Below are positions 1-64,000 of a stretch of DNA of 64,000 nucleotides, piece after piece; the first letter of the stretch is position 1; each line of letters begins with the position of its first letter. A program made the translations under genes and the position numbers. The stretch spans positions 1 through 64,000 of the forward strand of contig JAKIUF010000012.1 in assembly GCA_021647705.1 (NCBI GenBank). The letters run 5' to 3'. The notes beneath the pieces were generated by a model. The model saw only the letters and a list, made by a program, of their open reading frames with translations. It did not search any database and was not told the origin of the DNA. The stretch is from Gammaproteobacteria bacterium (GTDB lineage Bacteria > Pseudomonadota > Gammaproteobacteria > SZUA-152).

Positions 1-85
1 TGATCAACTCATCTTTTTCTGTGTCGCTGAGATTTTTTAGATTGGGCAGTGATTGCATGGCTATGGAGCTTACATCAAAATTCAT
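1..85 (-). CDS. Start of a gene cut by the left window edge, possibly an IS66-type transposase
   Basis: Reading leftwards from an ATG at 85, 28 codons are open to the window edge. The peptide contains SLPNLKNLSDTEKDELI. A short N-terminus of the form 'LP(D/N)L..L...EKDALI' is typical of IS66-family TnpC transposases, but only 28 residues are visible, so this is a guess by resemblance. No good ribosome binding site precedes the ATG. Positions 86-427, to the right, hold no gene I can support. Confidence 0.35.
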   Translation of the reverse strand, partial: MNFDVSSIAMQSLPNLKNLSDTEKDELI

Positions 86-427
86 TTGTTATTCAATAAT
101 TTGAGGGAGATCAGGCTGAGTAGTTACATTTTTCCCAACATTAATTTGTTTTTTATCATGATCGAATATCCCTTTGATTTTTTTTAAAAAATGGCACTTG
201 AAAGTGCGGTTGTTTTAACTATTTCGGAATCGACTAAAAAAGCCTTCGGCCACCACCCGGCGACTACCTCTTGAAGGCGGTCCATGGGGGGGAGAACTCT
301 CTGCTGAAATCGAATTAATGCCACTGACAACATTGAAACCGTTGCTATAAATAACAGCGAGTCGCAAGAAGAATAAACGCCCCTTTTCCCAAAGTCCACA
401 GGAAGCTCATGGATACTGGACAGGCAT

Positions 428-778
428 ATGAGCACACCAATAAGCCAAGACACCATCAATAAAGCCCTCTGGGGTGCATATGATACGTCCCGTGGCACCA
501 TCAGTGCCGACACCTATAAGGAAGAGCATGGAAACGAGCCTGAACTGATCGCTGAAATGATGAATGCGATTGGAAAGTTTATGGGTGCAACTGACATGCC
601 GGTACTTTTGATGTATGCCAACCCGGGTTTAGTTGTTCCTCCCAAAGCCGTTGGTTGGTATATCAATAAGATACAAAAGCTGGAAACCGCCTTCCTTGGA
701 CAAGGGTTGCACTTCATACAGGAAGACCAACCTGAGGCTATTGGGCGGGCGCTCGCAGACTGGATGCGTCGCCATTAA
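428..778 (+). pseudogene. Chimeric ORF: HsdM N-terminus with deletion joined to haloalkane dehalogenase C-terminus
   Basis: The first ~47 residues (SQDTINKALWGAYDTSRGTI, then TYKEEHGNEPELIAEMM) read like the N-terminus of a type I restriction methylase HsdM. The usual ~25 residues between the TYK and the second YK segment are missing. From about residue 50 the protein becomes the C-terminal third of a haloalkane dehalogenase: VLLMYANPGLVVPPKAV and LGQGLHFIQEDQPEAIG, in which the His of GLHF is the catalytic base of that alpha/beta hydrolase family. The nucleophile Asp and the rest of the fold are absent, so neither parent activity is expected. The reading frame is intact (116 aa) and ends in ADWMRRH. 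The tag gene follows 26 bp downstream. I treat it as a recombination product of two gene remnants. Confidence 0.7.
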
Positions 779-804
779 AACGTAATAAACAGGGTTAACA
801 CAGT

Positions 805-1476
805 ATGCAATCAATAACAGAAATTACCCGAATTGCCGCCAGGCACAAGGGCGGTGCCGCCGCCCTTGAACGTCTTTTGTCTCGCCCGTTGCCACCCGGG
901 AAGATTCGCAAGATACCGAATGATCGCTGGTTGTCTGCAATGACCAAATGCATTTTCCAGGCGGGTTTCAATTGGCAGATTATTGAAAACAAGTGGGAAC
1001 GATTCGAGGAGGTCTTCGAGGGGTTTGATGTGGGCCGGTGGATGATGATGTCAGATGACGACCTGGATCAGCTGCTGAAAATCGACGGGATTGTCAGAAA
1101 TGTCGTGAAGATTCGTTCAGTCAGGGAAAACGCCACTTTCCTGAAAGAGGTCGGCGATGCCCACGGAAGTAGTGTTGGCGATTATTTTGCCGCCTGGAAG
1201 CCTACAGATTATTGCAACAATCTCCGTGAGCTTCAGAAGAATGGCGCACGTCTTGGTGGAAAAACCAGCCAGATCTTCCTGCAGCGCATGGGGATCGATG
1301 CGATCGCTTTTACACCTGATGTAATAAAAGCCCTTCAACGGGAAGACATCATCAACAGGATTCTCGGTTCGAATAGGGATTGGACGGCGCTGCAAACGGC
1401 GATTGATACCTGGCGTAACCAGTCTGACCGTACGCTCACCGAAATTAGTCAAATATTGGTCTTTTCGGTTGATTAG
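805..1476 (+). CDS. tag: DNA-3-methyladenine glycosylase I family protein
   Basis: 223 aa. The sequence follows the glycosylase I family throughout: PNDRWLSAMTKCIFQAGFNW and IIENKWERFEEVFEGFD, then DLDQLL..GIVRN..KI.SVR and a C-terminal helical part with ARLGG and FLQRMGIDA. The role of the family is base-excision repair: hydrolytic removal of 3-methyladenine from alkylated DNA in the cytoplasm. Length and motifs look complete. The start at 805 has only a weak AGGG upstream. Its last codons overlap, on the other strand, the end of a truncated membrane-protein gene (1473-1589), so a recombination junction lies exactly at the 3' end of this gene. It may be a passenger rather than the host's main copy. 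Confidence 0.85.
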   Translation: MQSITEITRIAARHKGGAAALERLLSRPLPPGKIRKIPNDRWLSAMTKCIFQAGFNWQIIENKWERFEEVFEGFDVGRWMMMSDDDLDQLLKIDGIVRNVVKIRSVRENATFLKEVGDAHGSSVGDYFAAWKPTDYCNNLRELQKNGARLGGKTSQIFLQRMGIDAIAFTPDVIKALQREDIINRILGSNRDWTALQTAIDTWRNQSDRTLTEISQILVFSVD

Positions 1477-1589
1477 GTGGTGGGTAGCATCCAGCGGTGA
1501 TTACCGCGCTTGCGGCACCGGGCGGTCCACACTGGCATGGTTACGGCGACAGCGAACGGAATCAGGAAAAACAGGGGTTTTATGATCAT
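1473..1589 (-). pseudogene. Truncated copy of the ICE membrane protein found intact at 49297-49761
   Basis: 38 codons starting at an ATG at 1589: a hydrophobic start (FFLIPFAVAVTMPVW) followed by ARCRKRGNHRWMLP. The intact 154-aa protein at 49297-49761 begins with a similar membrane segment followed by ARCRKRGGDSRRWVLPW. The copy here stops after residue 38, at the 3' end of tag. As at the other locus, a ParE-type toxin gene lies immediately upstream on the same strand, so the whole block is a duplicate. Not expected to be functional. Confidence 0.65.
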
Positions 1590-1658
1590 TTTCTTCTCGT
1601 CCTTATGCGTAAATCCTTTTCTCTTACCCGGACAGTATAGTCCGGCATACAGGAGGCG

Positions 1659-1940
1659 TCATCGATGCTCTTGGCAGTGCCATACACGGATGATCGCCAC
1701 GTCCTCGCTATCAATCATATAACGGAGCACGTAGGCACTGGTGCCGAACGGCAAATAAAATTCCCGTCGCCCGGTGTCATCGCCCATTGGTTTGCCAATG
1801 TTGGGCATTTCCACCAGTCTGTCGGCACCGTCCAGCAAAACCTCCATGGCACGACCCGCTGCACCGGGATCCTGGTTGAGCAGAAAATCATACAGCCGCT
1901 GAATATCCTGCCATGCTTCCGGCAGCCAGCGTACTCTCAT
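1659..1940 (-). CDS. RelE/ParE-family toxin
   Basis: 93 aa, close to the usual ~95 for the family. The start MRVRWLPEAWQDIQRLYDFL and the segment DRLVEMPNIGKPMGDD, followed by a C-terminal RYMID...IIRVWHCQEHR, are typical of ParE/RelE plasmid-stabilisation toxins, which act on gyrase or on ribosome-bound mRNA. The gene overlaps its antitoxin by 4 bp (antitoxin first), so the pair is translationally coupled. It is about 75% identical by eye to the toxin at 49823-50104, making the two loci paralogues. Which target it hits cannot be read from the sequence. Confidence 0.85.
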   Translation of the reverse strand: MRVRWLPEAWQDIQRLYDFLLNQDPGAAGRAMEVLLDGADRLVEMPNIGKPMGDDTGRREFYLPFGTSAYVLRYMIDSEDVAIIRVWHCQEHR

Positions 1941-2209
1941 CCAGCGGCTTTCGTGCGCGCTTGGTCAGCGAGGCGTGTGAGGCGTGTTCTGACCTCATCG
2001 TGGCTCAAATGCTCACCGGTGTCCTGGTATCGTTGCCAGCGCACCATATCTTCCTGTTTTTCGCGTTCGTTGACCTCTTCTTTTACCAGGTATTCCTCGA
2101 TGGCCTTCTTCATCAGCCAGTGGGGCGTTCGTTCCTTGATGTTGCCTAATACCTTGAGGCGTTCGCGTACGTCCTCGTCCAGCTTGACTCCCATGGTGGT
2201 TGTTTTCAT
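1937..2209 (-). CDS. Antitoxin of the ParE-type pair (ribbon-helix-helix)
   Basis: 90 aa starting MKTTTMGVKLDEDVRERLK, a ribbon-helix-helix (CopG/ParD-like) DNA-binding start, followed by a charged C-terminal part (EEVNEREKQEDMVRWQRYQD) that would wrap the toxin. A longer open frame extends upstream to 2533, but the ATG at 2209 is preceded by GGAGGCGAC and matches the start of the paralogue at 50101-50376, so I chose it. It sits in front of the toxin gene with a 4-bp overlap and probably represses the operon through the palindrome at 2227-2243. Confidence 0.8.
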   Translation of the reverse strand: MKTTTMGVKLDEDVRERLKVLGNIKERTPHWLMKKAIEEYLVKEEVNEREKQEDMVRWQRYQDTGEHLSHDEVRTRLTRLADQARTKAAG

Positions 2210-2226
2210 CGTCGCCTCCGTAAAAA

Positions 2227-2254
2227 GTTGCACCTTATGCAACTCACTATAGCA
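2227..2254 (-). promoter_or_regulatory. Promoter and operator of the left toxin-antitoxin operon
   Basis: On the minus strand an extended -10 box (TGCTATAGT, 2246-2254) is followed by the palindrome GTTGCA-N5-TGCAAC (2227-2243), just upstream of the antitoxin ribosome binding site. The same arrangement, TGCTATAGT then a GGTTGC/GCAACC palindrome, precedes the paralogous antitoxin at 50376. Conservation at two diverged loci supports a functional promoter with an autoregulatory operator. Confidence 0.6.
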
Positions 2255-2261
2255 TATACGG

Positions 2262-2463
2262 TCAGGATCACCAGGTGGTGGACGGCTTACGCCGTGGCAG
2301 CACGAGAGGTGTTCAAAGCAGGCACGGTTTGGCAGGCGCGGAAAAGGATAAGCGGGATGGGCAAGCCAGTAGTCGCGATCAGGAATCAGTGGAGCATCAA
2401 GACGCGACAGGTTACGGCGCGTTGCGCCTTTCGTGGCCGTAGGCCACCCAACACAGGAGAGGT
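2262..2463. repeat. Repeat upstream of toxin-antitoxin loci, copy A, with two tandem hairpins
   Basis: Contains ATCACCAGGTGGTGGACGGC, then CACGGTTTGGCAGGCG, then two adjacent hairpins: GGCGC-GTT-GCGCC and GTGGCC-GTA-GGCCAC (about 2417-2452). The first half recurs at 50441-50515 and the second half, hairpins included, at about 51310-51417, always upstream of a toxin-antitoxin operon. No coding role is apparent. Confidence 0.55.
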
Positions 2464-2532
2464 GGGTGATTTTCCTATAAGTACCCATTTGGTGCGCTTT
2501 TATGATTGACTCGACAGAAAATGTTCTAGCCA

Positions 2533-2586
2533 ATTAAAGTCGAAAATAAGTTATTAATGTCGAAAACTACCTATTAAAGTCAAATT
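2533..2586. repeat. Three direct repeats at exact 20-bp spacing
   Basis: ATTAAAGTCGAAAA (2533), ATTAATGTCGAAAA (2553) and ATTAAAGTCAAATT (2573) are spaced exactly 20 bp apart, immediately left of an IS3-family transposase fragment. Such arrays are seen as transposase-binding repeats at transposon ends or as iterons; which applies here is unknown. Confidence 0.5.
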
Positions 2587-2767
2587 CGGCAGTCTGAAAC
2601 GCGAGTGGACGGGAAATCAGTTATACAAAACACGACAGGCAGCAATAGCCGATGTGCGGGAATACGTGGCGGTGTACTACAATGCCATGCGCTTACATTC
2701 GACATTGGGTTACAAGACCCCAATGGATTATGAAAAAGGTCTTAACAAAGTGTCCGATATAGGTTGA
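2585..2767 (+). pseudogene. C-terminal fragment of an IS3-family transposase (OrfB)
   Basis: Sixty codons open with FGSLKREWTGNQLY and end with YYNAMRLHSTLGYKTPMDYE before a TGA. This is the C-terminal end of the IS3-family integrase core, beginning just after the catalytic Glu helix (VESFFGSLK). There is no start codon and the catalytic residues are missing. It is a different element from the one at 10425-11521, whose corresponding part reads [16 protein letters not shown]. Positions 2768-2930 carry no convincing gene. Confidence 0.8.
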
Positions 2768-2930
2768 CCACAACAGAATGGATACTTAATAACAAAGAAT
2801 GGCTTTTTTCGGGTATCTCTCGACTGGCGATACTACAGGTAAATAATCATGGCCTTCGATAAAACAACCGTGAGTGCAGATCGTCGGCAGATTTCAACAG
2901 TGAAAATGATAGGAGAAATACGGATTAAAT

Positions 2931-3320
2931 ATGAATTCTGCAAATAAACCTGAGATAGATCAACTTCGCAAGAGTCACCAGCAACTGGTATCACGCATAC
3001 AAATGCTCGCCATGCATCAGAAAAATTTTGTACTGGATCAACTCCGGCAGCCATCCAAGAAAAACCGTTTCCGTTCCCGGTCTGATGACCTGTCTGCCTA
3101 CCTCAAAGAGATACGGGATGATATCGACAGGCTTGATGGTGAACAATACGTAGATGCGTATGAAACGATTACTGAAGACTTATACCGTAAATTCCACTAT
3201 GCACTTAACGCCATCAAAAATGCCACAACACCCAAACAGGCTAAAAATAAGGATCATGAGCGAGCGCGACGAGTCTATGCTTCAAAACAAAGGCAATACA
3301 AAACTGGAATTGCTGGGTAA
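2931..3320 (+). CDS. Hypothetical protein, charged and helical
   Basis: 129 aa, not recognised. Rich in Lys, Arg, Gln and Asp with heptad-like spacing in the first half (DQLRKSHQQLVSRIQMLAMH), no signal peptide and no membrane segment, so a soluble, probably helical cytoplasmic protein. AGGAG lies 15 bp before the ATG, rather far, and a GGA is nearer. It sits among plasmid- and ICE-like remnants (two short ORFs and a parA fragment downstream) and may be part of a lost maintenance module. Confidence 0.5.
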   Translation: MNSANKPEIDQLRKSHQQLVSRIQMLAMHQKNFVLDQLRQPSKKNRFRSRSDDLSAYLKEIRDDIDRLDGEQYVDAYETITEDLYRKFHYALNAIKNATTPKQAKNKDHERARRVYASKQRQYKTGIAG

Positions 3321-3362
3321 TGCGCATATCATTTTAGCAGGCGAGAATCAGGGTGCATTCAT

Positions 3363-3509
3363 GTGACTCGAATAGGTGTTGTTGTGTCCAATGACATAAA
3401 ACTGGTACTAGCCCGTAAAGATGGAAGTTCGTGTGGTTTCGATAAGATAGAGGCAGGACTACTGGGAGATGGAAAGAAATGTCTGCAACTAGGGTTTATG
3501 CAATTATAA
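3363..3509 (+). CDS. Short hypothetical ORF with GTG start
   Basis: 48 codons from a GTG at 3363, preceded by AGGG. The peptide begins MTRIGVVVSNDIKLVLARKD and ends QLGFMQL. Not recognised. It lies between the 129-aa ORF and another short ORF, with the same direction and short gaps, so it may belong to one small operon. Coding status is uncertain because of the size. Confidence 0.3.
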   Translation: MTRIGVVVSNDIKLVLARKDGSSCGFDKIEAGLLGDGKKCLQLGFMQL

Positions 3510-3521
3510 GCTTGGAGGCAA

Positions 3522-3644
3522 ATGAGCCTTGTTGCATGGACCGGACCTAATAACTATATGGCAGATCCATCGTGGTGGGTACAGCATTGGACCCAGCTAG
3601 ACGCGTTGTTCCATGTCGGCAAGGATGCCGCCGAATTGCGCTGA
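3522..3644 (+). pseudogene. Short ORF truncated at a recombination junction
   Basis: A strong GGAGG precedes an ATG at 3522. The first 25 residues (MSLVAWTGPNNYMADPSWWV) look like a genuine gene start. The last 15 codons run antisense through a parA fragment, so the original gene was probably cut at about 3597 and only its start remains. The family is not recognised. Confidence 0.35.
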
Positions 3645-3701
3645 AAAAGAAGTTTTACCGACACCGCCTTTGGTCGATACTATTCCGTATATCTTAGCCA
3701 T
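3597..3701 (-). pseudogene. N-terminal fragment of a ParA-type ATPase
   Basis: An AGGTGA ribosome binding site and ATG at 3701 start a 34-residue peptide: MAKIYGIVSTKGGVGKTSFS followed by AQFGGILADMEQRV and a stop. KGGVGKT is the deviant Walker A of ParA/MinD partition ATPases. The family is normally 200-300 aa, so everything after the first helix is lost. ICEs of the type seen further right usually carry parA near one end, so this may be a remnant of another ICE or plasmid. Confidence 0.75.
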
Positions 3702-3789
3702 TTGATCACCTGCAAAGTTATCCTGAACCATGCAGGGTGGTGTGTTGTGCTTCCCCTTCTCCTTTCCTCATGTTATTGCAAGGTATAAA

Positions 3790-4046
3790 TGTCCCTCCCC
3801 GCGGTTTTTAGAAATGTCTTTTTCTGGATTGTCCCGTTAAAGACTGGAAGTCACCGCTGAATTCAATTGCCTTTGCTTAACAACCTGCTTCTGGCCACGG
3901 CGCTTAGGCGCCTTTTTACTGCGTTGGACTGATTTTTTTGTCTGTTCCTCTTGAATAAACTGAAGAACAGCACCAAACCTTTTGTTTGAAACCACCTTTG
4001 CCTGCTTCACTTGCCGAACTTTATCAAAAACGGTGTAGGGAAAGCA
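3790..4046 (-). pseudogene. End of an ISNCY-type transposase gene plus its terminal repeat (copy 1)
   Basis: Minus-strand frame from about 4046 to the TAA at 3837-3839 reads FPYTVFDKVRQVKQAKVVSN, KRFGAVLQFIQEEQ and RSKKAPKRRGQKQ. I recognise this as the C-terminus of an ISNCY (IS1202-group) transposase, by resemblance (SLPY..FDK......VENKRLG). The segment 3790-3839 is the element's terminus (TGTCCCTC...TTAGAAATG). A second copy lies at 10327-11680, interrupted by an IS3-family element. The N-terminal part of this copy is absent. From 4047 to 4472 I see no gene. Confidence 0.6.
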
Positions 4047-4232
4047 CTCGCTGCGCTCGCGGGACAGGCTCGCGTCTGCATTTGATTTCCTATCAAGTAT
4101 TTGACCCGCCTATGAGATTACGAAGGGCTACACGGGTATTCTGGGGCATATTTACGGTGGTATTTTGATGATTCACACCTCTTTGGGTAATAGCTTGAAG
4201 ATGTGGCTTGTATCTATTAACATGTCTTGTTG

Positions 4233-4244
4233 CCCCCCCCCCCC
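4233..4244. repeat. Homopolymer run of twelve C
   Basis: Twelve consecutive C in a region (4047-4472) where no real gene is visible. Such a tract is prone to slippage, and also to sequencing and assembly error. No ORF with a convincing start is switched by it, so a phase-variation role is not supported. Confidence 0.9.
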
Positions 4245-4472
4245 TGCGCACTCGATTTGCCTGCTTTCCTTAGTGCTGAAGGGAGGCGATAGATGCCCAC
4301 CCTTGATGAATTGCCGCATTCCTGAATGCTCCGCAGCAGCAAGTTGAACTGGTTGGTGCGGGATGGAGAGATCCCGGCTCTCCAAGACCGCATCCCCATG
4401 GTGTATTGATCGGCACATCACGTGTTGGTGAAACTCCCCGCAACGAAATTACGATGAAATAAGTGGAGAGTC

Positions 4473-4667
4473 ATGGCAATGCAGAAAGATCACTGCCTCA
4501 ATTACAATCACGGACGTCCAAACGCGCCGGTGCGCTTTTGTTCTATGTGCGGTGAGGTAGTGAATAAGAATATTTCTGCAGAAGAGTGTGACCTGGAAAA
4601 ACATGCAAAAAAAAGGCGTACAAGAAACAAACACTGTGTGGATTGCGGTGAACAACTCATTCAATAA
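4473..4667 (+). CDS. Small zinc-ribbon-like protein
   Basis: 64 aa, with a GGAGAG ribosome binding site 7 bp before the ATG. Cys residues are placed as in a zinc ribbon: one near residue 8 (DHCLNYNH), a CxxC in RFCSMCGEVV and a second CxxC in KHCVDCGEQL. The middle is basic (HAKKRRTRNKH). The function is not recognised; binding of Zn and perhaps nucleic acid is inferred from the motif. It reads in the same direction as the inositol genes downstream but is separated from them by about 90 bp. Confidence 0.65.
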   Translation: MAMQKDHCLNYNHGRPNAPVRFCSMCGEVVNKNISAEECDLEKHAKKRRTRNKHCVDCGEQLIQ

Positions 4668-4758
4668 AGGTCACGGCTATCCCAGCGATTTATGAGGTAT
4701 CGACTATCTTGAAAAACATGGATAACTACCTGGATGGAAGTTGGGAGAAATTTGAACA

Positions 4759-4914
4759 ATGGATCAGGAACACTATCGGGGTCGCTTTCGCTGGCGCGTA
4801 AGGCCGATGGACAAGCGATCTAATCGGGAAAAGATTGTCGACCTTGTGCAGAACGACATTAAAGAGAACAAGGAGGTTTTTCCAGAGAAAAATGCTTTCA
4901 TTGAACGAAAATAA
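4759..4914 (+). CDS. Small basic protein preceding inositol-phosphate synthase
   Basis: 51 aa from ATG at 4759, ending 17 bp before the inositol-phosphate synthase start. The sequence is highly charged: MDQEHYRGRFRWRVRPMDKR, then REKIVDLVQNDIKENKEVF. Not recognised. Tight spacing suggests co-transcription with the inositol pathway genes. The upstream ribosome binding site (GGGAGAAA, about 10 bp before) is reasonable. Confidence 0.45.
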   Translation: MDQEHYRGRFRWRVRPMDKRSNREKIVDLVQNDIKENKEVFPEKNAFIERK

Positions 4915-4931
4915 CAGGAGATGTGAAATAC

Positions 4932-6032
4932 ATGAGTAAAATCAAGATTGCTATCGTCGGCATCGGAAACTGTGCCAGTTCCCTGATACAGGGCATCCAC
5001 TATTATCAAGGGAAGGACGAGAAAGATGCAATCGGGCTGATGCATTGGGAGATTGGCGGATACCAGCCCGGCGACATTGAAGTCGTCGCGGCCTTCGATG
5101 TCGACAAACGTAAAGTCGGTGTCGATGTACACGAGGCCATTTTTTCTGCGCCCAACTGCACGACAGTGTTTTGTTCCGATATCCCTGCATCCGGCGTCAC
5201 CGTACAGATGGGCAAGATTCTGGACGGTTTTTCCGACCACATGAAGGATTATGATGAAAAACGCACTTTTGTGTTGGCAGAAGAGCCGGAACCCAGCGAA
5301 GAAGATATCGTTAAGCTACTCAAAGATACCGGCGCACAAATCCTCTTGAATTACCTGCCGGTTGGCTCCGAGGAAGCGACTCGCTTTTATGCCGGTTGTG
5401 CCTATAAAGCGGGGCTGGCTTTCGTCAACAATATCCCGGTCTTCATCGCCAGCGATCCCGAAGGACAGTGGGCGCGTCATTTTGAAGAAGCCGGTTTGCC
5501 CATTATCGGTGATGACATCAAGGCCCAGTTGGGGGCGACCATTACCCATCGCACGTTGACGGATCTCTTCGCCAAGCGGGGGGTTAAGCTGGAGCGTACC
5601 TACCAGCTCAACACCGGTGGTAACACCGATTTTCTCAACATGCTCAACCACTCACGTCTGGCCTCCAAGAAGGCGTCCAAGACCGAGGCGGTGCAGGCCG
5701 TGACCGGTAATCGTATGGATGACGACGACATTCATATTGGTCCGAGTGACTACGTGCCCTGGCAAAATGATAACAAGGTTTGTTTCCTGCGCATGGAGGG
5801 AACGATGTTTGGTGACGTGCCGATGAACCTCGAATTGCGTCTGTCGGTGGAAGATTCGCCCAACTCGGCAGGTGTGTCCATTGATATGATTCGTTGCGCC
5901 AAATTGGCGTTGGATCGTGGCCAGAGCGGCATTCTGGAAGCACCATCGGCCTATTTCTGCAAACATCCGCTACGCCAGTTCACGGATGATGAGGCTTTTA
6001 GGATGATGGAAGACTTCATTAAAGGTGAGTGA
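4932..6032 (+). CDS. myo-Inositol-1-phosphate synthase
   Basis: 366 aa. Converts glucose-6-phosphate to L-myo-inositol-1-phosphate with NAD as internal redox cofactor. The N-terminal NAD-binding motif is VGIGNCASSLIQGIHYY (residues ~9-25). The core family motifs are present: NNIPVFIASDP, GDDIKAQLGATITHR (with the conserved Lys), LNTGGNTDFLNM and SDYVPWQNDNK. The form is the short archaeal/actinobacterial one. A GTG nine bases upstream (4923) is also in frame, but AGGAG at 4916-4920 fits the ATG at 4932 better. The next gene, 24 bp downstream, uses the product, so the two are very likely one operon. Confidence 0.92.
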   Translation: MSKIKIAIVGIGNCASSLIQGIHYYQGKDEKDAIGLMHWEIGGYQPGDIEVVAAFDVDKRKVGVDVHEAIFSAPNCTTVFCSDIPASGVTVQMGKILDGFSDHMKDYDEKRTFVLAEEPEPSEEDIVKLLKDTGAQILLNYLPVGSEEATRFYAGCAYKAGLAFVNNIPVFIASDPEGQWARHFEEAGLPIIGDDIKAQLGATITHRTLTDLFAKRGVKLERTYQLNTGGNTDFLNMLNHSRLASKKASKTEAVQAVTGNRMDDDDIHIGPSDYVPWQNDNKVCFLRMEGTMFGDVPMNLELRLSVEDSPNSAGVSIDMIRCAKLALDRGQSGILEAPSAYFCKHPLRQFTDDEAFRMMEDFIKGE

Positions 6033-6056
6033 TCAAGGACGGGCGAGGCTATTGGT

Positions 6057-7421
6057 ATGAAGTGCTTGATCATCGCCGCTGGCAAGGGCAGTCGGCTGCT
6101 ATCCAGGGGTGATAGCAAGCCCCTCGTTCCCATCCTCGGCATCCCCCTGATTGAACGGGTCATCCGTGCGGCCATGGAGGCCGGTGCGGATGAATTCTTT
6201 GTGGTCATTGGCCATCAGGGCGAGCGGGTGCGTGATTTTCTGGCGCATCTGGCGGATCGCCTTGCGGTTCGGATCACGCCGCTGGTGAATGACGATTGGG
6301 ATAAAGAAAATGGTCTTTCGGTACTCAAGGCCCGAGATGTTTTACTCGAACCGTTTTTGCTGCTCATGGCGGACCACCTTTTTGATCCCAACCTGATCCG
6401 ACCATTAACGACGTTGACACTGGGCGATGGGGAAATCGCGCTAGTGGTAGACGGCAACACCGGCAACCCGCTCATCGACATGGAGGACGTCACCCGCGTC
6501 AAGCTGGAAGATGATGCCCTCCCTGATAGCAGTGAAAAGAGTCGCAGTAAAAAAATCATTGGTATTGGCAAAGGACTGGCCGACTTCAATGGTTTCGATA
6601 CGGGTATTTTCCTGTGCTCCCCCGCCATCTTCAAGGCACTGGAGCAAAGTGAAGAAAAAGATGGCGACACAAGCCTGTCCGGGGCGATACGGATTCTGGC
6701 CGCTGAAGGGCGAGCTAAAGCCATCTTGTTGGACGGGTTCTGGATCGATGTGGATGATCCCGCCGCATTCCGGCGAGCGGAGCAGGTTTTGCTGAAGCGA
6801 CTACGTGACAAGCCCAACGACGGGCCTGTCGCACGTTATTTAAACCGCCCCCTCTCCGTGCGAATGTCCCGGTATCTGGTGCAGCGCGATGTGACGCCCA
6901 ATCAGATTTCCCTGTTCTCGTTTCTGTGTTCCGTGCTGGCCGCCGGGTTGTTTATGCTGGGCGGGTATTTTTTTCTGATCGTTGGCGGTGTGCTCGCCCA
7001 GTTTGCATCCATCATCGATGGTTGTGATGGTGAAGTGGCGCGGCTCAAATACCAAAGCAGCGATGTCGGTGGTTGGTACGATGCGGTACTGGATCGCTAC
7101 GCGGATGCCTTTCTGTTGTTTGGTTTGACTTGGTACCTGCTAGTGGCGGAGGTGAGCGGCGGGGTTCTGTTGATTGGTTTCATGGCCATTATCGGTTCGT
7201 TCATGCTGAGCTATACCGCAGATAAATACGACAACCTGATGAGCGAGCGGGTCCAGGCCGGAGGCAAGGCCGGGTTACGGATGGGGCGCGACGTGCGTGT
7301 GTTTCTCATCTTTCTCGGTGCGATAAGCGATATGGTGTTACCCGTTCTGGTGTTGATCGCCGTGGTGATGAATCTCGAGACCCTGCGCCGGGTGAAAATG
7401 GCACTTGATGGACAACATTGA
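6057..7421 (+). CDS. Bifunctional inositol-phosphate cytidylyltransferase / CDP-alcohol phosphotransferase (IPCT-DIPPS type)
   Basis: 454 aa with two domains. Residues ~1-230 form a nucleotidyltransferase: IIAAGKGSRLL near residue 5, KPLVPILG, then LLMADHLFDP and a C-terminal DGFWIDVDDP. Residues ~250-450 form a membrane CDP-alcohol phosphatidyltransferase with the full signature DGEVAR-x8-G-x3-D-x3-D (around DGCDGEVARLKYQSSD) and several hydrophobic helices. This architecture is that of archaeal and Thermotoga enzymes that activate inositol-1-phosphate with CTP and condense it with a second inositol-1-phosphate to make di-myo-inositol-phosphate phosphate. The neighbouring synthase supports this role. 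A phosphatidylinositol-type product is an alternative. Confidence 0.88.
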   Translation: MKCLIIAAGKGSRLLSRGDSKPLVPILGIPLIERVIRAAMEAGADEFFVVIGHQGERVRDFLAHLADRLAVRITPLVNDDWDKENGLSVLKARDVLLEPFLLLMADHLFDPNLIRPLTTLTLGDGEIALVVDGNTGNPLIDMEDVTRVKLEDDALPDSSEKSRSKKIIGIGKGLADFNGFDTGIFLCSPAIFKALEQSEEKDGDTSLSGAIRILAAEGRAKAILLDGFWIDVDDPAAFRRAEQVLLKRLRDKPNDGPVARYLNRPLSVRMSRYLVQRDVTPNQISLFSFLCSVLAAGLFMLGGYFFLIVGGVLAQFASIIDGCDGEVARLKYQSSDVGGWYDAVLDRYADAFLLFGLTWYLLVAEVSGGVLLIGFMAIIGSFMLSYTADKYDNLMSERVQAGGKAGLRMGRDVRVFLIFLGAISDMVLPVLVLIAVVMNLETLRRVKMALDGQH

Positions 7422-7989
7422 CTACGCAAAGGAGAAAATCCGTGCCGTGATCGCCAGCTCGCGCGTGCCTGAAGATCCCCGTCACGCCGACAACACGCTG
7501 GAGTGGCTTTTGCGTCTGGAACCGGATGCCGGCGTGGCTCTGCAGTTGGCGGCGCTGGCCCATGATATCGACCGGGCAATCGAGGAGATCAAGGTGCGAC
7601 GCGCAAATTTCGACGATTACGACGCCTTCAAGGCAGCCCACGCCCGACACGGTGCGGAACTATTGAGCCCGATTCTGACCGCATGCGGTGTGGCACGGGA
7701 TATTGCGGATGAGGCTTGCCGCCTGGTGACGGCCCACGAGGTGGGCGGCGATCCCGATGCCGATCTGCTCAAGGATGCAGACAGCATTTCTTATTTCGAT
7801 GTCAACCTGCCGCTCTACTACCAGCGCGAGGGGTGGGCCGAGACCAAACGGCGATCACTTTGGGGTTATCGGCGCCTCTCTGCGCGAGCGAGAAAAATCG
7901 TCGAGAACATCGATTATGAGGAAGAGGCGATAAACCGACTGCTGCGGGAAGTGATTCATGACAAATCGGCACGACTGTATGGATGCTGA
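7408..7989 (+). CDS. HD-domain protein (DUF4202-like), candidate phosphatase of the inositol pathway
   Basis: 193 aa from an ATG that overlaps the end of the preceding gene by 14 bp, so translation is probably coupled. HD-superfamily metal ligands can be traced: His26 (DPRHADN), the HD pair at 52-53 (LAALAHDIDRA), His78 and His81 (AAHARHGAELL), His110 (VTAHEVGGDPD) and Asp125 in KDADSISYF. HD proteins are mostly phosphohydrolases. The di-myo-inositol-phosphate pathway needs a phosphatase to remove the terminal phosphate, and no other candidate lies here; that link is inference from context. It may instead act on a nucleotide. Confidence 0.75.
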   Translation: MDNIDYAKEKIRAVIASSRVPEDPRHADNTLEWLLRLEPDAGVALQLAALAHDIDRAIEEIKVRRANFDDYDAFKAAHARHGAELLSPILTACGVARDIADEACRLVTAHEVGGDPDADLLKDADSISYFDVNLPLYYQREGWAETKRRSLWGYRRLSARARKIVENIDYEEEAINRLLREVIHDKSARLYGC

Positions 7990-8425
7990 CGATCCACAAA
8001 CGCAGTGGCTGACGTTTACACTCGGCAAAGAAACCTACGGCATCGAGGTGTTGCATGTGCAGGAAGTTTTCCGGTGTCCCGAAATCTCGCCAGTGCCTGG
8101 TGCGCCAACCACTGTTTTGGGAATCATTAATCTTCGGGGTGAGGTTATTACCGTGAACGATATACGGGTGATGCTGGGCTTGCCAGAGGTGGGGGTTACT
8201 GATCAAACACGTATCATATTAATGGAGCTTGCTGGCCAGAAGCTGGGAATGCTCGTAGACAGCGTTGCTGAAATTATTACCAACAAAGCATCAGGAATGG
8301 AGCCTACACCGATGAGCGCACAGGGAAATCCATTTATTCAGGCTACATGCCAAAAGAAAGATAAGCTGTATATTCTTTTGTCGACTCACGAATTGCTGAA
8401 AGATGATGAAGTATTCGTAGAATAA
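7958..8425 (+). CDS. cheW: CheW-like chemotaxis coupling protein
   Basis: 155 aa, one CheW domain over nearly the full length: LTFTLGKETYGIEVLHVQEV, the hallmark GIINLRGEVITVNDIR, then ILMELAGQKLGMLVDSVAE. CheW proteins bridge chemoreceptors and the CheA kinase at the inner membrane. The start overlaps the HD gene by 32 bp; a second ATG at 7979 is also possible. No chemoreceptor, CheA or other chemotaxis gene is nearby, so it either serves a system elsewhere or was carried along with the inositol genes. Confidence 0.88.
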   Translation: MTNRHDCMDADDPQTQWLTFTLGKETYGIEVLHVQEVFRCPEISPVPGAPTTVLGIINLRGEVITVNDIRVMLGLPEVGVTDQTRIILMELAGQKLGMLVDSVAEIITNKASGMEPTPMSAQGNPFIQATCQKKDKLYILLSTHELLKDDEVFVE

Positions 8426-8508
8426 TGCCTGGTTTTAATTGTATGTGTATGGGGAATGCACATGTGGAACAACTTATTCTTAGTTAACGTAAGAGGTAAA
8501 GAGAATCC

Positions 8509-9375
8509 GTGTCTGTTTTTAATATTGATGAAAAAATAACATTTAACTCATGGGATGACGTTGTCCAACGTCCCTGTTTCGAATCTCCAGTAGAACCCCA
8601 GAAAAATCGTTTTGTACGTATTGCAGCCGTTTATTCCTTCAAGGATCAACGTGCATGTTGTGGTATGAGTGATTGTCTCAAATCACATAGGCGGGGGTTT
8701 CTGGTTGTGACCTCTGATGATAAGGAAGCTAACCTTTGTGAAACATGTGGACGTAAGTTATTCGATGTGAGTTTTGAGGGTCAGGAAAAGATACTCCAGG
8801 ATCAGGCGTGCATAAGGGAGCAAAAGATTCAGATCAATACGGTGCTTGAACAAGTCGATAACATTAAGACAAGAATAAAAAAACTTAAACAGGAACCCAA
8901 AGGAGCCAATTGGCTTTACCGGATCTTAACGAACTTTCGCAGAACCTACCCGGTGGATTTGCTTGTTGCTTTAAAAGAATTAGCAATGAATAAGGATGAT
9001 AATGCCATCATTGCGACCCTTGCTGAAAATGAAGCAGACATATCAAAACTGGAGCATGTTAAACAGTTGCAGGGGTTGGGTATATTTGCGGCGGATATCC
9101 GCGAGGAACTCATTGGTAAAATATTAAAACCACTAAAAACAATCGAAGAACTTGTCGACAATTACGACGTGAATACGTCATTAATTTCTCAGTGTAAATG
9201 GGCGGATAATTTGGAAGAGCAGTTTACCTGTGCAGAACTCCTGGTTGAAGAGGGACGGGCATTTTTCGATGCGGAAAATCTGGAGCGGCTAAAAAGTATT
9301 CCATTGTCGGAAGTCAGCACTCGCTTCGTAAAGTCATTAAATTGGGATGTTAATAAGGCTGCTAAAAACAAGTAA
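8509..9375 (+). CDS. Hypothetical cysteine-cluster protein with coiled coil
   Basis: 288 aa from a GTG preceded by AGAGGTAAAGAG. An N-terminal Cys cluster (RACCGMSDC near residue 50 and LCETCGRKL near residue 77) looks like a metal site, probably Zn. After it comes a strongly charged helical region (residues ~95-125) consistent with coiled coil, then a helical C-terminal half. No signal peptide or membrane segment. I do not recognise the family. It is the downstream neighbour of cheW, with an 83-bp gap. Confidence 0.65.
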   Translation: MSVFNIDEKITFNSWDDVVQRPCFESPVEPQKNRFVRIAAVYSFKDQRACCGMSDCLKSHRRGFLVVTSDDKEANLCETCGRKLFDVSFEGQEKILQDQACIREQKIQINTVLEQVDNIKTRIKKLKQEPKGANWLYRILTNFRRTYPVDLLVALKELAMNKDDNAIIATLAENEADISKLEHVKQLQGLGIFAADIREELIGKILKPLKTIEELVDNYDVNTSLISQCKWADNLEEQFTCAELLVEEGRAFFDAENLERLKSIPLSEVSTRFVKSLNWDVNKAAKNK

Positions 9376-9411
9376 ATTAATTTTTACATTCCATCAGGGA
9401 GAGTTCGTGAT

Positions 9412-9564
9412 ATGTCTACGTTATTAGCATTATTCTATCGCCTCCTGTGTAGGTTGGGATACCATGACTTTCGCGTAATTGACAAGACGTTTGGGTTTTC
9501 TGGCGGCGGTATCGAAAAGGTCGAGTGCCGACGATGCGGTGTGACAGTGAGCCGCCAGACATGA
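9412..9564 (+). CDS. Small CxxC protein
   Basis: 50 aa, with AGGGAGAG about 7 bp before the ATG and 36 bp after the preceding gene. The C-terminus has VECRRCGVTVSRQT, half of a zinc-ribbon knuckle. The start is hydrophobic and basic (LLALFYRLLCRLGYHDFRV). Short phage- and plasmid-borne proteins of this shape exist, but I cannot name a family. It probably forms an operon with the 288-aa gene. Positions 9565-9823 hold no other gene I can support. Confidence 0.5.
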   Translation: MSTLLALFYRLLCRLGYHDFRVIDKTFGFSGGGIEKVECRRCGVTVSRQT

Positions 9565-9823
9565 CGACAGATGCACAATTTTGAAGTCGGATTTATTGAG
9601 CATTAGCAACCTGCCCAGCGGTAAGATTCTCCAGTTCATCGGATACCCTTGTCGCACTAGATACCGAGGCGGCCGATAGTGGTTTCCCCTATATGCTTGT
9701 AGGGGTGAAGGATGATGTTCCATGCATAGGCAGCACGCATTACCATAAAACTGTCCTCGCAAGAGGCTGCGGTGATGTCAAATGTCGATGAATAACAACC
9801 TAACTAGACCTTGGATATACGAT

Positions 9824-10294
9824 ATGCCGACAACTATGAAGATAGGATTTTGCTTTTTCTTATTACTTGTTTTTGTTCCTAGTTTCACGTTTGGGGCGAA
9901 TGCAGGGGAAAATTTTTTACGGATTGAAAAAAGCACACAATCTGACGCTGACCTACGTATTACCTCTATAGGCGGATTCGGGTTTAGCGATGGAAAGATT
10001 GGCCATGTCGATTTGTCATATATTAAATCCGTTAATGAAGGTGATGGTTTGGCGATGGATGCCGGTGCAGCTTATGCATTTAATGCGGGTGCTACCTTTT
10101 TTGTCGGTGGGGGATTTTTGCTCGGATACAATTGGGATAAAAATGGTATTATTGGTGCCTTCTATCCTGAAGCAGGCGTCGCAGTTAACATCACAAAGTC
10201 ATTTGGAGTGACTCTTAGCACCAAACGCTATTTCAATTTATATGACAACACAGAAGATGTCATTATGTTTGGGTTGATTCTTAGCGATCTTTAA
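9824..10294 (+). CDS. Secreted protein, probably a small outer-membrane barrel
   Basis: About 156 aa from the ATG at 9824; an in-frame ATG at 9782 would add 14 non-signal-like residues, and one at 9836 is also possible. A signal peptide is clear: MKIGFCFFLLLVFVPSFTFG followed by ANA. The mature part has alternating short strands rich in Gly and aromatics (GAGATFFVGGGFLLGYNWD-like, GVTLSTKRYFNLYDN) and ends in SDL, consistent with a small beta-barrel. No family recognised. It ends just before the ISNCY element, possibly as the last intact gene of the pre-insertion locus. Confidence 0.55.
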   Translation: MPTTMKIGFCFFLLLVFVPSFTFGANAGENFLRIEKSTQSDADLRITSIGGFGFSDGKIGHVDLSYIKSVNEGDGLAMDAGAAYAFNAGATFFVGGGFLLGYNWDKNGIIGAFYPEAGVAVNITKSFGVTLSTKRYFNLYDNTEDVIMFGLILSDL

Positions 10295-10487
10295 TTAGCA
10301 GTTGCCTTGTTAAAGCAAGGTAAAAATGTCCCTCACTGCGGTTTTTAGAAATGTTTTTTCTCTAGTTGTCCTGCTAAAGATTGGAAGTCACCGCTGAATT
10401 CAATTGCCTTTGTTTAACAACCTGACGTGGTCCAATAGATTTGTACACCCCAGTTAAGGATAATCATCTTAACTGAGGGAGATAGAA

Positions 10488-10781
10488 ATGACGACACGAA
10501 AGAAATATTCAAAAGAATTCAAATTAGATGCAATCAGTCTGGTGCTTGAACAAGATTACAGCCGAACAGAGGCAGCCAGAAGCCTGGACATCAATGCCAA
10601 CATGCTGGGTCGCTGGGTAAAGGAACACCAAGCAGATGAAGGTCAGGCATTTCGCGGGAATGGCAAGCTCACACCGGAACAGGAAGAACTGAGGAATTTG
10701 AGGGCACAGGTTAAACGGCTTCAAATGGAGAAAGAAATCTTAAAAAAAGCGACGGTATTCTTTGCAGCAGAAACGAAGTGA
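10488..10781 (+). CDS. IS3-family transposase OrfA
   Basis: 97 aa. Contains the helix-turn-helix start KKYSKEFKLDAISLVLEQ and the leucine-zipper end RAQVKRLQMEKEILKKAT that mediates OrfA/OrfAB dimerisation in IS3 elements. The gene is intact, with GGGAG 9 bp before the ATG. Its stop overlaps the GTG start of orfB, the normal arrangement for programmed frameshifting. With orfB damaged, it may still act as a regulator of related elements. Confidence 0.9.
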   Translation: MTTRKKYSKEFKLDAISLVLEQDYSRTEAARSLDINANMLGRWVKEHQADEGQAFRGNGKLTPEQEELRNLRAQVKRLQMEKEILKKATVFFAAETK

Positions 10782-11492
10782 AATATTCGTTCATCACCCA
10801 ACATAAGAATACCTATCCGATCAGCCTGCAATGCAGGGTATTGGGTGTGACACGCACTAGTTATTACAGCCATGCGGTCCGGAAGAACAATAAACCCGGC
10901 AACCCAGTACATCAGGAAATGATTGACTGGGTAAAGGATATTGCTGAAAGCTCACGGTATAGCTACGGCAGTCGCCGGATAAAGAAAGCCCTGAATGCAC
11001 TTCTATGCCTCTGATGTGACCTATATCTGGACACAAGAGGGCTGGTTGTATCTGGCGGTAGTGATTGATTTGTGCTCACGTCAAGTGGTTGGCTGGAGCA
11101 TGAGTTCACGCATGAAGGCCCAGCTTGTTTGTGATGCGTTGAAGATGGCCGTCTGGCGACGCAGGCCTCAGACAGGGTTGATTCATCATTCGGATCGAGG
11201 TTCGCAGTATGCCAGCAAAGCATTCCGGCGACTGCTCAAGGCTCACGGCTTTCGAGGCAGTATGAGCCGCAAGGGTAATTGCTGGGACAACGCAGTCGTC
11301 GAGAGCTTCTTTGGCAGTCTGAAGCAAGAGCAAGTGCAATGGCAACACTACCAAACTCGACATGAAGCGCAGCAGGACATACTGGAATACATCAGCATGT
11401 TTTATAACTCCCAGAGACTCCATTCCTATTTGGATTACATGAGTCCCTGCGACTATGAGCGGCAATTATTGGAAATGAAAAAAGCGGCTTAA
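10778..11492 (+). pseudogene. IS3-family transposase OrfB with internal deletion and frameshift
   Basis: The first part (10778-11014) reads to [18 protein letters not shown] and stops. The second part (10995-11492) resumes with [20 protein letters not shown]. In intact family members about 60 residues separate these segments, so a deletion around position 11000 removed them and shifted the frame. The catalytic DDE residues remain: Asp in DVTYIW, Asp in HHSDRGSQY and Glu in [10 protein letters not shown]. The separated second ORF lacks the N-terminal domain and is probably inactive. Confidence 0.85.
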
Positions 11493-11680
11493 CTGGGGTG
11501 TCACAAAAAGGTTGACCAGGTCAACCTGTTTCTGACCACGGCGCTTCGGGGCTTTTTTACTTCGCTCAACTGGTTTTTTGTCTGCTCATCCTGAATAAAC
11601 TGAAGTACAGCTCCAAGCCGTTTGTTTGAAACCACCTCTGCCTGCTTCACTTGCCTAACTTTAGCCCCGAAACTCCATCT

Positions 11681-11718
11681 GAGGGTCGGCCGGGATTCAA
11701 ACGAAATCCACCGGATTG
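11681..11718 (+). repeat. Left terminal inverted repeat of the Tn3-family transposon
   Basis: Starts GAGGGTCGGCCGGGATTC and continues ACGAAATCCACCG. Paired with 25339-25376 in the opposite orientation, with three mismatches over the first 33 bases. Directly preceded by the target duplication CATCT. Confidence 0.9.
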
Positions 11719-11762
11719 TCGGCTAACCTATTGTTAAATATATAAATTAAATAGAGCCCCCC

Positions 11763-12818
11763 CTATAAAGAGCGCTGCAATTGCTTGAATTGACCCTCGA
11801 TATTGGCTTTTTCCTGCATCAGAATCGTGTTTTCATTCCGTAATGCTTCGATTCTACCTTCTGCTTTATCGTTTGTGGCCGTTAACGCCTGGATTTTGTC
11901 CTGGCCAACAGCAGCCTGCTTTTCTAGTTGCATCAGTTGCTCTTCCTGGGTCTGGACTTTAATAGCGGACTCTTTATTGGCTTGCTGGGCTGCTTCGTAA
12001 CGGCCCACTAGATCCGCGAGACTCCGTTGCACTTGCAGGATTTCCTCGCTTTGTTGATGGTTCTGTTCGGTTAGAACTTTGTTGGTAGCCTGAAGTTGAT
12101 CACGTTTGGCCTCCAGCTTGGCAAAGCTGTTTTCTATTAGGCCCAGATTGTGCCGGAGGGCATGATTTTCTTGCTGTGTCTGTTTCAGAGCTTGTTCAGC
12201 ACTCAGGAGCTGGCGATCAAAGCCCGCACGCTCCTGTTCACGTTGTTTTTGGGCGGTATCACGGTAATGATCGAGGTTTTCCTGGGCCTGCTTCAGATGA
12301 GTGTTCAGCCGTACTACTTCCTGGCTCCTATCTTCCAGGCGTTGTTGTAAGGCTTCATGCTGAGTTTCTACTGTGGCATGAGCTTGCTGTTCCTTACGTA
12401 GATCTGTTTGTAGTGATTCGTTCTCATGCGTTAGTTTTTCAATGGATGCTTCGTATTTCGTCAGTTGTGACTCTAAATTGTCATTGGCTTTTTGGGTCTC
12501 CAGGGACTCGCGTTTTGCTGCTTCAAGCTCCCCCTTGGCCTGGGCTTGGACCGTTTCAATCCGCTCTGTGGCTTGCTGTTGCATACCTTCATAAAGGTTT
12601 TTAACGGATGCAAGCAGATCACTTGGCAACCCAGTTTGTTCGGCATCACTAATCCCCGTCTGCTTTGCCTTCCAAGCCTTCAATAGTGGCGCAATGGTGC
12701 TTTTGCTGCCGGTGCCCAGGATTACCCGTACCGCATCCACCGTGGGAACCTTGTCTTGCTGGGTGAGTTGAACAGCAGCTTTCGCCACATCCTGGTAGTT
12801 GACGCCGATTCGGGCCAT
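11763..12818 (-). CDS. tnpT: TnpT-like resolution accessory protein (KfrA-type DNA-binding domain plus long coiled coil)
   Basis: 351 aa. Residues 1-55 are a KfrA_N-type winged-helix domain (VNYQDVAKAAVQLTQQDKVP, VRVILGTGSKSTIAPLLKAW). The rest, from about 75 to the end, is almost continuous Gln/Glu-rich coiled coil. On its own this would suggest a plasmid KfrA protein. Its position next to a terminal repeat of a Tn3-family element and back-to-back with a tyrosine recombinase is the arrangement of tnpT/tnpS in Tn4651. There TnpT binds the resolution site and assists TnpS in cointegrate resolution. The name rests on that context. Confidence 0.75.
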   Translation of the reverse strand: MARIGVNYQDVAKAAVQLTQQDKVPTVDAVRVILGTGSKSTIAPLLKAWKAKQTGISDAEQTGLPSDLLASVKNLYEGMQQQATERIETVQAQAKGELEAAKRESLETQKANDNLESQLTKYEASIEKLTHENESLQTDLRKEQQAHATVETQHEALQQRLEDRSQEVVRLNTHLKQAQENLDHYRDTAQKQREQERAGFDRQLLSAEQALKQTQQENHALRHNLGLIENSFAKLEAKRDQLQATNKVLTEQNHQQSEEILQVQRSLADLVGRYEAAQQANKESAIKVQTQEEQLMQLEKQAAVGQDKIQALTATNDKAEGRIEALRNENTILMQEKANIEGQFKQLQRSL

Positions 12819-13026
12819 CCGAGTTTTCTCCCTTTCTGATTATTTCATAACGTATTATGTATTACGTTATATAACATAATAGTACAGAATTGCAATGGCT
12901 ATAATTTGAGATATATTAAGTTGCTATAAGCGATATTATCGTATGTTATGTCAGTGGCACCTAAAAAAAGCCTGCTCTACCCAGTACAAAACGAGTATTT
13001 AGAGCGTGTATGATGGAGAGATGAAA
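12819..13026. promoter_or_regulatory. Divergent tnpT/tnpS intergenic region, probable resolution site (rst)
   Basis: 208 bp, AT-rich. Contains an exact inverted repeat ATAACGTA-N8-TACGTTAT at 12847-12870 and further related words (TATAACATAAT at about 12869-12880, CGTATGTTATG at about 12940-12950). Two 8-bp arms around an 8-bp spacer suit a tyrosine-recombinase core site. In Tn4651 the resolution site lies in this interval, so a recombination site with embedded divergent promoters is the likely role. Confidence 0.6.
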
Positions 13027-14004
13027 ATGAATGAAATAACACCCGAAAACCGTGATGGACAGGCATTACGTAACGTTGAGACGGCCCCGTTGCCCGCAAC
13101 AGACCAGCATCGCTACATCCAGGCCGCCACATCGGACAACACCCGGCGAACCTACCAGTCGGCCATCCGTCATTTTGAGAGCTGGGGCGGGCTGTTGCCT
13201 GCCACTGAATCCATGGTGATTCGCTACTTGCTGGATCATGCAGACCGCCTCAATCCACGCACGTTGTCTTTGCGGCTTACAGCCCTGCGGCAATGGCACC
13301 GCCTGCAGAAATTTCCAGATCCCACCGACGGCGCAGAGGTGCGCAAGACTCTGAAGGGTATTGAGCGGCTACATGGACAACCTAAACGCAAAGCCAAGAC
13401 ATTTCGCTTAGAACATCTGGAGGCCATGATTGCGAGCCTGGGAGGATCGGAGGGTTTGAAAGCGGCGCGTGATCGCGCCCTGTTGCTGGTAGGGTTTTTC
13501 GGTGCTTTTCGTCGTAGCGAATTGGCGACACTTGAAGTTGAACACCTGGGCTGGGAACCAGAAGGGTTGATCATCACTCTCCCTCGATCTAAGACCGATC
13601 AAACCGGCGAAGGTAAAGTCAAAGCGCTTCCCGCAGGGGAAGGCCTTTTGTGCCCGGTGACTGCCTTGCGTCAATGGCTATCTATATCAGACATTGAACA
13701 AGGCTCTGTCTTTCGGGGTATCACTCGCTGGGGTGTGTTGAAGTCAAAAGCCCTGAGTCCGGCCAGTGTGAACCTGATTTTGAAAACGGTCGCCAAAAAC
13801 GCCGGACTGGATTTTGCGCCAGAGTTAAGTGGTCACAGTTTGCGCCGTAGCTTGGCTACCAATGCGCATCGTTTCGGGGCCACGTTTGAGTCTATCAAGC
13901 GCCAGGGTGGTTGGGTGCATGAAGGCACGGTGTGGGGATACATCGAAGAGGCGCAGCTGTTTGAGGACAATGCAGTGGCAGTGTTACTTGCCAAGGTTAC
14001 CTGA
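13027..14004 (+). CDS. tnpS: Tyrosine recombinase, TnpS-like cointegrate resolvase
   Basis: About 325 aa from the ATG at 13027; in-frame starts at 13006 and 13021 exist, but GGAGAG at 13014-13019 is best placed for 13027. The catalytic residues of the family are visible: Arg in FFGAFRRSELATL, then HSLRRS (His-x-x-Arg), and QGGWVHEGTVWGYI carrying the last His/Trp position and the Tyr nucleophile. An N-terminal SAM-like core-binding domain (NTRRTYQSAIRHFESW) precedes it. Expected to resolve cointegrates made by TnpA at the site between it and tnpT. Length matches TnpS of Tn4651-type elements. Confidence 0.8.
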   Translation: MNEITPENRDGQALRNVETAPLPATDQHRYIQAATSDNTRRTYQSAIRHFESWGGLLPATESMVIRYLLDHADRLNPRTLSLRLTALRQWHRLQKFPDPTDGAEVRKTLKGIERLHGQPKRKAKTFRLEHLEAMIASLGGSEGLKAARDRALLLVGFFGAFRRSELATLEVEHLGWEPEGLIITLPRSKTDQTGEGKVKALPAGEGLLCPVTALRQWLSISDIEQGSVFRGITRWGVLKSKALSPASVNLILKTVAKNAGLDFAPELSGHSLRRSLATNAHRFGATFESIKRQGGWVHEGTVWGYIEEAQLFEDNAVAVLLAKVT

Positions 14005-14007
14005 GCT

Positions 14008-14035
14008 AAGACGATTAGTTTTTCTTAATCGTCTT
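14008..14035. terminator. Bidirectional terminator between tnpS and the merR-type gene
   Basis: Perfect stem AAGACGATTA / TAATCGTCTT around an 8-base loop that includes TTTTTC. It lies between two convergent genes and overlaps the last codons of the MerR gene, so it can end transcription of both tnpS and the long leftward operon. Confidence 0.65.
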
Positions 14036-14420
14036 CAATGCCTTCAATAATCGGACAGCCATCTTCGCTGCCCGCACATAAGTTGCTGAGCAAGGTCAGT
14101 TCGTCGCGCAAGGCGGTAAGGTCCTGCAAATGGCTTTTAATTTCCGCAAGTTTCTTATGAGTCAATTCGCGTACCTCGCTGCGGGCATGTTGTGGGTCCT
14201 CGCGCATTTGTAAAAGGCTGGCGATTTCTGCCAGGGAAAAATTCATCTTCTGTGCACGTTGGATGAAGCTAAGTCGGGAAATATCTTTATCACTGTAGAT
14301 GCGGATACCCGAGGTCGTGCGCTTGATTTTTGGCAACAGTTTTATTTTTTCATAATAGCGCAGAGTATCCGCGCTCAAACCGAGCTGCTTGCTGATATCG
14401 CCGATGCGGCAGTCACTCAT
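14025..14420 (-). CDS. MerR-family metal-responsive regulator
   Basis: 131 aa, usual length for MerR regulators. N-terminal helix-turn-helix RIGDISKQLGLSADTLRYYE, dimer helix with ELTHKKLAEIKSHL, and a C-terminal metal-type loop LCAGSEDGCPIIEGIE. The Cys-x6-Cys-Pro pattern resembles the ZntR/CadR/PbrR branch. It is the last gene of an eleven-gene leftward operon and overlaps the upstream thioredoxin-fold gene by 8 bp. The two MerR-type palindromes at 21261-21276 and 21336-21353, in front of the first operon gene, are the obvious targets. This makes the regulator autoregulated at the far end of its own transcript. Confidence 0.88.
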   Translation of the reverse strand: MSDCRIGDISKQLGLSADTLRYYEKIKLLPKIKRTTSGIRIYSDKDISRLSFIQRAQKMNFSLAEIASLLQMREDPQHARSEVRELTHKKLAEIKSHLQDLTALRDELTLLSNLCAGSEDGCPIIEGIEDD

Positions 14421-14733
14421 CAGTTGCCCTGATTAATGTAGGTTTAAGCAATCGGGATTGAATGGCATCACGTAATGCTGTTTCACCCGGCATGCCCGTA
14501 AATACCAGCTGACCATTAATGGCAATACCCGGCGTTGCAACAATACCCAACGCCACAGCGTAGTCCAGTTCGTCCACGATGTTCACCAGTCGATAATCGA
14601 TCATGGCGCTAACCGATGCATCAAATTTCTTTAATACGCGTTCAAGCAACTGAAATGTTTTTCCGCATTTGTTGCAGCCAGGCGCAGAGAACACTTCTAT
14701 TTTTAACCTGTCGTTGAACCCCGCTTCTTGCAT
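14413..14733 (-). CDS. Small thioredoxin-fold protein with CNKC motif
   Basis: 106 aa. Begins with a beta strand and redox motif, KIEVFSAPGCNKCGKTFQLL, followed by NIVDELDYAVALGIVATPGI with the cis-Pro, and INGQLVFTGMP. This is the TM0996/MTH895-type small thioredoxin-like family (redox-active disulfide). No signal peptide, so cytoplasmic. A paralogue with CSKC lies at 18012-18311 in the same operon, sharing NI(V/L)DELDYAV.LG. It likely exchanges electrons with the CcdA-like protein at 16726-18030; the substrate is unknown. Confidence 0.85.
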   Translation of the reverse strand: MQEAGFNDRLKIEVFSAPGCNKCGKTFQLLERVLKKFDASVSAMIDYRLVNIVDELDYAVALGIVATPGIAINGQLVFTGMPGETALRDAIQSRLLKPTLIRATDE

Positions 14734-14735
14734 GT

Positions 14736-15692
14736 TTACTTATTTCCTGGCCGCCATTTTTGTACTTGATGATTGGCATAGTCTGCCACGAAAACACTGC
14801 CGTCGTCAGCCTCGGCCACCGCGATGCTGGTGTGCGTTGGGCCTGTGCTTTTGATTCCGAAGGCATTAAGAAATTTCCCGCTTGAGGTAAACTTTTGTAC
14901 CCGGTCATTATAAAAATCAGCGACAAACACATTACCGCTAGGGCCCACCGAAATGCCAGTAATCGTCGCGAACCAGCCGTTAAAGGAGCCAAAAATGTTC
15001 ATCGCCAACGGGCCGCCCCATTTGTGCTGCACGTTGCCATCGCTGCCAATCGCTAACACCCGGTCATTGTAACCATCGGCAATAAACAGCGTGCCGTCTT
15101 TCGCTAAAGCAACATCGGTGGGGTAACGCAACTTGCCGCCGAAGGTGCCCACCTCATTGGTCAAACCCCATTGGCGAACGAAACTACCATCGGCATGCAA
15201 CTGTTGCACACGCTGGGTTTTGAATTCGGCGACATACACGTCACCATTGCTTGCCACGGCAACACCACCGGGAATCGTAAACTCACCTGGGCCTGTTCCA
15301 GGTTTGCCAATACTACGCCGGTAGTCACCCGCCAGTGAAAACACTTTGATTTGATCGGCAAAATAATCCGCGACAAACACCTCACCATTGGCAATAGTGA
15401 GATTCATGGGTCGTTCCAGTTGCTCAGTACCAAACTGTCGTAGGGCGTTACCGTCAAGGTCAAACACCTGAATGCGATGATTTCGCCCATCGCTGACAAA
15501 CACTTCGTTACCACTTGCGGTTATGCCCGTGGGTTCATTGAATTGCCCCGGTGCCGTACCCAAAGTTCCCCAGGTTTTTGCCAGGGTATAAGCGGGTTCC
15601 TGCGGTGAAGGCATCCACAGGAAATAGACTGCACTAACAATCACAAGGATCGTCACCAGAAAAAAACTGCCCAACCTTTTTAACCATTTCAT
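14736..15692 (-). CDS. Membrane-anchored NHL-repeat beta-propeller protein
   Basis: 318 aa. One N-terminal membrane helix (FFLVTILVIVSAVYFLW) anchors a periplasmic propeller with about six NHL repeats, for example GNEVFVSDGRNHRIQVFDLD, GEVFVADYFADQIKVFSL, GDVYVAEFKTQRVQQL, GNVFVADFYNDRVQKF and GSVFVADYANHQVQKW. NHL propellers usually bind a partner protein or ligand and are not enzymes. The gene follows the MBL-fold gene by 42 bp and precedes the CNKC protein by 2 bp, so all belong to one transcript. The role in the system is unknown; a periplasmic binding scaffold is a reasonable guess. Confidence 0.85.
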   Translation of the reverse strand: MKWLKRLGSFFLVTILVIVSAVYFLWMPSPQEPAYTLAKTWGTLGTAPGQFNEPTGITASGNEVFVSDGRNHRIQVFDLDGNALRQFGTEQLERPMNLTIANGEVFVADYFADQIKVFSLAGDYRRSIGKPGTGPGEFTIPGGVAVASNGDVYVAEFKTQRVQQLHADGSFVRQWGLTNEVGTFGGKLRYPTDVALAKDGTLFIADGYNDRVLAIGSDGNVQHKWGGPLAMNIFGSFNGWFATITGISVGPSGNVFVADFYNDRVQKFTSSGKFLNAFGIKSTGPTHTSIAVAEADDGSVFVADYANHQVQKWRPGNK

Positions 15693-15734
15693 GTATTTTA
15701 TCCTTTTGTGTCGGCTGTATTTAAGATCGTTAGC

Positions 15735-16682
15735 TCACTCCCATTCCAGTTCCTGAAACACTTGATTGGCATTGCGCCCCTTGAGCATTTCATAACCGAT
15801 GAGTTTTTTGAATTTTGATTGATCCACCTTGCTGACTTCATCCAGGGTGCCGCCATTGTCGATCAGTTCCATGATTCCTTTGCGCAAGTCGAGCAGGTAA
15901 TTCAGGGTATCGGCGCGCGCCTGCTTGATGTCTGTTACGTGGCCATGGCCGGGAATGATGTGCGTGGGTTTGTGCGCGGCGATATGTTCGAAGGCCTTAA
16001 TCCAGCCAGCGGTTTTGGACATGGAGCCCACCGCCGGGATGCGTTCCACCGTGATCACATTTCCCGCAAAAAGGATGTGCTGTTTGGGTAGCCAGACCAT
16101 AGTATCGCCAGGTGTGTAAGCAGGGCCGATAAACATAAGTTGCAGCGTTGTGCCGCCAATAACAATTTCCTTGTTGGCCGCGAAGGTCTCATCGGCATAG
16201 ACTGCTTGTGTTCCCTTGGCGCCATCTTCTTTTATCAAAAAATCGAGCCGGTTGTGCAGGTCGTTGCTGCGCTCCTTTTGATTCTCTACGGCTGCGGTAG
16301 CCGCAATGATTTTTGCCCCCTGTTGTTTGAAATAACCATTACCCAGCCAACGATGATCTTCACTACCGGTATTGATCACCAGTTTCACCGGTTTGTCGGT
16401 AATCGATTTGATCGCCGCGTGAATACGTTGCGCACCTTTGAAGCTGGCACCAGGGTCGATGAGCACCACGCTATCGCGAGTGATAACCACGCCGAAGGTG
16501 GCGTTGGTGCCCAGATCCTTTTCTGTCATGGGGCCGCGCTTGCCCACCAGAGCGTAAACGTTATCGCTGACTTTTTGCAGCTCTAGGGCGTTTTCATCGG
16601 CCAGACTATTTGTTGTTATGGTCAATATCGACAGCAACATAATGCTGGCAATAAAGAATTTTACATTTTTTATCACTTTCAT
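15735..16682 (-). CDS. Periplasmic metallo-beta-lactamase-fold protein with an altered metal site
   Basis: 315 aa with a signal peptide (FFIASIMLLSILTITTNSLA). The fold is recognised by NATFGVVITRDSVVLIDPGA, the C-terminal GPAYTPGDTMVWLP and HIIPGHGHVTD. It is closest in pattern to the SoxH-related, PQQ-associated MBL hydrolases. The canonical HxHxDH metal motif is replaced: the segment reads LVINTGSEDHRWLGNGYF, leaving only the final Asp-His. In the next motif the usual His is Tyr (GPAYTPGD). Classical two-zinc hydrolysis is therefore unlikely; a one-metal or binding role is possible. It sits between the CcdA-like and NHL genes. Confidence 0.85.
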   Translation of the reverse strand: MKVIKNVKFFIASIMLLSILTITTNSLADENALELQKVSDNVYALVGKRGPMTEKDLGTNATFGVVITRDSVVLIDPGASFKGAQRIHAAIKSITDKPVKLVINTGSEDHRWLGNGYFKQQGAKIIAATAAVENQKERSNDLHNRLDFLIKEDGAKGTQAVYADETFAANKEIVIGGTTLQLMFIGPAYTPGDTMVWLPKQHILFAGNVITVERIPAVGSMSKTAGWIKAFEHIAAHKPTHIIPGHGHVTDIKQARADTLNYLLDLRKGIMELIDNGGTLDEVSKVDQSKFKKLIGYEMLKGRNANQVFQELEWE

Positions 16683-16725
16683 TTCTTATTCCTTCATTTT
16701 TTTATAATTGTGAAAAATCTCAGCA

Positions 16726-18030
16726 TTAAATGATGAACAGGTATTCGTTTAACAGATACAGGCCGGTAAAAATAAGCGTCACCCCGGCGAGGACTTCCAG
16801 CTTCTTTTGATGATGTGAAGCCATGCGCAAGGATTCCAGCCAGCCCATGCTCCAGGCACCGATGATGATGGGAATGCTGCGCCCGATGGCAAAGGCCAGT
16901 AACAGGCCCGCACCAAAGGGCACCGAACCGATGGCGGCGCTGGCGGTCAACGTGACCAGTAATGCTGGTGTGCAAAACGGACACACCGCCACGGAAAAAG
17001 GAATGCCCAGCAGAAAGGCCCCCCAGGGGCCGGAGACTTTTTTACCGCGCATGGCCAACCACGGCAGCCGAACCTTTAACCAGCCGGGCCACATCAGGCC
17101 AAGCAGGATCAACAATGGTCCGAGCAGCAAACCCCATTCGCGGCCCATGAGCTTGTGCACCCATTCACCACCCAATGCGGCGATGGCGCCCAGCAAGGTG
17201 TGAGTGAGCAGCATACCCAACACAAAGGCACCGCCCAGTTGCACTGCGGTTTTTTTCGAGTGGTTATCAGACAGGGTGACATAGGCCAGCACCACGGGGA
17301 TGGAAGCGAAGGACACCGGATTAAAACTGAATACCAGTCCCGCGAGAAAGCCCGCACCGATACCCAACAGACTGGCTTCTGTCAGCATGGCTTTAAGACT
17401 GGCAGGGTCAATGTTGATCATCGGTGGTAGTAACGCTATTGCCAAACCGTAAAGCAGAAAGGCGGTAATAAACGGACTGATCTTGGCGGCCCGTTGCAAC
17501 AGGTCAGCGCCATCGGCGTGAATGCCTTTGAATGCACTTATGGCCATGGGCAGGGTAAACAGACCCGCAAATAACAGGCCGGCCAGCACCGCCATGTTGA
17601 TGGAGTCCACGGTCATCGAAATGCCGGCCACCACAATAACCAGTGGAATAGTGCACGCAGGTAACGTAAGCCCTAACTGTACGGCATGGGGTAGTCGTTT
17701 GCTGCCAGGTAGTAGTCTATAAAAAGTAAGATGTGGGATGGGCAGATAAACAAAACGCGAAACGATGTAGAGGGTGGCCATCGCCGACAGGATGATGCTC
17801 GGCGTATAGCTTCCCCATGCCGGGGCATCGATGAAGACGACAACGGAAACCAGCAAACCGGTCAATAACACACTACGTGACAGCCACACCGTGAGCAGGC
17901 TGCGGCAACATCCCGTGTTCGATTGTTGATGGGCGCGCGCCGAGAACAGGGTGTGCGTGGCGATGGTGCAGGGTTCAAAAAATGCTAGCGCACCGAGCAG
18001 AGCGGCCATGGTCAATAACAACATACCCAT
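16726..18030 (-). CDS. Tandem CcdA/DsbD-like membrane protein
   Basis: 434 aa with about twelve hydrophobic segments in two homologous halves. The first half opens with FFEPCTIATHTLFSARAH; the second has GLVFSFNPVSFASIPVV and VAVCPFCTPALLVTLTA. CcdA/DsbD proteins carry reducing equivalents across the inner membrane through a pair of membrane Cys residues. Here, Cys in EPC of half one and the CPFC of half two could form such a pair. The start overlaps the CSKC thioredoxin-like gene by 19 bp, strongly suggesting that cytoplasmic protein as electron donor. Recipients would be the periplasmic proteins of the operon. Confidence 0.8.
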   Translation of the reverse strand: MGMLLLTMAALLGALAFFEPCTIATHTLFSARAHQQSNTGCCRSLLTVWLSRSVLLTGLLVSVVVFIDAPAWGSYTPSIILSAMATLYIVSRFVYLPIPHLTFYRLLPGSKRLPHAVQLGLTLPACTIPLVIVVAGISMTVDSINMAVLAGLLFAGLFTLPMAISAFKGIHADGADLLQRAAKISPFITAFLLYGLAIALLPPMINIDPASLKAMLTEASLLGIGAGFLAGLVFSFNPVSFASIPVVLAYVTLSDNHSKKTAVQLGGAFVLGMLLTHTLLGAIAALGGEWVHKLMGREWGLLLGPLLILLGLMWPGWLKVRLPWLAMRGKKVSGPWGAFLLGIPFSVAVCPFCTPALLVTLTASAAIGSVPFGAGLLLAFAIGRSIPIIIGAWSMGWLESLRMASHHQKKLEVLAGVTLIFTGLYLLNEYLFII

Positions 18031-18311
18031 GCGTTGACGACTCTCGTTCCTGCGTTTAAACGGCCTTCCAGTTCAGCGCGCAATTTATTGGCCGACGGCA
18101 GCGTGACAAACACCAGCTCATCATCAATGGCGATGGCCGGCGTGGACAGCACGCCCAACTGCACCGCGTAATCCAGTTCATCGAGAATATTCACCTCGCG
18201 CCACTGGATGGCATCGCCACCGATTTCCTCGACCAGCTTTTGCAGCACCGACTTGGCGTGACTGCATTTACTGCAACCGGGCGAAGAAAAGACTTCAACT
18301 TTGATATTCAT
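18012..18311 (-). CDS. Small thioredoxin-fold protein with CSKC motif
   Basis: 99 aa. KVEVFSSPGCSKCSHAKSVL gives the redox motif, and VNILDELDYAVQLGVLSTPA the cis-Pro region, as in the paralogue at 14413-14733. It ends in VCCY, two extra vicinal Cys at the C-terminus that the paralogue lacks and that could bind a soft metal. Cytoplasmic by absence of a signal peptide. It overlaps the CcdA-like gene by 19 bp, and the GAG-type ribosome binding site of its own ATG follows 8 bp after the HMA gene. Confidence 0.82.
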   Translation of the reverse strand: MNIKVEVFSSPGCSKCSHAKSVLQKLVEEIGGDAIQWREVNILDELDYAVQLGVLSTPAIAIDDELVFVTLPSANKLRAELEGRLNAGTRVVNAWVCCY

Positions 18312-18319
18312 AATGACTC

Positions 18320-18631
18320 CTAGTGAACCTGTAACTCACCCGGCGTAAACCCGGCGTCTTCAATAATCTTGCGCACCTGTGTTTCAAAAACGGCTGCATC
18401 AATGGTTGTGTCATCGGCCATGACGATCTCGGCACGTTTGTCTTCCAGGCTGACTTTCACCTGTTTTACGCCGGGCAGTTTCTTCAGGCCCTTTTCCACA
18501 CTGTTAACACAGAATTCGCAAACCATGCCGGTGACGCCGATTTCTACCACTTGTCCATTAGCTGCATTCACAGAAAAAGCAGACAATGGCAACAACAGCA
18601 GGCCCGCGAAAAATAAAGTAATTTTTTTCAT
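18320..18631 (-). CDS. Periplasmic MerP-like HMA-domain protein
   Basis: 103 aa. Signal peptide MKKITLFFAGLLLLPLSAFS then a heavy-metal-associated fold: VEIGVTGMVCEFCVNSVEKG with the metal-binding CxxC, LPGVKQVKVSLEDKRAEIV, and a final IIEDAGFTPGEL. MerP-type proteins bind a soft metal ion in the periplasm and pass it to a membrane transporter. The next gene upstream encodes a MerT-like membrane protein. A second HMA protein at 20018-20329 has CPFC instead of CEFC. The bound metal cannot be named from sequence. Confidence 0.85.
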   Translation of the reverse strand: MKKITLFFAGLLLLPLSAFSVNAANGQVVEIGVTGMVCEFCVNSVEKGLKKLPGVKQVKVSLEDKRAEIVMADDTTIDAAVFETQVRKIIEDAGFTPGELQVH

Positions 18632-18658
18632 TTCATTGATCTCCCAAAATAGTAAGAA

Positions 18659-19078
18659 TTAAATATCCAGCCAGATGCGCAACGGCAATGCGACATAGGC
18701 GGCAAAAAAACCGATGCCCCAGATCACCACCGAACTCCAGTACACCCGCCGGTTCCACACCTGAGTTCGATTGCACAGGCGACCCAGTTCAGGGTCCGTG
18801 GGACAACTGCGACCCGGCCGGTACATGAGCCAACCCGATAGGGCTAACATGGCGCCGGAGCCCAGAAAGACCCAGATCTTGTGCATGCTCAGGGTGATCA
18901 GCAGCGGAAAACTGCTGGTGAGTGCGGCAACCGTAGCACCCATGCCCAGGGTCACCAGGGTGATGGGTAACGCGCAGCAGATAAGCGTACCGGTGGAGGC
19001 AAACAGACTCAGCCAGGTGATACCGGCCTGTTTATTTTCAGTGTTGTTTAACGTCGTTGTCAGTGTTGTGTCATTCAT
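18659..19078 (-). CDS. MerT-like small membrane protein with vicinal cysteines
   Basis: 139 aa with three to four membrane helices. The first helix contains the Cys-Cys pair in ASTGTLICCALPITLVTLGM, like the pair used by MerT to accept metal from MerP. A loop with SCPTDPELGRLCNRT holds two more Cys. The general layout fits mercuric-transport-type proteins, though I would not call it MerT on sequence alone. Paired with the MerP-like protein 27 bp downstream. With no mercuric reductase nearby, the metal's fate is unclear. Confidence 0.65.
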   Translation of the reverse strand: MNDTTLTTTLNNTENKQAGITWLSLFASTGTLICCALPITLVTLGMGATVAALTSSFPLLITLSMHKIWVFLGSGAMLALSGWLMYRPGRSCPTDPELGRLCNRTQVWNRRVYWSSVVIWGIGFFAAYVALPLRIWLDI

Positions 19079-19089
19079 ACTTAAAGTCC

Positions 19090-20013
19090 TTAAAAATTAA
19101 AACGCACACCGGCGCGGGCGATGGTATCCAGTTCCAGTGCGGTGCCGTTGAGGTTTTGCCTAACGGGAAATTGTAGGGCAGCTTCGGCTATCCAGCGGCG
19201 GGTGACGTACTGCAAACCCGGCGCCAGTAACACGCGTGTGCCGCCGGAGTTGGCATCGTCCGTTCCGTTGATGGTGTTTTTCTGCTGCGTGCTGACATTC
19301 GCTTCCAGTACCGCATAAACAAATCCGGGCACGCCACTGCCCAGTTCACGCGGCCAGATGCGTTTTTGCAACGAGGCATCTATTTGCAACACATCACCTA
19401 CTTCAAAATTATTGGCTGCGTTGTTGATGCGAACACTCAACTGGGCATCCAGTTGATAGTCCAGGGTTTGTCGTGTCACCACCAGGCCGCCAAACACATC
19501 CCACGAGCCAGTGCCGGTTTGTAACGGCGGCGGCAGTGTGCCGAGGCTATCACTCGCCTGGTCTTCACCGGTGGGGGCTTTTATGCCTGCGAAAGCCGCC
19601 AGCCGCAGTGTTTTTCCCGCTTCGTTTTTCTGTCGAAAAATGTAGCGTGCAAAGGCGCTAACGTCACCTAAGCTAGCATTGCTACGACTCACCGTACCCG
19701 CGCCCACATTCATGGAAAGATCGATGTCCCGATAAGGCAGGATGCCAAACAGAGCCAATTTGTTATTGACGCCATAGACCAATGCCGTTGCACTTATGGT
19801 TTCTGTGCGGTCACGTTGTGTCCCGCTGGGATCTTCACCGGACTGCATAACTATAAATTGCTGGCGAAACAAAAATTCTTCCTTGGCCACCGGCAGTGCG
19901 GTATTAAACGTGATGGGTGCAGCCTGAATATTGCTGCTGACTGCGAGCAACAATGCAGACAGACCGCCTGTCACGCACCCGTACTTTATGCCGGTGTGTC
20001 GCCAGAACTTCAT
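19090..20013 (-). CDS. Outer-membrane channel-like protein (phenol MetA-deg/transporter family)
   Basis: 307 aa with a signal peptide (SALLLAVSSNIQA). The mature part is rich in alternating strands and ends in Phe (ARAGVRFNF), the outer-membrane insertion signal. Segments such as NKLALFGILPYRDIDLSMNV, LGDVSAFARYIFRQKNEAGK and GLQYVTRRWIAEAALQFPV fit the beta-barrel 'transporter' family related to MetA of phenol degradation. It overlaps no neighbour but lies 4 bp from the HMA gene upstream and 11 bp from the MerT-like gene downstream. Its cargo is unknown. Confidence 0.7.
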   Translation of the reverse strand: MKFWRHTGIKYGCVTGGLSALLLAVSSNIQAAPITFNTALPVAKEEFLFRQQFIVMQSGEDPSGTQRDRTETISATALVYGVNNKLALFGILPYRDIDLSMNVGAGTVSRSNASLGDVSAFARYIFRQKNEAGKTLRLAAFAGIKAPTGEDQASDSLGTLPPPLQTGTGSWDVFGGLVVTRQTLDYQLDAQLSVRINNAANNFEVGDVLQIDASLQKRIWPRELGSGVPGFVYAVLEANVSTQQKNTINGTDDANSGGTRVLLAPGLQYVTRRWIAEAALQFPVRQNLNGTALELDTIARAGVRFNF

Positions 20014-20017
20014 TGGA

Positions 20018-20329
20018 TTAGCGCGCCTTTTCCGTCACGCTTTTCATGGTGAAGCCGGAATCATGGATGATGGTTTTCAATTCGTCTTCCTTGAAAGTTT
20101 TACTTTCGTTCGTTTTGACAATGACCAGTCCTTTTTGAAGATCGACGTCTACACTTTCCACACCTTCGGTCTTGGTAAATTTTTTCTCGATGCCGTAGGC
20201 GCAGAAGGGGCAGGCGAGACCATCGACACGCATGTCGTATTGCGTACCGCCGGCAAAGCTGAAGCTGCTCCATAACAGGGCGATGCTGGCTAAAAACAGG
20301 GTGATACTTTTAATTATTGAATATTTCAT
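20018..20329 (-). CDS. Periplasmic HMA-domain protein with CPFC motif
   Basis: 103 aa from the ATG at 20329, chosen because GGAGAA precedes it and a signal peptide follows (SITLFLASIALLWSSFSFA); an open frame extends further upstream without such features. The HMA fold is DMRVDGLACPFCAYGIEKKF, EGVESVDVDLQKGLVIV and IIHDSGFTMKSV. CPFC is unusual compared with the GMTCxxC of typical metal chaperones, and is closer to a redox-type CxxC. The 57-bp gap to the upstream outer-membrane gene and the same direction place it in the operon. Confidence 0.82.
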   Translation of the reverse strand: MKYSIIKSITLFLASIALLWSSFSFAGGTQYDMRVDGLACPFCAYGIEKKFTKTEGVESVDVDLQKGLVIVKTNESKTFKEDELKTIIHDSGFTMKSVTEKAR

Positions 20330-20385
20330 GTTGGTTCTCCAAAGTGTTACTGGTTTAGAAAAGTGCTGCCTAATTGCGGTTAGTT

Positions 20386-21204
20386 TTAAAGATGCCACTC
20401 AAACGAGGCTTTGAAACGATAATCAGATTCATCCTGTGTACCGTTCAAATCGCTGGCAATGGGAATCTGGATGCCGGACTTAATGGCGAAGTTACGCGTA
20501 GTCCAGAAAATGCCGGGTGAAATGAACCACTCGGTGCCGCCGCTGTTGGCCAGGGAGGTTCCATTAAACTCTGCCTTGTCAGCAATCTCGCCGTTGAGTT
20601 CCAGCAGCCATACCGTATCCGGTTTGGTGTATTCTGGCGGGGTGGGACGCCAGCCCACCACAAAATCCACCAGCCATTTATTCCCTTTCTGAAAACCGGC
20701 GTCGTTTTTACCGGGCAACACATAACGCGCACTGGCCCAGCGATATTTTTCAAGGCCTTCATAACCGTAGGTCAGGCCGACGATGACATCGGTGGCACCG
20801 TTGCCCAAGGGTGGGTCAGCCTTTTCATCGCCGTTTTCGCCATTAATGGCTAACATCACTGCGGCAGATTCCTGCAAGCCCAGGGTGTCTTCGCGCCAGA
20901 AACGGTATTTGGTGAACAGATTAATGTCAGACAAGCCGCTGGATGATTCCGCGCCTTCATCTTTGAAGGCATAAGGCACTTCGATGCCCGCCGCCCAATC
21001 GCCGGTAATGCCGTAAACCAGTTCCAGCCCCAGTTCGCTTTCGTCACCGGCTTTTTCCCGGTGCACCTCGATGGCGGCTTCAATGCCGTCCTTGAACAGC
21101 ACGTGGGGACCGATACCGAACACGGGATCGTGTGCCAGGGCATTGCCACTGACCGTAAGCAGTAGCGCGCTTGCGGCCATAATGTGCCAAGTCATTGATT
21201 TCAT
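20386..21204 (-). CDS. Outer-membrane beta-barrel protein, first gene of the MerR-controlled operon
   Basis: 272 aa from the ATG at 21204 (AGGA 9 bp upstream). Signal peptide (IMAASALLLTVSGNALA) followed by AHDPVFGIGPHVLFKDGIEA. Later strands include GLSDINLFTKYRFWREDTLG and GGTEWFISPGIFWTTRNFAI; the C-terminus FKASFEWHL ends as outer-membrane barrels often do. Proteins of this kind are often annotated only as transporter or copper-resistance-like barrel. Position directly after the operators suggests it is the most strongly expressed member. Confidence 0.7.
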   Translation of the reverse strand: MKSMTWHIMAASALLLTVSGNALAHDPVFGIGPHVLFKDGIEAAIEVHREKAGDESELGLELVYGITGDWAAGIEVPYAFKDEGAESSSGLSDINLFTKYRFWREDTLGLQESAAVMLAINGENGDEKADPPLGNGATDVIVGLTYGYEGLEKYRWASARYVLPGKNDAGFQKGNKWLVDFVVGWRPTPPEYTKPDTVWLLELNGEIADKAEFNGTSLANSGGTEWFISPGIFWTTRNFAIKSGIQIPIASDLNGTQDESDYRFKASFEWHL

Positions 21205-21250
21205 GTGATAAATCCTGTTATTCCGCTGCAAAGTATTTGTTCAGTGATGG

Positions 21251-21285
21251 TATTGACTCACTGGAGTGCACTCCAGGTTCAATCT
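21251..21285 (-). promoter_or_regulatory. MerR-type operator proximal to the operon
   Basis: The perfect 16-bp palindrome CTGGAGTGCACTCCAG (21261-21276), read leftwards, is preceded by TTGAAC as a -35 and followed 19 bp later by a weak GTCAAT. The first operon gene starts 47 bp downstream. The dyad inside an over-long spacer is the mark of MerR-regulated promoters. Confidence 0.7.
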
Positions 21286-21326
21286 TTTTTTGCCTTTATT
21301 TGCAATAATATTTTGAAACTGAACAC

Positions 21327-21357
21327 AGGCTACAGCCTGGAGCTAACTCCAGGTCAA
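21327..21357 (-). promoter_or_regulatory. Second MerR-type promoter/operator with 19-bp spacer
   Basis: Read leftwards: TTGACC (-35, 21352-21357), 19 bp containing the dyad CTGGAG-TTAG-CTCCAG, then TAGCCT (-10, 21327-21332). The 19-bp spacing is characteristic of promoters activated by MerR proteins twisting the DNA. It lies about 70 bp upstream of the proximal operator, giving tandem control. Confidence 0.75.
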
Positions 21358-21585
21358 GTATTAATGATGATTTATTTACTGTGGGATTCAGATTTCCGTC
21401 GCATGGACGTTGCAGTTGCCAGGAAAGATAACTGTAGAGATCAACAAAGATATAAAATTGAATATCTGATCTGCAGGCGAGGCTTGATACGCTAAAGGGT
21501 TCGCGTACGTAGGTCTTCAAGGGTTTTAAGCAGTACTCACTGTACGCCTATTTATCGGTGCTTCGGTAAGTAAACCTGCTTCGAT

Positions 21586-21948
21586 TTAGGCCACTAATCG
21601 CACATGAGCATCAATTACATCCCAGGGAGCAACCAATAACCCCTCTTCGGTACGCTGGATAAGACCAACCTCCTCCAGGGCGCTGGCATCGACGTGAACA
21701 TTTTTATAGTCACGCTCCAGTTGTTTCGACAATGCTCGGACACTCAACGGCCCATGCTGACGCAATATTTTCATCAACTCCAGGCGCTTGGGTGTCAGCA
21801 CCGAAGCCAGCATGGAAAAATCCTCGAAGTTGAGGTGTATTTCCGCTTGTTCGATCTCACCAGCCTCGGCCTTATGCCAAGCTTCGGTGAAACGTTCAAA
21901 GCCACGATCCGCATCTTCCACGCCAATATGAATATGTTGTTTACTCAT
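21586..21948 (-). CDS. tumA: TumA-type antitoxin (winged-helix DNA-binding)
   Basis: 120 aa from the ATG at 21948, which has GAGGTG upstream. A winged-helix region PKRLELMKILRQHGPLSVRA, LSKQLERDYKNVHVDASALE and GLIQRTEEG is that of the HVO_A0114/MarR-like antitoxins paired with TumE toxins. It overlaps the toxin gene by 8 bp, toxin first. TumE/TumA pairs are known passengers of Tn3-family transposons, where they sit beside the transposition genes as here. Confidence 0.8.
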   Translation of the reverse strand: MSKQHIHIGVEDADRGFERFTEAWHKAEAGEIEQAEIHLNFEDFSMLASVLTPKRLELMKILRQHGPLSVRALSKQLERDYKNVHVDASALEEVGLIQRTEEGLLVAPWDVIDAHVRLVA

Positions 21949-22234
21949 GCTGTTCACCTCGTAAGCGTTTAATATCCACCTTAAAATCCTGGATCAATTT
22001 TTCAACCGAGATGAAGGTATACGGTGCTTCCTGGTTACCTTCATGCCGGTGATCGCCTTTACCCCGTTCATTGTCATAACGCACCAGACACATGTCAGAA
22101 TGGCCGTAATATAGCCGGTACTTAAGGCCATGTGGCCTCTCGCTATCCGTGTCCGGTAGACGCCAAATCACCATCTCGCGAATGGCCCCATCGGCGTAGA
22201 TGTATTTATCCCGGAAGATTAATTGTGCCGACAT
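21941..22234 (-). CDS. tumE: TumE-type toxin (DUF6516)
   Basis: 97 aa. The family core is clear: LKYRLYYGHSDMCLVRYDNE followed by RGKGDHRH and YTFISVEKLIQDFKVDIKRL. TumE toxins are paired with a downstream winged-helix antitoxin, as seen here. The RYDNERGKGDHRH stretch is the conserved, probably catalytic, segment; the cellular target of the family is not something I can state. Located between the passenger operon and tnpA inside the transposon, probably acting as an addiction device for it. Confidence 0.82.
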   Translation of the reverse strand: MSAQLIFRDKYIYADGAIREMVIWRLPDTDSERPHGLKYRLYYGHSDMCLVRYDNERGKGDHRHEGNQEAPYTFISVEKLIQDFKVDIKRLRGEQHE

Positions 22235-22245
22235 ATGGCTAAGTG

Positions 22246-22269
22246 TACCATATGGTGTAATTTATGGTA
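22246..22269. promoter_or_regulatory. Inverted repeat between tumE and tnpA
   Basis: TACCATA-N10-TATGGTA at 22246-22269 lies 11 bp upstream of the toxin start and 60 bp upstream of tnpA, in the divergent intergenic region. A likely TumA operator that could also affect tnpA transcription. Confidence 0.5.
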
Positions 22270-22329
22270 TGTTAACCAGCGTATTTTGTTCGGTGCCGTT
22301 GTTTTAAAGGGATATCTACAGAGCCACGC

Positions 22330-25317
22330 ATGAGCAGCGTTAACGAGACCGCCTATCCGCGCTTCAAATCGGAGCTAACTGATGAAGAGCTTCGGGACAT
22401 CTACACCCCGACAGCGGCGGAATGCGCTTTTGCCCAGCGTCACCGTTCGCAACGTTTATCCCGCTTGGCGTTACTAGTACTTCTCAAGACCACTCAACGT
22501 CTCGGTTATGTCGTCAAACTTGCTGATGTTCCACTGCCTATTCTGAACCATATTGCCGAACACGCGAGGATGAACAACATCCAGAAACAAAATATGACCC
22601 GGTATGACCAAGCTGGTACCCGGCAGCGATTACTTGATCTGGTGCGTAAGCAAGTAGGCATTAATCCTTTTACTCGGGATGGTGAAAAACTCGTTGAGAA
22701 AACGGCAGAGTTGGCGGCCGAAACCAAACAAGAACTCGCAGATATTATCAACGTTGTTATCGAGCTGCTGATTCAACAACGTTTTGAACTGCCTGGTTTC
22801 AGCACACTGGCAAGAGCGGCCAGGCGCGCCCGCACAACGGTAAATGAACAATATTTCCAATCACTTTACGATGCCCTCACAAAATCAGTAAAAACTGAGA
22901 TTGATGATTTGTTGTCGGTGCAGACCGGTGGGACGCAAAGTGGGTGGCATCAGCTCAAGCGTGAACCCAAACGTCCTACCAACAAAGAAGTCAGAAGCTA
23001 TCTGCAACACTTGAAATGGTTGAAATCCTGGGCACACCAGTTACCTAGTATCGATCACATTCCCATTTCCAAATGGCGTCAATATGTATTGGAAGCACGT
23101 TCCCTAGACGCAGCAGAATTGAAAAAAACCAAAGCCACTAAACGCTATGCACTGGTCATCATTCTAATCCACGCTCAGCTACGCAGGGCGATGAATGACA
23201 CTGTGGAAATTTTTATTCGCAGAGTGAGGAGTCTGCATACCAAAGGGGATGAACGACTCCAACAGTATCACCTGGAGCGCACCAAGCTCGTGGAAAAATT
23301 GATTAGCCAGTTTCGTGACGTACTGGAGGCATTTCAAGAGGGCACGACGGATAAAGCACGGGTTGCCGGTATTACTGCCGCCCTGAAAGAGGAACCAGAA
23401 CAAATACTTGCTGAGTGTGATGCGCACATGGCCTATGCGGGAAACAATTATTATCCTTTTCTATTACCACTTTACAAAATGCAGCGGCCGTTACTGTTCA
23501 ATTGCCTTGAGCTGATCAACGTCAAATCGACGACAAATGACCAGTCACTTATCCGGGCAATCCATCTTATCCTGGAGCACCGGAACAGCCACAAGGAAAT
23601 GTTATCCCTTGTCGGCGATGGCAGCGCCAGAAGAAACCAGATAAACATACATTGGGTACCTGAAAAGTGGCGTAAATTGGTGACAGGTAAAAAAGTACAT
23701 GATTCATCTATCCATGAAGTTCACCGAAAGTATTTTGAATTGTGTGTCCTTACCCATGTAATGAGAGAGCTTAAATCCGGTGATCTTTTTGTGGCGGAAA
23801 GTGAACACTATAACGACTACCGGGATCAGTTGATCGATTGGGAAACATTTGAGGCACAAATTTCTGAATATGGTGAGATGGTTGAATTACCTATGCAGCC
23901 ACAAGCCTTTGTAGACAACTTAAAACAACAGCTTACAGAAAAGGCACACCAGATAGATAGTCAATACCCTGTTAACGAATACCTTGAATTGACCAGTGAT
24001 GGCATCGTCATTCACAAACACACGAAAGACAATAAACCAGAAGCCTTATCCTTTGTGGATCAACAGATTTCTAAAAAGTTACCAGCAACCAATATTTTGG
24101 ATCTGTTGGTTAATGCTGAGGGCTGGCTAGATCTGCATCGACATTTTGGACCATTGTCGGGTTTTGAGGCCAAAGTGGATGATCCACGAAAGCGATTTAT
24201 TACAACGTTGTTTTGTTATGGCTGCAATCTTGGGCCCACTCAAACAGCCCGTTCTGTCAAAGGGCTTAGCCGTAAACAGGTGGCCTGGTTGAATCTACGT
24301 CATATCACGGAGGAGCGCTTGGAGAAGGCGACCGTGCAGGTAATCAATGCCTATAATAAATTTCTGTTGCCAAAATTTTGGGGAAGTGGAAAATCTGCTT
24401 CGGCAGATGGCACCAAATGGAACCTGTACGAACAGAATCTCTTAACGGAATATCACATTCGTTATGGAGGCTATGGCGGCATTGGCTATTACCATGTGTC
24501 GGATATGTATATCGCCTTGTTTAGTCATTTCATTCCATGTGGCGTCTATGAAGCTATTTACATCCTCGATGGCTTGATCAAAAACGAATCGGACATCCAG
24601 CCCGATACGATTCACGGTGACACTCAGGCACAAAGTGCACCGGTCTTTGGACTGGCATATTTATTGGGTATTAATCTCATGCCGCGCATTCGAGGTCTGA
24701 AAAAACTCATTTTTTTCAAACCCGACAAAACCATACGTTATGAGCACATCAACAAGCTATTCGGTGAAAGCATCAACTGGCGACTGATTGAAACTCATGT
24801 GCCCGATATGCTGCGCATAGTACTGTCGATCAAAGCTGGGAAAATTACACCGTCAACAATTTTAAGACGCCTCGGTACCTATAGTCGCAAGAATAAATTG
24901 TACTTTGCGTTCCGTGAGCTGGGCCGAGCAGTGCGAACCATTTTCCTGTTGGATTACATCGGTGATGTCGAGTTACGTAAAACCATTCAGGCCGCAACGA
25001 ATAAAAGTGAGGAGTTCAATAACTTCACCAAATGGCTGTTTTTTGGCGGCGAAGGCATCATTGCGGAAAACATCCGGCATGAACAGCGGAAGGTCATTAA
25101 ATATAACCAGTTAGTGGCCAACCTCGTCATTCTGCACAACGTTGATGCGATGACAAGGGTTGTAAAGATCCTACAGAAGGAAGGACATCCAATTGATGCA
25201 GAAATCCTAGCAGGTTTGTCTCCGTACAGAACTGAGCATATCAATCGATTTGGCGATTATACGTTGAATCTGGATAGAAAAATTCGCCCCATGGACTACA
25301 AAATCAAATTATTGTAA
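22330..25317 (+). CDS. tnpA: Tn3-family transposase
   Basis: 995 aa, normal length for the family. The N-terminal part YPRFKSELTDEELRDIYTPT and the DNA-binding region LLVLLKTTQRLGYVVKL are typical. DDE catalytic residues are visible as Asp in SADGTKWNL, Asp in IHGDTQAQSAP and Glu in the region EEFNNFTKWLFFGGEGIIAE. It makes cointegrates with 5-bp target duplication. The gene reads towards the right inverted repeat and ends 22 bp before it. No stop or frameshift is seen, so with both ends and a resolvase the transposon should be mobile. Confidence 0.95.
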   Translation: MSSVNETAYPRFKSELTDEELRDIYTPTAAECAFAQRHRSQRLSRLALLVLLKTTQRLGYVVKLADVPLPILNHIAEHARMNNIQKQNMTRYDQAGTRQRLLDLVRKQVGINPFTRDGEKLVEKTAELAAETKQELADIINVVIELLIQQRFELPGFSTLARAARRARTTVNEQYFQSLYDALTKSVKTEIDDLLSVQTGGTQSGWHQLKREPKRPTNKEVRSYLQHLKWLKSWAHQLPSIDHIPISKWRQYVLEARSLDAAELKKTKATKRYALVIILIHAQLRRAMNDTVEIFIRRVRSLHTKGDERLQQYHLERTKLVEKLISQFRDVLEAFQEGTTDKARVAGITAALKEEPEQILAECDAHMAYAGNNYYPFLLPLYKMQRPLLFNCLELINVKSTTNDQSLIRAIHLILEHRNSHKEMLSLVGDGSARRNQINIHWVPEKWRKLVTGKKVHDSSIHEVHRKYFELCVLTHVMRELKSGDLFVAESEHYNDYRDQLIDWETFEAQISEYGEMVELPMQPQAFVDNLKQQLTEKAHQIDSQYPVNEYLELTSDGIVIHKHTKDNKPEALSFVDQQISKKLPATNILDLLVNAEGWLDLHRHFGPLSGFEAKVDDPRKRFITTLFCYGCNLGPTQTARSVKGLSRKQVAWLNLRHITEERLEKATVQVINAYNKFLLPKFWGSGKSASADGTKWNLYEQNLLTEYHIRYGGYGGIGYYHVSDMYIALFSHFIPCGVYEAIYILDGLIKNESDIQPDTIHGDTQAQSAPVFGLAYLLGINLMPRIRGLKKLIFFKPDKTIRYEHINKLFGESINWRLIETHVPDMLRIVLSIKAGKITPSTILRRLGTYSRKNKLYFAFRELGRAVRTIFLLDYIGDVELRKTIQAATNKSEEFNNFTKWLFFGGEGIIAENIRHEQRKVIKYNQLVANLVILHNVDAMTRVVKILQKEGHPIDAEILAGLSPYRTEHINRFGDYTLNLDRKIRPMDYKIKLL

Positions 25318-25338
25318 TAAATATCAACAGCTTGAGTT

Positions 25339-25376
25339 AGAAGCGGTGGATTTCGTCAGAATCCTGGCCGACCCTC
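25339..25376 (-). repeat. Right terminal inverted repeat of the Tn3-family transposon
   Basis: Read inwards from 25376: GAGGGTCGGCCAGGATTC then ACGAAATCCACCG, matching the left repeat. Immediately followed outside by CATCT (25377-25381), identical to the five bases outside the left repeat. Confidence 0.9.
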
Positions 25377-25506
25377 CATCTTGCCGGTATCGATTCAAAA
25401 TACGCTGTACCTGTCGAATGTAGATACCCAGCAGCTCGGCAGTTTGTGCTCTCGTCAGACGTTTTTCATCCAGCTTTTTTATTGTCGTGAGTTCACTGTC
25501 GCTCAT
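25377..25506 (-). pseudogene. N-terminal fragment of an ISNCY-type transposase, cut by the transposon
   Basis: From the ATG at 25506: MSDSELTTIKKLDEKRLTRA, QTAELLGIYIRQVQRILNRY and RQDGG, a helix-turn-helix N-terminus typical of ISNCY/IS1202-group transposases. The frame then runs into the Tn3 inverted repeat and stops inside it. The rest of the gene, itself already lacking the middle, continues left of the transposon at 11680. Confidence 0.75.
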
Positions 25507-25599
25507 TGTGTATACCGTCACCTTGCGCCTCTTATCATTCCGTTGTGAGAGTGCACAGCGTACGCTAGGAGGACATTTCTAACTAACTAAGGGGTGACA

Positions 25600-25792
25600 C
25601 TTGTATATAACGTTTACATTCTAAGTTCGCATAATGTATATTATGTTATGCTAATATACATTTTTTGAAAATTTGAGGAACAGCAGAAGGGTGGTTAATT
25701 TTGAATCAAACAACACTACCTCCCTACCCATGGCTTTGATTATCACCAAAATGAAATAAAAATCAAGATAATTATTATCGAAATTAAATTAT
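25600..25792. promoter_or_regulatory. AT-rich non-coding region with inverted repeat
   Basis: No gene is visible. The stretch holds GCATAA (25629-25634) and TTATGC (25646-25651) as an inverted repeat around TGTATATTATG, resembling the AT-rich words of the tnpT/tnpS interval. It lies 3' of the relaxase gene. Confidence 0.4.
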
Positions 25793-27655
25793 TTATTTAA
25801 AACCACTTAGATTTTCTAATTTTTTATTGATGTCTGGTGGCTTCAGGTCACCGTATATCGCACCAATTGGTAATAGCCATCCACGGATGGTTGCTTTTTT
25901 GTTGGTGCCATTAATTTGATACGAGTGGATGTTCAGGCCTTGCTTTGTTTGACGGTGTAGATTGGCTTTGTCCATCATGCGCTGTAATTTCTTTTGCAGT
26001 GTTACAGTAACTTTATCTTCCTTTTTGCCGCCGTCCAGCAAAAAAGTATGGCTCCGAATGAACTTCTTGAACGCCAGTGGCGATACCAGAAAAACACCTT
26101 CTTTGACGATGTGTATTAGCGCGTCAGATCGATTGGTGAAAATCTTACCATCACGAATACCGCATCTGATCCAGTCCAGGAAATAATGCGCAATATCAGG
26201 ATCATCCATATCGAATGCATTTGGCGCAGTACTCTGATGAGTTGGTTCAGGCATACCTGAACCAGGTTGTGGGTGGGTTGTTTCAGGTGCTGATTGCACC
26301 ATGTCAATATCTTTTACATGGCTGGTTTCTGGCGCAGTTGCTGTGCTGGTTGCTCCAAAGGGATCAGTTATATCATCACTTGCGGCAGCTTCTGGATTGT
26401 TAGCCCCTCCAACAAAAGTTTGATCCGGAAGGTTGCTGGCACTGCCAGCAAGATCCTGAACAGCAGGAACAGGGGTCGGGTTGGTGGCACTGCCACCAAG
26501 ATTTTTATCATTGCTGACAGCCACCAGATCTCCCACGAATGGCCCAGGTCTCCGACTGGGGTGAAACAGGCGGGCGGTCTCGAATTTGAGTACCGTTAAT
26601 GTCAGTGCATTGTTGATGCAAACCTTCCAGATTGCACCAGCGCTCGGTGTGCTGAGAGCGTATCCATGATCCTGCCAGACATCAAACAGACGACTGTTGT
26701 CGGCAGGTATATCGGTTGCGCCAGAATTGTAAAGATGTTGTTTCACTGCATCGGCAGTCGTGCCACACACCAGATAGGTGTGCTGCCCATCACACCACCC
26801 GGCACCGCCGTCGGCGCGGTTGATTTTAAGTGCGCCAGTGTCCAGCAGTTCGCGCAGGGCGGTTGTTAATCGGTCCACCAGAGGCACCGCTGATGTCAGC
26901 GGAAATCGGTTCCGGTCCCCGCCGATTTTGAGATTTGTGGCAACTGATATGCCGTCGGCCTGGCGCACGATTTCGCCGATTGCGCCAAATTCATAATGAT
27001 CACCTGAGAGCCAGGCGGTTAATTGCGCCAGGATATCTGGATATTGTGTCAACCAGCCCCGACCTTTCGGTGGGATGAGCCAGAAAAATGTATTGGCCAG
27101 TTGGGTGTGTAATTTGTAACGGGACTGTACAAATTCAACTTCGTATTGTTTTGCCCCAGTTTTATAAATACTGCCTTCGTGAGGCGTCCAGTGGGGACCT
27201 GTGTCAAGTTTAATGCGTGTGTTGCATGCGATTTTGCCAATGTCGTGGAGCAGCGCGCCGACGAACACGGCGTAGGACCAGATGTGTTCTTGTGCGTAGA
27301 TTATTTCGGGCGTTGAGTACTGTGGCAGGTTGTATGACTTGCGCATTCGTAGTGCTGTGTCAATCACATCAAACGTATGTATTACCAGTCCACCAGGCCC
27401 AGCATGATGGTGGGCCGCAGACGCAGGGACCAATTGGACTGATTCAACAAAGGCATTGATGGCCGGGCGGTAAAGATTATTAAAGTAGTCGTTACCGGCG
27501 GACGATAACCTTTCGATGGATTTGAGTTTTGGGGACAGTCCGAGACCTGAAATTATTTTGTCCGCAGACAGGATCGGCAGAGGATCGATGGGGTCGAGGG
27601 TTGATAAATCCGTTTTTTTCATTGCGCTAACGAGGCGTCTGGCCCAGGTGACCAT
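25793..27655 (-). CDS. MobH-family relaxase (TraI_2 domain)
   Basis: 620 aa. The N-terminal TraI_2 domain (residues ~30-330) carries the three-His motif in ASAAHHHAGPGGLVIHTFDV and the HD motif in FVGALLHDIGKIACN, which are the metal-binding signature of MobH relaxases such as those of R27, SXT and PFGI-type ICEs. After a low-complexity linker rich in Pro, Thr and Ala (~370-470) comes a C-terminal domain with DWIRCGIRDGKIFTNRSD and HSYQINGTNKKATIRGWLLP. The enzyme nicks oriT and leads the transferred strand. The start codon lies just after the stop of the upstream gene, implying coupling. The element's oriT should be near. Confidence 0.85.
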   Translation of the reverse strand: MVTWARRLVSAMKKTDLSTLDPIDPLPILSADKIISGLGLSPKLKSIERLSSAGNDYFNNLYRPAINAFVESVQLVPASAAHHHAGPGGLVIHTFDVIDTALRMRKSYNLPQYSTPEIIYAQEHIWSYAVFVGALLHDIGKIACNTRIKLDTGPHWTPHEGSIYKTGAKQYEVEFVQSRYKLHTQLANTFFWLIPPKGRGWLTQYPDILAQLTAWLSGDHYEFGAIGEIVRQADGISVATNLKIGGDRNRFPLTSAVPLVDRLTTALRELLDTGALKINRADGGAGWCDGQHTYLVCGTTADAVKQHLYNSGATDIPADNSRLFDVWQDHGYALSTPSAGAIWKVCINNALTLTVLKFETARLFHPSRRPGPFVGDLVAVSNDKNLGGSATNPTPVPAVQDLAGSASNLPDQTFVGGANNPEAAASDDITDPFGATSTATAPETSHVKDIDMVQSAPETTHPQPGSGMPEPTHQSTAPNAFDMDDPDIAHYFLDWIRCGIRDGKIFTNRSDALIHIVKEGVFLVSPLAFKKFIRSHTFLLDGGKKEDKVTVTLQKKLQRMMDKANLHRQTKQGLNIHSYQINGTNKKATIRGWLLPIGAIYGDLKPPDINKKLENLSGFK

Positions 27656-27656
27656 A

Positions 27657-28067
27657 TTATTGGCGTATTATGCGCAGCCGATGGTAGTACCAGCTGCGTA
27701 TCATATCGGGAGGTGGATATTCCTCGGCACTTTGATAATTCACTGCGCCACTCTTCCTGAAATCAACGAACCGTTCTTTTAACGGCTCCCAAAATACCGG
27801 ACCATCCGGTGTGTTGTGTACAGACCGGAAGCTGAACATGTCGTTGTGGCTCAAAATCCGGATAAATTCATCATCGGTGCTTTTAGGGATCTCACTGAGG
27901 CTGATTGACTTGAGAATCGCATGGATCGCTGGCGCAGGGGCTTGTGAATCAGGATGATCAAATGGGTATCCACGGAAATTTTCTATTAATGATTCGACGA
28001 TCGGAAGCCATTCCGGCCGTTTAAGTCGATCAAGTTCAACTCTTATATCATCTAGTTTAGCGTCCAT
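27657..28067 (-). CDS. Hypothetical protein upstream of the relaxase
   Basis: 136 aa, not recognised. Soluble, acidic, with an aromatic-rich C-terminal half (DMIRSWYYHRLRIIRQ) and no signal peptide. It ends one base before the relaxase start, so the two genes share an mRNA and its product may help relaxosome formation; this is inference from position only. The gene is the first of the leftward operon that begins in the divergent region 28068-28485. Confidence 0.55.
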   Translation of the reverse strand: MDAKLDDIRVELDRLKRPEWLPIVESLIENFRGYPFDHPDSQAPAPAIHAILKSISLSEIPKSTDDEFIRILSHNDMFSFRSVHNTPDGPVFWEPLKERFVDFRKSGAVNYQSAEEYPPPDMIRSWYYHRLRIIRQ

Positions 28068-28213
28068 TCGTTAACCCTTTTTGTTTTCGTTGATCATATT
28101 ATCGGAGAACTCCAGTCTGATATTTCTGAGTGTATGCTTAGATACCTTTCTATTCATTAAGAAACTCGTCATCTCGGTTTCTGTTTTATTTACCTTTTTG
28201 CTTTGCCATTTCA

Positions 28214-28245
28214 GGCCTCTTTCGCGTCTTCAAGCGAAGGAGGCC
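28214..28245. repeat. Hairpin 1 of a covarying pair in the relaxase/transfer intergenic region
   Basis: GGCCTCTTTCGC - GTCTTCAA - GCGAAGGAGGCC, followed by GCCCTTTGG. It lies in a 418-bp divergent gap without genes (28068-28485). The second copy at 28300-28334 keeps the loop and the outer bases, while the stem differs on both sides. No T-run follows, so a simple terminator is unlikely. Confidence 0.75.
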
Positions 28246-28299
28246 GCCCTTTGGGTTTGTAGTTTTCCTTTATTGCAGTTTTTCCATTGTACCTTTTTA

Positions 28300-28334
28300 G
28301 GCCTTCTTTTCGCGTCTTCAAGCGAAAAAAGGCC
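28300..28334. repeat. Hairpin 2 of the covarying pair
   Basis: GGCCTTCTTTTCGC - GTCTTCAA - GCGAAAAAAGGCC, again followed by GCCCTTTGG. Same loop and flank as hairpin 1, with altered but mostly still complementary arms. Candidate oriT or regulatory structure of the conjugative element. Confidence 0.75.
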
Positions 28335-28485
28335 GCCCTTTGGATAAGCCCCTTACCCTGTTTCCATTTTCTCCACATTTGTTCTCTGGATAATTAATCT
28401 GACATTTGGATGTCGGGTTTCTTGCTGTTTTTTGTTTTCTGCCCAGTTAACGTCTACGCAAATTCTATGTTCCAGGGAATCGGAT

Positions 28486-28935
28486 ATGCCAAAATTCTTT
28501 ATCACCGCTATTTTGTTTTTGTTGCTGCCCACAACCACGGTCGCAAACAATAATAACGATAAAGTCAGCGTAGGCCGTTACACGCTGGTAACACCATCGG
28601 CTACGCCAGAACAATCCAGTCCTCTCTCTGTTGTTATCAATATTTCATTTGGTACAAACATTACAAATGTCGGCGAGGCGCTGCAACACCTGCTGATCAG
28701 GTCCGGATACAGGCTGGCAGACCTGGATGCGGCTGATCCGTATCTGCCCATACTCTTCAGCCGTCCATTGCCTCAAGTCCATAGGCACCTGGGGCCCATT
28801 ACATTGCACGATGCATTGATCACATTGGCCGGGCCTGCCTGGTATTTATCGGTGGACCCTGTCAATCGGTTGATCAGTTATGAATTACTGGACAAATTTC
28901 GTCCCGCTGATGTTTCCGTAAACGGAAAATCTTAG
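28486..28935 (+). CDS. PilL-type ICE protein (conj_PilL, TIGR03748 family)
   Basis: 149 aa from the ATG at 28486, where a signal peptide begins (KFFITAILFLLLPTTTVA). The conserved body is VGRYTLVTPSATPEQSSPLS, LLIRSGYRLADLD and LPQVHRHLGPITLHDALI, as in the PilL N-terminal domain of PFGI-1/SXT-related ICEs. Its role is unproven; in other elements it precedes type IV pilus or transfer genes. It is the first gene of the long rightward transfer operon. No other pilus (pil) genes follow, unlike in PFGI-1. Confidence 0.78.
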   Translation: MPKFFITAILFLLLPTTTVANNNNDKVSVGRYTLVTPSATPEQSSPLSVVINISFGTNITNVGEALQHLLIRSGYRLADLDAADPYLPILFSRPLPQVHRHLGPITLHDALITLAGPAWYLSVDPVNRLISYELLDKFRPADVSVNGKS

Positions 28936-28992
28936 CACAAAGTTTTACGCCTTAATTCGCGGATGATACGGATACCTATAGGGAATACCATT

Positions 28993-29886
28993 ATGGCCAT
29001 CGATCAAACCACAAAACCTGCTGAACTGCTCAACGTAGATACCGATAACACACATGATGTTCACGAGCCCGTCGATGAGCCCGTAATGTCAGATATCACA
29101 CTGGAAGAAGAGCAACCGCTTGATTATTCTTCAGCCACCCCGGTAGCGGAACCCGATACACGCGCAGATAAAACCGGCTCTGTACCGGTACCCGCATTCA
29201 TTAAATTTGGTTTACCTGCACTTATTGTTGGCATTTTTATTGTTGCAGGCATTGGCATCAATTTCTTTATGTCCAATAACAAGGATGTTGATCCAACACC
29301 ATCTTTTGATGGCGGTGATTTTCAAATCGGTGGCGCACCGATTCAACCCGGTGCCCATGCGCCTGCAATGGGGGCACCGGCTATTCTTTCCCGCGATGAA
29401 CAATTATCCAGTATTGAGTCAGATGTTGATAACCTGCGATTATTGATTTCTTCGTTGCAAAAAAATAATGCTGAGCTACAAAATCAGATCGATGCCACCA
29501 GCATGGAGCGCAATGAACAGATTGCCGACCTGCGTTCCAGGTTGATGGATGCCACAGTCAATACCATTCCATCATTGGCATCTATCGATAAAGAGCATGC
29601 ATCAACACTCAATACGTTACAAACTCAAATAAAGACTAATAAACGACGCATTGATCAGGCAACAAAACGCAAAGCGGAGTCACCGCCATTTACGTTGATA
29701 TCCATTGATGAGTGGGGATCAACGACCAGTGCGGTATTGGAGATGGATGGCAAATCCACCGTAGCCTCAGTGGGTGATGTACGTGCGGGATGGAAAATCA
29801 CAAAAATTAAACGGCCTGACTGTATTTATGCAACGCGCGTAGCTGATAACAAATCTGTCACGATTTGTGGTGCAGGTATTCTGTGA
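28993..29886 (+). CDS. Inner-membrane conjugation protein with coiled coil
   Basis: About 297 aa from the ATG at 28993 (an upstream in-frame ATG at 28963 is less well placed). An acidic cytoplasmic tail of ~65 residues, one membrane helix (FGLPALIVGIFIVAGIGINF), a periplasmic coiled coil (IESDVDNLRLLISSLQKNNA) and a small C-terminal domain with SVGDVRAGWKITKIKRPDC. The layout resembles bitopic assembly factors of type IV secretion and pilus systems. It shares its last bases with the next gene's ATG, an overlap that implies a linked stoichiometry. Confidence 0.6.
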   Translation: MAIDQTTKPAELLNVDTDNTHDVHEPVDEPVMSDITLEEEQPLDYSSATPVAEPDTRADKTGSVPVPAFIKFGLPALIVGIFIVAGIGINFFMSNNKDVDPTPSFDGGDFQIGGAPIQPGAHAPAMGAPAILSRDEQLSSIESDVDNLRLLISSLQKNNAELQNQIDATSMERNEQIADLRSRLMDATVNTIPSLASIDKEHASTLNTLQTQIKTNKRRIDQATKRKAESPPFTLISIDEWGSTTSAVLEMDGKSTVASVGDVRAGWKITKIKRPDCIYATRVADNKSVTICGAGIL

Positions 29887-30638
29887 TGCGATACCAACGA
29901 TATTTCGCTGTATCTTTGTCCACTATTTTCCTTGCTGCCTGCACAACCACAACAATTGTGCCGACGGAAGATCCAGTGCCTGTCATTGAAGATACAACAC
30001 CGTCGCTGAAGGAGTCACGCCTGAACGATTGTAAATATCTTATGCGCGACCTTTCCATGGATTGGTCATCACGTCGTTATTGGTGTGGTTCACCGTCGTC
30101 CGAAAATTCCACAGAATCAAATCTTCGGGAAAAAAGAAATAAAGCGATGTTGGCAGCCATTGAACGCATGCGGCTGCGTCTTTCTATCTTGCGTGAGCGC
30201 ATGAATACAGTAACTCGTCGTACGGATGATGTCGCTACAAAAATTTCTCCACGTTTAAAGCAACAATCCAGCGTTAATATAAAAAAGCCAGCAATGATCA
30301 AAACAAAACTCAGTCCTGCCAAACATTCTGACACTGACCAGACACATCGCATCGTCTTTGCACGAGGACGGGTGACATTGGGCCCCAAAGGTCGATTGCA
30401 GGCGCTGGGGCTGATTCCGATCATTCAGAATGCTCGCCAGATTACGGTAAGAGGGCGACTGATGGATGACGAATTCCAGTTAGATGACCCGCTGGCCTCT
30501 GAACGTCGGTCGGTAGGGCGGTCTTATTCTGTGCGTGAGCTGTGGCGGTCTGCCGGTGTTGATGTCACTGCTCTGACCATCCTGCATTACTCCCCGGATG
30601 TTTCAGGGAAATTTGTTGAGGTGATGATTGATGAATAA
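29886..30638 (+). CDS. Lipoprotein with OmpA-like C-terminal domain
   Basis: 250 aa. Lipobox LSTIFLAACTT gives an N-terminal lipid anchor. The C-terminal ~110 residues (IVFARGRVTLGPKGRLQAL, then VRGRLMDDE, LASERRSVGRSYSVRELW and AGVDVTALTIL) look like an OmpA/MotB peptidoglycan-binding fold. It probably anchors the transfer apparatus at the outer membrane or cell wall. ATG overlaps the TGA of the previous gene; its own end overlaps the following gene by 8 bp. Confidence 0.6.
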   Translation: MRYQRYFAVSLSTIFLAACTTTTIVPTEDPVPVIEDTTPSLKESRLNDCKYLMRDLSMDWSSRRYWCGSPSSENSTESNLREKRNKAMLAAIERMRLRLSILRERMNTVTRRTDDVATKISPRLKQQSSVNIKKPAMIKTKLSPAKHSDTDQTHRIVFARGRVTLGPKGRLQALGLIPIIQNARQITVRGRLMDDEFQLDDPLASERRSVGRSYSVRELWRSAGVDVTALTILHYSPDVSGKFVEVMIDE

Positions 30639-31425
30639 AAGCATAACAGTAACCATCTGGATGTTTGTATTTCTGCTATTGCCATTCACATCCATCGCAG
30701 AAACAACCGAAGAGAGATCTGCCAGTGTGCTTTCTTCAGTGCGTGAATCCACTGAGGAGACAGCGGAAGTCAGCGCCCGTCGTTGGGGGCTGACGGTTAA
30801 TGAATGGCAGCGTTACGAAGAGATCATGAAGGGCGAAGGGCGTTATAACTGGAAGGACAAAGATCCCATTATGGTACTCGGTCTGTATGCCGAAACCGAT
30901 GCTGAGCGCGAACGTTATGCCGAGCGATTAGCCGTACAGGAGCACGCTCTGGTTGATCGTTTGACCAAATTAAATTTTGCCTATTTACGTGCATTCCAGC
31001 GGTTGTATGGTGACGAACCTCTTTTGGATCTTGACAAGTTTTATGCGTTTTACAATATGACCCCGCCATCGCGTAATGATCAAATTAAACCCGGGTTGGG
31101 ATCCACTCTGGGAGATCGTTTTGTTTTGTTTATCAGCCCTGATTGTAATGGTTGTGACGCATCGTATCTCAATCTGCGGCGTGTACAAGAATTTGGCACC
31201 GCTCTGGATATTTATTTTGTGGGGGCTAGCGACCAGGACATTATGGACTGGGCAAAAACGATGGACATTGACCCTGATTTGGTCAAGAGCCGGTCAGTGA
31301 CACTCAATGATGATACAGGGATGTATGCTCGTTATAATCGGCCACCCTTACCCGCTGCGTTTTATTACAGCAAGTCCACAGAATCGGTCCACCCCGTTAA
31401 TTTGGATACTGGAGCTGTGCAGTGA
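30631..31425 (+). CDS. ICE protein, TIGR03759 (PFL_4693) family
   Basis: 264 aa with a signal peptide (VTIWMFVFLLLPFTSIA). The family marks are ARRWGLTVNEWQRYEEIMKG, DPIMVLGLYAETDAERERYA and a thioredoxin-like end with FISPDCNGCDASYLNLRRVQ, carrying a CxxC. It is a conserved periplasmic component of the PFGI-type transfer system and is always found upstream of the lytic transglycosylase and traD, as here. The CxxC suggests a role in disulfide formation or protein docking. Confidence 0.85.
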   Translation: MNKSITVTIWMFVFLLLPFTSIAETTEERSASVLSSVRESTEETAEVSARRWGLTVNEWQRYEEIMKGEGRYNWKDKDPIMVLGLYAETDAERERYAERLAVQEHALVDRLTKLNFAYLRAFQRLYGDEPLLDLDKFYAFYNMTPPSRNDQIKPGLGSTLGDRFVLFISPDCNGCDASYLNLRRVQEFGTALDIYFVGASDQDIMDWAKTMDIDPDLVKSRSVTLNDDTGMYARYNRPPLPAAFYYSKSTESVHPVNLDTGAVQ

Positions 31426-31985
31426 TCCGCTTTCTATACACCTTTGCAATTTGTGTCTTGTTGGCAATACCCGTGCATGCGACCGATGGAGTGCCTGCGG
31501 CATATCGTCTCATCGCGGCTGAATATTCGCTGCCACCTATGTTGCTGTATTCAATAGCGATAACAGAATCGGGTATTCGTAAACACAATTACCGAAACAG
31601 ACAGCCATGGCCATGGACGGTCAATCATGCCGGAAAAGGCATTTATTTTGATACTCGCCAAGAGGCCTATGATTATTTGTCACAGGTCTTACGTAAGGGC
31701 CAGAAAAATTTTGATGTAGGTCTGATGCAGGTCAATTGGCACTGGAATCGTCATGTATTTGATTCATCGCTATGGAATGCGCTGGACCCATATACCAATC
31801 TCCGAGGCGGTGCATCGATTATTCGCACACAATATCATCGCCTTGGTTCTTTCGAGAAAGCGGTTGGTGCCTACCACTCTCCAGGCAATATCGCGCGAGC
31901 TAATGCCTACCGGGAACGAGTGCGTGACAACCTCGCCATTATTTTACAGGCAAACACCCCACAATCCGGCAGGAGACGATTCTGA
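31422..31985 (+). CDS. Lytic transglycosylase of the conjugative element
   Basis: 187 aa with a GTG start overlapping the previous stop. Signal peptide (FLYTFAICVLLAIPVHA), then an SLT domain: PMLLYSIAITESGIRKHNYR with the catalytic Glu of ITESG, DVGLMQVNWHWNRHVFD, and AVGAYHSPGNIARANAYRE. It cleaves peptidoglycan glycan strands to open a path for the transfer channel. Position between TIGR03759 and TIGR03765 genes is standard for this ICE family. Confidence 0.9.
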   Translation: MIRFLYTFAICVLLAIPVHATDGVPAAYRLIAAEYSLPPMLLYSIAITESGIRKHNYRNRQPWPWTVNHAGKGIYFDTRQEAYDYLSQVLRKGQKNFDVGLMQVNWHWNRHVFDSSLWNALDPYTNLRGGASIIRTQYHRLGSFEKAVGAYHSPGNIARANAYRERVRDNLAIILQANTPQSGRRRF

Positions 31986-32527
31986 TGCAAAATGTTCACG
32001 CCATTGTATTTTGTGTATCACTACTATCCGTTATGTCTGTGTCAGCCGAACCCTTCATCATCATTGATGAGGGCGGCGTATCAACCGATACTTATCGGAA
32101 AATAATGGAACCTGCAACAAAAGTGCCTGATTTTGGCGGGCAATGGGTGCAGGCCTATTCGCCGCTGATACAAAAAGATCCGGAAAATCTGAGTCTGTGG
32201 TTACCGTTAACCACGGATAAACTGTCACCGAAACGATTAAGGGATAATGACGAACGGGAAGTTAATTACGACCTTGATGCACCGATCTGCATTATTGGTT
32301 CCGATGATTTATCTATGCACTGGATAAAATCAAACCTGAACAATCTGGTCAAACTGAAAGCCCGCTGTTGGTTGGTACAGGCTGATGATTTCAACGATTT
32401 CACGGCAATCTCCAGACAATTACAAGGCAAGGTGCTGATGATGCCTGCTGACGGTGATGCGATTGCCGATTTTTTTGGTATTCGACATTACCCGGTGTTT
32501 ATTGATCAGGGATACATTGCTCAATGA
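31985..32527 (+). CDS. ICE protein, TIGR03765 (PFL_4695) family
   Basis: 180 aa with a signal peptide (VFCVSLLSVMSVSA). Family features: YSPLIQKDPENLSLWLPLTT, PICIIGSDDLSMHWI and a C-terminal thioredoxin-like end, IADFFGIRHYPVFIDQGYI. A periplasmic member of the transfer operon with unknown biochemical role. Its ATG overlaps the transglycosylase stop and its stop overlaps the traD start, giving a continuous coupled chain. Confidence 0.85.
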   Translation: MQNVHAIVFCVSLLSVMSVSAEPFIIIDEGGVSTDTYRKIMEPATKVPDFGGQWVQAYSPLIQKDPENLSLWLPLTTDKLSPKRLRDNDEREVNYDLDAPICIIGSDDLSMHWIKSNLNNLVKLKARCWLVQADDFNDFTAISRQLQGKVLMMPADGDAIADFFGIRHYPVFIDQGYIAQ

Positions 32528-34677
32528 ACGTTAAATATCCCATTGAAGCCCTGCTCAGACCACCCGTGGAATACTATGCGGCAGGCTCGTACTTCGCTAT
32601 TGCATTGCTGGCTGCAATGGCACCAGGAGCCCTGATGATGACACCCGGCATTGCCTATATCACGGCTATCTCTCTGTTTCTGTTAGGGCTGCGTCGATAT
32701 CGACAGGGGGCACGAGTACGGCGCTATCAAAAGGGCTTGCGTCGGTTAAAACCCTACATGATGTCTTCAAGGAAATTACCGGTTAGCCGTCAGCGTTTGT
32801 TTTTGGGGCTTGGTTTTGAGTGGGATGGCCGTCATGCTCAGCGCCTAGCGGATCTGGATCGAAAAGGTGGTCGGGCCTACAAGGAACAGTCAATATTGCA
32901 CCAATGGGCCCGTGCCTTCGAGGCCCGCAATGAACATCGCTACATTTTTAGTCGTTATCAATCCTGCCTGAAATTTATAACAAAAACAGCGGAGCGTTAT
33001 CGCTGGTTTCTGCCAGTTGTTGTGCTCAGATACGCGATAGAAAACAATCCACTATCAGCACTGCCACCGGTGGGCGGCGAACCTGCGTTACACGCTGTCG
33101 GTTTGTATGAGGGTGAGCGCCCCATCTATATGGACCTGGGTGATCGGGTAGGCCACACCCTGGTACTGGGTACAACGCGCGTGGGTAAAACGCGTCTGGC
33201 CGAATTACTGATTGCTCAGGATATTCAGCGCGGCGATGTGGTTATCGTGTTTGATCCCAAAGGCGATGCGGATTTGTTTCGGCGCATGTACGTCGAAGCC
33301 AAACGAGCAGGGCGTCTCGACAATTTCTATTTTTTCCATCTCGGCTATCCCGACATTTCAGCTCGCTATAACCCGGTGGGATCATTTACACAGATCACGG
33401 AAGTGGCGGGACGCATCGCGGATCAACTGCCCGGTGAAGGACAGTCTGCCGCGTTTCGTGAGTTTGTCTGGCGTTATGTCAACGTCATCGCCAAAGCGCA
33501 GACGGCGCTGGGTCGCAAAGTCGATTACGAACAGATCAAAGACTATGGCCAGGACATTGAGCCATTGGTGCGCGATTACATGACGCTGATGGCCAATAAT
33601 GCAGACCCGACCGGGGGCTGGAAAAAAGAAGTTGAAATGATTCTCGCTGCCTTTAGTGATTCCGACTGCAAGGATTATCGTGTTCCACGTGAAATGATGA
33701 GCCGTGATCATTCTGTGGTCGCCTTGCTGCGCTATTGCAAGGACAAGGAATTATATGATTCAGTCGCGGCTTCCCTTGCCAGAACCTACGAATATGACCG
33801 TGGCTATTTCGACAAACTGGTGTCCTCTCTGCTGCCGTTAATGGAAAAGCTGACCACCGGGCAATGCGCCGAGTTGTTAAGTCCCGACTACCTGGATCAG
33901 GATGATGAACGGCCTATTTTCGACTGGAACCAGGTGATCCGCGCGAAAGGCATCGTCTATATCGGGCTGAATGCGTTGACCAATCCCGAGGTGGCGTCGG
34001 CAGTGGGCGGAGCCATGTTTTCCGACCTCACATCAATGGCAGGGCGCATTTACATTCATGGCGTTAATCAGGGGCTGCCTGACATGGGTATCGACTCTGT
34101 TCCCATCAACATACATGCAGACGAGTTCAACGAACTGATCGGCGACGAGTTCATACCCATGCTCAACAAGGCGGGCGGTGCCGGATATCAGGTGACCGCA
34201 TACACCCAGACCTGGTCGGATGTCGAAGCGCGGTTGCAAGACAAGGCCAAGGCAGGCCAGGTGGCGGGTAATTTTAATACCGTGATCATGTTGCGTGTCC
34301 GTGAACTGGCAACAGCAGAAATGCTGACCTCGCAATTACGCATGACTGAAATCGACCATCTCATGACGGTGTCCGGTACCACGGATTCATCTGACCCGGA
34401 CAGTAAAACGCACTTTGTATCACGGACTGAAGGACGTATTACAACCCAACAGGCCGAGCTGATACACCCCAACAATGTTGTCACTCTACCCAAGGGGCAG
34501 TGCTATGCACTGCTCAATGGGGGACGACCGTACAAAGTACGTTTACCCTTGGCAGACAAAAGAGACTTTAAAGGCATGCCGGATAAATTGCGCGATGTGG
34601 CGCATGAGATGCGAGGACAATACACCACCTCTGATGACTGGTATCGATTTACGCCCAGTTGGAGTAATGCTGCCTAA
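32524..34677 (+). CDS. traD: TraD-type coupling protein (VirD4 family)
   Basis: 717 aa. Two N-terminal membrane helices (YFAIALLAAMAPGALMMTPG region), then the ATPase: Walker A HTLVLGTTRVGKTRLAELLI, Walker B GDVVIVFDPKGDADLF, and later conserved blocks DEFNELIGDEFIPMLNKAGG and GYQVTAYTQTWSDVEARL. It matches the SXT/TOL TraD subfamily (TIGR03743). The protein docks the relaxase-DNA complex on the channel and powers DNA export. Overlaps the next gene by 1 bp. Confidence 0.92.
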   Translation: MNVKYPIEALLRPPVEYYAAGSYFAIALLAAMAPGALMMTPGIAYITAISLFLLGLRRYRQGARVRRYQKGLRRLKPYMMSSRKLPVSRQRLFLGLGFEWDGRHAQRLADLDRKGGRAYKEQSILHQWARAFEARNEHRYIFSRYQSCLKFITKTAERYRWFLPVVVLRYAIENNPLSALPPVGGEPALHAVGLYEGERPIYMDLGDRVGHTLVLGTTRVGKTRLAELLIAQDIQRGDVVIVFDPKGDADLFRRMYVEAKRAGRLDNFYFFHLGYPDISARYNPVGSFTQITEVAGRIADQLPGEGQSAAFREFVWRYVNVIAKAQTALGRKVDYEQIKDYGQDIEPLVRDYMTLMANNADPTGGWKKEVEMILAAFSDSDCKDYRVPREMMSRDHSVVALLRYCKDKELYDSVAASLARTYEYDRGYFDKLVSSLLPLMEKLTTGQCAELLSPDYLDQDDERPIFDWNQVIRAKGIVYIGLNALTNPEVASAVGGAMFSDLTSMAGRIYIHGVNQGLPDMGIDSVPINIHADEFNELIGDEFIPMLNKAGGAGYQVTAYTQTWSDVEARLQDKAKAGQVAGNFNTVIMLRVRELATAEMLTSQLRMTEIDHLMTVSGTTDSSDPDSKTHFVSRTEGRITTQQAELIHPNNVVTLPKGQCYALLNGGRPYKVRLPLADKRDFKGMPDKLRDVAHEMRGQYTTSDDWYRFTPSWSNAA

Positions 34678-35420
34678 TGTCTACTCATCAGGAAGAAAAT
34701 GCCGACCGGGGTAAAACGGTACAAAAAAAACAGGCTCTGTTCTGGAGAGTCCTGGGAGGCTGTTTTTATTTGATTGGACTGACATTAATGGCATGGCTGT
34801 TTTCTATCGTTGTCGAGTGGGTCGGGATGATTTTTTTCTGGGCAGAAGAGGGTGCTGGACATAGCCGACAAATGTTCCTAACCGAATTGACGTATCTGAA
34901 TGACGGTTTCAAGAACAACTTCATGGGATACAAACCAGTGGAAATGGCGATGTGGCTGTCCACCAGCATTACATTTTGGATATTCGAATGGACACGCTTT
35001 GTAGATTTACTGGAGTGGTCGATGTATCCCTCTCCAGGTGCATCGGAACCCCGTCTTGATTTGGCGCATGTCGCACAATGGGCCGGTCAATATTTTACTG
35101 CTGCAATGAATTCCACCCAGGTATTTGGTGTGCGTCTTGCTGTTGCTATTTTATGTTTACCCGCTTTTATCATGGTGGGCTTTGCCGCATTAATTGACGG
35201 CTTGGTTGAGCGAGAGTTGCGTCGTTTCGGTGGAGGCAACGAGAGTTCATTTGTTTATCACAATGTGAAATCGTGGATGCGCCCAACGGTGATCGGGTCA
35301 TTGTTTATTTATTTGAGTATGCCCGTGTCAGTGCATCCAAATCTGATTTTTGTACCAGCGATCATCATGTATGGCGGTGCTATCTATTTAACCTCGGCCA
35401 CTTTCAAAAAATACCTGTGA
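34677..35420 (+). CDS. ICE membrane protein, TIGR03747 (PFL_4697) family
   Basis: 247 aa with four to five membrane helices. The family pattern is visible: LGGCFYLIGLTLMAWLFSIV, VEWVGMIFFWAEEGAGHSRQ and AALIDGLVERELRRFGGGNE, FVYHNVKSW. Located directly after traD in all relatives of this ICE. Its function in transfer is not established; proximity to traD suggests the inner-membrane platform. Confidence 0.85.
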   Translation: MSTHQEENADRGKTVQKKQALFWRVLGGCFYLIGLTLMAWLFSIVVEWVGMIFFWAEEGAGHSRQMFLTELTYLNDGFKNNFMGYKPVEMAMWLSTSITFWIFEWTRFVDLLEWSMYPSPGASEPRLDLAHVAQWAGQYFTAAMNSTQVFGVRLAVAILCLPAFIMVGFAALIDGLVERELRRFGGGNESSFVYHNVKSWMRPTVIGSLFIYLSMPVSVHPNLIFVPAIIMYGGAIYLTSATFKKYL

Positions 35421-35428
35421 GGCACCTG

Positions 35429-35740
35429 ATGAAATTACGATTAATGATAATGATGTTTACCCTGATGGTGGTTATCCCCGCGCCTGTGTTGGCAGATGCC
35501 GAATCTGAACGTGCCAATCTGGTCCGGTTGGTGGGCGAATTCGATTATCTGTTGCAGTCATTGCGCAAATATAAGATTGACTCAGTAAACGATCAATACA
35601 CATTTTCGTATGATGCGCTCTCGCATGACCTCACGGTCATACGCGATGGCGTCACGGAATACATTAACAAAGATTTGTCATTGACCAGGGAGATAGCTCC
35701 TCTTGTCGGGCAATACATCCAGCAACCCATACATAGATGA
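35429..35740 (+). CDS. RAQPRD-family ICE protein
   Basis: 103 aa from the ATG at 35429. Signal peptide (IMMFTLMVVIPAPVLA), followed by DAESERANLVRLVGEFDYLL and YDALSHDLTVIRDGVTEYI, the pattern of the TIGR01690 RAQPRD family (periplasmic, small). Standard neighbour order: TIGR03747, RAQPRD, then TIGR03758. Role unknown. Within an operon of nearly touching genes. Confidence 0.8.
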   Translation: MKLRLMIMMFTLMVVIPAPVLADAESERANLVRLVGEFDYLLQSLRKYKIDSVNDQYTFSYDALSHDLTVIRDGVTEYINKDLSLTREIAPLVGQYIQQPIHR

Positions 35741-35757
35741 GCAGGAGAGTAGTCATT

Positions 35758-35979
35758 ATGGAGGCGGCTTTTAATCTCGGTGCAGGATTTTCTGCGAATG
35801 AACTGAATATTCTTATACGCGGCATGATTGCCTCTCTCATCACAATATGGGGTGCGTGGATTATGTGGAAACAATTTCAGATGGTCGGAGATAGTCGAAT
35901 GAAAATTGGAGAGTGGGGTGTAAATGTCGCCAAAATGATTTTTTTGGTGACATTTGTTCTCATTATTGTAGGTCTTTAA
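35758..35979 (+). CDS. ICE protein, TIGR03758 (PFL_4701) family
   Basis: 73 aa from the ATG at 35758; an upstream frame exists but GGAGAG precedes this ATG. Two membrane helices, GMIASLITIWGAWIMWKQF and MIFLVTFVLIIVGL, with a short loop. Size and position fit the small TIGR03758 family, which resembles VirB2/VirB3-like inner-membrane or pilin precursors. It precedes the larger TIGR03745 pilin-like protein. Confidence 0.8.
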   Translation: MEAAFNLGAGFSANELNILIRGMIASLITIWGAWIMWKQFQMVGDSRMKIGEWGVNVAKMIFLVTFVLIIVGL

Positions 35980-36008
35980 AATTACTATCAGCAAAAAAAG
36001 GAAAAATC

Positions 36009-36380
36009 ATGACAATGAAGAAAATATCAACTCGGTACAGATTGTTTTGTACGGCTCTTGTTGCAAGTGCAACAGTGTATCTACCTGCTGCGGCATTTGC
36101 GGCTTTACCCGTCGCAGCAACCGTAGCCCCAGGCGTTAATGCCACAACGCCTGGGAAGACTGTCCGGGATTTGTTTACCCAGGGTATCACGCTGCTGGCC
36201 AGTGTGCTCGCAGCAGCGATAGTGTTAGGCGGCATGTGGCAAATCTACAGCGCATATGTCGAAGGTCGAAAAAAAGGCGAGTTAAAAGACGTTGGAATCA
36301 CTGCGGCAGTGGGTTTAGGTATCATGGCAGGGGGCGTCATTCTTGCACTTCTGGCTGTGCAGTACGGCACATTCACATAG
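36009..36380 (+). CDS. ICE membrane protein, TIGR03745 (PFL_4702) family, probable pilin-like
   Basis: 123 aa. Signal sequence (ALVASATVYLPAAAFA) followed by two membrane helices (LLASVLAAAIVLGGMWQIYS and GLGIMAGGVILALLAVQYG), the layout of VirB2/TraA-type pilins. Family is recognised by context and by AYVEGRKKGELKDVGIT. AAAAGG lies 10 bp upstream of the ATG. Likely the major subunit of the transfer pilus of this element; that is inference from shape. Confidence 0.78.
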   Translation: MTMKKISTRYRLFCTALVASATVYLPAAAFAALPVAATVAPGVNATTPGKTVRDLFTQGITLLASVLAAAIVLGGMWQIYSAYVEGRKKGELKDVGITAAVGLGIMAGGVILALLAVQYGTFT

Positions 36381-36395
36381 GCAAATAGACCGACC

Positions 36396-36737
36396 ATGGA
36401 TAAAAAAGACGACACTGCCCATTTGATTGACACCGAACCCGTCTTGTTGCTTGGTTGTAATAACATCGAGATCTTTTCTCTCGGAGCATTGGGCTTTATT
36501 TTTAGTTTAGTAGTAGGCATCGTTCTGCTCATGCCCTTCGGGATGTCTTTTTTGGCACTACCGTTCAGTTTTTTGATTGCCCTGGCGACGATCTATTTTG
36601 GTGGTCGCCGCCTGGGTAAAGCGAAAGAAGGCAAGCCGGATGGTTATTACAATCGATACCTGCGCATGAAACTGTCGTCGTTGGGTATCAAGAAAGCGAA
36701 TTATGTCAACGCGGGATACTGGAGAATACGCAGGTGA
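36396..36737 (+). CDS. ICE protein, TIGR03750 family (TraL-like)
   Basis: 113 aa with two close membrane helices (SLGALGFIFSLVVGIVLLMP and LPFSFLIALATIYFGGRRL) and a basic C-terminal tail ending YYNRYLRMKLSSLGI. Shape and position are those of the TraL/VirB3-type inner-membrane proteins in this ICE family. Its stop overlaps the GTG of the next gene by 4 bp. Confidence 0.8.
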   Translation: MDKKDDTAHLIDTEPVLLLGCNNIEIFSLGALGFIFSLVVGIVLLMPFGMSFLALPFSFLIALATIYFGGRRLGKAKEGKPDGYYNRYLRMKLSSLGIKKANYVNAGYWRIRR

Positions 36738-37360
36738 GCTTTATATCTGACTTGGAAAACGAACGACAAAATGGGCGTTATAAAACACGCATCATTATTG
36801 GTCTGTTTATGTTGGTCATCCTGATCGTTGTGGGTTGGATGCAAGCACCCAGGGATATCACATTGCACTATCCACCCGATTTACGCTCCGGTGCGCAAAT
36901 GCAGATGGGAGAGGTGCCCCCGTTTGAAGTGTATCTGTTTGCACAATATATCTTACAACAATTGAATTCATGGGAAATCAATGGCAGCAAAGACTATCCA
37001 AGAAAGGTCTCCATGCTGCGTTATTACCTGACGCCCAATTATCAACAACAACTGGAAGAGGATATCTCTCTGCGCGAAGGAAATGGCGAGCTACGTAACA
37101 GAGTGCGCAATTTTTCATTTGCGCCGGGAACGGCTTATAGAGAAGATTTTGTGCAACTCGATGGTGACTCCTGGATTGTCTGGCTGGATGTCAACATTGA
37201 TGAATATGTGTTGGGTAAATCGGTGAAAGAGCTTTCATTGCGATATCCCATCCGGGTTGTCCGCTATGACGTGGATCGTGAAAAAAACCCCTGGCAACTG
37301 GCCCTGGATGGCAGTGGAAAATTTCGGCCAATGAGACAAGAGGCAAAAATAAATGAATAA
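36734..37360 (+). CDS. ICE protein, TIGR03746 family (TraE/VirB8-like)
   Basis: 208 aa from a GTG. One membrane helix near the N-terminus (IIIGLFMLVILIVVGWM), then a periplasmic domain with DITLHYPPDLRSGAQM, YFLAQYILQQLN-like text (LFAQYILQQLNSWEING) and a C-terminal LSLRYPIRVVRYDVDRE. VirB8/TraE proteins form the inner-membrane core of type IV secretion channels. Its end overlaps the next gene by 8 bp. Confidence 0.85.
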   Translation: MSFISDLENERQNGRYKTRIIIGLFMLVILIVVGWMQAPRDITLHYPPDLRSGAQMQMGEVPPFEVYLFAQYILQQLNSWEINGSKDYPRKVSMLRYYLTPNYQQQLEEDISLREGNGELRNRVRNFSFAPGTAYREDFVQLDGDSWIVWLDVNIDEYVLGKSVKELSLRYPIRVVRYDVDREKNPWQLALDGSGKFRPMRQEAKINE

Positions 37361-38183
37361 ACCCATCAGCAAATTGACAAGCATCATTTGCTCATTTTTT
37401 TGCGGAATCGTTCTCTCGACGGCCTTTGCCGCACCTATACCGGACATCCAGTCTGCGCATGAAGTTGTCGATCATGTTGTTTGGAAGAATATACCGATAC
37501 GAGTCGTATTGCCGGTAGGCCAGGAAAGACGCATTGATTTCCCAGTGCCCGTCAAAATCGAATGGCCAAACGATGTGGCTCAAAAAACCGGCAATCTCCA
37601 GTTACGCGAAAACGGGAGTGTTTATTGGACGGCGGGTGAAACGTTTGATCGACAGCGTGTGAATGTATTTACCTTCACTGGCGAATCCTACCTGTTGGAT
37701 GTCGAAGCACGTCATGACGCACCGGCTCGCACCCTGGTTATCCTCGACGACCGGTTTGATACCGGCAAAAGAAATACAACAAAGGAGCACCACACGAAAT
37801 CTGCACCTGCCAATCTTGACAGTGTGGATCTGGTGCGTTTTGTCTCACAAATGCTGTATGCGCCTCGTCGTCTCATAAAACAATTGCCTGGCGTCACACG
37901 CGTACCGGTGACGAAAGAGGATGTCCCGCTATTTAAGGGCGGTGAGCTGCGTACCAGCCCTATTGCCCAGTGGAAAACCCCCGGTGTACCCGCGCTGTAT
38001 GTGACGGCCATTCGTGTCACCTCGAATGCCCTGATACCGGTGATGCTGGACCCTCGCCATCTACGGGGCGACTGGCTCAATGCGACGCCTCAGCATGGCG
38101 AGGTGAATGCCGCCGGAGAGGACGGCGACACCACCGCGTGGTATTTGGTGTCGTCGCGGCCTTTTGAGGAGACTGTCCAATGA
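37353..38183 (+). CDS. ICE protein, TIGR03749 family (TraK-like)
   Basis: 276 aa with a signal peptide (IICSFFCGIVLSTAFA). The body has WKNIPIRVVLPVGQERRIDF, ENGSVYWTAGETFDRQRV and late RFVSQMLYAPRRLIKQLPGV, as in TIGR03749, the functional equivalent of TraK/VirB9. It forms part of the periplasmic-outer-membrane core together with the TraB- and TraV-like proteins encoded next. Overlaps the next gene by 4 bp. Confidence 0.85.
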   Translation: MNKPISKLTSIICSFFCGIVLSTAFAAPIPDIQSAHEVVDHVVWKNIPIRVVLPVGQERRIDFPVPVKIEWPNDVAQKTGNLQLRENGSVYWTAGETFDRQRVNVFTFTGESYLLDVEARHDAPARTLVILDDRFDTGKRNTTKEHHTKSAPANLDSVDLVRFVSQMLYAPRRLIKQLPGVTRVPVTKEDVPLFKGGELRTSPIAQWKTPGVPALYVTAIRVTSNALIPVMLDPRHLRGDWLNATPQHGEVNAAGEDGDTTAWYLVSSRPFEETVQ

Positions 38184-39601
38184 ACAAAGCATTGCTACTA
38201 TTGGTCGTCGTGGTTTTTATAGCCGTCGGTGCGCTCATTATCAACGTCGGTGGCGACGATGAAAGTCCCCCTGTTGCCCGAATGGATACGGTACCTGACA
38301 CCTCCTCGACATCGGTAGAACTCACTGCTGCCGAGAAAGACACATACGTCAATACGATACAAACGATCAGTGCCAAGTATCGGAATCTGGAAGAAAAATT
38401 CGAGACGCTGCTGAAAAATCAGGCAGTGGTGGAGAAAGACATGCCTACAGACACAGAGATTAGCCAGACGGTGGGCAGCAGTGTCACCGAAAGCGCGGTT
38501 AAGTTGCGCCGCGATTTTCGCGACGAATTGACGAATCTGAGAGCCGAGGTGGAAAAAAAGTTTACGCAACGGTCCTCGAAGAATAGCTCTGGAATACCCG
38601 GTGGGCTGGGGTTTGACGACTTACCGAATCCATCCGGTGTTACCCGCGCCCCAAAAATGATGACGGCATGGTCAACAGTCATGCCTATAGGGAGTGAGCC
38701 GACGATGGGCAAAGATGGAAAAACCGGTTCGGGTGTACTGAACTGGTACACCGATAAGCTCAAGGGTAAAGCGCCGGTGCAGAAAAAAACGCAACCTGTT
38801 GCGGCCAGCAGCAGAAAACCGAATCGAAAACGCAAGGGTGACCCGAAAGATTTGATTGTTCCTGCGTATACCATTCCTCGTAATGCGACACTGTTTGATA
38901 ACAACACCATGACCGCATTGCTGGGTGTGATACCCGTGGAGGGATCAATACTGGATCCCATTCGATTCAAGCTGATTACCGGCAAGACCAACATGGCCAG
39001 CAACGGACTTTTCATTCCTGGCGTTCGTAACATTGTCTGGTCTGGTATTGCCATTGGCAATCGCGAAATGTCCTGTGTCCGGGGCGAACTGCATTCGGTC
39101 ACGTTCACCTTTGACGATGGCACCATCCGCACGATCAGTACCAGCAAGTCAACCTCCGCAACCAAGACGGCGGGCAGCAAACGCATTTTGGGTTATATCT
39201 CTGACCGTCAGGGCAGTCCGTGCCTCAAGGGCACTCTGATTACCAATGCCAGTGACTACCTGAAGGACCGCATGATCGCCTCGGGCATTGCTGCCACAGC
39301 CGATGCATATTCATCGACTCAGAAAACAACGACCATCGAAAATGGCGTTGTACAGAGTTTCTTTTCGGGTGATGAGGGGGAATTCATCGCGGGCAAAGCG
39401 TTGTCCGGCAGTCTCTCCGAGCTATCACAGTACATGCGTGAGCGAGCCCGTAATGCCGTTGACATCGTGTTTCTACAGGCAGGACAGGAAGTGGTGCTCC
39501 ACGTTGAAGAATCCATTGATATTGATTATGACCCCAACGGAAGGAAATTAGCGTATGCAAACCCATTATCATCACTACCGGCTAGCTATCGTCTTGACTA
39601 G
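38180..39601 (+). CDS. ICE protein, TIGR03752 family (TraB/VirB10-like)
   Basis: 473 aa. One N-terminal membrane helix (LLLLVVVVFIAVGALIINV), a coiled coil (KYRNLEEKFETLLKNQAVVE), a basic/Pro-rich linker and a C-terminal barrel domain: VPAYTIPRNATLFDNNTMTA, TGKTNMASNGLFIPGVRNIV and LGYISDRQGSPCLKGTLI. This is the scaffold that spans both membranes in type IV secretion systems. The next gene, a TraV-like lipoprotein, starts 47 bp inside its 3' end in another frame. Confidence 0.88.
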   Translation: MNKALLLLVVVVFIAVGALIINVGGDDESPPVARMDTVPDTSSTSVELTAAEKDTYVNTIQTISAKYRNLEEKFETLLKNQAVVEKDMPTDTEISQTVGSSVTESAVKLRRDFRDELTNLRAEVEKKFTQRSSKNSSGIPGGLGFDDLPNPSGVTRAPKMMTAWSTVMPIGSEPTMGKDGKTGSGVLNWYTDKLKGKAPVQKKTQPVAASSRKPNRKRKGDPKDLIVPAYTIPRNATLFDNNTMTALLGVIPVEGSILDPIRFKLITGKTNMASNGLFIPGVRNIVWSGIAIGNREMSCVRGELHSVTFTFDDGTIRTISTSKSTSATKTAGSKRILGYISDRQGSPCLKGTLITNASDYLKDRMIASGIAATADAYSSTQKTTTIENGVVQSFFSGDEGEFIAGKALSGSLSELSQYMRERARNAVDIVFLQAGQEVVLHVEESIDIDYDPNGRKLAYANPLSSLPASYRLD

Positions 39602-39932
39602 CAGTCTGCTGTTTGCGGGTTGCAGTTCCCAGCAGCTGATACCGGATGACGGTCCGGACATCCTCGATGTCTATGAACGTCACATGACAAACATGGCTCC
39701 GGTGCCCAATATGATGCGTACAGTGCAGGATGAGCGCCGTGACCTGGCGGGCTATACACGCACAGCTGGCACAGAATTAACAACCTTGTTTCCCAGGCTG
39801 CCAAATCCTGAGCTGGTCATGTACGTGTTCCCGCACATGACGGCCAAAGGCCGACCTGTACCCGGTTATTCCACCTCATTCACTCAGTTTGAGGCAGATC
39901 AATACGCGATGCCTGGTGAGATTGCACCATGA
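39555..39932 (+). CDS. ICE lipoprotein, TIGR03751 family (TraV-like)
   Basis: 125 aa. Lipobox TSSLLFAGCSSQQ gives an outer-membrane lipoprotein. MAPVPNMMRTVQDERRDLAG, FPRLPNPELVMYVFPHMTAK and GRPVPGYSTSF are family features. TraV/VirB7-like lipoproteins stabilise the core complex with the TraB- and TraK-like proteins. The 47-bp overlap with the upstream gene and 4-bp overlap with the TraC gene make a strictly coupled translation unit. Confidence 0.85.
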   Translation: MQTHYHHYRLAIVLTSSLLFAGCSSQQLIPDDGPDILDVYERHMTNMAPVPNMMRTVQDERRDLAGYTRTAGTELTTLFPRLPNPELVMYVFPHMTAKGRPVPGYSTSFTQFEADQYAMPGEIAP

Positions 39933-42721
39933 CGGAAACAACAGAAACCAAATCCAGGCCATCCATGCGGAATATGTTTTTGCGCCTGTTGGGAGTGTTG
40001 CCCCCGGATGGCCTGGAACCGCTCACAGAAGCACAAATGAAAGCTCTCTATCGAGAGCCCTCGTCGTTTTTTGAATTTTTACCTTGGAGGGATTACAACA
40101 AAGAAGAAGGTGTTTTTGAGTTTGATGATGGCGCGTCAGTGGGTGCTGTGTTTGAGCTGAAGCCCATCGACGTTGAGGGCAGGCCGTCAAGAATATTGTC
40201 CCAAATAGAGAGAGGATTGCAAAAAGCATTACAAAATATACCCAGCCATGCAGACAGTCCCTGGATCATACAAACCTATTTACAGGACGAGCCCATCACT
40301 GATCTGGTCGATCAGATCAGGGAATACGCGACGCCCGAGGCAAAAAAAACAACACATTATCAATTGTGGTTAAAAGAGCTGGAGGAGCACACCGCCCATA
40401 TGTCAAAACAAGGCGGCATGTTTTACGACAAGGGGTCACAATTTTGGTGGAATGGCCAGCTCAGGAGAGTGCGGTGTGTCATTTACCGTCGAAGTAAAAT
40501 CTCGGAATGGATAAAGAATGGGAAGCCGATATCGGGCAAGGGCACACCTGCGGATGAACTGAATGATGTCATCAATAGTTTCATTGGCTCACTGACCCAG
40601 GCTGGTGTGACAGCACGTCGTTATACGTCTAAGGATTTGTATCAATGGTTGCTGCCCTGGTTCACTCCTCGACCTGACGGTTTTGCCTCAGCTCAGGATT
40701 TTCTGAAAACGCGACGCTTTCCGGATGACGATGAATGCATGGGGGTCAGCGCGGACCTGGCGGAAATGGTGATTCTGGGCGGCCCCGAATCCCGTGAGGA
40801 TGGTACCTGGGCATTTACCGGATTACCTCATCGCCTGATCCCTCTACAAGGAATTGACACTCCCCCTATTACCGGTGTGCTGACAGCGGAACAAGAATCA
40901 CCGGCGGGCAAAACAGCCTCTATGTGGGATCAGCTGCCAAAGGGCTGCATCTTTGTGACGACCCTCGTAGCGCTCCCACAAAGCAAGGTAAAACAACACT
41001 GCAATCATATTATCAAGGCGGGCGGGCAAGGTTCCCCTGAATCCCGGCAGTCGTCTGCCCAGGCCGAACAGGCTCTCGACAACATTGCGGGCGGGCAATC
41101 ATTATTGCCTGCTTTTTCTGGCGTCTATGTTCGCGGTGAGACCGATGCCGAGCTGAATCGCAACACGCAGAAAGCCATTAATGTGCTGACCGCCTTTCAG
41201 TTCAATCCGGTCATTCCGCGTTATGATCCGACCGCAGTGGATAATTATATCCGCCACCTGCCCATGGCATTTTCGTACGAGCTGGACAAAGCCAATTCGC
41301 GGATCACCAAACTAACCTATGCGCACCACATCGCTCGCATGCTGCCGTTGTATGGGCGCGGAACAGGTACCGGCAACCCAGGAAAGCTGTTCTATAACCG
41401 CATCGGCGAACCCTTGATGTTTGATCCGGTAAAAGACCGGTCGCGCGTTGCGCACGGGCTGATCTTCGGGCCAACCGGGTGTGGTAAATCGGCCACCATC
41501 AATTACATGTGTATGCATGAAATGGCGATCTATAAACCCAGGCTCTTCATTATCGAGAAGGGCGATTCTTTTGGGTTGCTGGGCAGCTATTTTGCCAGTA
41601 CCGGTTTAACCGTTAACAAGGTCAAATTCACGCCAAAGGTCGATATTTCTCTACCTCCGTATGCTAACGCCTTCGCTGCCCTGGAGCAGGCCGAAGAAAA
41701 TGAAGCGAGCATGGAGGCGGCATTGACACTAACCGCAGACGATAATTTTGATGCTCGTGGTGACCTGATTGATGACGATGATGAAGCGCGGGATTATCTG
41801 AGTGAAATGGAACTCATTACCCGCATGATGATTACCGGTGCAGACGCGGAAAAGGAAAAACAATTCGAGTTACCGGACAAACAATTGGTACGACGCGCAT
41901 TGCTCGATGCCACGCGTCGTCAACGCGACAAAGCAGAAAATTATGTGCTGCCATCCCATGTGGTTGTCATGTTCCGCGAGTATGCCAACGATTCTCAACT
42001 CACCGATGCGCGAAAAGACCGCATACGTTATATGGCCGACGCCCTGGCGTATTGGACGGAAGGCCTTCATGGCCGGTTCTTCAACCGGCCTGGTCGCGCC
42101 TGGCCAGAATGTGATGTGACGATACTGGATATGGGTATCCTTACCTCGGATCAATACAAGGACATGTTGGCCGTCACCATCGTCACCATGATTAATACCA
42201 TCACAGGCATCGGCGAAAAATATCAATTTGAAGGCCGACAGACCATCGTCTATACCGACGAAGGCCACGCGATTACCACAAATCCCTCACTGGTAAAGCC
42301 GTTCGTTTTTGGCGCAAAAACCTGGCGAAAATTAAATATCTGGCTCAATCAGGCCACCCAGAATCTCAGTGATTATCCTGATGAGGCCTCAAAAATGATT
42401 TCCCTGGCGGAATGGTGGTACTGCCTGGTGATGTCGCACGATGAAGTGGAGCAGATCACCCGGTTTAAACGCCTGACCGATGAACAAAAAGAAATGCTGG
42501 TATCTACCCGAAAACAGAAGGGCGCATTCACTGAGGGGGTTGTGTTATCGGACAACGTGAATTCATTGTTCCGTATTGTCATGCCAGCGCTGCCGCTGGC
42601 ATTGGCGGGTACGGATGATGATGAAAAGGCGGCACGCCGACGGTTAATGAAAGAACACGGCATTACGGAGATAGAGGCTATTTATCGTGTTGCGGAGCAG
42701 ATAAAGGAGAGCAGAGCATGA
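39929..42721 (+). CDS. traC: TraC-type conjugative ATPase (VirB4 family, TIGR03744)
   Basis: 930 aa. N-terminal TraC domain (FFEFLPWRDYNKEEGVFEFD), Walker A GLIFGPTGCGKSATINYMCM, acidic insert (NFDARGDLIDDDDEARDYLS), Walker B-like VTILDMGILTS, TIVYTDEGHAITTNPSLV, and a late ATPase motif WLNQATQNLSDYPDEASKMI. VirB4 ATPases energise pilus assembly and DNA transfer at the inner membrane. Full-length and uninterrupted. Confidence 0.92.
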   Translation: MTETTETKSRPSMRNMFLRLLGVLPPDGLEPLTEAQMKALYREPSSFFEFLPWRDYNKEEGVFEFDDGASVGAVFELKPIDVEGRPSRILSQIERGLQKALQNIPSHADSPWIIQTYLQDEPITDLVDQIREYATPEAKKTTHYQLWLKELEEHTAHMSKQGGMFYDKGSQFWWNGQLRRVRCVIYRRSKISEWIKNGKPISGKGTPADELNDVINSFIGSLTQAGVTARRYTSKDLYQWLLPWFTPRPDGFASAQDFLKTRRFPDDDECMGVSADLAEMVILGGPESREDGTWAFTGLPHRLIPLQGIDTPPITGVLTAEQESPAGKTASMWDQLPKGCIFVTTLVALPQSKVKQHCNHIIKAGGQGSPESRQSSAQAEQALDNIAGGQSLLPAFSGVYVRGETDAELNRNTQKAINVLTAFQFNPVIPRYDPTAVDNYIRHLPMAFSYELDKANSRITKLTYAHHIARMLPLYGRGTGTGNPGKLFYNRIGEPLMFDPVKDRSRVAHGLIFGPTGCGKSATINYMCMHEMAIYKPRLFIIEKGDSFGLLGSYFASTGLTVNKVKFTPKVDISLPPYANAFAALEQAEENEASMEAALTLTADDNFDARGDLIDDDDEARDYLSEMELITRMMITGADAEKEKQFELPDKQLVRRALLDATRRQRDKAENYVLPSHVVVMFREYANDSQLTDARKDRIRYMADALAYWTEGLHGRFFNRPGRAWPECDVTILDMGILTSDQYKDMLAVTIVTMINTITGIGEKYQFEGRQTIVYTDEGHAITTNPSLVKPFVFGAKTWRKLNIWLNQATQNLSDYPDEASKMISLAEWWYCLVMSHDEVEQITRFKRLTDEQKEMLVSTRKQKGAFTEGVVLSDNVNSLFRIVMPALPLALAGTDDDEKAARRRLMKEHGITEIEAIYRVAEQIKESRA

Positions 42722-43218
42722 ATATTATGAACAGCGCGAGGGGAAACCATCCGCATTGGCGACAAGTCTTTATCGGGATGGTCTGCCTGTTGTTTTCAAC
42801 AGTAGCGATGGCTGATGAGCCTCAAATGATTGTTTATCTCGGCACCAACGATTTTCCGTTGGAAAATGCCGAGGCTGCAACTCGGGCAGGCATTACACTG
42901 GCTGCTTATAACCTCGATGCACAAAAAAATCTCGAACATCACTTGATGGAGGGATTGCCGATACACCTCAAGACAATGGACAGCATTGGATCCATCCAAA
43001 GCATTGTCGAGCAACGTATCAACGATCTCCCGCAGGAGGAAATCATGGCTATTTTTCAGCCGGTCATGTTGGTACAGCGATGGGATATCCGCAAAACACC
43101 CGCCGCTGTATTTGGCAAGGGTGAAGCGGTTGTTTACGGTATTACTGATGCCAACCTGATTCTGGAATACTGGCAGGAATGGCAAAGCACAAGAAGTGCA
43201 GGAGAAGGGCTGCAATGA
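42718..43218 (+). CDS. ICE protein, TIGR03757 family (PFL_4709)
   Basis: 166 aa; an in-frame second ATG lies three codons on. Signal peptide (VFIGMVCLLFSTVAMA). The mature part carries VYLGTNDFPLENAEAATRAG, QRINDLPQEEIMAIFQPVML and KTPAAVFGKGEAVVYGITD, a TrbC/thioredoxin-like domain as in TraW-TrbC-type assembly proteins. Overlaps its neighbours by 4 bp on both sides. Confidence 0.85.
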   Translation: MNIMNSARGNHPHWRQVFIGMVCLLFSTVAMADEPQMIVYLGTNDFPLENAEAATRAGITLAAYNLDAQKNLEHHLMEGLPIHLKTMDSIGSIQSIVEQRINDLPQEEIMAIFQPVMLVQRWDIRKTPAAVFGKGEAVVYGITDANLILEYWQEWQSTRSAGEGLQ

Positions 43219-44732
43219 AATCCTCTATCATTTCGGTTTTGTTGGCATCGATGTTTCTGTTAGCTGGCACAACCTATGCGGACCATCATGATGGAGATGC
43301 TCTGCCGGGTGGTTTGGGGATCAGCCGGAATGCCAGTGACAGCTTTACCAGTGTGGATATGCTGGCCACCAGCATCCAGGGCATGCTCGATCCGAGTTGC
43401 GGCGGCTATTGCATCATCGGTGTGTGCTCGCACCTGCGAGTCAGGTTCACCTGGAAAGGTATCCGCATATACACGGTGATATCACCCAAGCTGCGCCATC
43501 CTTACCCCGAGTTGTTGGTGTCCTCGTACAATCATGTGGGCGACGAACCCTTTCTTGAATGGCGGAATTCATTCGGTAGCATCATGGGCGGAGTCGCGGC
43601 ATCACTGGGCGTGGCAGGTGGTCGGCCAGAGCCCATTATGCTCGATCAACATCAAGCCGCCTCGTTTAAAGAGGTGGATATTATTGGACATCCCCTCACC
43701 ATTATGCCGTCATTGGTGGATCGTAATGGGTCAACAAACCCCTTCGCCCGAGATCCGGTCAGCTCACTACGAGAGCCCTCATCGTTCAATTCACCTGATC
43801 TATCAGGGCCAGATACCGGAGACGCAGAGGAAGACGGGCTGGGTAGTATTGATATCAAGGAGATGATTCGTAACACCCTGAGCGGTGTGGCGAGCACGGC
43901 CATGAGGACCATAATGGAGAATTACCGGCTGGCAATGCTCGCGCTGCGTGCTGTCAATATCGTCAACGATATCGTAGAGATGGCTGAGTACTTCCGGTCT
44001 CTCGCCGCACTGATGGACAACATCGTTATGATCGCGGAAATAAGCGCACGAAGCACAATATGGGTTAATGCGATAGATCCCCGTTTTCAGTCACCACGTC
44101 TGTTTTGTCCCGTCAATACCAAGGCGTTACAACCCTATTATTTATCGTTCGCAGATTTCTTCTGGTGGCGCAGTGGTTTCCCGATAACCGATGGGCCGAT
44201 TGGTGGGGACAATCATCTACTCGATATCCTGAACCCGATTAGTGCCGACACCCTGCCGGTGGATGCTACCCCTGTCAATCCGTTGTCCGAGGTCTGGGGC
44301 AGATTATACCCGCGCGACGGCATGCTCAATCAAACACATGATGCCAAAACCGCTTCAGTGATTGCCTGGCGAGGGATGGATGTGTTGCATAACTCCCTGC
44401 CGGGTAGTCGCATCGGCATTCCATTACCTGCGCCACCCCGCGAATGGCAATTTGTTGTGGATCAACCGAAATGGCAAATGATTTACCCTGAGGTCAAGTC
44501 GTGTGAGGACACACCCTATTATCCCTCGTCCAGTCTGTTTACAGATTTTATGGCACCCAACGAATTTGGCGGCTATGCCTGGAACTATTACCGCACCTAC
44601 ACCTGTTGTTCAAACACACGCGGGCGACGATTGATATCAATCGATTTTCCTATCCCTCTGTGCATCACGCTGGGGCAGATCAATGATGATGCGTCAGCTC
44701 GTGCTGAGGAAGAATGGTGTCCAGGATGTTGA
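43215..44732 (+). CDS. ICE protein, TIGR03756 family (TraU-like)
   Basis: 505 aa from the ATG at 43215 (AGGAGAAGGG upstream). Signal peptide (ISVLLASMFLLAGTTYA). Cys pairs in SCGGYCIIGVCSHLRVRF, LFCPVNTKALQPYY, SCEDTPYY, YTCCSNTRG and EEWCPGC suggest several disulfides, as in TraU, a periplasmic factor required for mating-pair assembly. The 3' end overlaps the next frame. Confidence 0.85.
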   Translation: MKSSIISVLLASMFLLAGTTYADHHDGDALPGGLGISRNASDSFTSVDMLATSIQGMLDPSCGGYCIIGVCSHLRVRFTWKGIRIYTVISPKLRHPYPELLVSSYNHVGDEPFLEWRNSFGSIMGGVAASLGVAGGRPEPIMLDQHQAASFKEVDIIGHPLTIMPSLVDRNGSTNPFARDPVSSLREPSSFNSPDLSGPDTGDAEEDGLGSIDIKEMIRNTLSGVASTAMRTIMENYRLAMLALRAVNIVNDIVEMAEYFRSLAALMDNIVMIAEISARSTIWVNAIDPRFQSPRLFCPVNTKALQPYYLSFADFFWWRSGFPITDGPIGGDNHLLDILNPISADTLPVDATPVNPLSEVWGRLYPRDGMLNQTHDAKTASVIAWRGMDVLHNSLPGSRIGIPLPAPPREWQFVVDQPKWQMIYPEVKSCEDTPYYPSSSLFTDFMAPNEFGGYAWNYYRTYTCCSNTRGRRLISIDFPIPLCITLGQINDDASARAEEEWCPGC

Positions 44733-44755
44733 AAAAATCAGATAAGGATCAAAAA

Positions 44756-46120
44756 ATGAAACTCATTATTTTTATCACATTTTTAATCATGATGGGCGGC
44801 ATGATGACGGCTCATTCTGCACCGGAAAATGCGTCACAAATTCCTGCGAACATCAGCAGTACCTATTACCTATTGGGTGGTGGTCAGATTATTCCGCCGC
44901 CTGGGGCGGGCGTAACCACGTTTAACATCAGTGCGCGTTTTAAGGTGGGGTTGGGGTATTCGTGTGGAAAATTTAATTTCCAGAATAACATACAGCAAAT
45001 GGTCAACCAGATGTTGACTCAGGTACGTCAACTGCCGGGACAACTGCAAACCGCTACCACAGCGGCTGTAGCAGCGCTGCCGGGTTATCTACTGATGAAA
45101 GCAAACCCGACGTTGTACAACCTCATTACCAAAACGCTGGATGAAACGGTTACTCTGTTCAGAATGAGTTATAAATCCTGTAAACAAATAGAATCCGAGA
45201 TGCAAAAAAACCCGGATGTCAACCCGTACCAGGGGTTTATGAATGCCTCTGTCGCCGACCGGTGGGCACTGGGGGCAAACTCTGGGGACGTGGCGGCTGA
45301 TGTCGATGAGTCCATCAAAACAGCCACGGACAGGGAACCCATTCGCTGGCTGGGAGGCAGGCTATACGGCACGGCTGATAACCCCATCCAGATCAATCGG
45401 GATATTGTCGTGGCAGGTTACAACATCATGATTGGCCGCACAGGAGATGTCTCCATTGCAACCGCGCCATCGCCAGGATCTCCCATGGCGCTGGAACCCA
45501 TCGTGCGCATATGGCCATCCCCGGCAGCAGCAGGCACCTGGGTACAGGAAGTGCTGGGTGATCTCAGGATTGTAATGACACCGGCGGATACTCCCCCTCA
45601 ATCCGAGGCGGGCAAGGGTCTCCGGCCCAAGGTCAGTGCGCTGGAGACCCGCATTTATACTGCGCTTAAGAAAGCGATGGAAGAGGATGATTATGAACTT
45701 CTCAATAAATACACCACGCTGAGAGTGTCGGCGGCCCTTATAGAAGGATTTCGCGATATGCCGCCTGGGGAAGCGGCGGTGCTAATGGATCGCCTGGTTT
45801 CTGAAATGGCCGTGAACGAGGCTCGTGAACGACTGATGCTCATCAAACAAATGATGATGACCGGACTGAGAGCCCCCGATCTCGTTGCCAGTACCGGCGG
45901 CTCCACGGCTAAAAAATACATCAGGGGTAGCACATTCCGTGATATGGATCGCGTTACACGCGAAGTTATTGAAACGCTGGAGCTTAAACAACGCACACTC
46001 AATGGCACCACCATAGCGATTATCAATCACGCCGCACAACGGCGTGATGCTGCGGCAGGAAAAACATCCAGTCCAATGCGTGGTGGATCAAATGCGCTGG
46101 ATGGGGCCGTGGATAGATGA
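44756..46120 (+). CDS. ICE protein, TIGR03755 (PFL_4711) family
   Basis: 454 aa from the ATG at 44756, chosen because AAGGAT precedes it and a signal peptide follows (IIFITFLIMMGGMMTAHSA); an upstream frame begins at 44714. Features: YYLLGGGQIIPPPGAG, FKVGLGYSCGKFNFQNNIQQ and ALPGYLLMKANPTLYNLITK. TraH-like periplasmic protein by position. An inserted gene (46267-47118) separates it from the membrane protein and TraG that normally follow. Confidence 0.85.
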   Translation: MKLIIFITFLIMMGGMMTAHSAPENASQIPANISSTYYLLGGGQIIPPPGAGVTTFNISARFKVGLGYSCGKFNFQNNIQQMVNQMLTQVRQLPGQLQTATTAAVAALPGYLLMKANPTLYNLITKTLDETVTLFRMSYKSCKQIESEMQKNPDVNPYQGFMNASVADRWALGANSGDVAADVDESIKTATDREPIRWLGGRLYGTADNPIQINRDIVVAGYNIMIGRTGDVSIATAPSPGSPMALEPIVRIWPSPAAAGTWVQEVLGDLRIVMTPADTPPQSEAGKGLRPKVSALETRIYTALKKAMEEDDYELLNKYTTLRVSAALIEGFRDMPPGEAAVLMDRLVSEMAVNEARERLMLIKQMMMTGLRAPDLVASTGGSTAKKYIRGSTFRDMDRVTREVIETLELKQRTLNGTTIAIINHAAQRRDAAAGKTSSPMRGGSNALDGAVDR

Positions 46121-46266
46121 CCAAACAAAAGAAAAAACAACAATAACAATGGTTACGTGCTGTTGAGAAAGCAAAAAATGTCCTTATGCCAATAAGCGAC
46201 GGACATCTTGATTGGATTTGTTGTACTACACCTCACGAAACCAGAAGCATAATAAGAGGGTTTTAT

Positions 46267-47118
46267 ATGAGTTACCAACTTTATGATGATGAACCGTACC
46301 TGGTCAGTTTCAGTGGTGGCCGATCATCTGGATATATGCTCCATAACCTGGTGAAAGAAAATAACGGGCTACCAGAGCAAGCCCATGTTTTGTTTGCCAA
46401 CACTGGAAAAGAAATGGAAGAAACATTGGACTTTGTTGCTGAGTGTGCAGAGCGGTGGAGCATCAATATTGTTTGGCTTGAACACTGCTATAACGATGAT
46501 GGCGTAGTCTCTTTTAGAATCGTGAACCGTGATACCGCTTCAATGAACGGCGAACCGTTCGAGGAATTGATTAGTAGAAAACACATGCTTCCAAATGTAG
46601 TAATGCGATTTTGCACTGAAGAGCTAAAAATAAAAACCATGTTCAGATACATGCGTTCAGTCGGAATTAATAAAAAAGATCTTACCAATGTAATTGGTAT
46701 TAGATACGACGAACCAAGACGGGTTGCAAAAGTGAAAGCCCGCAATGAGAAAGAGAAATTTGAAACTATAGCTCCATTGGTAGATGCAAAAATAACCAAG
46801 CATGACGTTGGCGCTTTTTGGAAATCGCAATCTTTTGATTTAAAACTGCCAAACAATAATGGAACCACCCCGTTAGGAAATTGCGATCTCTGCTTTTTAA
46901 AAGGCGAAAAAAAAATAAGCTCCATTATTCGTGACTACCCAACACTCGCAAAATGGTGGTTCGATCAAGAGGACAGGATTCAAAAAGGGAGTGCTGAGAA
47001 TGGCGGTAAGACTGAAAATGCTAGTTTTATAAAACGCATTCCTTACCGCGCCCTACCAGGCGCAAATATGCATGATTTATTAAATATTGAGATTGAGTGC
47101 TTTGGATGCACTGACTAA
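46267..47118 (+). CDS. PAPS reductase-like adenine nucleotide alpha hydrolase, inserted in the transfer operon
   Basis: 283 aa from the ATG at 46267 (GAGG upstream). The PP-motif SFSGGRSSGYMLHNLV binds ATP in the PAPS-reductase/N-type ATP pyrophosphatase family. FANTGKEMEETLDFVAEC follows as in that family, and TPLGNCDLCFLKGEKK plus the final ECFGC give a Cys cluster. True sulfate reduction is unlikely because no assimilation genes are present. Such proteins occur in phages and in DNA-modification or defence clusters. The gene is clearly more AT-rich than the tra genes and interrupts their usual order, so it is cargo placed in the operon. Confidence 0.8.
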   Translation: MSYQLYDDEPYLVSFSGGRSSGYMLHNLVKENNGLPEQAHVLFANTGKEMEETLDFVAECAERWSINIVWLEHCYNDDGVVSFRIVNRDTASMNGEPFEELISRKHMLPNVVMRFCTEELKIKTMFRYMRSVGINKKDLTNVIGIRYDEPRRVAKVKARNEKEKFETIAPLVDAKITKHDVGAFWKSQSFDLKLPNNNGTTPLGNCDLCFLKGEKKISSIIRDYPTLAKWWFDQEDRIQKGSAENGGKTENASFIKRIPYRALPGANMHDLLNIEIECFGCTD

Positions 47119-47148
47119 AATGGCTGCACAATAAACAGGTCGATACCA

Positions 47149-47586
47149 ATGATGAACAATCAGGAAACAGAGAACGTGCAATGCGCGACCGAAACCGGCA
47201 TCGTTAGCGATCAGTCGCACCGACCTGCGCGACGTTATCTGCGCAAGGGATTATTGTTGTTTGCGTTTCTCGCATTCTTTGTTGCGCTTAATCTGATCGG
47301 CATGTTGTTGATGAATACCGTGTCCATTGGCCAGCTGCATCAGGCACAGCACGCCCTGCAAAATTTTGGCGACGGGTGGATGGTTGTCAGGCTGGCGTTT
47401 ATTGCCGGACTGATCATCGGCTGGGTTCCCATTAATACCTGGCTGGCTCAACGCAATGGCTGGGACGCTGCACATCTGGCGCGTGTCCTGGCAGGTCGCT
47501 GGCTCACATTAGGTGTGTTGGTATTCGTCGAATTATTTTTGGTCCAACGCATACATGAACCTTTCACGGACAGGTGGTTTCAATGA
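47149..47586 (+). CDS. ICE membrane protein preceding TraG
   Basis: 145 aa with three membrane helices (LLLFAFLAFFVALNLIGMLL, RLAFIAGLIIGWVPINTWL, WLTLGVLVFVELFLVQRI). Not assigned to a named family by me; hydrophobic proteins of this size commonly precede traG in these elements. Its end overlaps the TraG start by 4 bp. Confidence 0.7.
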   Translation: MMNNQETENVQCATETGIVSDQSHRPARRYLRKGLLLFAFLAFFVALNLIGMLLMNTVSIGQLHQAQHALQNFGDGWMVVRLAFIAGLIIGWVPINTWLAQRNGWDAAHLARVLAGRWLTLGVLVFVELFLVQRIHEPFTDRWFQ

Positions 47587-49271
47587 ACGTTGGCTCTTTC
47601 CTCGAAATCTACACCACCATGTTTGGCTGGACGTTTTATAACACGCTGTATGGTTTGTTTAATGTCACCGGCATTTTGTATTTACCATTTTTAATGGTGC
47701 TGTATAAAAACTGGCGAGACCCGTATCTGTCCCAGGACGACAAACCGGCAGCAGTGACCTCACAACGCCGAATGACCTGGGGGGTCATCTCTATCACCAT
47801 GGTGTTTTCGCTGGCGGTTTTGCCATTCCAGCCGTTAGGGTTAAATGAGGTACGCTATCGCACAGCGTGTACCGATGGCGGTGGTATCGTTACTGACACG
47901 GATGTGGCTGGCGGCACGACTGGCACCACCTACGATGACCGGTTGGGGAGTGCGGACACACGAATACCGATTATCTGGTGGCTGGCGTTGTCAATTTCGT
48001 CCGGACTCAATCATGCCGCCACATCGTCGTTCAGTTGTTTCGAGGACATCAAGGGACTGGATCAGCAGCTACGTAATCTGACCTTGCGAGACGATGCCTT
48101 GAGGGAGGAATATTTCCGTTTTGCCAATGAATGTTTTTTGCCTGCCAAGTCAAAATTCATGCGTGCCATGCGCGGGGGTGAGCGTCATGCTTACGTGACG
48201 AATTCGTTAGCCAGCTGGCTGGTCATTAATACCGACTATGATGCCAGCGATCCCTATTTCATCGGGTCTCATTTCTACCTGGAGACTGATGGATTCTACA
48301 AGTGGTTTGATAAATCCGCCAATTGTGCGGCGTTGCCCGGCGGTTGTGGATTGCAGGCGGAAAAACCGGTGCCTGGCTGGCCGTATGTTGTGGCGAGGGA
48401 TAATTATTCGGCAGCCGATATTGCTGCCGGTACGCCTGGACGACCCTTCTGTGACGAATGGTGGACTGATGGTGCTCGCGGACTGGAAAGCAAGTTGCTC
48501 AACAGTATCGAAGCCTCCAGGGAAACAATACCTGATTGGGATGACACCAGGACTGCATTTGAAAATATCGTAGACATGATTATAGGCGCTTGGGGGGCAG
48601 CCACATATACGCCCGATCAGTTGGAGGATCTTGTCATCAAACGGTATATCGAGTCTGATCCTCCGGAGATGACCGGTAGATGGTCACCACCGCCATCATC
48701 GGGATCGGGTAATTCAGCCGGTGAAATAGCACTGGGGGCTGCTGGAGTGGGAGCCATCCTGTTTCCAGCGGCAGGAGCCGCTGTCGGTGGGGCGGCACTG
48801 GCCACCGGGCTGGTTGTCGCCAAAGAATTCGCGGGTTTCTATACCATGATGTTTGTGATCAAGTCCGCTGCCCCCATGCTCCAGGCTGTGTTGTTGATGA
48901 TGATTTATTGCCTGTTGCTGATCTATTTGGTGGTGTCAGAATATGACGTGGATAGCGTTATCACCGCACTGTTTCTCATTCTTGCCATTCGATTTTTCAC
49001 CCCTCTGTGGGCCATGGCGGATTACCTTGATGCCCAGTTGTTCCTGGCCATGTTCCCGGATGCCACCTGGCTGGGATCCGATGTCACCTTCGCCTTCGAA
49101 CGGCTGTTGCTGGATATGGTGCTGACGGTGCTTTATATCGTCGCGCCGTTACTGTTGCTGTACCTGATGCAAATGGCGGGACAAAATATTGCTAGAGTCG
49201 GTGATGCCGGTATGGGAGGCAGCAAGATCGAAGCTGTTGGCAAAGGAGTGGGTGGTTCCGGAAGGCGATGA
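47583..49271 (+). CDS. traG: TraG-like mating-pair protein
   Basis: 562 aa from the ATG at 47583. An N-terminal membrane region (TMFGWTFYNTLYGLFNVTGI, LYLPFLMVLYKNWRDPYLSQ), a long periplasmic loop, and a C-terminal cluster of hydrophobic helices (MLQAVLLMMIYCLLLIYLVV, ITALFLILAIRFFTPLWAMA). This is the TraG_N-type membrane protein that closes the transfer operon in this ICE family. It lacks the large C-terminal periplasmic domain of F-type TraG. It converges with the minus-strand gene at 49297. Confidence 0.82.
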   Translation: MNVGSFLEIYTTMFGWTFYNTLYGLFNVTGILYLPFLMVLYKNWRDPYLSQDDKPAAVTSQRRMTWGVISITMVFSLAVLPFQPLGLNEVRYRTACTDGGGIVTDTDVAGGTTGTTYDDRLGSADTRIPIIWWLALSISSGLNHAATSSFSCFEDIKGLDQQLRNLTLRDDALREEYFRFANECFLPAKSKFMRAMRGGERHAYVTNSLASWLVINTDYDASDPYFIGSHFYLETDGFYKWFDKSANCAALPGGCGLQAEKPVPGWPYVVARDNYSAADIAAGTPGRPFCDEWWTDGARGLESKLLNSIEASRETIPDWDDTRTAFENIVDMIIGAWGAATYTPDQLEDLVIKRYIESDPPEMTGRWSPPPSSGSGNSAGEIALGAAGVGAILFPAAGAAVGGAALATGLVVAKEFAGFYTMMFVIKSAAPMLQAVLLMMIYCLLLIYLVVSEYDVDSVITALFLILAIRFFTPLWAMADYLDAQLFLAMFPDATWLGSDVTFAFERLLLDMVLTVLYIVAPLLLLYLMQMAGQNIARVGDAGMGGSKIEAVGKGVGGSGRR

Positions 49272-49296
49272 TGAAAGTGAAGTCAGTGGTTATTTA

Positions 49297-49761
49297 TTAC
49301 ACTGGCTTACCATTTCTATAATAATCATCACTTTCTTCATCTCCGTAATCAATTGGCTCATAATGGTTTCCGGAACTACTGATGCAATATCCATTTGGCA
49401 CCATGGAATCGTTTACATCCTCATCCTCCCGCTTGCGTTTCGGCTCAGCCGCCACCACTCGCAGCCGGGTTTCTTTCAAGGTGGCCAGCACACGGGGGAT
49501 ACCCAAATACAGGGCACCGCCCAAAAAGGCCGCCAGGCCCAGCACGGCAACGGCAATCAGCGGCAGGGTGACGGTGGTGCTTAGACCCGCCATTAAATTC
49601 AGGCTGTGCAACAGCACTACCGTTCCCAGGGGCAGCAGGGTGGCCAACCAGGGTAACACCCAGCGGCGACTGTCACCGCCACGCTTGCGACAACGGGCCA
49701 TCCACAGTGGCATAGCCACCGCCGTGGCCAGCAGTATTAAAAGGAGCAGTGTTGTTGTCAT
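49297..49761 (-). CDS. Two-to-three-helix membrane protein, convergent with TraG
   Basis: 154 aa. First segment TLLLLILLATAVAMPLWMA followed by ARCRKRGG, then two further helices (LPWLATLLPLGTVVLLHSLN and LPLIAVAVLGLAAFLGGALY) and a hydrophilic tail ending DDYYRNGKPV. Function unknown. It is followed upstream by the ParE/antitoxin pair, an arrangement repeated (with this gene truncated) at 1473-2209. Only 25 bp separates it from the traG stop on the other strand. Confidence 0.65.
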   Translation of the reverse strand: MTTTLLLLILLATAVAMPLWMARCRKRGGDSRRWVLPWLATLLPLGTVVLLHSLNLMAGLSTTVTLPLIAVAVLGLAAFLGGALYLGIPRVLATLKETRLRVVAAEPKRKREDEDVNDSMVPNGYCISSSGNHYEPIDYGDEESDDYYRNGKPV

Positions 49762-49822
49762 GATCGTATTGTCTTCGTTCTTTGGTTATCTCTGCACAGT
49801 GTAGCCTTGTGCGCAGAGAGAG

Positions 49823-50104
49823 TCATCGTTGTTCGCGTCCATGCCACACACGAATGATCACCACACAATCGCTATCGATGATATAGCAAAGCACGTAGGC
49901 TCCCGCGCCAAAGGGGAGATAGAGTTCCCTTCGGTTCGTGTCGTCACCCATTGGCCTACCTATCTCGGGCATTTCTGCCAGCCTGTCGGTGCCATCCAGT
50001 AGAGCCTCCATGGCTCGTCCGGCAGCGCAGGGATCCTGTTGGATGAGAAAGTCGTATAGCCGCTGGGTATCTTGCCAAGCCTCGGGCAACCAGCGCACCC
50101 TCAT
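49823..50104 (-). CDS. RelE/ParE-family toxin (paralogue of 1659-1940)
   Basis: 93 aa. MRVRWLPEAWQDTQRLYDFL start and the segments DRLAEMPEIGRPMGDD and VIIRVWHGREQR match the left-hand copy closely. ParE/RelE toxins poison gyrase or cleave mRNA on ribosomes; which one is not visible. It overlaps its antitoxin gene by 4 bp. Compared with the copy at 1659-1940 it has an extra Cys (QQDPCAAGRA), otherwise equal length, so both may be active. Confidence 0.85.
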   Translation of the reverse strand: MRVRWLPEAWQDTQRLYDFLIQQDPCAAGRAMEALLDGTDRLAEMPEIGRPMGDDTNRRELYLPFGAGAYVLCYIIDSDCVVIIRVWHGREQR

Positions 50105-50376
50105 CCAGTAGCGGTCTTCATTCGGGCCTGGTCAGCGAGGCGGGTGAGCCGGATACTCACTTCTTCGTGGCTCAAATGCTCGCCGGTATTCCGGTACCGC
50201 TGCCAGCGCTGCTGATCTTCTTGTTTTTCACGCTCAAAGCACTCTTCCTTTGCCAAGTACTCCAGGATGGCCTTTTTCATCATCCAGTGTGGCGTCCTGT
50301 CCTTGGTGGCACCGAGCGCCTTGAGGCGGTCTCGCACATTTTCGTCCAGCTTGACGCCCATGGTCGTTGTTTTCAT
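50101..50376 (-). CDS. Antitoxin (ribbon-helix-helix) of the ParE-type pair
   Basis: 91 aa from the ATG at 50376, chosen because GGAG lies 5 bp upstream and the paralogue starts at the same MKTTTMGVKLDE sequence. Ribbon-helix-helix N-terminus, charged C-terminus (ECFEREKQEDQQRWQRYRNT). Same organisation and operator as the pair at 1659-2209. Confidence 0.82.
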   Translation of the reverse strand: MKTTTMGVKLDENVRDRLKALGATKDRTPHWMMKKAILEYLAKEECFEREKQEDQQRWQRYRNTGEHLSHEEVSIRLTRLADQARMKTATG

Positions 50377-50397
50377 CATTGCTCCGGCTCCGGTAAA

Positions 50398-50430
50398 GGT
50401 TGCACCTAACGCAACCATACTATAGCACAC
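50398..50430 (-). promoter_or_regulatory. Promoter and operator of the second ParE-type operon
   Basis: Minus strand: TGCTATAGT (extended -10) then the palindrome GGTTGC-N7-GCAACC (50398-50416), equivalent to 2227-2254 at the paralogous locus. Both elements are kept although the surrounding sequence has diverged. Confidence 0.6.
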
Positions 50431-50436
50431 AATGTC

Positions 50437-50515
50437 ACAATCACCAGGTGGACGGCTTGCGCCGTGACTGAGTGGGGCGTTACTAAAACGAGCACGGTTT
50501 GGCAGGCGTGGAAGA
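50437..50515. repeat. Repeat upstream of toxin-antitoxin loci, copy B
   Basis: Shares ATCACCAGGTGGACGGCTTG and CACGGTTTGGCAGGCGTGGA with copy A at 2262-2463 and, for the latter word, with copy C near 51310. The segment 50516-50649 beyond it shows no gene. Confidence 0.55.
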
Positions 50516-50649
50516 AGGTAGTGGACTGGGGTTTGTATTTCAAGGTCGCAAGGAATATCAATAAGTTACGGGATGTTTCCACAGAGACTTACTCACTAGC
50601 GCTTCCTGAACCACACGGGGTTAATTATTCAATCACAAATGGCTATCTT

Positions 50650-50940
50650 TTAGTATCCCGCTTCTTTCTGGTGCCGCACGGCGAGGATAGTCGCTGTTTC
50701 ACCCTCGAAACGATACAGCGCGATATAGCCACTGCCTCCGAAATCGATTGGCCATTCCCGAAAAGCCGAATCCATGTCCTCAACAGGCCGTCCGGCACCT
50801 GGCTGGTGAGCCAGAATGTTCACGCCTGCTCGTACCATCTTGATGGCGCGACGTGCGGCGGCTTCGTCTTTTAGGGCCAAAAAACGATAGAGTCGTTGTA
50901 CGTCAGCCAGAGCTGACGGTGTCCAGATCAGACGTGACAC
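50650..50940 (-). CDS. RelE/ParE-family toxin of a second, distinct pair
   Basis: 96 aa. RLIWTPSALADVQRLYRFLA, HQPGAGRPVEDMDSAFREWP and a final ATILAVRHQKEAGY are typical of ParE/RelE toxins. It is only distantly similar to the pair at 49823, so this is an independent module. Gene order (antitoxin first, 13-bp overlap) is standard. The target is unknown. Confidence 0.85.
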   Translation of the reverse strand: MSRLIWTPSALADVQRLYRFLALKDEAAARRAIKMVRAGVNILAHQPGAGRPVEDMDSAFREWPIDFGGSGYIALYRFEGETATILAVRHQKEAGY

Positions 50941-51200
50941 TTGGGTGGCTCCACATCCTCGCCTGCTTCAAGTTTTGCCAACCAGATATCCACCTCTTCC
51001 AATGTCAGATGCTGCCCATTCGACGCGTACGTGGCCCATGCATTCAGCGCATCCTGCTTGAAGGCCTCACGCTTTTCTTCGCGCTCGACATAATTGCGGA
51101 TTGCGTCACACATAATCCAATGCGCTGAACGGCGTCGCACCTCCGCCAGATGTTGAACCCGGCTTTTCAGCTCATCATCAATTTTGACCGATATAGCCAT
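50928..51200 (-). CDS. CopG-type ribbon-helix-helix antitoxin
   Basis: 90 aa. MAISVKIDDELKSRVQHLAE with SAHWIMCDAIRNYVEREEKR is a ribbon-helix-helix DNA-binding start; the C-terminal part (HLTLEEVDIWLAKLEAGEDV) is the toxin-binding tail. It precedes the toxin gene with overlap. GAGGG lies upstream of the ATG. Confidence 0.82.
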   Translation of the reverse strand: MAISVKIDDELKSRVQHLAEVRRRSAHWIMCDAIRNYVEREEKREAFKQDALNAWATYASNGQHLTLEEVDIWLAKLEAGEDVEPPKCHV

Positions 51201-51300
51201 CGTTAAGCCCTCACCTTATTGCTAAGTAATACCTATTAATACCGTAGCACATAAATAGTGAAGCTGGTGATTATTTATTGCATAATCTGAAAGAAAAAGA

Positions 51301-51420
51301 AGGTAAAGAAGGTTTGGCAAGCGTGAAAGGAGGCCGGTGGATCGGACAAACAAGAGACCACGACCAGGGATCGGCGAAGCTTCCGGGCGCAGCAAGGTTA
51401 CGGCGCGGTGCGCCTTTCGC
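51301..51420. repeat. Repeat upstream of toxin-antitoxin loci, copy C, with two tandem hairpins
   Basis: Contains AGGTTTGGCAAGCGTGAAAG and GGTTACGGCGCGGTGCGCC followed by TTTCGCGGCC-TGC-GGCC, matching the second half of copy A (2400-2452), with changes on both sides of the first stem that preserve pairing. It is 110-220 bp upstream of the antitoxin start at 51200. Confidence 0.55.
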
Positions 51421-51456
51421 GGCCTGCGGCCACCACCCACGACGTCAAGGAATTCA

Positions 51457-51701
51457 TTATTCAACCACAAACATTTTATCCAGGTTTGCAATGGCGAGAA
51501 TTTTTCTGATTTCCGTATTGCAATTGATCAAACGAATATTCGCGGCTTTTTCACCCGCATGTTCGCGTAACAACAACACCATGCCGATGGCGGAACTGTC
51601 GATAAACGTTACCTTGCCAAGATCGATTTAAAATCAAACCGTCCATTAATGGACAGGGTCAACTCGTTCCCGTCACTGGATAATACGGCACTAAAGTCCA
51701 T
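51457..51701 (-). pseudogene. STAS-domain protein (anti-sigma-factor antagonist type), broken
   Basis: GGAGATAAAA and ATG at 51701 start MDFSAVLSSDGNELTLSING RFDF, the normal first strands of a STAS domain. The frame then changes near 51625 and resumes as IDLGKVTFIDSSAIGMVLLL, REHAGEKAANIRLINCNTEI and IANLDKMFVVE. About 20 residues between the two parts are missing. SSAIGMVLLLR is the usual STAS signature with its Ser. A small deletion with frameshift has therefore inactivated the gene. Its partner kinase or phosphatase genes are not present. Confidence 0.75.
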
Positions 51702-51733
51702 TTTTATCTCCTTGTTATTGCGTCAATCCATTT

Positions 51734-52120
51734 TTATTTGGCCAAGCCTGCATCCCTCGCCTGCCAGTAGGCTTCCTCCATTCTCACCACAGTTTCGGAC
51801 AGCGTCAGATTGAGTTCTTTCCCGAGGGACAAAAGGCGCATGTGGGCATAATGATCGAGATCAATGCCCACTTTTGCTTTTGTTGTCCGGTAATCCCGGT
51901 CGCGCTTACGTGCGGCCAACACGGCCGTTTTTAATTTTTTAAAGATAGGCGCTGGCAGATAGTCATCGCACCACGATTGTAGCTGTTCCGGTGTGCCCGC
52001 GTGACAAAATCGCATGTAGCCGTCCACGTCAGAAATATCGCCACGTTTCATGGCATTCTGGAGATAGCGGCGAGCATTACTTATATCCGTTTTGCTGATG
52101 GTGTATTTGGGTCTGGGCAT
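51734..52120 (-). CDS. Hypothetical protein, possibly DNA-binding
   Basis: 128 aa, basic and helical. The C-terminal part, KVGIDLDHYAHMRLLSLGKE followed by LNLTLSETVVRMEEAYW, resembles a ribbon-helix-helix or MatP-like segment, but I cannot assign a family. It reads leftwards and is followed by the broken STAS gene. Positions 52121-52298 hold no gene. Confidence 0.5.
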   Translation of the reverse strand: MPRPKYTISKTDISNARRYLQNAMKRGDISDVDGYMRFCHAGTPEQLQSWCDDYLPAPIFKKLKTAVLAARKRDRDYRTTKAKVGIDLDHYAHMRLLSLGKELNLTLSETVVRMEEAYWQARDAGLAK

Positions 52121-52298
52121 GGACGTTATCCTGATCGTTGTGTATGTAAAGCGCAGTATACATTACTGAGTAATATTTTCAAGGGTTTCATAACGCAATT
52201 CCAATGAAAATCCGTCTGCAGGCATCACAAACAGTCAGTTTATTCTATTTTACTTGCGCTAAAGAGTCACTAAGGCTACTATGTGATAACATTCGGGA

Positions 52299-52960
52299 AT
52301 GGATAGATTGTTAGAATTGAAAGATCTGAAAAAACTGGTTGAGCGCAATAAAGGTCAGCACCAGGATTTGAATGCCGCCTTGATTGTGGTTGCGGCCATT
52401 TGGGGTGTAAAGGCGGGTGAGCTATCGTTGATAGAGGTCGCTGACGTTCTTGCCCCGAAAGGAGGCCTAAAAAAAAGTGGATACTCAGAAAGGAGGTTTC
52501 ATTTAACGGGTGCGCTCGCGAGCTTTATACTGAACATGAAAGCTTAACGGAGTACCTGAATGTATACTTCTCTTTCAGAATCGACCAGAAGCAAGGGGTT
52601 TCCAATATCGGTGAGTACCGTGGTCTTGATCCTAAGAGTAAGCTGTTTCTTGACCCTAATGGCTTACCGTTCAAATTCTCTCGCCGCGAAGCGGGGAACA
52701 GGGTCAACCTTCAGCCGACGGGCATGAATGCCTATTTCAAGAAGCTGATTTTAAATGCAGGCTTGCTGGGAGTAACCTACAAGGATTTCCGGAGGTCACT
52801 TGCGATTCAAATGTATCGAGAGGGTTATCGAAAAACAGGGGTCGTTAAAGATATCATGCAATACCTCGGCATTCGTTCTTACAGTGCAATGCGGAAGATT
52901 TTAAACAGTGATCCCAAAATGTTGCATGATATGATCAAGGGTATTCACAAGCGAATTTAG
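52299..52960 (+). pseudogene. Integrase-like protein disrupted by a frameshift
   Basis: The first ORF (52299-52547) reads NAALIVVAAIWGVKAGELSL and ends early. In another frame the sequence continues from ELYTEHESLTEYLNVYFSFR through KSKLFLDPNGLPFKFSRR to YKDFRRSLAIQMYREGY and MQYLGIRSYSAMRKIL at 52960. This resembles a phage-type tyrosine recombinase, with GVKAGEL in place of the Arg-I motif and DFRRS in place of HxxR, so it was degenerate even before the frameshift. Positions 52961-53093 hold no supported gene. Confidence 0.55.
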
Positions 52961-53093
52961 GTAAAAAAACAGAAATCCCATATGACTGCCCGGCATCACC
53001 AAGCCCGGCGATACTCCACAGGCAAAGCAAGAGTTATTAGCAGAGCACGACCATGATCAGACGCGGTTCGAGCCACCACGAGGATTTAGGTAA

Positions 53094-53249
53094 GTGATAG
53101 AAATAATATTAAATATAGTCACTATTATTACGCTGATTATAATACCCTATCTATACACGTCATTGGATAAAAATTTGTCTGATGGACAGAATAAAAGTGC
53201 CATCGCTGATTTCATTGTGCCTCATCATCCACGCAATCCAGGGGCCTAG
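53094..53249 (+). CDS. Small single-helix membrane protein
   Basis: 51 aa from a GTG preceded by TTAGG. A single hydrophobic helix at the N-terminus (IIPYLYTSL preceded by LNIVTIITLI) and a short hydrophilic tail SDGQNKSAIADFIVPHHPRN. Not recognised and too short to be certain. A cargo-region small protein is the best description. Confidence 0.35.
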   Translation: MIEIILNIVTIITLIIIPYLYTSLDKNLSDGQNKSAIADFIVPHHPRNPGA

Positions 53250-53339
53250 CCGTGCTTTCCCTCCTGGATATCTAAACGGCGTTTGAAAATGCATTATGTG
53301 TATTCCTTTTTCATTGAGAGAAGATTTTTATTGGGTATT

Positions 53340-54089
53340 TTAGAGTGTGGGCGCATGAAGTTCCGGGCTGGCATCCCAGGTGCGCCCTTCAAACAGACGG
53401 CCATTTTGCGACTTGCGGCGTTTCACACCATCAGCACCCCAGCCGCCCCATTGTTTAAAGAAAAAAGAAACGTGCTTCCGGTCGCATTGTCCTTTGATAT
53501 TGGCGACCCATTCAGGTTGCATCGGTCGTGCCTTCGGCCCTGACTCACCACCGACAATCACCCAGTCAATGTTTTCCAGGTTGAAGATACCAATATCCTC
53601 AAGTAACGGCTCCACCGATAGAAAACGTATGGTGGCCGGTATGTCTCGTAGCTGATCGATACGCGGCAGCCCGTGTGTTTTGTTTTCCACAGAAACGCCC
53701 AACCAGGCATTGGCCGGTGGCATGCGCTTGCGAAAATATTTTCGCATCCGTGCCGCGCGTTTCGTGAGGATTTGGTAGGTGTGGTGTGGCGTCTGTTCGA
53801 TGACGGCCATCACTTGATCAATAAAGGCAAACGGAACATGCTCGTGAAACAGGTCGCTCATGGAGTTGACGAAATACACGGTGGGCTTCTTCCGTCGCAG
53901 TGGTTGTTCAAGGCGATGCGGGTGCCGCGTCAGCACAAAGCCCTGCTCGTAGCCGGGTGTCCCCATGGCGTGTAAACGATGTGCCATGGTTTCTGCATAA
54001 CAGTGCTTACAGCCTGCGGAAATCTTGGTACACCCCGTGGTGGGGTTCCAGGTTTGCTCTGTCCATTCAATCGGTGTCTTGTTACTCAT
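53340..54089 (-). CDS. DUF5131-family (phage Gp37/Gp68-like) protein
   Basis: 249 aa from the ATG at 54089. Begins KTPIEWTEQTWNPTTGCTKI followed by SAGCKHCYAETMA, a three-Cys motif (C-x6-C-x2-C) like a radical-SAM or iron-sulfur site. Later VYFVNSMSDLFHEHVPFAF, LGVSVENKTHGLPRIDQL and IDWVIVGGESGPKARPMQP are family hallmarks. Found in phages and ICEs; function unproven. It follows the SprT-like gene by 11 bp, so they are co-transcribed. Confidence 0.85.
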   Translation of the reverse strand: MSNKTPIEWTEQTWNPTTGCTKISAGCKHCYAETMAHRLHAMGTPGYEQGFVLTRHPHRLEQPLRRKKPTVYFVNSMSDLFHEHVPFAFIDQVMAVIEQTPHHTYQILTKRAARMRKYFRKRMPPANAWLGVSVENKTHGLPRIDQLRDIPATIRFLSVEPLLEDIGIFNLENIDWVIVGGESGPKARPMQPEWVANIKGQCDRKHVSFFFKQWGGWGADGVKRRKSQNGRLFEGRTWDASPELHAPTL

Positions 54090-54100
54090 TATTGGCCTCC

Positions 54101-54865
54101 TCATTCAGCTTGGTAGGGCAGGTCGCAGTTTCCACACAGCACATTCAGCCCGGGTTTACCCCATAAGTTGGTATTGCAACCCTGGCAGTGGTATCGCGCT
54201 TTTTGCCGGGCGCGTGCGACCAGTTGGATGGTGTCGAGCGCCACCACATCCGGAATCAGGGCCGACATTTGGGTATACAAAAGCGCTTGCTCCGACGGTT
54301 CATGTCCTGGTTGCTCATCATCAGTATCGATCAACATCATCTCGTTGTTTCGGATCTGGCACGCCGCAGAAGGCGCACCAAAACGATCCACCCAGGGCAA
54401 CTGAAACCCTGACGCTATCAGTTCACAGCAAACCGTCAGGAAACGACCGCCGGGAGTGGGGTAGTCCGACATCTTCTGCCCGGTGACCCGTCCACCTTCC
54501 ATTCCGGTGCTGCTGGGCATCAGCCCCAGCGCCTGCATCTTTTCAGCCCATTCCTTATTGTGGTAACCGCGTCGACTTTTATGTTGCCCGAATTCATGTT
54601 GCCACAAGTGGCATTGCTCATGCACCAGGGTCTGGAATATCTCGATCAAGGCATGGTGCGCGAAGTACGCAGGGTTCAGGGCAATCTCATGGGCCTTGTG
54701 GCCATCCGGTGATACCCAGCGCTCCGGGGCAAAATATCCCATGGTGTTTTTTTCACGCTGGGCAGTAATCAGGGCATGCGGCAAGTCACCACCGAACAGG
54801 CGTTGATTAAAGAAGGTGTAGGCCCGCTGTAACAGACCATAGAAATCCTGTGTCGGTGTGCCCAT
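54101..54865 (-). CDS. SprT-like zinc metallopeptidase domain protein
   Basis: 254 aa from the ATG at 54865; a longer open frame exists upstream without features. FYGLLQRAYTFFNQRLFGGD, LPHALITAQREKNTMGYFAP and LVHEQCHLWQHEFGQHKSRR carry the SprT/Spartan signature, with HEQCH as the zinc-binding HExxH. The C-terminal YHCQGCNTNLWGKPGLNVLC plus GNCDLPYQ is a zinc ribbon, as in SprT. Members of the superfamily act on DNA-protein crosslinks or as ICE housekeeping proteins; here the role is unknown. The region 54866-55279 has no gene I can support. Confidence 0.85.
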   Translation of the reverse strand: MGTPTQDFYGLLQRAYTFFNQRLFGGDLPHALITAQREKNTMGYFAPERWVSPDGHKAHEIALNPAYFAHHALIEIFQTLVHEQCHLWQHEFGQHKSRRGYHNKEWAEKMQALGLMPSSTGMEGGRVTGQKMSDYPTPGGRFLTVCCELIASGFQLPWVDRFGAPSAACQIRNNEMMLIDTDDEQPGHEPSEQALLYTQMSALIPDVVALDTIQLVARARQKARYHCQGCNTNLWGKPGLNVLCGNCDLPYQAE

Positions 54866-55279
54866 GTGGTCATGTGTATTGTTTCGTACGATACAATTCA
54901 AGTATCGTGATCCCGAATCAGGCGAGCGGGGCGGTAATTCAGGGGATTTTCGCGGGTTTTTCGCGGGTGATTCGGCCCAAGCATTTATTCCGCCACATGA
55001 GTTACCTTTAGACTGTATTCTGTTGACCTTCAGCGCAACGAGACAACTCACCTGTACCGGTATTTAAGACCCCCTTGCACCCATTTCGGGCCACGAAAAG
55101 GCGCACAGGCACATAATGTGTGTGTTACGTGGTTACGTTTACCATAATGTGTAATGTTGACTTTTAACCGGGCCTAACCTATCTTTATGGACAGGAAAAT
55201 TTGAGGCTATCATCAGAAGAGGAGATGTTGAAATGCTAATATTGGTAATTAACTTACTACGATGCCGGAGAGACCCCAT

Positions 55280-55609
55280 ATGAAAAATTATGCCTATGCA
55301 ACGGGAATGTTGATCAATATAGTCCTAATCATTGGTGGAGTTGCGTATCTCACTTGGATGTCAACTCAAACTGAAATAGACATTGTACGTCAATCCAGCA
55401 TCTTTTCAGTGATGGTGGAGGCCGTGTCATGGTTATTGGCTGTCTGGGTAATCTCTAAATCTTTCAAAAAAATCCCCATGAAAACAAAGATATTATGGGT
55501 CGCTACTGGGGTAATGTTAATCATTGTAGGCACACAAATACTGTCACCCCTAGCGGGAGAGTCCTATCGACACGTAGGGGGAATGGCAACCAAAATAACG
55601 CTAAAATAA
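55280..55609 (+). CDS. Small membrane protein with three helices
   Basis: 109 aa from the ATG at 55280. Helices MLINIVLIIGGVAYLTWM, IFSVMVEAVSWLLAVWVI and ILWVATGVMLIIVGTQIL. Not recognised. The ATG is preceded by GGAGAG. It stands alone between the SprT pair and the recombinase block. Confidence 0.5.
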   Translation: MKNYAYATGMLINIVLIIGGVAYLTWMSTQTEIDIVRQSSIFSVMVEAVSWLLAVWVISKSFKKIPMKTKILWVATGVMLIIVGTQILSPLAGESYRHVGGMATKITLK

Positions 55610-55635
55610 TTCATTACTAAATATTGGAAATGATG

Positions 55636-55791
55636 ATGAAACCTCTATTTGTACCACTGAACACTGAATACTTTGAGGCGTTTGCTGTAGTGCATACCCC
55701 TTGCGCTTCGCACAACGAAGCCTGTGCCCAACTGGCGAAAGTAATTGCACGTCGGCGTCGGCGAGGATACACCGCTGTCATTACCCATTAA
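55636..55791 (+). pseudogene. Chimeric ORF: ASCH-type start joined to a WGR-protein end
   Basis: 51 codons. The first 16 residues (MKPLFVPLNTEYFEAF) look like the N-terminus of ASCH-domain proteins (MKPLL.PLK.EYFEAF). The rest, VVHTPCASHNEACAQLAKVI then ARRRRRGYTAVITH, is the C-terminus of the WGR-type protein seen intact at 56337-56588. Neither domain is complete. It sits exactly where the WGR gene would be in front of recombinase copy 1, indicating a deleted tandem duplicate. Confidence 0.6.
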
Positions 55792-56344
55792 AAACCCATC
55801 GTCGAATGACATAGACACCGCATCTACCGAGGGCCATCTCCAGCGCACGGTACATATCGATTGGGACTACCTGGTCAAGCAGCGACCTGTGGTGCTGACA
55901 CATTCCACTTTGCCACCGTACCTGTTACTGCCCGAGGTGCATGCGCTGCTGGATCGCGCCCTGCATTCTAATCATCGTCTGATGATCAACACCCTGTGGC
56001 ACACCGGTGCTCGTATCTCCGAATGCCTGAGTCTGACACGCAACGCCTTTCATCTTGATGGTGAGCACAGCTATGTGTCCCTCAAAATATCCAAACGCCG
56101 TGGTCGGCCACGCACCAATGCCGCCGGTGATCCGCTGCCGCGCTTAGTGCCAATCACGGACAGGGATTACTTGTTAGAGTTAGAGCGCTATTTCACAACG
56201 CACCGGCAACGTGATGAAGAGGTAAAATGTTTATTGGCGGCACATGATCTCATGTGCCTGGGTGTCACAAAAACAGGCCAGCCACGCCATCCACTGTACA
56301 TAAAATCAGTTAAACAACTGGAGGCACTGAACAGGCATGCCTAA
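55745..56344 (+). pseudogene. Tyrosine recombinase, copy 1, C-terminal half lost
   Basis: About 200 codons with no clear ATG (a TTG at 55745). It is nearly identical to copy 2 from LQRTVHIDWDYLVK to LLELERYFTTHR, including the Arg motif HTGARISECLSLTR. After residue ~150 the sequence becomes unrelated (CLLAAHDLMCLGVTKTGQPR), so the His-x-x-Arg and Tyr parts of the active site are absent. Inactive remnant of a tandem duplication. Confidence 0.8.
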
Positions 56345-56588
56345 TAACGAAACAGCCGCCCAGCGATTGCGTTGGGAACATGCCGGGGCGGGGCGCTACT
56401 ACGAAGCCCATCTGGCCCGCGATCTGTTCGGCCAATGGGTGCTGACCCGTGTCTGGGGCCGGCGTGGCTCGACTCGGGGCAGGGTAGTACACACCCCCTT
56501 CACCTCTTATGGTGAAGCCTGTACCCGGCTGACCCAGGTGGTTGCCCGGCGCAGGGCGCGAGGCTATGCCGCTGTCTTATCCCACTAA
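56337..56588 (+). CDS. WGR-domain protein
   Basis: 83 aa. LRWEHAGAGRYYEAHLARDL then FGQWVLTRVWGRRGSTRGRV contains the WGR motif; the C-terminus is YGEACTRLTQVVARRRARGY. WGR domains are found in PARPs and in bacterial proteins next to site-specific recombinases and bind nucleic acid. The gene overlaps the 3' end of recombinase copy 1 by 8 bp and the 5' end of copy 2 by 23 bp, so it is translationally linked to copy 2. Confidence 0.8.
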   Translation: MPNNETAAQRLRWEHAGAGRYYEAHLARDLFGQWVLTRVWGRRGSTRGRVVHTPFTSYGEACTRLTQVVARRRARGYAAVLSH

Positions 56589-57288
56589 AACAAGTCGTCC
56601 ACCGCAAAACAGTGAACATGAGGCGGCCACCGACAACCACCTTCAGCGCACGGTGCATATCGACTGGGACTACCTGGTCAAACGGCGACCGGTGGTGCTG
56701 ACACATTCTACCTTGCCACCTTACCTGTTGCTGCCCGAGGTGCATGCACTGCTGGATCGTGCCTTGCATTCCAACCATCGTCTGATGATCAACACCCTGT
56801 GGCATACCGGCGCGCGCATCTCCGAAGCCTTAAGCCTGACACGCAATGCTTTCCACCTCGACGGTGAGCACAGCTATGTGTCCCTCAAAATTTCCAAGCG
56901 GCGCGGTCGGCCTCGCACCAACGCCGCCGGCGATCCTCTGCCACGTCTGGTTCCCATTACGGACAGGGCTTACTTGTTGGAGTTAGAGCGTTATTTCACA
57001 ACGCATCGATTAGGGGTGGGAGAGAAGTTATTTGGCATCGGGCGGCACGGAGCATCCAAGCGAATCCGCGTGCTGTCCAACAAGGTGCGGGAGGCGGGTG
57101 GGGCGTTACCAATCAATGTCACGCCCCACACCTTTCGTCACAGCTTTGCGGTCAACGCCGTGTTGCACGGCGTACCGCTACCAGTCATCAAACAATGGCT
57201 AGGGCACCGCAACATTCAGTCCACCGAGGTTTATACTCAGGTGCTGGCAGCGGAGACGGGCCATCTTATGCAGTGGATGGCATTTTAA
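56566..57288 (+). CDS. Tyrosine recombinase, copy 2 (intact)
   Basis: About 240 aa from the ATG at 56566. Catalytic residues: Arg in LWHTGARISEALSL, Lys region with LKISKRRGRPRTNAAG, His-x-x-Arg in TPHTFRHSFAVNAV, and LGHRNIQSTEVYTQVL with the His and the Tyr nucleophile. Full active site, but no N-terminal core-binding domain of normal size, so a compact recombinase. The overlap with the WGR gene suggests they work together. It could serve element integration or dimer resolution. Confidence 0.85.
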   Translation: MPLSYPTKTSRPPQNSEHEAATDNHLQRTVHIDWDYLVKRRPVVLTHSTLPPYLLLPEVHALLDRALHSNHRLMINTLWHTGARISEALSLTRNAFHLDGEHSYVSLKISKRRGRPRTNAAGDPLPRLVPITDRAYLLELERYFTTHRLGVGEKLFGIGRHGASKRIRVLSNKVREAGGALPINVTPHTFRHSFAVNAVLHGVPLPVIKQWLGHRNIQSTEVYTQVLAAETGHLMQWMAF

Positions 57289-57309
57289 TAATTAAGGAAA
57301 ACAATCTTT

Positions 57310-57567
57310 ATGAACAAACCTACCCATGTAATTTTGCTCACAGATGATGATGCAATTCTGCGTTCTATTTTAAGAAAAATGCTTTCTAACCAAGGCTATC
57401 GGGTGATTGAGGCTGAGGATGGGGCATCTGCAATACAGGCCTTTCGGAGCGGAAATCCTGTTCCTGATCTGATCGTGACGGATTTTGAAATGCCTGGCTG
57501 CAACGGGATAGCGCTGGCTCGTGAAATTGGCACACGGTGCCCGGTTATACTAATGAGTACAGAATGA
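57310..57567 (+). CDS. Truncated response-regulator receiver domain
   Basis: 85 aa. VILLTDDDAILRSILRKMLS holds the acidic pair, DLIVTDFEMPGCNGIALARE the phospho-acceptor Asp, and VILMSTE the Ser/Thr position, where the protein ends. Receivers are usually ~120 aa; the last strand, with the conserved Lys, and the last helix are missing. AAGGAAA stands before the ATG, so it can be made, but normal phosphorylation is doubtful. Nearby DNA shows no kinase. Confidence 0.75.
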   Translation: MNKPTHVILLTDDDAILRSILRKMLSNQGYRVIEAEDGASAIQAFRSGNPVPDLIVTDFEMPGCNGIALAREIGTRCPVILMSTE

Positions 57568-57568
57568 G

Positions 57569-57859
57569 TTAACGATTCTGGCTTGGCCTAAAGGCTAACC
57601 ATTCGTACACGTTTCCATACTTGGTGGTACTAATTCTGTTGTTGAGGCAAATACGCTTCTCGTCGGCCATCAAGATAACCGACCCCTTACCAAAAAACTG
57701 ACCTGCATAAACACACCCGGCTTGACCGATTTCTTTAGCCGCCGACGGCGATAGTAAAAAATGCGGCGACGGCACATCTGCTGCCATAGCGGTGGTGGTC
57801 GACATCATGATCAGGCTTGTAAAAATAAAGACACTTACGGTCGTTCGCAGTTTTTTCAT
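57569..57859 (-). CDS. Small periplasmic protein, possibly DUF1496-like
   Basis: 96 aa with a signal peptide (VFIFTSLIMMSTTTAMA). The mature part has QAGCVYAGQFFGKGSVILMA followed by EKRICLNNR, a two-Cys pattern similar to small secreted DUF1496 proteins (C.Y.G..F..GS...C). AGGAGCAAG precedes the ATG. Function unknown. The stop is 2 bp from the receiver-domain stop on the other strand (convergent). Confidence 0.5.
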   Translation of the reverse strand: MKKLRTTVSVFIFTSLIMMSTTTAMAADVPSPHFLLSPSAAKEIGQAGCVYAGQFFGKGSVILMADEKRICLNNRISTTKYGNVYEWLAFRPSQNR

Positions 57860-57930
57860 CTTTTCTTGCTCCTTTTTATGGTTTCATATCCATGCTTAAT
57901 TTCGTGTTCGGATACTACATGCCTCCAGCT

Positions 57931-58503
57931 TTAACTCAAGGCCTGCTGGAATAGTGCTGTCAGGTTGCGTTCAAATTTTATCTTCATGTGGTTCGGCACA
58001 TAAAAACCAATGTCGTATTTGCCACCTTCACAATATTCAACATCGATAAAACTGCCTGGCCGCTTCCCTTGATTGTTTTTACTGATCCCAAAGCTGACAA
58101 CGCCGGTTTGTGTAAAGTCGTTCACTCTCACTATCATCCATCGAGGTGGCATAACGTACATCAGATGCGGCTGCTCATTTGGCTTTGACCAATACTGGCT
58201 GATATTTTGGTTAATCGTTGCATTGCTGGTCTGCGGAACAGAACGATCATTCACCAGGCTGGAGCGAATCAACTTGTTGTAGGCCGTATCCACGTCATTG
58301 TCGGTAGTTACCGTTAGCCGACGCCAGCTATTACACTCCCCCCAGGGGGCAGGGCGCTGGTTGATCGTGCGTAGTCGCGGATCGGCCTGGCTGGCATCGT
58401 GTGTATCGACAACCAGCAAACCACCGAGGTAGGTGCCCTGACAGGCGGAGAGCAGGGTGGATAACACGCCAACCAGGATGCTTCTTTTATAAATGTTGTT
58501 CAT
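57931..58503 (-). CDS. Lipoprotein of unknown function
   Basis: 190 aa from the ATG at 58503. Lipobox in VGVLSTLLSACQGTYLGG, so a membrane-anchored lipoprotein. The body contains APWGECNSWRRLTVTTDNDV, YVMPPRWMIVRVNDFTQTGV and FIDVEYCEGGKYDIGFYVPN. No family recognised. Two Cys in the body could form a disulfide. It precedes the DUF1496-like gene in the same direction. Confidence 0.6.
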   Translation of the reverse strand: MNNIYKRSILVGVLSTLLSACQGTYLGGLLVVDTHDASQADPRLRTINQRPAPWGECNSWRRLTVTTDNDVDTAYNKLIRSSLVNDRSVPQTSNATINQNISQYWSKPNEQPHLMYVMPPRWMIVRVNDFTQTGVVSFGISKNNQGKRPGSFIDVEYCEGGKYDIGFYVPNHMKIKFERNLTALFQQALS

Positions 58504-58590
58504 CTGCGACTCCGTTCGCTTTCGCAATTCATGATTTTAGTGCAGTACTGGCCACGGGATATTAACTCTATTTCCTACTAATCGAACTTC

Positions 58591-58845
58591 TTATTTTGGA
58601 GCGATAGGTGCGACAAAATCCGCCTTTATGTGCTCGGCATTCAGCCGTGTAATGCTTCCGTTATTTGTCCGCACCTTCACGAAGGGCGAACCTGCAATCG
58701 GGTGCATACTATCAACAATGTATTCTTGGCCAGCAGTGAACCAGCAAGGCATGGTGGGGTCGAGTTCTTCATGCAAATCTCTGATCGGTTTTATTTTGCT
58801 GCCAGCCGGCAAATTCCAAATTATTCGTTCGTCCGCCTTGCTCAT
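58591..58845 (-). CDS. Hypothetical protein
   Basis: 84 aa, soluble, ending DFVAPIAPK. GSKIKPIRDLHEELDPTMPC and WFTAGQEYIVDSMHPIAGSP suggest a small beta-rich fold. GGGAGATAG precedes the ATG. Not recognised. It is one of a series of small leftward genes in the ICE maintenance region. Confidence 0.55.
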   Translation of the reverse strand: MSKADERIIWNLPAGSKIKPIRDLHEELDPTMPCWFTAGQEYIVDSMHPIAGSPFVKVRTNNGSITRLNAEHIKADFVAPIAPK

Positions 58846-58909
58846 TGTCTATCTCCCTCGATTAGTAAGTGCTAAATTTTGACCGCCAAAAATCGGCGGA
58901 AAATTAGTT

Positions 58910-59137
58910 TCAACGATGTATTTCAGAGATAGCGAGTTCGACGAAGAATCTTGCCCCACATAAAATGTCTGCATCCGCATCCGCATTCGTTTCCGTGCAG
59001 GTACCGTGTTCGTGGTGGCCATCGCTATTCGCAGCCAATAGAGCGATGGCACTAATTCTGTCCTCTTCAGCTATCCATCCTCGATTGGAATCGAGGTATT
59101 TTCTAATGAGTTCAGTAAGTGGCTTTTCCATGATCAT
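58910..59137 (-). CDS. Hypothetical protein
   Basis: 75 aa; AGAGAC precedes the ATG at 59137, and a second ATG two codons later is possible. TELIRKYLDSNRGWIAEEDR then a His/Asp/Ala stretch (DGHHEHGTCTETNADADADI). Not recognised. Follows the 99-aa gene by 13 bp, so they are probably one transcript. Confidence 0.45.
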   Translation of the reverse strand: MIMEKPLTELIRKYLDSNRGWIAEEDRISAIALLAANSDGHHEHGTCTETNADADADILCGARFFVELAISEIHR

Positions 59138-59150
59138 GTCTCTTTTATTG

Positions 59151-59450
59151 TTAAGGCCAAAATGGATCGGTCAACCAATCAATAATTGCTTGACGACCAT
59201 TTTGATCCAGCGTGCCAGCAGCTTCCAATATATCGAATCTTTGATTTTCATGCGTCCAAACAGACAAAAAGAACTGAGCCAGTATTCTCTCGCCGTGAGA
59301 CATCACACCCATTTCATCGTTAAGGGCTTCGATGTTGCATTCCCTTTTTGTCCAATCCCAGTATTTTGAAAACCGGGGAAATTTATCGATCAACAAAGCA
59401 AATTGAGCCTGCGATGTTGATAAACTTATTGGGTTTGGTGTATCCGTCAT
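59151..59450 (-). CDS. Hypothetical protein
   Basis: 99 aa. SQAQFALLIDKFPRFSKYWD, MSHGERILAQFFLSVWTHEN and FDILEAAGTLDQNGRQAIID; helical with aromatic residues, no signal peptide. Resembles small conserved plasmid or ICE proteins, but no family can be named. Preceded by AAAGGATT before the ATG. Confidence 0.55.
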   Translation of the reverse strand: MTDTPNPISLSTSQAQFALLIDKFPRFSKYWDWTKRECNIEALNDEMGVMSHGERILAQFFLSVWTHENQRFDILEAAGTLDQNGRQAIIDWLTDPFWP

Positions 59451-59485
59451 TTTATAATCCTTTCAGCATTTACAATGCTGCTGTT

Positions 59486-59671
59486 TTATTTCTTGGTTGA
59501 TTTATCGTTAACCGGCAAGCCGGTGACAGCATCAATGTCCTTTTGTGTTGGCTTGTTTGCAATGCGGCTCATTTGTCGCTCGGAAATTCCCCATCGATCA
59601 CCAACATCAATCAGTCGCCAACCTTTTTCTTTTGCTATTTTATGAAAAACTGTTTTTTTATTACTAGCCAT
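59486..59671 (-). CDS. Small helix-turn-helix protein
   Basis: 61 aa. VFHKIAKEKGWRLIDVGDRW followed by GISERQMSRIANKPTQKDID reads as a Cro/XRE-like helix-turn-helix with a very short tail. It may regulate the leftward gene series or the element. AGGACTAGACG precedes the ATG, a moderate ribosome binding site. Confidence 0.55.
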   Translation of the reverse strand: MASNKKTVFHKIAKEKGWRLIDVGDRWGISERQMSRIANKPTQKDIDAVTGLPVNDKSTKK

Positions 59672-59837
59672 ATTCGTCTAGTCCTCCCAGTATACTAAAC
59701 CCGTCATATTTGTCTAGTGTAATTTGTGATGATTATTATGTCATTAAAATAATCAGTCAACCCTCAATAGGTTTTTTGACCCCACCTGTAATTTACCAAT
59801 GAGTTTGCAGCAACCTTGTTGATTGGAATATTTTGAG

Positions 59838-59877
59838 AAAAAAAGGCACCGTACCCCGCAAATGGAGGTAGGGTGCC
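59838..59877 (-). terminator. Rho-independent terminator after the second PAPS-reductase-like gene
   Basis: On the minus strand GGCACCCTACC ... GGTACGGTGCC forms an 11-bp stem followed by a run of T (the A-run at 59838-59844 on the plus strand). It is directly downstream of the gene ending at 59888. Confidence 0.75.
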
Positions 59878-59887
59878 GCAGTTAAGT

Positions 59888-60646
59888 TTATGCGCTGCAT
59901 TGAATGCCGGTGATCGACTCAAGGCCCAACGCGATACCCTTGCTGGGCATCATCAGAGTATGTCCAATCTCTTTTTCTAACGCCACGTACTCAGCATACA
60001 GCTCGGGGTACAGCATCGCCGCAGTGCGCAGATCCCGCTTCGAGGCCATGATGCAAAAGCAACACGACAATCGTGTCATGCCGGCTTCATAAGCCCAATG
60101 TGGTGTTTCCCCCACATCCTCGATGGTACTGAAAACTCGATCCACAACATAATCGTGGATCGGTAACCAATCGTACCATTCGCGGCCGGCTTTGCTGTTG
60201 CGAAGATTGTATTTGAAGACTTCCTTCTTTGCCCGGTTGGAAGATTCTTCCGCGCGTAGCCCCATACAATTGACGACAAGAAACAAGCCACGTTTTTTCA
60301 GTTCGTGACGGATGGCCTTTTCGATAGGGCCGCGTTTCAAGTCGCTGGTGCATTGACGGTATTTCGGCGAGGGCCATTTCTGGCGATGCCTGGCCATCTC
60401 AAATAACGTCTTATTGGCCTTAACGACCTGGGTACTGAAACCCTCACAGGTTTCAAAAATGTGCTCTATCACGCCTTCCCATTCCACACCAGAAAGATGT
60501 GCATGTATCACATGAATCTGTGCCCTGGGTACCAGGGCGCGGACCTTGATGAACATGGCCTGGCTATCTTTGCCACCACTGTGGTTGACGATGAACAAGG
60601 CCTTTCTGTGAATCAAGGCCTGTATTTCTTCCGTTGTATTTTTCAT
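59888..60646 (-). CDS. PAPS reductase-like adenine nucleotide alpha hydrolase with cysteine cluster
   Basis: 252 aa. ALFIVNHSGGKDSQAMFIKV gives the SGGKDS PP-motif for ATP; HVIHAHLSGVEWEGVIEHI, YRQCTSDLKRGPIEKAI and VVNCMGLRAEESSNRAKKE follow as in this family. MTRLSCCFCIMASKRDLRTA carries CCFC, which with the earlier Cys may hold a metal cluster. Similar in family to the cargo gene at 46267 but only distantly related. Known relatives include DndC/phage modification proteins and unknown phage proteins. No partner modification genes are seen. Confidence 0.82.
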   Translation of the reverse strand: MKNTTEEIQALIHRKALFIVNHSGGKDSQAMFIKVRALVPRAQIHVIHAHLSGVEWEGVIEHIFETCEGFSTQVVKANKTLFEMARHRQKWPSPKYRQCTSDLKRGPIEKAIRHELKKRGLFLVVNCMGLRAEESSNRAKKEVFKYNLRNSKAGREWYDWLPIHDYVVDRVFSTIEDVGETPHWAYEAGMTRLSCCFCIMASKRDLRTAAMLYPELYAEYVALEKEIGHTLMMPSKGIALGLESITGIQCSA

Positions 60647-60667
60647 AGTATTACGACTCCTGTAAAA

Positions 60668-60703
60668 AAGGGCCGCACCACCCAGAAGGGCGGTACAGCC
60701 CTT
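60668..60703. repeat. Hairpin between two leftward genes
   Basis: AAGGGCCGCACCACCC - AGAA - GGGCGGTACAGCCCTT; 13 of 16 positions pair perfectly, others as wobble. It lies in the 79-bp gap upstream of the PAPS-reductase-like gene. Read leftwards it is followed by TTTTTT, so it can act as a terminator or attenuator. Confidence 0.6.
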
Positions 60704-60725
60704 CGTGGGTTGAGTTGAATGCGTA

Positions 60726-61271
60726 CTAAATCTGTTCGAGAAAGTCAGAAACCTCGCACAGCTGTCTTATTGCCACGGCTATTCTTTGCGAAGCATCTTT
60801 TAGGGACAAGCAGTCTTCTTTTTCCGAACATTCCGTCATCAAAAACTGAAGCAGCCCATCGCCGCAACTTGCCAGGTCTTTGGGAGCCATGTGGGAAAAT
60901 TCACCTCCCTCATAATCCTTCAGAATAGATGACTGCAAAGGCGACCAATGCCGAAACCCCGAACTGGGGTTTCCGGTCGCCTCGGCGGAAGTGTTATAGA
61001 TAACTTCGTAGTCATGACACGTATCAGAGATATCCCTGATACGTGTAACCACGGTTAAATTGCATGCTTGATTGTTTACAACCATGATGTTTTCAATCGC
61101 TCTGAAAAGGTCTTCATTGCCAATCGGAAACCACACATTGTTATCCTGCCCGGCCAACGGCTGTTCGGTGAAATGTACTGACCGTTGCCCTTTAATCATG
61201 GACAAAATAATGACCGTACGTTTCCTTGCATCACTGAAAGAGGGATTATCTCTCGCTGTTTGATTACTCAT
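60726..61271 (-). CDS. Hypothetical protein
   Basis: 181 aa from the ATG at 61271, which has GGAGGTGCAGAC upstream; the open frame extends further but without a ribosome binding site. RTVIILSMIKGQRSVHFTEQ, NLTVVTRIRDISDTCHDYEV and CSEKEDCLSLKDASQRIAV. Not recognised; soluble. A member of the leftward gene series. Confidence 0.6.
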   Translation of the reverse strand: MSNQTARDNPSFSDARKRTVIILSMIKGQRSVHFTEQPLAGQDNNVWFPIGNEDLFRAIENIMVVNNQACNLTVVTRIRDISDTCHDYEVIYNTSAEATGNPSSGFRHWSPLQSSILKDYEGGEFSHMAPKDLASCGDGLLQFLMTECSEKEDCLSLKDASQRIAVAIRQLCEVSDFLEQI

Positions 61272-61344
61272 TGTCTGCACCTCCGTTTGTTTTATTAAAA
61301 AATAAGGAGGGGCACCCACAAAGGTTGCCCCTCATGGGTTAAAT

Positions 61345-61375
61345 TAAAAAAATCCCACGACAAAAACGTCGTGGG
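61345..61375 (-). terminator. Rho-independent terminator
   Basis: Minus strand CCCACGAC-GTTTTT-GTCGTGGG followed by a T run (A-run at 61345-61351). Downstream of the gene ending at 61470. A related stem, GCCCACGA / TCGTGGGC, recurs at 63559-63580. Confidence 0.75.
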
Positions 61376-61469
61376 CATTTATGGTTACGCGGCTACCAAC
61401 TGCTTTGCCAAGGCCACCTCGATTCCCGCAAGGGTGACGTACCCCTCATGGGTTGATAAAACCAATGAA

Positions 61470-61880
61470 TCAGATTCCAATAACGGGAACAGGTGAAACT
61501 TTTTCGCTCTTATTGGCAACCACGGTACAAACCGAATACCCATTCTCCAATAAAAAACCTATCCTGTTTTTTCCCTCCCAAGAAGCCAATCGTTCCAGAT
61601 CAGAAATAATTTCACTGTGATACGTTTCCTTGTTGAATAACATGTTTATCTTGTCATCCGGCAGATCACCAAATTTTAGTTTGCCATCACCGTCACACAA
61701 TCCGCAGGTTTGTTCTAACACCAGCGCACAGCATTCATCATAAGTACAGTTTTTTCCATGAATCGTGCATTCATCATAAATAGAACCTTCACCGTGGCAA
61801 TCAGGACATTGCACAACCTGCTCTTCCGGTGTATCAGAAATTTTCAAGCGCTGCCATTCGTCAAAATTATTAATTAACAT
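61470..61880 (-). CDS. Protein with DnaJ-type CxxCxGxG motifs
   Basis: 136 aa. Two zinc-knuckle motifs, VVQCPDCHGEGSIYDECTIH and QTCGLCDGDGKLKFGDLPD, as in the Cys-rich region of DnaJ, separated by further Cys (KNCTYDECCALVL). The C-terminal half is a separate small fold. It may bind zinc and act as a chaperone-like accessory of the element; no J-domain is present. GGAGGAT precedes the ATG. Confidence 0.7.
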   Translation of the reverse strand: MLINNFDEWQRLKISDTPEEQVVQCPDCHGEGSIYDECTIHGKNCTYDECCALVLEQTCGLCDGDGKLKFGDLPDDKINMLFNKETYHSEIISDLERLASWEGKNRIGFLLENGYSVCTVVANKSEKVSPVPVIGI

Positions 61881-61908
61881 TTTTCATCCTCCAAATGTGG
61901 ACCAGACA

Positions 61909-61945
61909 CCTTCACCCAATCTGGTAACTCCAGATTGGGTGAAGG
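61909..61945. repeat. Perfect 16-bp hairpin before the CxxCxGxG gene
   Basis: CCTTCACCCAATCTGG - TAACT - CCAGATTGGGTGAAGG, with flanking AGAC/GTCT extending the stem. It stands 28 bp upstream of the ATG at 61880 and 9 bp after the preceding gene's stop. No T run follows, so an attenuation or mRNA-processing role is possible. Confidence 0.7.
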
Positions 61946-61954
61946 TAAAAAGGT

Positions 61955-62116
61955 CTAGTCAATAAGGTACATGGCCTTGTGCCGGTTCAGAATCGAATTG
62001 GCTTCGGCAAGAATGTGAGCAGTGGGCGCACTACCCCAAACATCCTGTTGCTCCATATTGGGGCGAGGAAGTTGAAGATTTGTGCGCGTATGGTTGGTTG
62101 AGTTGGTTTTTTTCAT
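61955..62116 (-). CDS. Small hypothetical protein
   Basis: 53 aa from the ATG at 62116 with GGAGAAAACC directly upstream. KKTNSTNHTRTNLQLPRPNM then AHILAEANSILNRHKAMYLI. Not recognised. The strong ribosome binding site and clean spacing support translation. Confidence 0.5.
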   Translation of the reverse strand: MKKTNSTNHTRTNLQLPRPNMEQQDVWGSAPTAHILAEANSILNRHKAMYLID

Positions 62117-62137
62117 GGTTTTCTCCTTTGAATGTGG

Positions 62138-62194
62138 CCAGCAGAGGCACACCCAAAGACCCCATACAGAGGCATTTGGGTGTGCCTCTGCTGG
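62138..62194. repeat. Perfect 20-bp inverted repeat
   Basis: CCAGCAGAGGCACACCCAAA at 62138-62157 and its exact complement at 62175-62194, with a 17-base loop. It precedes the 53-aa gene. The inner loop repeats GAGGCA. Confidence 0.8.
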
Positions 62195-62289
62195 CTGAAA
62201 GAAAACCCGCAACAAGAAAACCAACTCCCATCTGGGAATCGGAATTCCCGGACGGGTCAGTCAATGATGGATCAGCCTTATTGAGGCTG

Positions 62290-62313
62290 GCGGTATTTCA
62301 TGATCCATGACCG
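62290..62313 (+). repeat. 24-bp direct repeat, copy 1
   Basis: CGGTATTTCATGATCCATGACCG at 62291-62313. A second copy (TTG instead of TTT) is at 62885-62907. Each copy is itself a rough dyad (CGGT...ACCG around CATGATCCATG). Together they bracket about 570 bp of non-coding DNA with long palindromes. Confidence 0.75.
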
Positions 62314-62386
62314 CCTATTACTTGTTGCTGCTTTATTTAGGCCGAGCAGCGAACGGCACAGGACTTCGTTCAAGCATTACAATCAT

Positions 62387-62430
62387 GCCTTCTTAAAATA
62401 GCCTGGCCTGATAAGCTATTTTGAGAAGGC
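62387..62430. repeat. Inverted repeat with 16-bp arms
   Basis: GCCTTCTTAAAATAGC (62387-62402) and GCTATTTTGAGAAGGC (62415-62430): one mismatch. Lies inside the non-coding region 62195-63027, where no gene is supported. Confidence 0.75.
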
Positions 62431-62719
62431 CCGCCTTACGGCGGACATTCTGAAATACACAACCAACATCTGCCCATTTTTGTCGGTTACAAACCTGCAC
62501 GCATGTGCTATGGCTTGTTGTTTAATCATATTTTTTGACTCGAACGAACCCATTTATACTAATAGGGGAGCGCCTGATCCGAATACAAGAGTCCAGGGAT
62601 CATCAACACCAGCGAGCGCACGGACTTATTGGATGGCCGCACAAAGGGCGCGTGTTTTCTCGGCCACGTAGCCGATGAGTAAGCAGGAATTGCCCAAAAG
62701 AGGGCTAAAAAAGGATAGG

Positions 62720-62783
62720 CCGTGTGGCCTCTGCCCTGAACGATAACGTAACAGAATTATCGTTCAGGGCAGAGGCCACACGG
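62720..62783. repeat. Perfect 27-bp hairpin
   Basis: Arms 62720-62746 (begins CCGTGTGGCCTCTGCCCTGA) and 62757-62783 are exact complements around a 10-base loop. Far longer than a normal terminator and without a T run. A single-stranded-DNA structure of the ICE, such as an origin or ssDNA promoter, is a possibility. Confidence 0.85.
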
Positions 62784-62883
62784 TGAGGTAGCATGGCGCA
62801 TGTGGAAACAAACCATCACTATTGGGTAGGGAGTAGTTTGCTGCACATACACACTCTGGACCACAGTCTGAAAACAGACCGGG

Positions 62884-62907
62884 ACGGTATTGCATGATCC
62901 ATGACCG
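62884..62907 (+). repeat. 24-bp direct repeat, copy 2
   Basis: CGGTATTGCATGATCCATGACCG at 62885-62907, 22 of 23 bases equal to the copy at 62291-62313 and in the same orientation, 594 bp apart. Confidence 0.75.
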
Positions 62908-62970
62908 ACGCTAGCGGTGCCACTGAGTGGCGTCACTAGGCCGGAATGTATCTCATGCAGTAAAGAAAAG

Positions 62971-63005
62971 TCAAATTGCCACCTGCTGGTTTCCCAGTAG
63001 ATGGC
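62971..63005 (-). terminator. Probable terminator of ssb
   Basis: Minus strand: GCCATCTACTGGG - AAA - CCAGCAGGTGGC, then within 8 bases TTTTCTTT. It lies 22 bp after the ssb stop. Confidence 0.6.
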
Positions 63006-63027
63006 GTTTTAACTACACTATCCGAAA

Positions 63028-63459
63028 TTAAAACGGAATATCGTCGTCATAATCAGAACCATCGAAAACACCAGCATTATCAAGAGAGCTTGGGCTATCT
63101 CCGGCAGAAGCAACAGCGGGTTCCGTTGCTCGGGAACCCAGCATTTCCAGGTTAGACACAAAAACTTCCGTCATATAATGATCCGTTCCAGCATCATCTT
63201 TCCACTTGCGAGTTCTTAATTCGCCTTCAATGTAAACCTTAGAGCCTTTTTCCAAATGCTCGCCAGCTATCTCAGCAATACGTCTGAAAAGCACCAATCT
63301 ATGCCACTGGGTGTTTTCTTTCTGTTCACCCGTGTCTTTGTCTTTCCATTTTTTACTGGTGGCAATACTGAGATTAACAACCGCATCGCCATTAGACGTG
63401 TATTTCATTTCGGGATTTTGGCCCAGATTACCCATCAGGATTACTTTATTTACGCTCAT
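63028..63459 (-). CDS. ssb: Single-stranded DNA-binding protein
   Basis: 143 aa. OB fold: [40 protein letters not shown] and [16 protein letters not shown]. The acidic C-terminal tip DYDDDIPF is the protein-interaction tail of bacterial SSBs. Somewhat shorter than the chromosomal protein, as is usual for ICE- or plasmid-borne copies, which coat the transferred strand on entry. AGGAGTAATC precedes the ATG. Followed upstream by the STY4534-family gene, a known ICE neighbourhood. Confidence 0.93.
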
Positions 63460-63558
63460 AATGATTACTCCTAGTTTTGTTTTGAATTAAAAAACCGAAG
63501 TAACCGCATCCCAATCGGGATGAGTTATCCCCGGTTGGGTTAAGAAAATAGCAAGATC

Positions 63559-63580
63559 GCCCACGAAAAAAATCGTGGGC
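63559..63580. repeat. Short hairpin before ssb
   Basis: GCCCACGA - 6 bases - TCGTGGGC, like the terminator at 61354-61375. It lies between ssb and the STY4534-like gene. Confidence 0.6.
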
Positions 63581-63602
63581 AATTCGTATCACAACAGATC
63601 GA

Positions 63603-64000
63603 TTATGCTGCCGCCTCACTATTGTTTTTGGTCAGACACCATACATTGTTAAGAGAATCATATTGGTAACCCTGTTTTATCAGCCACTTTCTTTTGGGCA
63701 TAAAATCAGGATCATTTTGATCCAACACATAGGTTTCTTTTAGTGTTGGAACAGATGGAGTAACACTGGTTGGCAATTGTTCAGCAGGTTGTTGCTCCGC
63801 TGATTCAGTGTCTTGACCTTGCTGGTCAGACTCTGCTGGCTTCAGAACAACCTCACCATTGATTGACGCCCAAGTGATTTGTAGCAGGCGACATTTGATA
63901 AGATGATTTCGCTGGCCTTTATTCTGGCCTGATTTAACTTCGTACGAAGTTGCATTGCCATCACCGACTTTAAATCGCACCAAAACCTTGCTGTTACGAT
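63603..64000 (-). CDS. STY4534-family ICE protein (DUF3577), partial at right edge
   Basis: The frame is open to the window edge on the right, so the N-terminus is missing. KVLVRFKVGDGNATSYEVKS, GQNKGQRNHLIKCRLLQITW and ASINGEVVLKP match the C-terminal half of DUF3577/STY4534 ICE proteins. The last part is a Gln/Glu-rich linker and WLIKQGYQYDSLNNVWCL. These proteins are conserved near ssb and topoisomerase genes in SXT/PFGI-type ICEs and are thought to act in element replication. A TTG at 63983 is not needed as a start. Confidence 0.7.
   Translation of the reverse strand, partial: RNSKVLVRFKVGDGNATSYEVKSGQNKGQRNHLIKCRLLQITWASINGEVVLKPAESDQQGQDTESAEQQPAEQLPTSVTPSVPTLKETYVLDQNDPDFMPKRKWLIKQGYQYDSLNNVWCLTKNNSEAAA

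Follow-up and report, generated by a model that had tools for sequence, protein, structure and literature searches.

An eleven-gene MerR-type operon with a conserved thioredoxin–CcdA2 core on a Tn3-family transposon: a candidate system for soft-metal resistance

Many mer operons sit on Tn3-family transposons, and the Scs (suppressor of copper sensitivity) system includes the DsbD-like protein ScsB and periplasmic thioredoxin-fold partners. Another system, arsEFG, provides resistance to roxarsone and nitarsone, as stated in the portion of PMC9144182 that cites Chen et al. 2019. For regulators of the MerR family, an extract of PMC11591864 assigns Ser at CueR position 77 to monovalent and Cys to divalent metal sensors. 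The locus described here shares features with all three systems. Full-text literature searches returned no described system with the same gene set, as the initial annotation had supposed, and no functional test of the operon or of its core.

The window, by which we mean the whole 64,000-nucleotide stretch analysed, contains an array of eleven minus-strand ORFs that spans 14025-21231, with intergenic gaps of -19 to +43 bases (Table 1); the gene order and the tight packing originally reported both hold. Profile scans covered ten of the eleven proteins with Pfam (MerR left out) and all eleven with NCBIfam. All the genes lie within one transposon, as had been claimed: 33-bp terminal inverted repeats (11681-11713 and 25344-25376, 91% complementary) and a 5-bp target duplication, CATCT, delimit an element whose transposase carries the DDE_Tnp_Tn3 domain, which places it in the Tn3 family. 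From their positions, we take the tyrosine recombinase to be TnpS-like and the KfrA_N protein to be TnpT-like.

Table 1. Features of the operon, its control region and the transposon that carries them (window coordinates)
Feature	Coordinates	Strand	Evidence
Tn3-family transposon, 13,696 bp	11681..25376	.	TnpA, terminal repeats, target duplication
KfrA_N protein	11763..12818	-	domain scan
Tyrosine recombinase	13006..14004	+	domain scan
MerR-family regulator, last gene; C115/C122, Arg80	14025..14420	-	NCBIfam, alignment
Trx2, second small thioredoxin-fold protein, CNKC	14413..14733	-	Pfam Thioredoxin_3
NHL propeller, N-terminal membrane anchor (by eye), optional	14736..15692	-	Pfam, NCBIfam
MBL, secreted, SoxH-related, degenerate metal site, optional	15735..16682	-	NCBIfam, alignment
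CcdA2, 434 aa: N half 1-205, C half 206-434	16726..18030	-	Pfam, alignment
Trx1, small thioredoxin-fold protein without signal peptide, CSKC	18012..18311	-	Pfam Thioredoxin_3
HMA2, secreted MerP-like HMA protein, CEFC	18320..18631	-	Pfam, NCBIfam
MerT-like membrane protein, C34-C35 + C92/C102	18659..19078	-	Pfam below cut-off, alignment
OMP2, PF13557 outer-membrane protein	19090..20013	-	Pfam
HMA1, secreted HMA protein, CPFC	20018..20398	-	Pfam
OMP1, PF13557 outer-membrane protein	20386..21231	-	Pfam
Second perfect dyad CTGGAG-N4-CTCCAG, between operator and first gene	21261..21276	-	motif scan
MerR-type promoter/operator TTGACC-TGGAG-N4-CTCCA-...-TAGCCT, 19-bp spacer	21327..21357	-	motif scan
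TnpA transposase	22330..25317	+	PF01526, 498 bits

How much of this gene set is found elsewhere? Our locus set comprises the best 80 of 141 matches to two CcdA2 peptide patterns; all 80 loci come from MAGs, many on short contigs, and the set holds near-copies (such as L129 and L176) and overlaps a second set of genomes (for instance L122 and L060). Trx adjoins CcdA2 in 77 of the 80 loci, and in 44 of the 44 where the flank suffices, while the same MerR gene is present in 59 (36 of the 44). Other members include HMA (43 loci), MerT-like (29) and OMP (25) genes, and the rare ones are MBL (9), NHL (4) and DsrE (4). The Trx–CcdA2 pair and the MerR regulator form the conserved core of the operon. 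A concern raised at the outset, that the genes might be scattered and unrelated in other genomes, is dispelled for this core, whereas the MBL and NHL genes proved optional. As the MerT-like gene is missing from 27 of the 44 loci with sufficient flank, metal uptake is not the core function. The gene set nonetheless recurs more than chance would allow, as in locus L104, which has the matching order OMP1, HMA1, OMP2, MerT-like, Trx1, CcdA2, NHL, Trx2, MerR and is 59-88% identical to the window over eight labelled proteins. Bacteria that bear the core are mostly of sulphur-oxidising kinds. Rows for the alignments discussed below were picked by identity to the window (MerR 50%, MerT-like 45%, Trx 50%), a choice that favours conservation, and rows with internal stops were excluded.

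The C half of CcdA2 is homologous to the membrane domain of CcdA/DsbD: DsbD_TM (PF02683) matches residues 225-429 only (53.9 bits, cut-off 27.1), and residues 221-426 match the sequence of Thermus CcdA (PDB 5vkv, E 4.7e-5). Of the tandem CcdA/DsbD-like architecture proposed in the initial annotation, sequence establishes this half. The N half, possibly a second CcdA domain, has no Pfam match and resembles the C half weakly in profile comparison (hhalign probability at most 36%); its C21 and C126 lie, by eye, within CcdA-like motifs. Based on a structure model of CcdA2 (pLDDT 78, pTM 0.56), the C half resembles 5vkv with Z 7.1 over 187 residues, a match of middling weight, and the N half resembles NqrE/Rnf subunits with Z of about 6 over most of its length, CcdA being absent from the 50 matches listed for it; both values are under the tool's telling level, and we draw no conclusion from them. 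Neither the complete model nor the N half had a Foldseek match at E 0.001, the N half matching 5vkv at E 2.2 (TM 0.39). All 19 full-length rows keep cysteines C21, C126, C350 and C353, and the CPxC is also constant in a wider set of 112 C-half rows, most of them admitted only if they contained CP. Among the Trx rows at or above 50% identity, all 75 have the CxKC and the Thr-Pro. A thiol relay through CcdA2, as initially envisaged, is unproven: the C half is CcdA-related, but Val239 and Phe352 align with the two conduit cysteines of CcdA, C350/C353 flanking the second position, and no periplasmic thioredoxin was seen among the eleven proteins. Cysteine pairs in those with a signal-peptide-like start, by visual judgement, are confined to the CxxC motifs of HMA1 and HMA2.

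Evidence for the capture of soft metals is firmer. Besides the HMA CxxC motifs, the MerT-like protein, which scores 18.8 bits against Pfam MerT and so falls under the cut-off of 32.9, has the CC pair in the first transmembrane segment and the second cysteine pair of the MerT type, and all 34 rows at or above 45% identity keep both. Soft-metal handling by the operon, including the capture step postulated from the start, is well supported. The usual MBL zinc motif is HxHxDH. The MBL protein, singled out earlier for its DHRW motif, is indeed SoxH-related (best NCBIfam matches at 167.7 bits, cut-off 280), but its canonical zinc ligands are incomplete, since the motif reads TGSEDH without HxH and a later His is replaced by Tyr in the alignment. 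As a family marker MBL was set aside: its homologues occur in sox clusters, in ars-like clusters and in records named for quinoprotein relays, contexts too varied to be useful, and the neighbourhoods were anchored on CcdA2 instead.

Control by a MerR-type regulator is upheld by the operator-like site: its arms are identical to the half-sites of the E. coli zntA promoter, and other loci have such a site upstream of their core genes. The search pattern was derived from this very site, so that its exact self-match is no test; the site is the sole match in the host genome at up to one mismatch. CTGGAG-N4-CTCCAG, a pattern chosen post hoc, has two matches in the window versus 0.03 expected in shuffles. 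The shorter TGGAG-N4-CTCCA is present in 55 of the 80 loci (73 sites versus 1 in a Markov shuffle) and adjoins TTGAC, on either strand and within 3.5 kb upstream of CcdA2, in 49; it is missing from 25, several of these with 10 kb of upstream sequence. The regulator itself scores under every NCBIfam equivalog cut-off, falls by a quick tree search in a clade separate from mer-operon MerR, and has Arg80 at the first of the three Hg-binding Cys positions, C115 and C122 being present. Across 59 rows of this clade, which retains two cysteines, position 77 (CueR numbering) holds Arg in 41, Lys in 14 and Cys in 4, with no CueR-type Ser, and the third Cys of Hg/Zn/Cd sensors is missing in 55. The clade departs from the Ser/Cys rule and so makes MerR metal selectivity testable.

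Which metal is the likely substrate? We compared 25 carrier genomes, set at CcdA2 E 1e-20 and including fragments and C-half-only matches, with 344 non-carriers, at marker thresholds of E 1e-125 for merA, 1e-60 for copA and acr3 and 1e-100 for soxB. Uncorrected for kinship, merA was found in 20 carriers versus 53 non-carriers (odds ratio 22), copA-type multicopper oxidase in 21 versus 100, and SoxB in 22 versus 127. Since copA and SoxB are enriched as well, part of the Hg link may reflect habitat or kinship; among SoxB+ copA+ genomes, merA occurs in 15 of 19 carriers versus 12 of 39 non-carriers. In the neighbourhoods, MerA lies in the available flank of 14 of the 80 loci, in four of them within the same gene run (L111, L153, L174 and, as a divergent MerA, L178), and MerA or classic MerT is near 20. 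Copper ATPase or multicopper oxidase genes are near 7 loci at 45% identity or above, or 13 by the loosest count, which excludes RND pumps; as 18 of 81 loci are flanked by RND pump genes, and 13 by their membrane-fusion partners, copper/silver markers are probably undercounted. The original statement that there is no metal reductase applies to the operon, among whose eleven genes Pfam and NCBIfam revealed no MerA, but not to the host, which has merT-merP-merA-merR on a separate contig (C15, locus L192). Two other readings were dropped: arsenic, because acr3 is equally common in carriers and non-carriers (9/25 versus 123/344), and anti-phage defence, because a PADLOC scan of four proteins gave no match at 1e-5.

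We tentatively favour, at less than even confidence, a resistance operon that is mobile, controlled by MerR and directed against a thiophilic metal, most likely Hg(II), as a supplement to MerA encoded elsewhere. The secreted HMA proteins would capture the metal via CxxC and hand it over to the MerT-like protein, which would bring it inwards. Cytosolic Trx-like proteins would reduce CcdA2, and C21/C126 of its N half may pass electrons outwards, holding the HMA CxxC in the metal-binding dithiol form against the oxidising periplasm; the CPxC of the C half might be a metal or thiol relay site within the membrane. Once metal enters the cytosol, the regulator would switch on the whole operon, its own gene included. 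A broader proposal, that self-regulated Trx–CcdA2–MerR units make up an undescribed class of metal defence, in which a membrane protein fuses a two-cysteine half to a CPxC half of CcdA descent and cytosolic reductant drives soft-metal capture or expulsion under a new basic-residue class of MerR sensor, seems to us somewhat unlikely.

CcdA2 could instead be a metal or metalloid permease, with the Trx CxKC carrying the metal and the intramembrane CPxC exporting it, as proposed for ArsE/ArsG. The best NCBIfam model for CcdA2 is ArsG (NF040495) and Trx1 matches the ArsE/MTH895 family, but at 59.6 bits against a cut-off of 200 and 38.6 against 62, far too low for assignment. The altered conduit positions and the invariant CPxC fit a permease, as do single-domain plasmid relatives from Nitrobacter, Afipia and Paraburkholderia, which keep only the two CPxC cysteines and adjoin MerT/MerP, MFS, P-type ATPase or merB genes. 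An N half with an invariant Cys pair would, however, be superfluous in a simple permease, and with acr3 unenriched we consider this reading rather doubtful.

Our preference for mercury has also to be set against copper(I)/silver or zinc/cadmium/lead, with the thiol module guarding thiols or recycling a metal chaperone. This is suggested by the copA enrichment, by RND pumps (substrate class unassigned), by the zntA-like operator arms, by the CueR and ZntR models of NCBIfam, which outscore the MerR model on the regulator, and by a gene for a CopZ-like metallochaperone that lies between those of CcdA2 and MerR in L118, L146, L155 and L183 (for L155 on the basis of a profile scan). An excerpt of PMC3668242 also describes, in two Mesorhizobium strains, a CcdA/DsbD-type gene downstream of cadA that is induced more than 4-fold by Zn/Cd, a likeness by description only. 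Hg markers nevertheless outnumber Cu markers in the flanks, even by the loosest count, and the sensor mostly lacks both the monovalent Ser and the divalent Cys, so that we judge these metals unlikely. Finally, a sulphur (persulfide) relay, with the two-cysteine MerR as a sensor of sulfane sulphur and with Trx, CcdA2 and MBL in the roles of SoxW, SoxV and SoxH, could explain the SoxH-related MBL, whose homologues of 28-38% identity lie in or beside sox clusters, the DsrE genes in four runs and the frequency of SoxB in carriers. But no SoxB turned up in the host genome at E 1e-100, SoxYZ is absent among the eleven genes, the runs contain HMA and MerT-like genes much more often than MBL and DsrE, and operon-type MBLs have fewer metal ligands left than other aligned homologues; such a relay is very improbable.

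What would a supplementary soft-metal operon of this kind imply? It would link thiol redox chemistry to soft-metal resistance repeatedly, mostly in sulphur oxidisers, and its one shared operator makes the regulon testable. A new MerR sensor class, if real, would recognise a metal species or complex outside the monovalent/divalent rule, and CcdA2 is a natural test case for metal transport, alongside electron transfer, by membrane proteins of the CcdA type.

Set against known systems, the operon shares with mer a MerR-family regulator, a MerP-like HMA protein, a MerT-like protein with CC and C..C, and carriage by a Tn3-family transposon. It differs by having no MerA, a regulator of a separate clade, a MerT-like protein of low score and additional Trx, CcdA2, OMP, MBL and NHL genes; mer genes of other loci have operators CCGTAC-N4-GTACGG or CTGTAC-N4-GTACAG in a 20-bp spacer, as against CTGGAG-N4-CTCCAG in 19 bp here. 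With arsEFG, as far as the available description goes, it has in common an ArsE/MTH895-type thioredoxin fold adjoining an ArsG-like membrane protein, but both scores are far under the cut-offs and CcdA2 has an extra N half, the comparison extending to ArsE and ArsG and not to ArsF. Scs, as partially described, likewise employs thiol oxidoreductases in metal tolerance, yet with periplasmic thioredoxin-fold partners, of which the operon shows none. CcdA2 resembles Thermus CcdA over its C half by sequence and, at middling weight, by fold, and departs from it in the changed conduit Cys positions, the added CPxC and the N-terminal half of about 205 residues. Plasmid MerR-Trx-CcdA-MerT-MerP clusters of Nitrobacter hamburgensis and Afipia carboxidovorans, and one of Paraburkholderia fungorum without MerT/MerP, have a single-domain CcdA, a Cys-type MerR outside the core clade, and P-type ATPase/MFS genes in place of OMP/MBL/NHL; they nevertheless have the same three-gene core, with a CcdA that is 51-58% identical to the C half of CcdA2.

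The initial annotation had described a MerR-controlled operon joining soft-metal capture to a CcdA-borne thiol relay, and as a whole this observation stands. All eleven open reading frames of the leftward cluster were found on the minus strand, tightly packed with intergenic gaps of -19 to +43 bases, and the whole cluster is indeed cargo of one transposon, a Tn3-family element with inverted repeats and a target duplication. The element also encodes a 995-aa transposase, a tyrosine recombinase and a KfrA_N protein. Between operon and transposase lie a TumE toxin (PF20126) and an HVO_A0114/MarR-type protein that is probably its antitoxin. Conjugation genes at 25793-42721 place the transposon within or next to an integrative conjugative element. 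In an Acidiferrobacterales locus (L133) the operon is near conjugation genes of similar look, judged by eye from the gene listing. On the Marinobacter salarius plasmid pSMR5 (L199) a homologue of HMA1 adjoins a P-type ATPase, a CcdA gene and an Hg(II)-type merR, and a nearby Tn3 transposase is 61% identical to that of the window.

Features of the operon, its transposon and the adjoining region
Feature	Position	Strand	Remark
MerR-family regulator	14025-14420	minus	final operon gene
MBL-fold protein	15735-16682	minus	
CcdA2	16726-18030	minus	434 aa, two-part membrane protein
OMP1	20386-21231	minus	first operon gene
Second dyad	21261-21276		
Operator TTGACCTGGAGTTAGCTCCAGGCTGTAGCCT	21327-21357	minus	MerR layout, 19-bp spacer
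TumE toxin and HVO_A0114/MarR-type protein	21586-22234	minus	on transposon
Transposon inverted repeats	11681-11713 / 25344-25376		
5-bp target duplication CATCT			flanks both transposon ends
TraI_2 relaxase	25793-27655		conjugation gene adjoining transposon
TraD-like	32524-34677		conjugation gene adjoining transposon
TraC	39929-42721		conjugation gene adjoining transposon

Domain searches backed the gene names, except that CcdA2 is CcdA-related in its C half only and the MerT-like protein falls below the Pfam cut-off. Despite this score, the CC pair (34, 35) and C92/C102 of the MerT-like protein are invariant in 34/34 aligned rows. Genome contigs were scanned with a CcdA2 alignment, the best 80 of 141 relatives were kept, and neighbour genes in the same-strand run around each match were scored by tblastn. 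Across these best 80 of 141, the run held a thioredoxin-fold gene (Trx) in 77 loci, a MerR of the same kind in 59, HMA in 43, MerT-like in 29, an outer-membrane protein (OMP) in 25, MBL in 9, CopZ-like in 5, and NHL and DsrE in 4 each; where Trx was missing (three loci), the contig starts 1 to 75 bases ahead of the CcdA2 match. Where the flanks reached at least 5 kb before the match and 1.5 kb after it (44 loci), the counts were Trx 44, MerR 36, HMA 27, MerT-like 17, OMP 17, MBL 3, DsrE 3, CopZ-like 2 and NHL 1. These counts define a Trx-CcdA2-MerR core, to which HMA, MerT-like and OMP genes are commonly added as a metal-capture part and MBL and NHL genes rarely, so that the proposed gene set recurs in its core but seldom with its MBL and NHL genes. 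One locus (L104) has 9 of the 11 operon genes, ordered as in the window. By title, all of the best 80 of 141 loci are metagenome-assembled genomes, mostly gammaproteobacterial (Thiogranum, Thiohalobacter, Sedimenticola, Thiotrichaceae and Chromatiales among them), with some Thiobacillus, Burkholderiales and Hydrogenophilales and single Phycisphaerales, Marinimicrobia and Chlorobiota; HyVt labels in the titles presumably point to hydrothermal vents. Same-strand genes for HAE3/MMPL-like transporters lie close to the core in L107 (2810-7275, scanned, score below cut-off) and L113 (2877-5180, by resemblance), and L107 also has a UbiE-like methyltransferase there.

Operon-type MBL proteins (those of the window, L066, L107, L112, L114, L119, L121, L147 and L180) have lost further metal ligands: AH is changed to AY, NY or SY, and DH to DL or DQ except in the window and L180. 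Most other aligned homologues retain TG.QDHRW, AH.PGD and PGHG. Judging from these motifs, the operon-type protein may be a pseudoenzyme. On Pseudosulfitobacter and Hoeflea plasmids (L024, L025), an MBL homologue sits within ArsR-permease-thioredoxin-MBL-OsmC clusters.

The operator pattern has its sole match in the 4.4-Mb host genome at this promoter, with at most one mismatch allowed. Since the search patterns were derived from the window's own site, the independent evidence is the recurrence of the operator elsewhere. TGGAG-N4-CTCCA is present in 55 of the best 80 of 141 loci (73 sites, against 1 in a Markov shuffle) and adjoins TTGAC, on either strand and no more than 3.5 kb upstream of CcdA2, in 49; some loci have two sites, such as L149 (2049 and 347 bases before CcdA2). 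The other 25 lack the site, among them L128, L148, L158, L160, L166, L177 and L178 despite 10 kb of upstream sequence. The operator's arms are identical to those of the E. coli zntA promoter, whose spacer is 20 bp rather than 19, and unlike those of copA. Of the best 80 of 141 loci, 11 have a dyad of another sequence, CCGTAC-N4-GTACGG or CTGTAC-N4-GTACAG, and 9 of these carry MerA or classic MerT.

In a quick tree the core regulators fall on one side of a branch, separate from classical MerRs, plasmid relatives, CueR and ZntR (SH-aLRT 99). C115 and C122 are invariant in all 59 aligned rows (the window and 58 others at 50% identity or more). At position 80, by alignment the counterpart of CueR Ser77 and of the first Cys in both MerR and ZntR, 41 of these rows have Arg, 14 Lys and 4 Cys. 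According to PMC11591864, every monovalent sensor has Ser at this position and divalent sensors have Cys; PMC10028694 states that Ser77 excludes divalent ions. The four Cys rows (L118, L146, L155, L183) are exactly those in which a CopZ-like gene separates CcdA2 from MerR; the L155 product reaches 161.8 bits against NF047645, whose cut-off is 100.

Which metal does the system handle? Gene context supports soft-metal handling well, and mercury leads, ahead of copper. MerA lies in the fetched flanks of 14 of the best 80 of 141 loci, not counting a further fragment in L113; 13 of the 14 carry the active-site motif and CCAG end, the L133 MerA being in two pieces and that of L178 divergent. MerA or classic MerT marks 20 of these 80 (L160 and L178 weakly). 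Copper markers, here a copper ATPase or a multicopper oxidase of no less than 45% identity, are found in 7 of the best 80 of 141, or in 13 with all weaker matches and a heavy-metal-domain motif, and mercury- and copper-marker loci do not overlap. Of 81 neighbourhoods, 18 have RND pump genes and 13 have fusion proteins, all counted whatever their type. Among 369 genomes of the class, and with kinship ignored, merA is found in 20/25 genomes with a CcdA2 match vs 53/344 without (odds ratio 22, p 2e-11), copA in 21/25 vs 100/344 (12.8), soxB in 22/25 vs 127/344 (12.5) and acr3 in 9/25 vs 123/344 (1.0); arsenic is disfavoured. Kinship again ignored, merA is in 15/19 carriers vs 12/39 others within SoxB+ copA+ genomes, and copA in 15/18 vs 12/30 within SoxB+ merA+ genomes. 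It is the operon and not the cell that lacks a metal reductase, since the host has a classic merT-merP-merA-merR set on another contig (L192, 6214-9093). Its MerA (474 aa) is without an N-terminal HMA domain and its MerR keeps the usual Cys.

A thiol relay, in which CcdA2 would carry electrons outwards, can fairly be inferred, complicated by the cysteine pattern of this protein. Its kinship to CcdA is restricted to the C half (PF02683, residues 225-429; 221-426 against PDB 5vkv, E 4.7e-5). C21, C126, C350 and C353 are invariant in 19/19 sequences; CPxC is constant across 112 C-half rows, a count that is not independent because most rows had been selected for containing 'CP'. Among the matches listed, 6 of 8 single-domain relatives have no cysteine besides CPxC. 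Aligned to 5vkv, the conduit cysteines are replaced by Val239 and Phe352, so the CcdA-homologous half is not a canonical conduit. A CcdA-like pair sits instead in the N half, whose kinship is uncertain: its predicted structure is confident (pLDDT 92), yet structure comparison gave no clear match and 72,556 plasmids held no relative at E 1e-3. For these reasons the alternative that CcdA2 is a metal or metalloid permease comes close in confidence to the relay. A second structural look at residues 1-205 listed NqrE/Rnf subunits among its rows, at a Z of about 6 along most of this domain, a similarity too weak to support a relationship; in those subunits an intramembrane Fe-S site lies between cysteines from two helices. 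Judged by eye, HMA1 and HMA2 have signal-peptide-like stretches, and no periplasmic cysteine pair other than their two CxxC motifs was seen among the operon's products; Trx1 and Trx2 have no such stretch and are thus taken as cytosolic.

No description of the gene set appeared among the matches listed in the open full-text literature, and papers elsewhere may describe it. Three sources come nearest: TrxA- and CcdA-region proteins of actinomycetes are tabulated as annotated mercury transporters (PMC12195606), a CcdA/DsbD-type gene downstream of cadA is reported to respond to Zn and Cd with more than 4-fold induction (PMC3668242), and selenoprotein SAO and Tso operons are reviewed, Tso having a DsbD fusion (PMC13188914). 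A survey of mer genes is given in PMC8261052. The system is best called a MerR-controlled soft-metal resistance operon, a known kind, that is new in its sensor and its membrane protein, each of which breaks a known rule.
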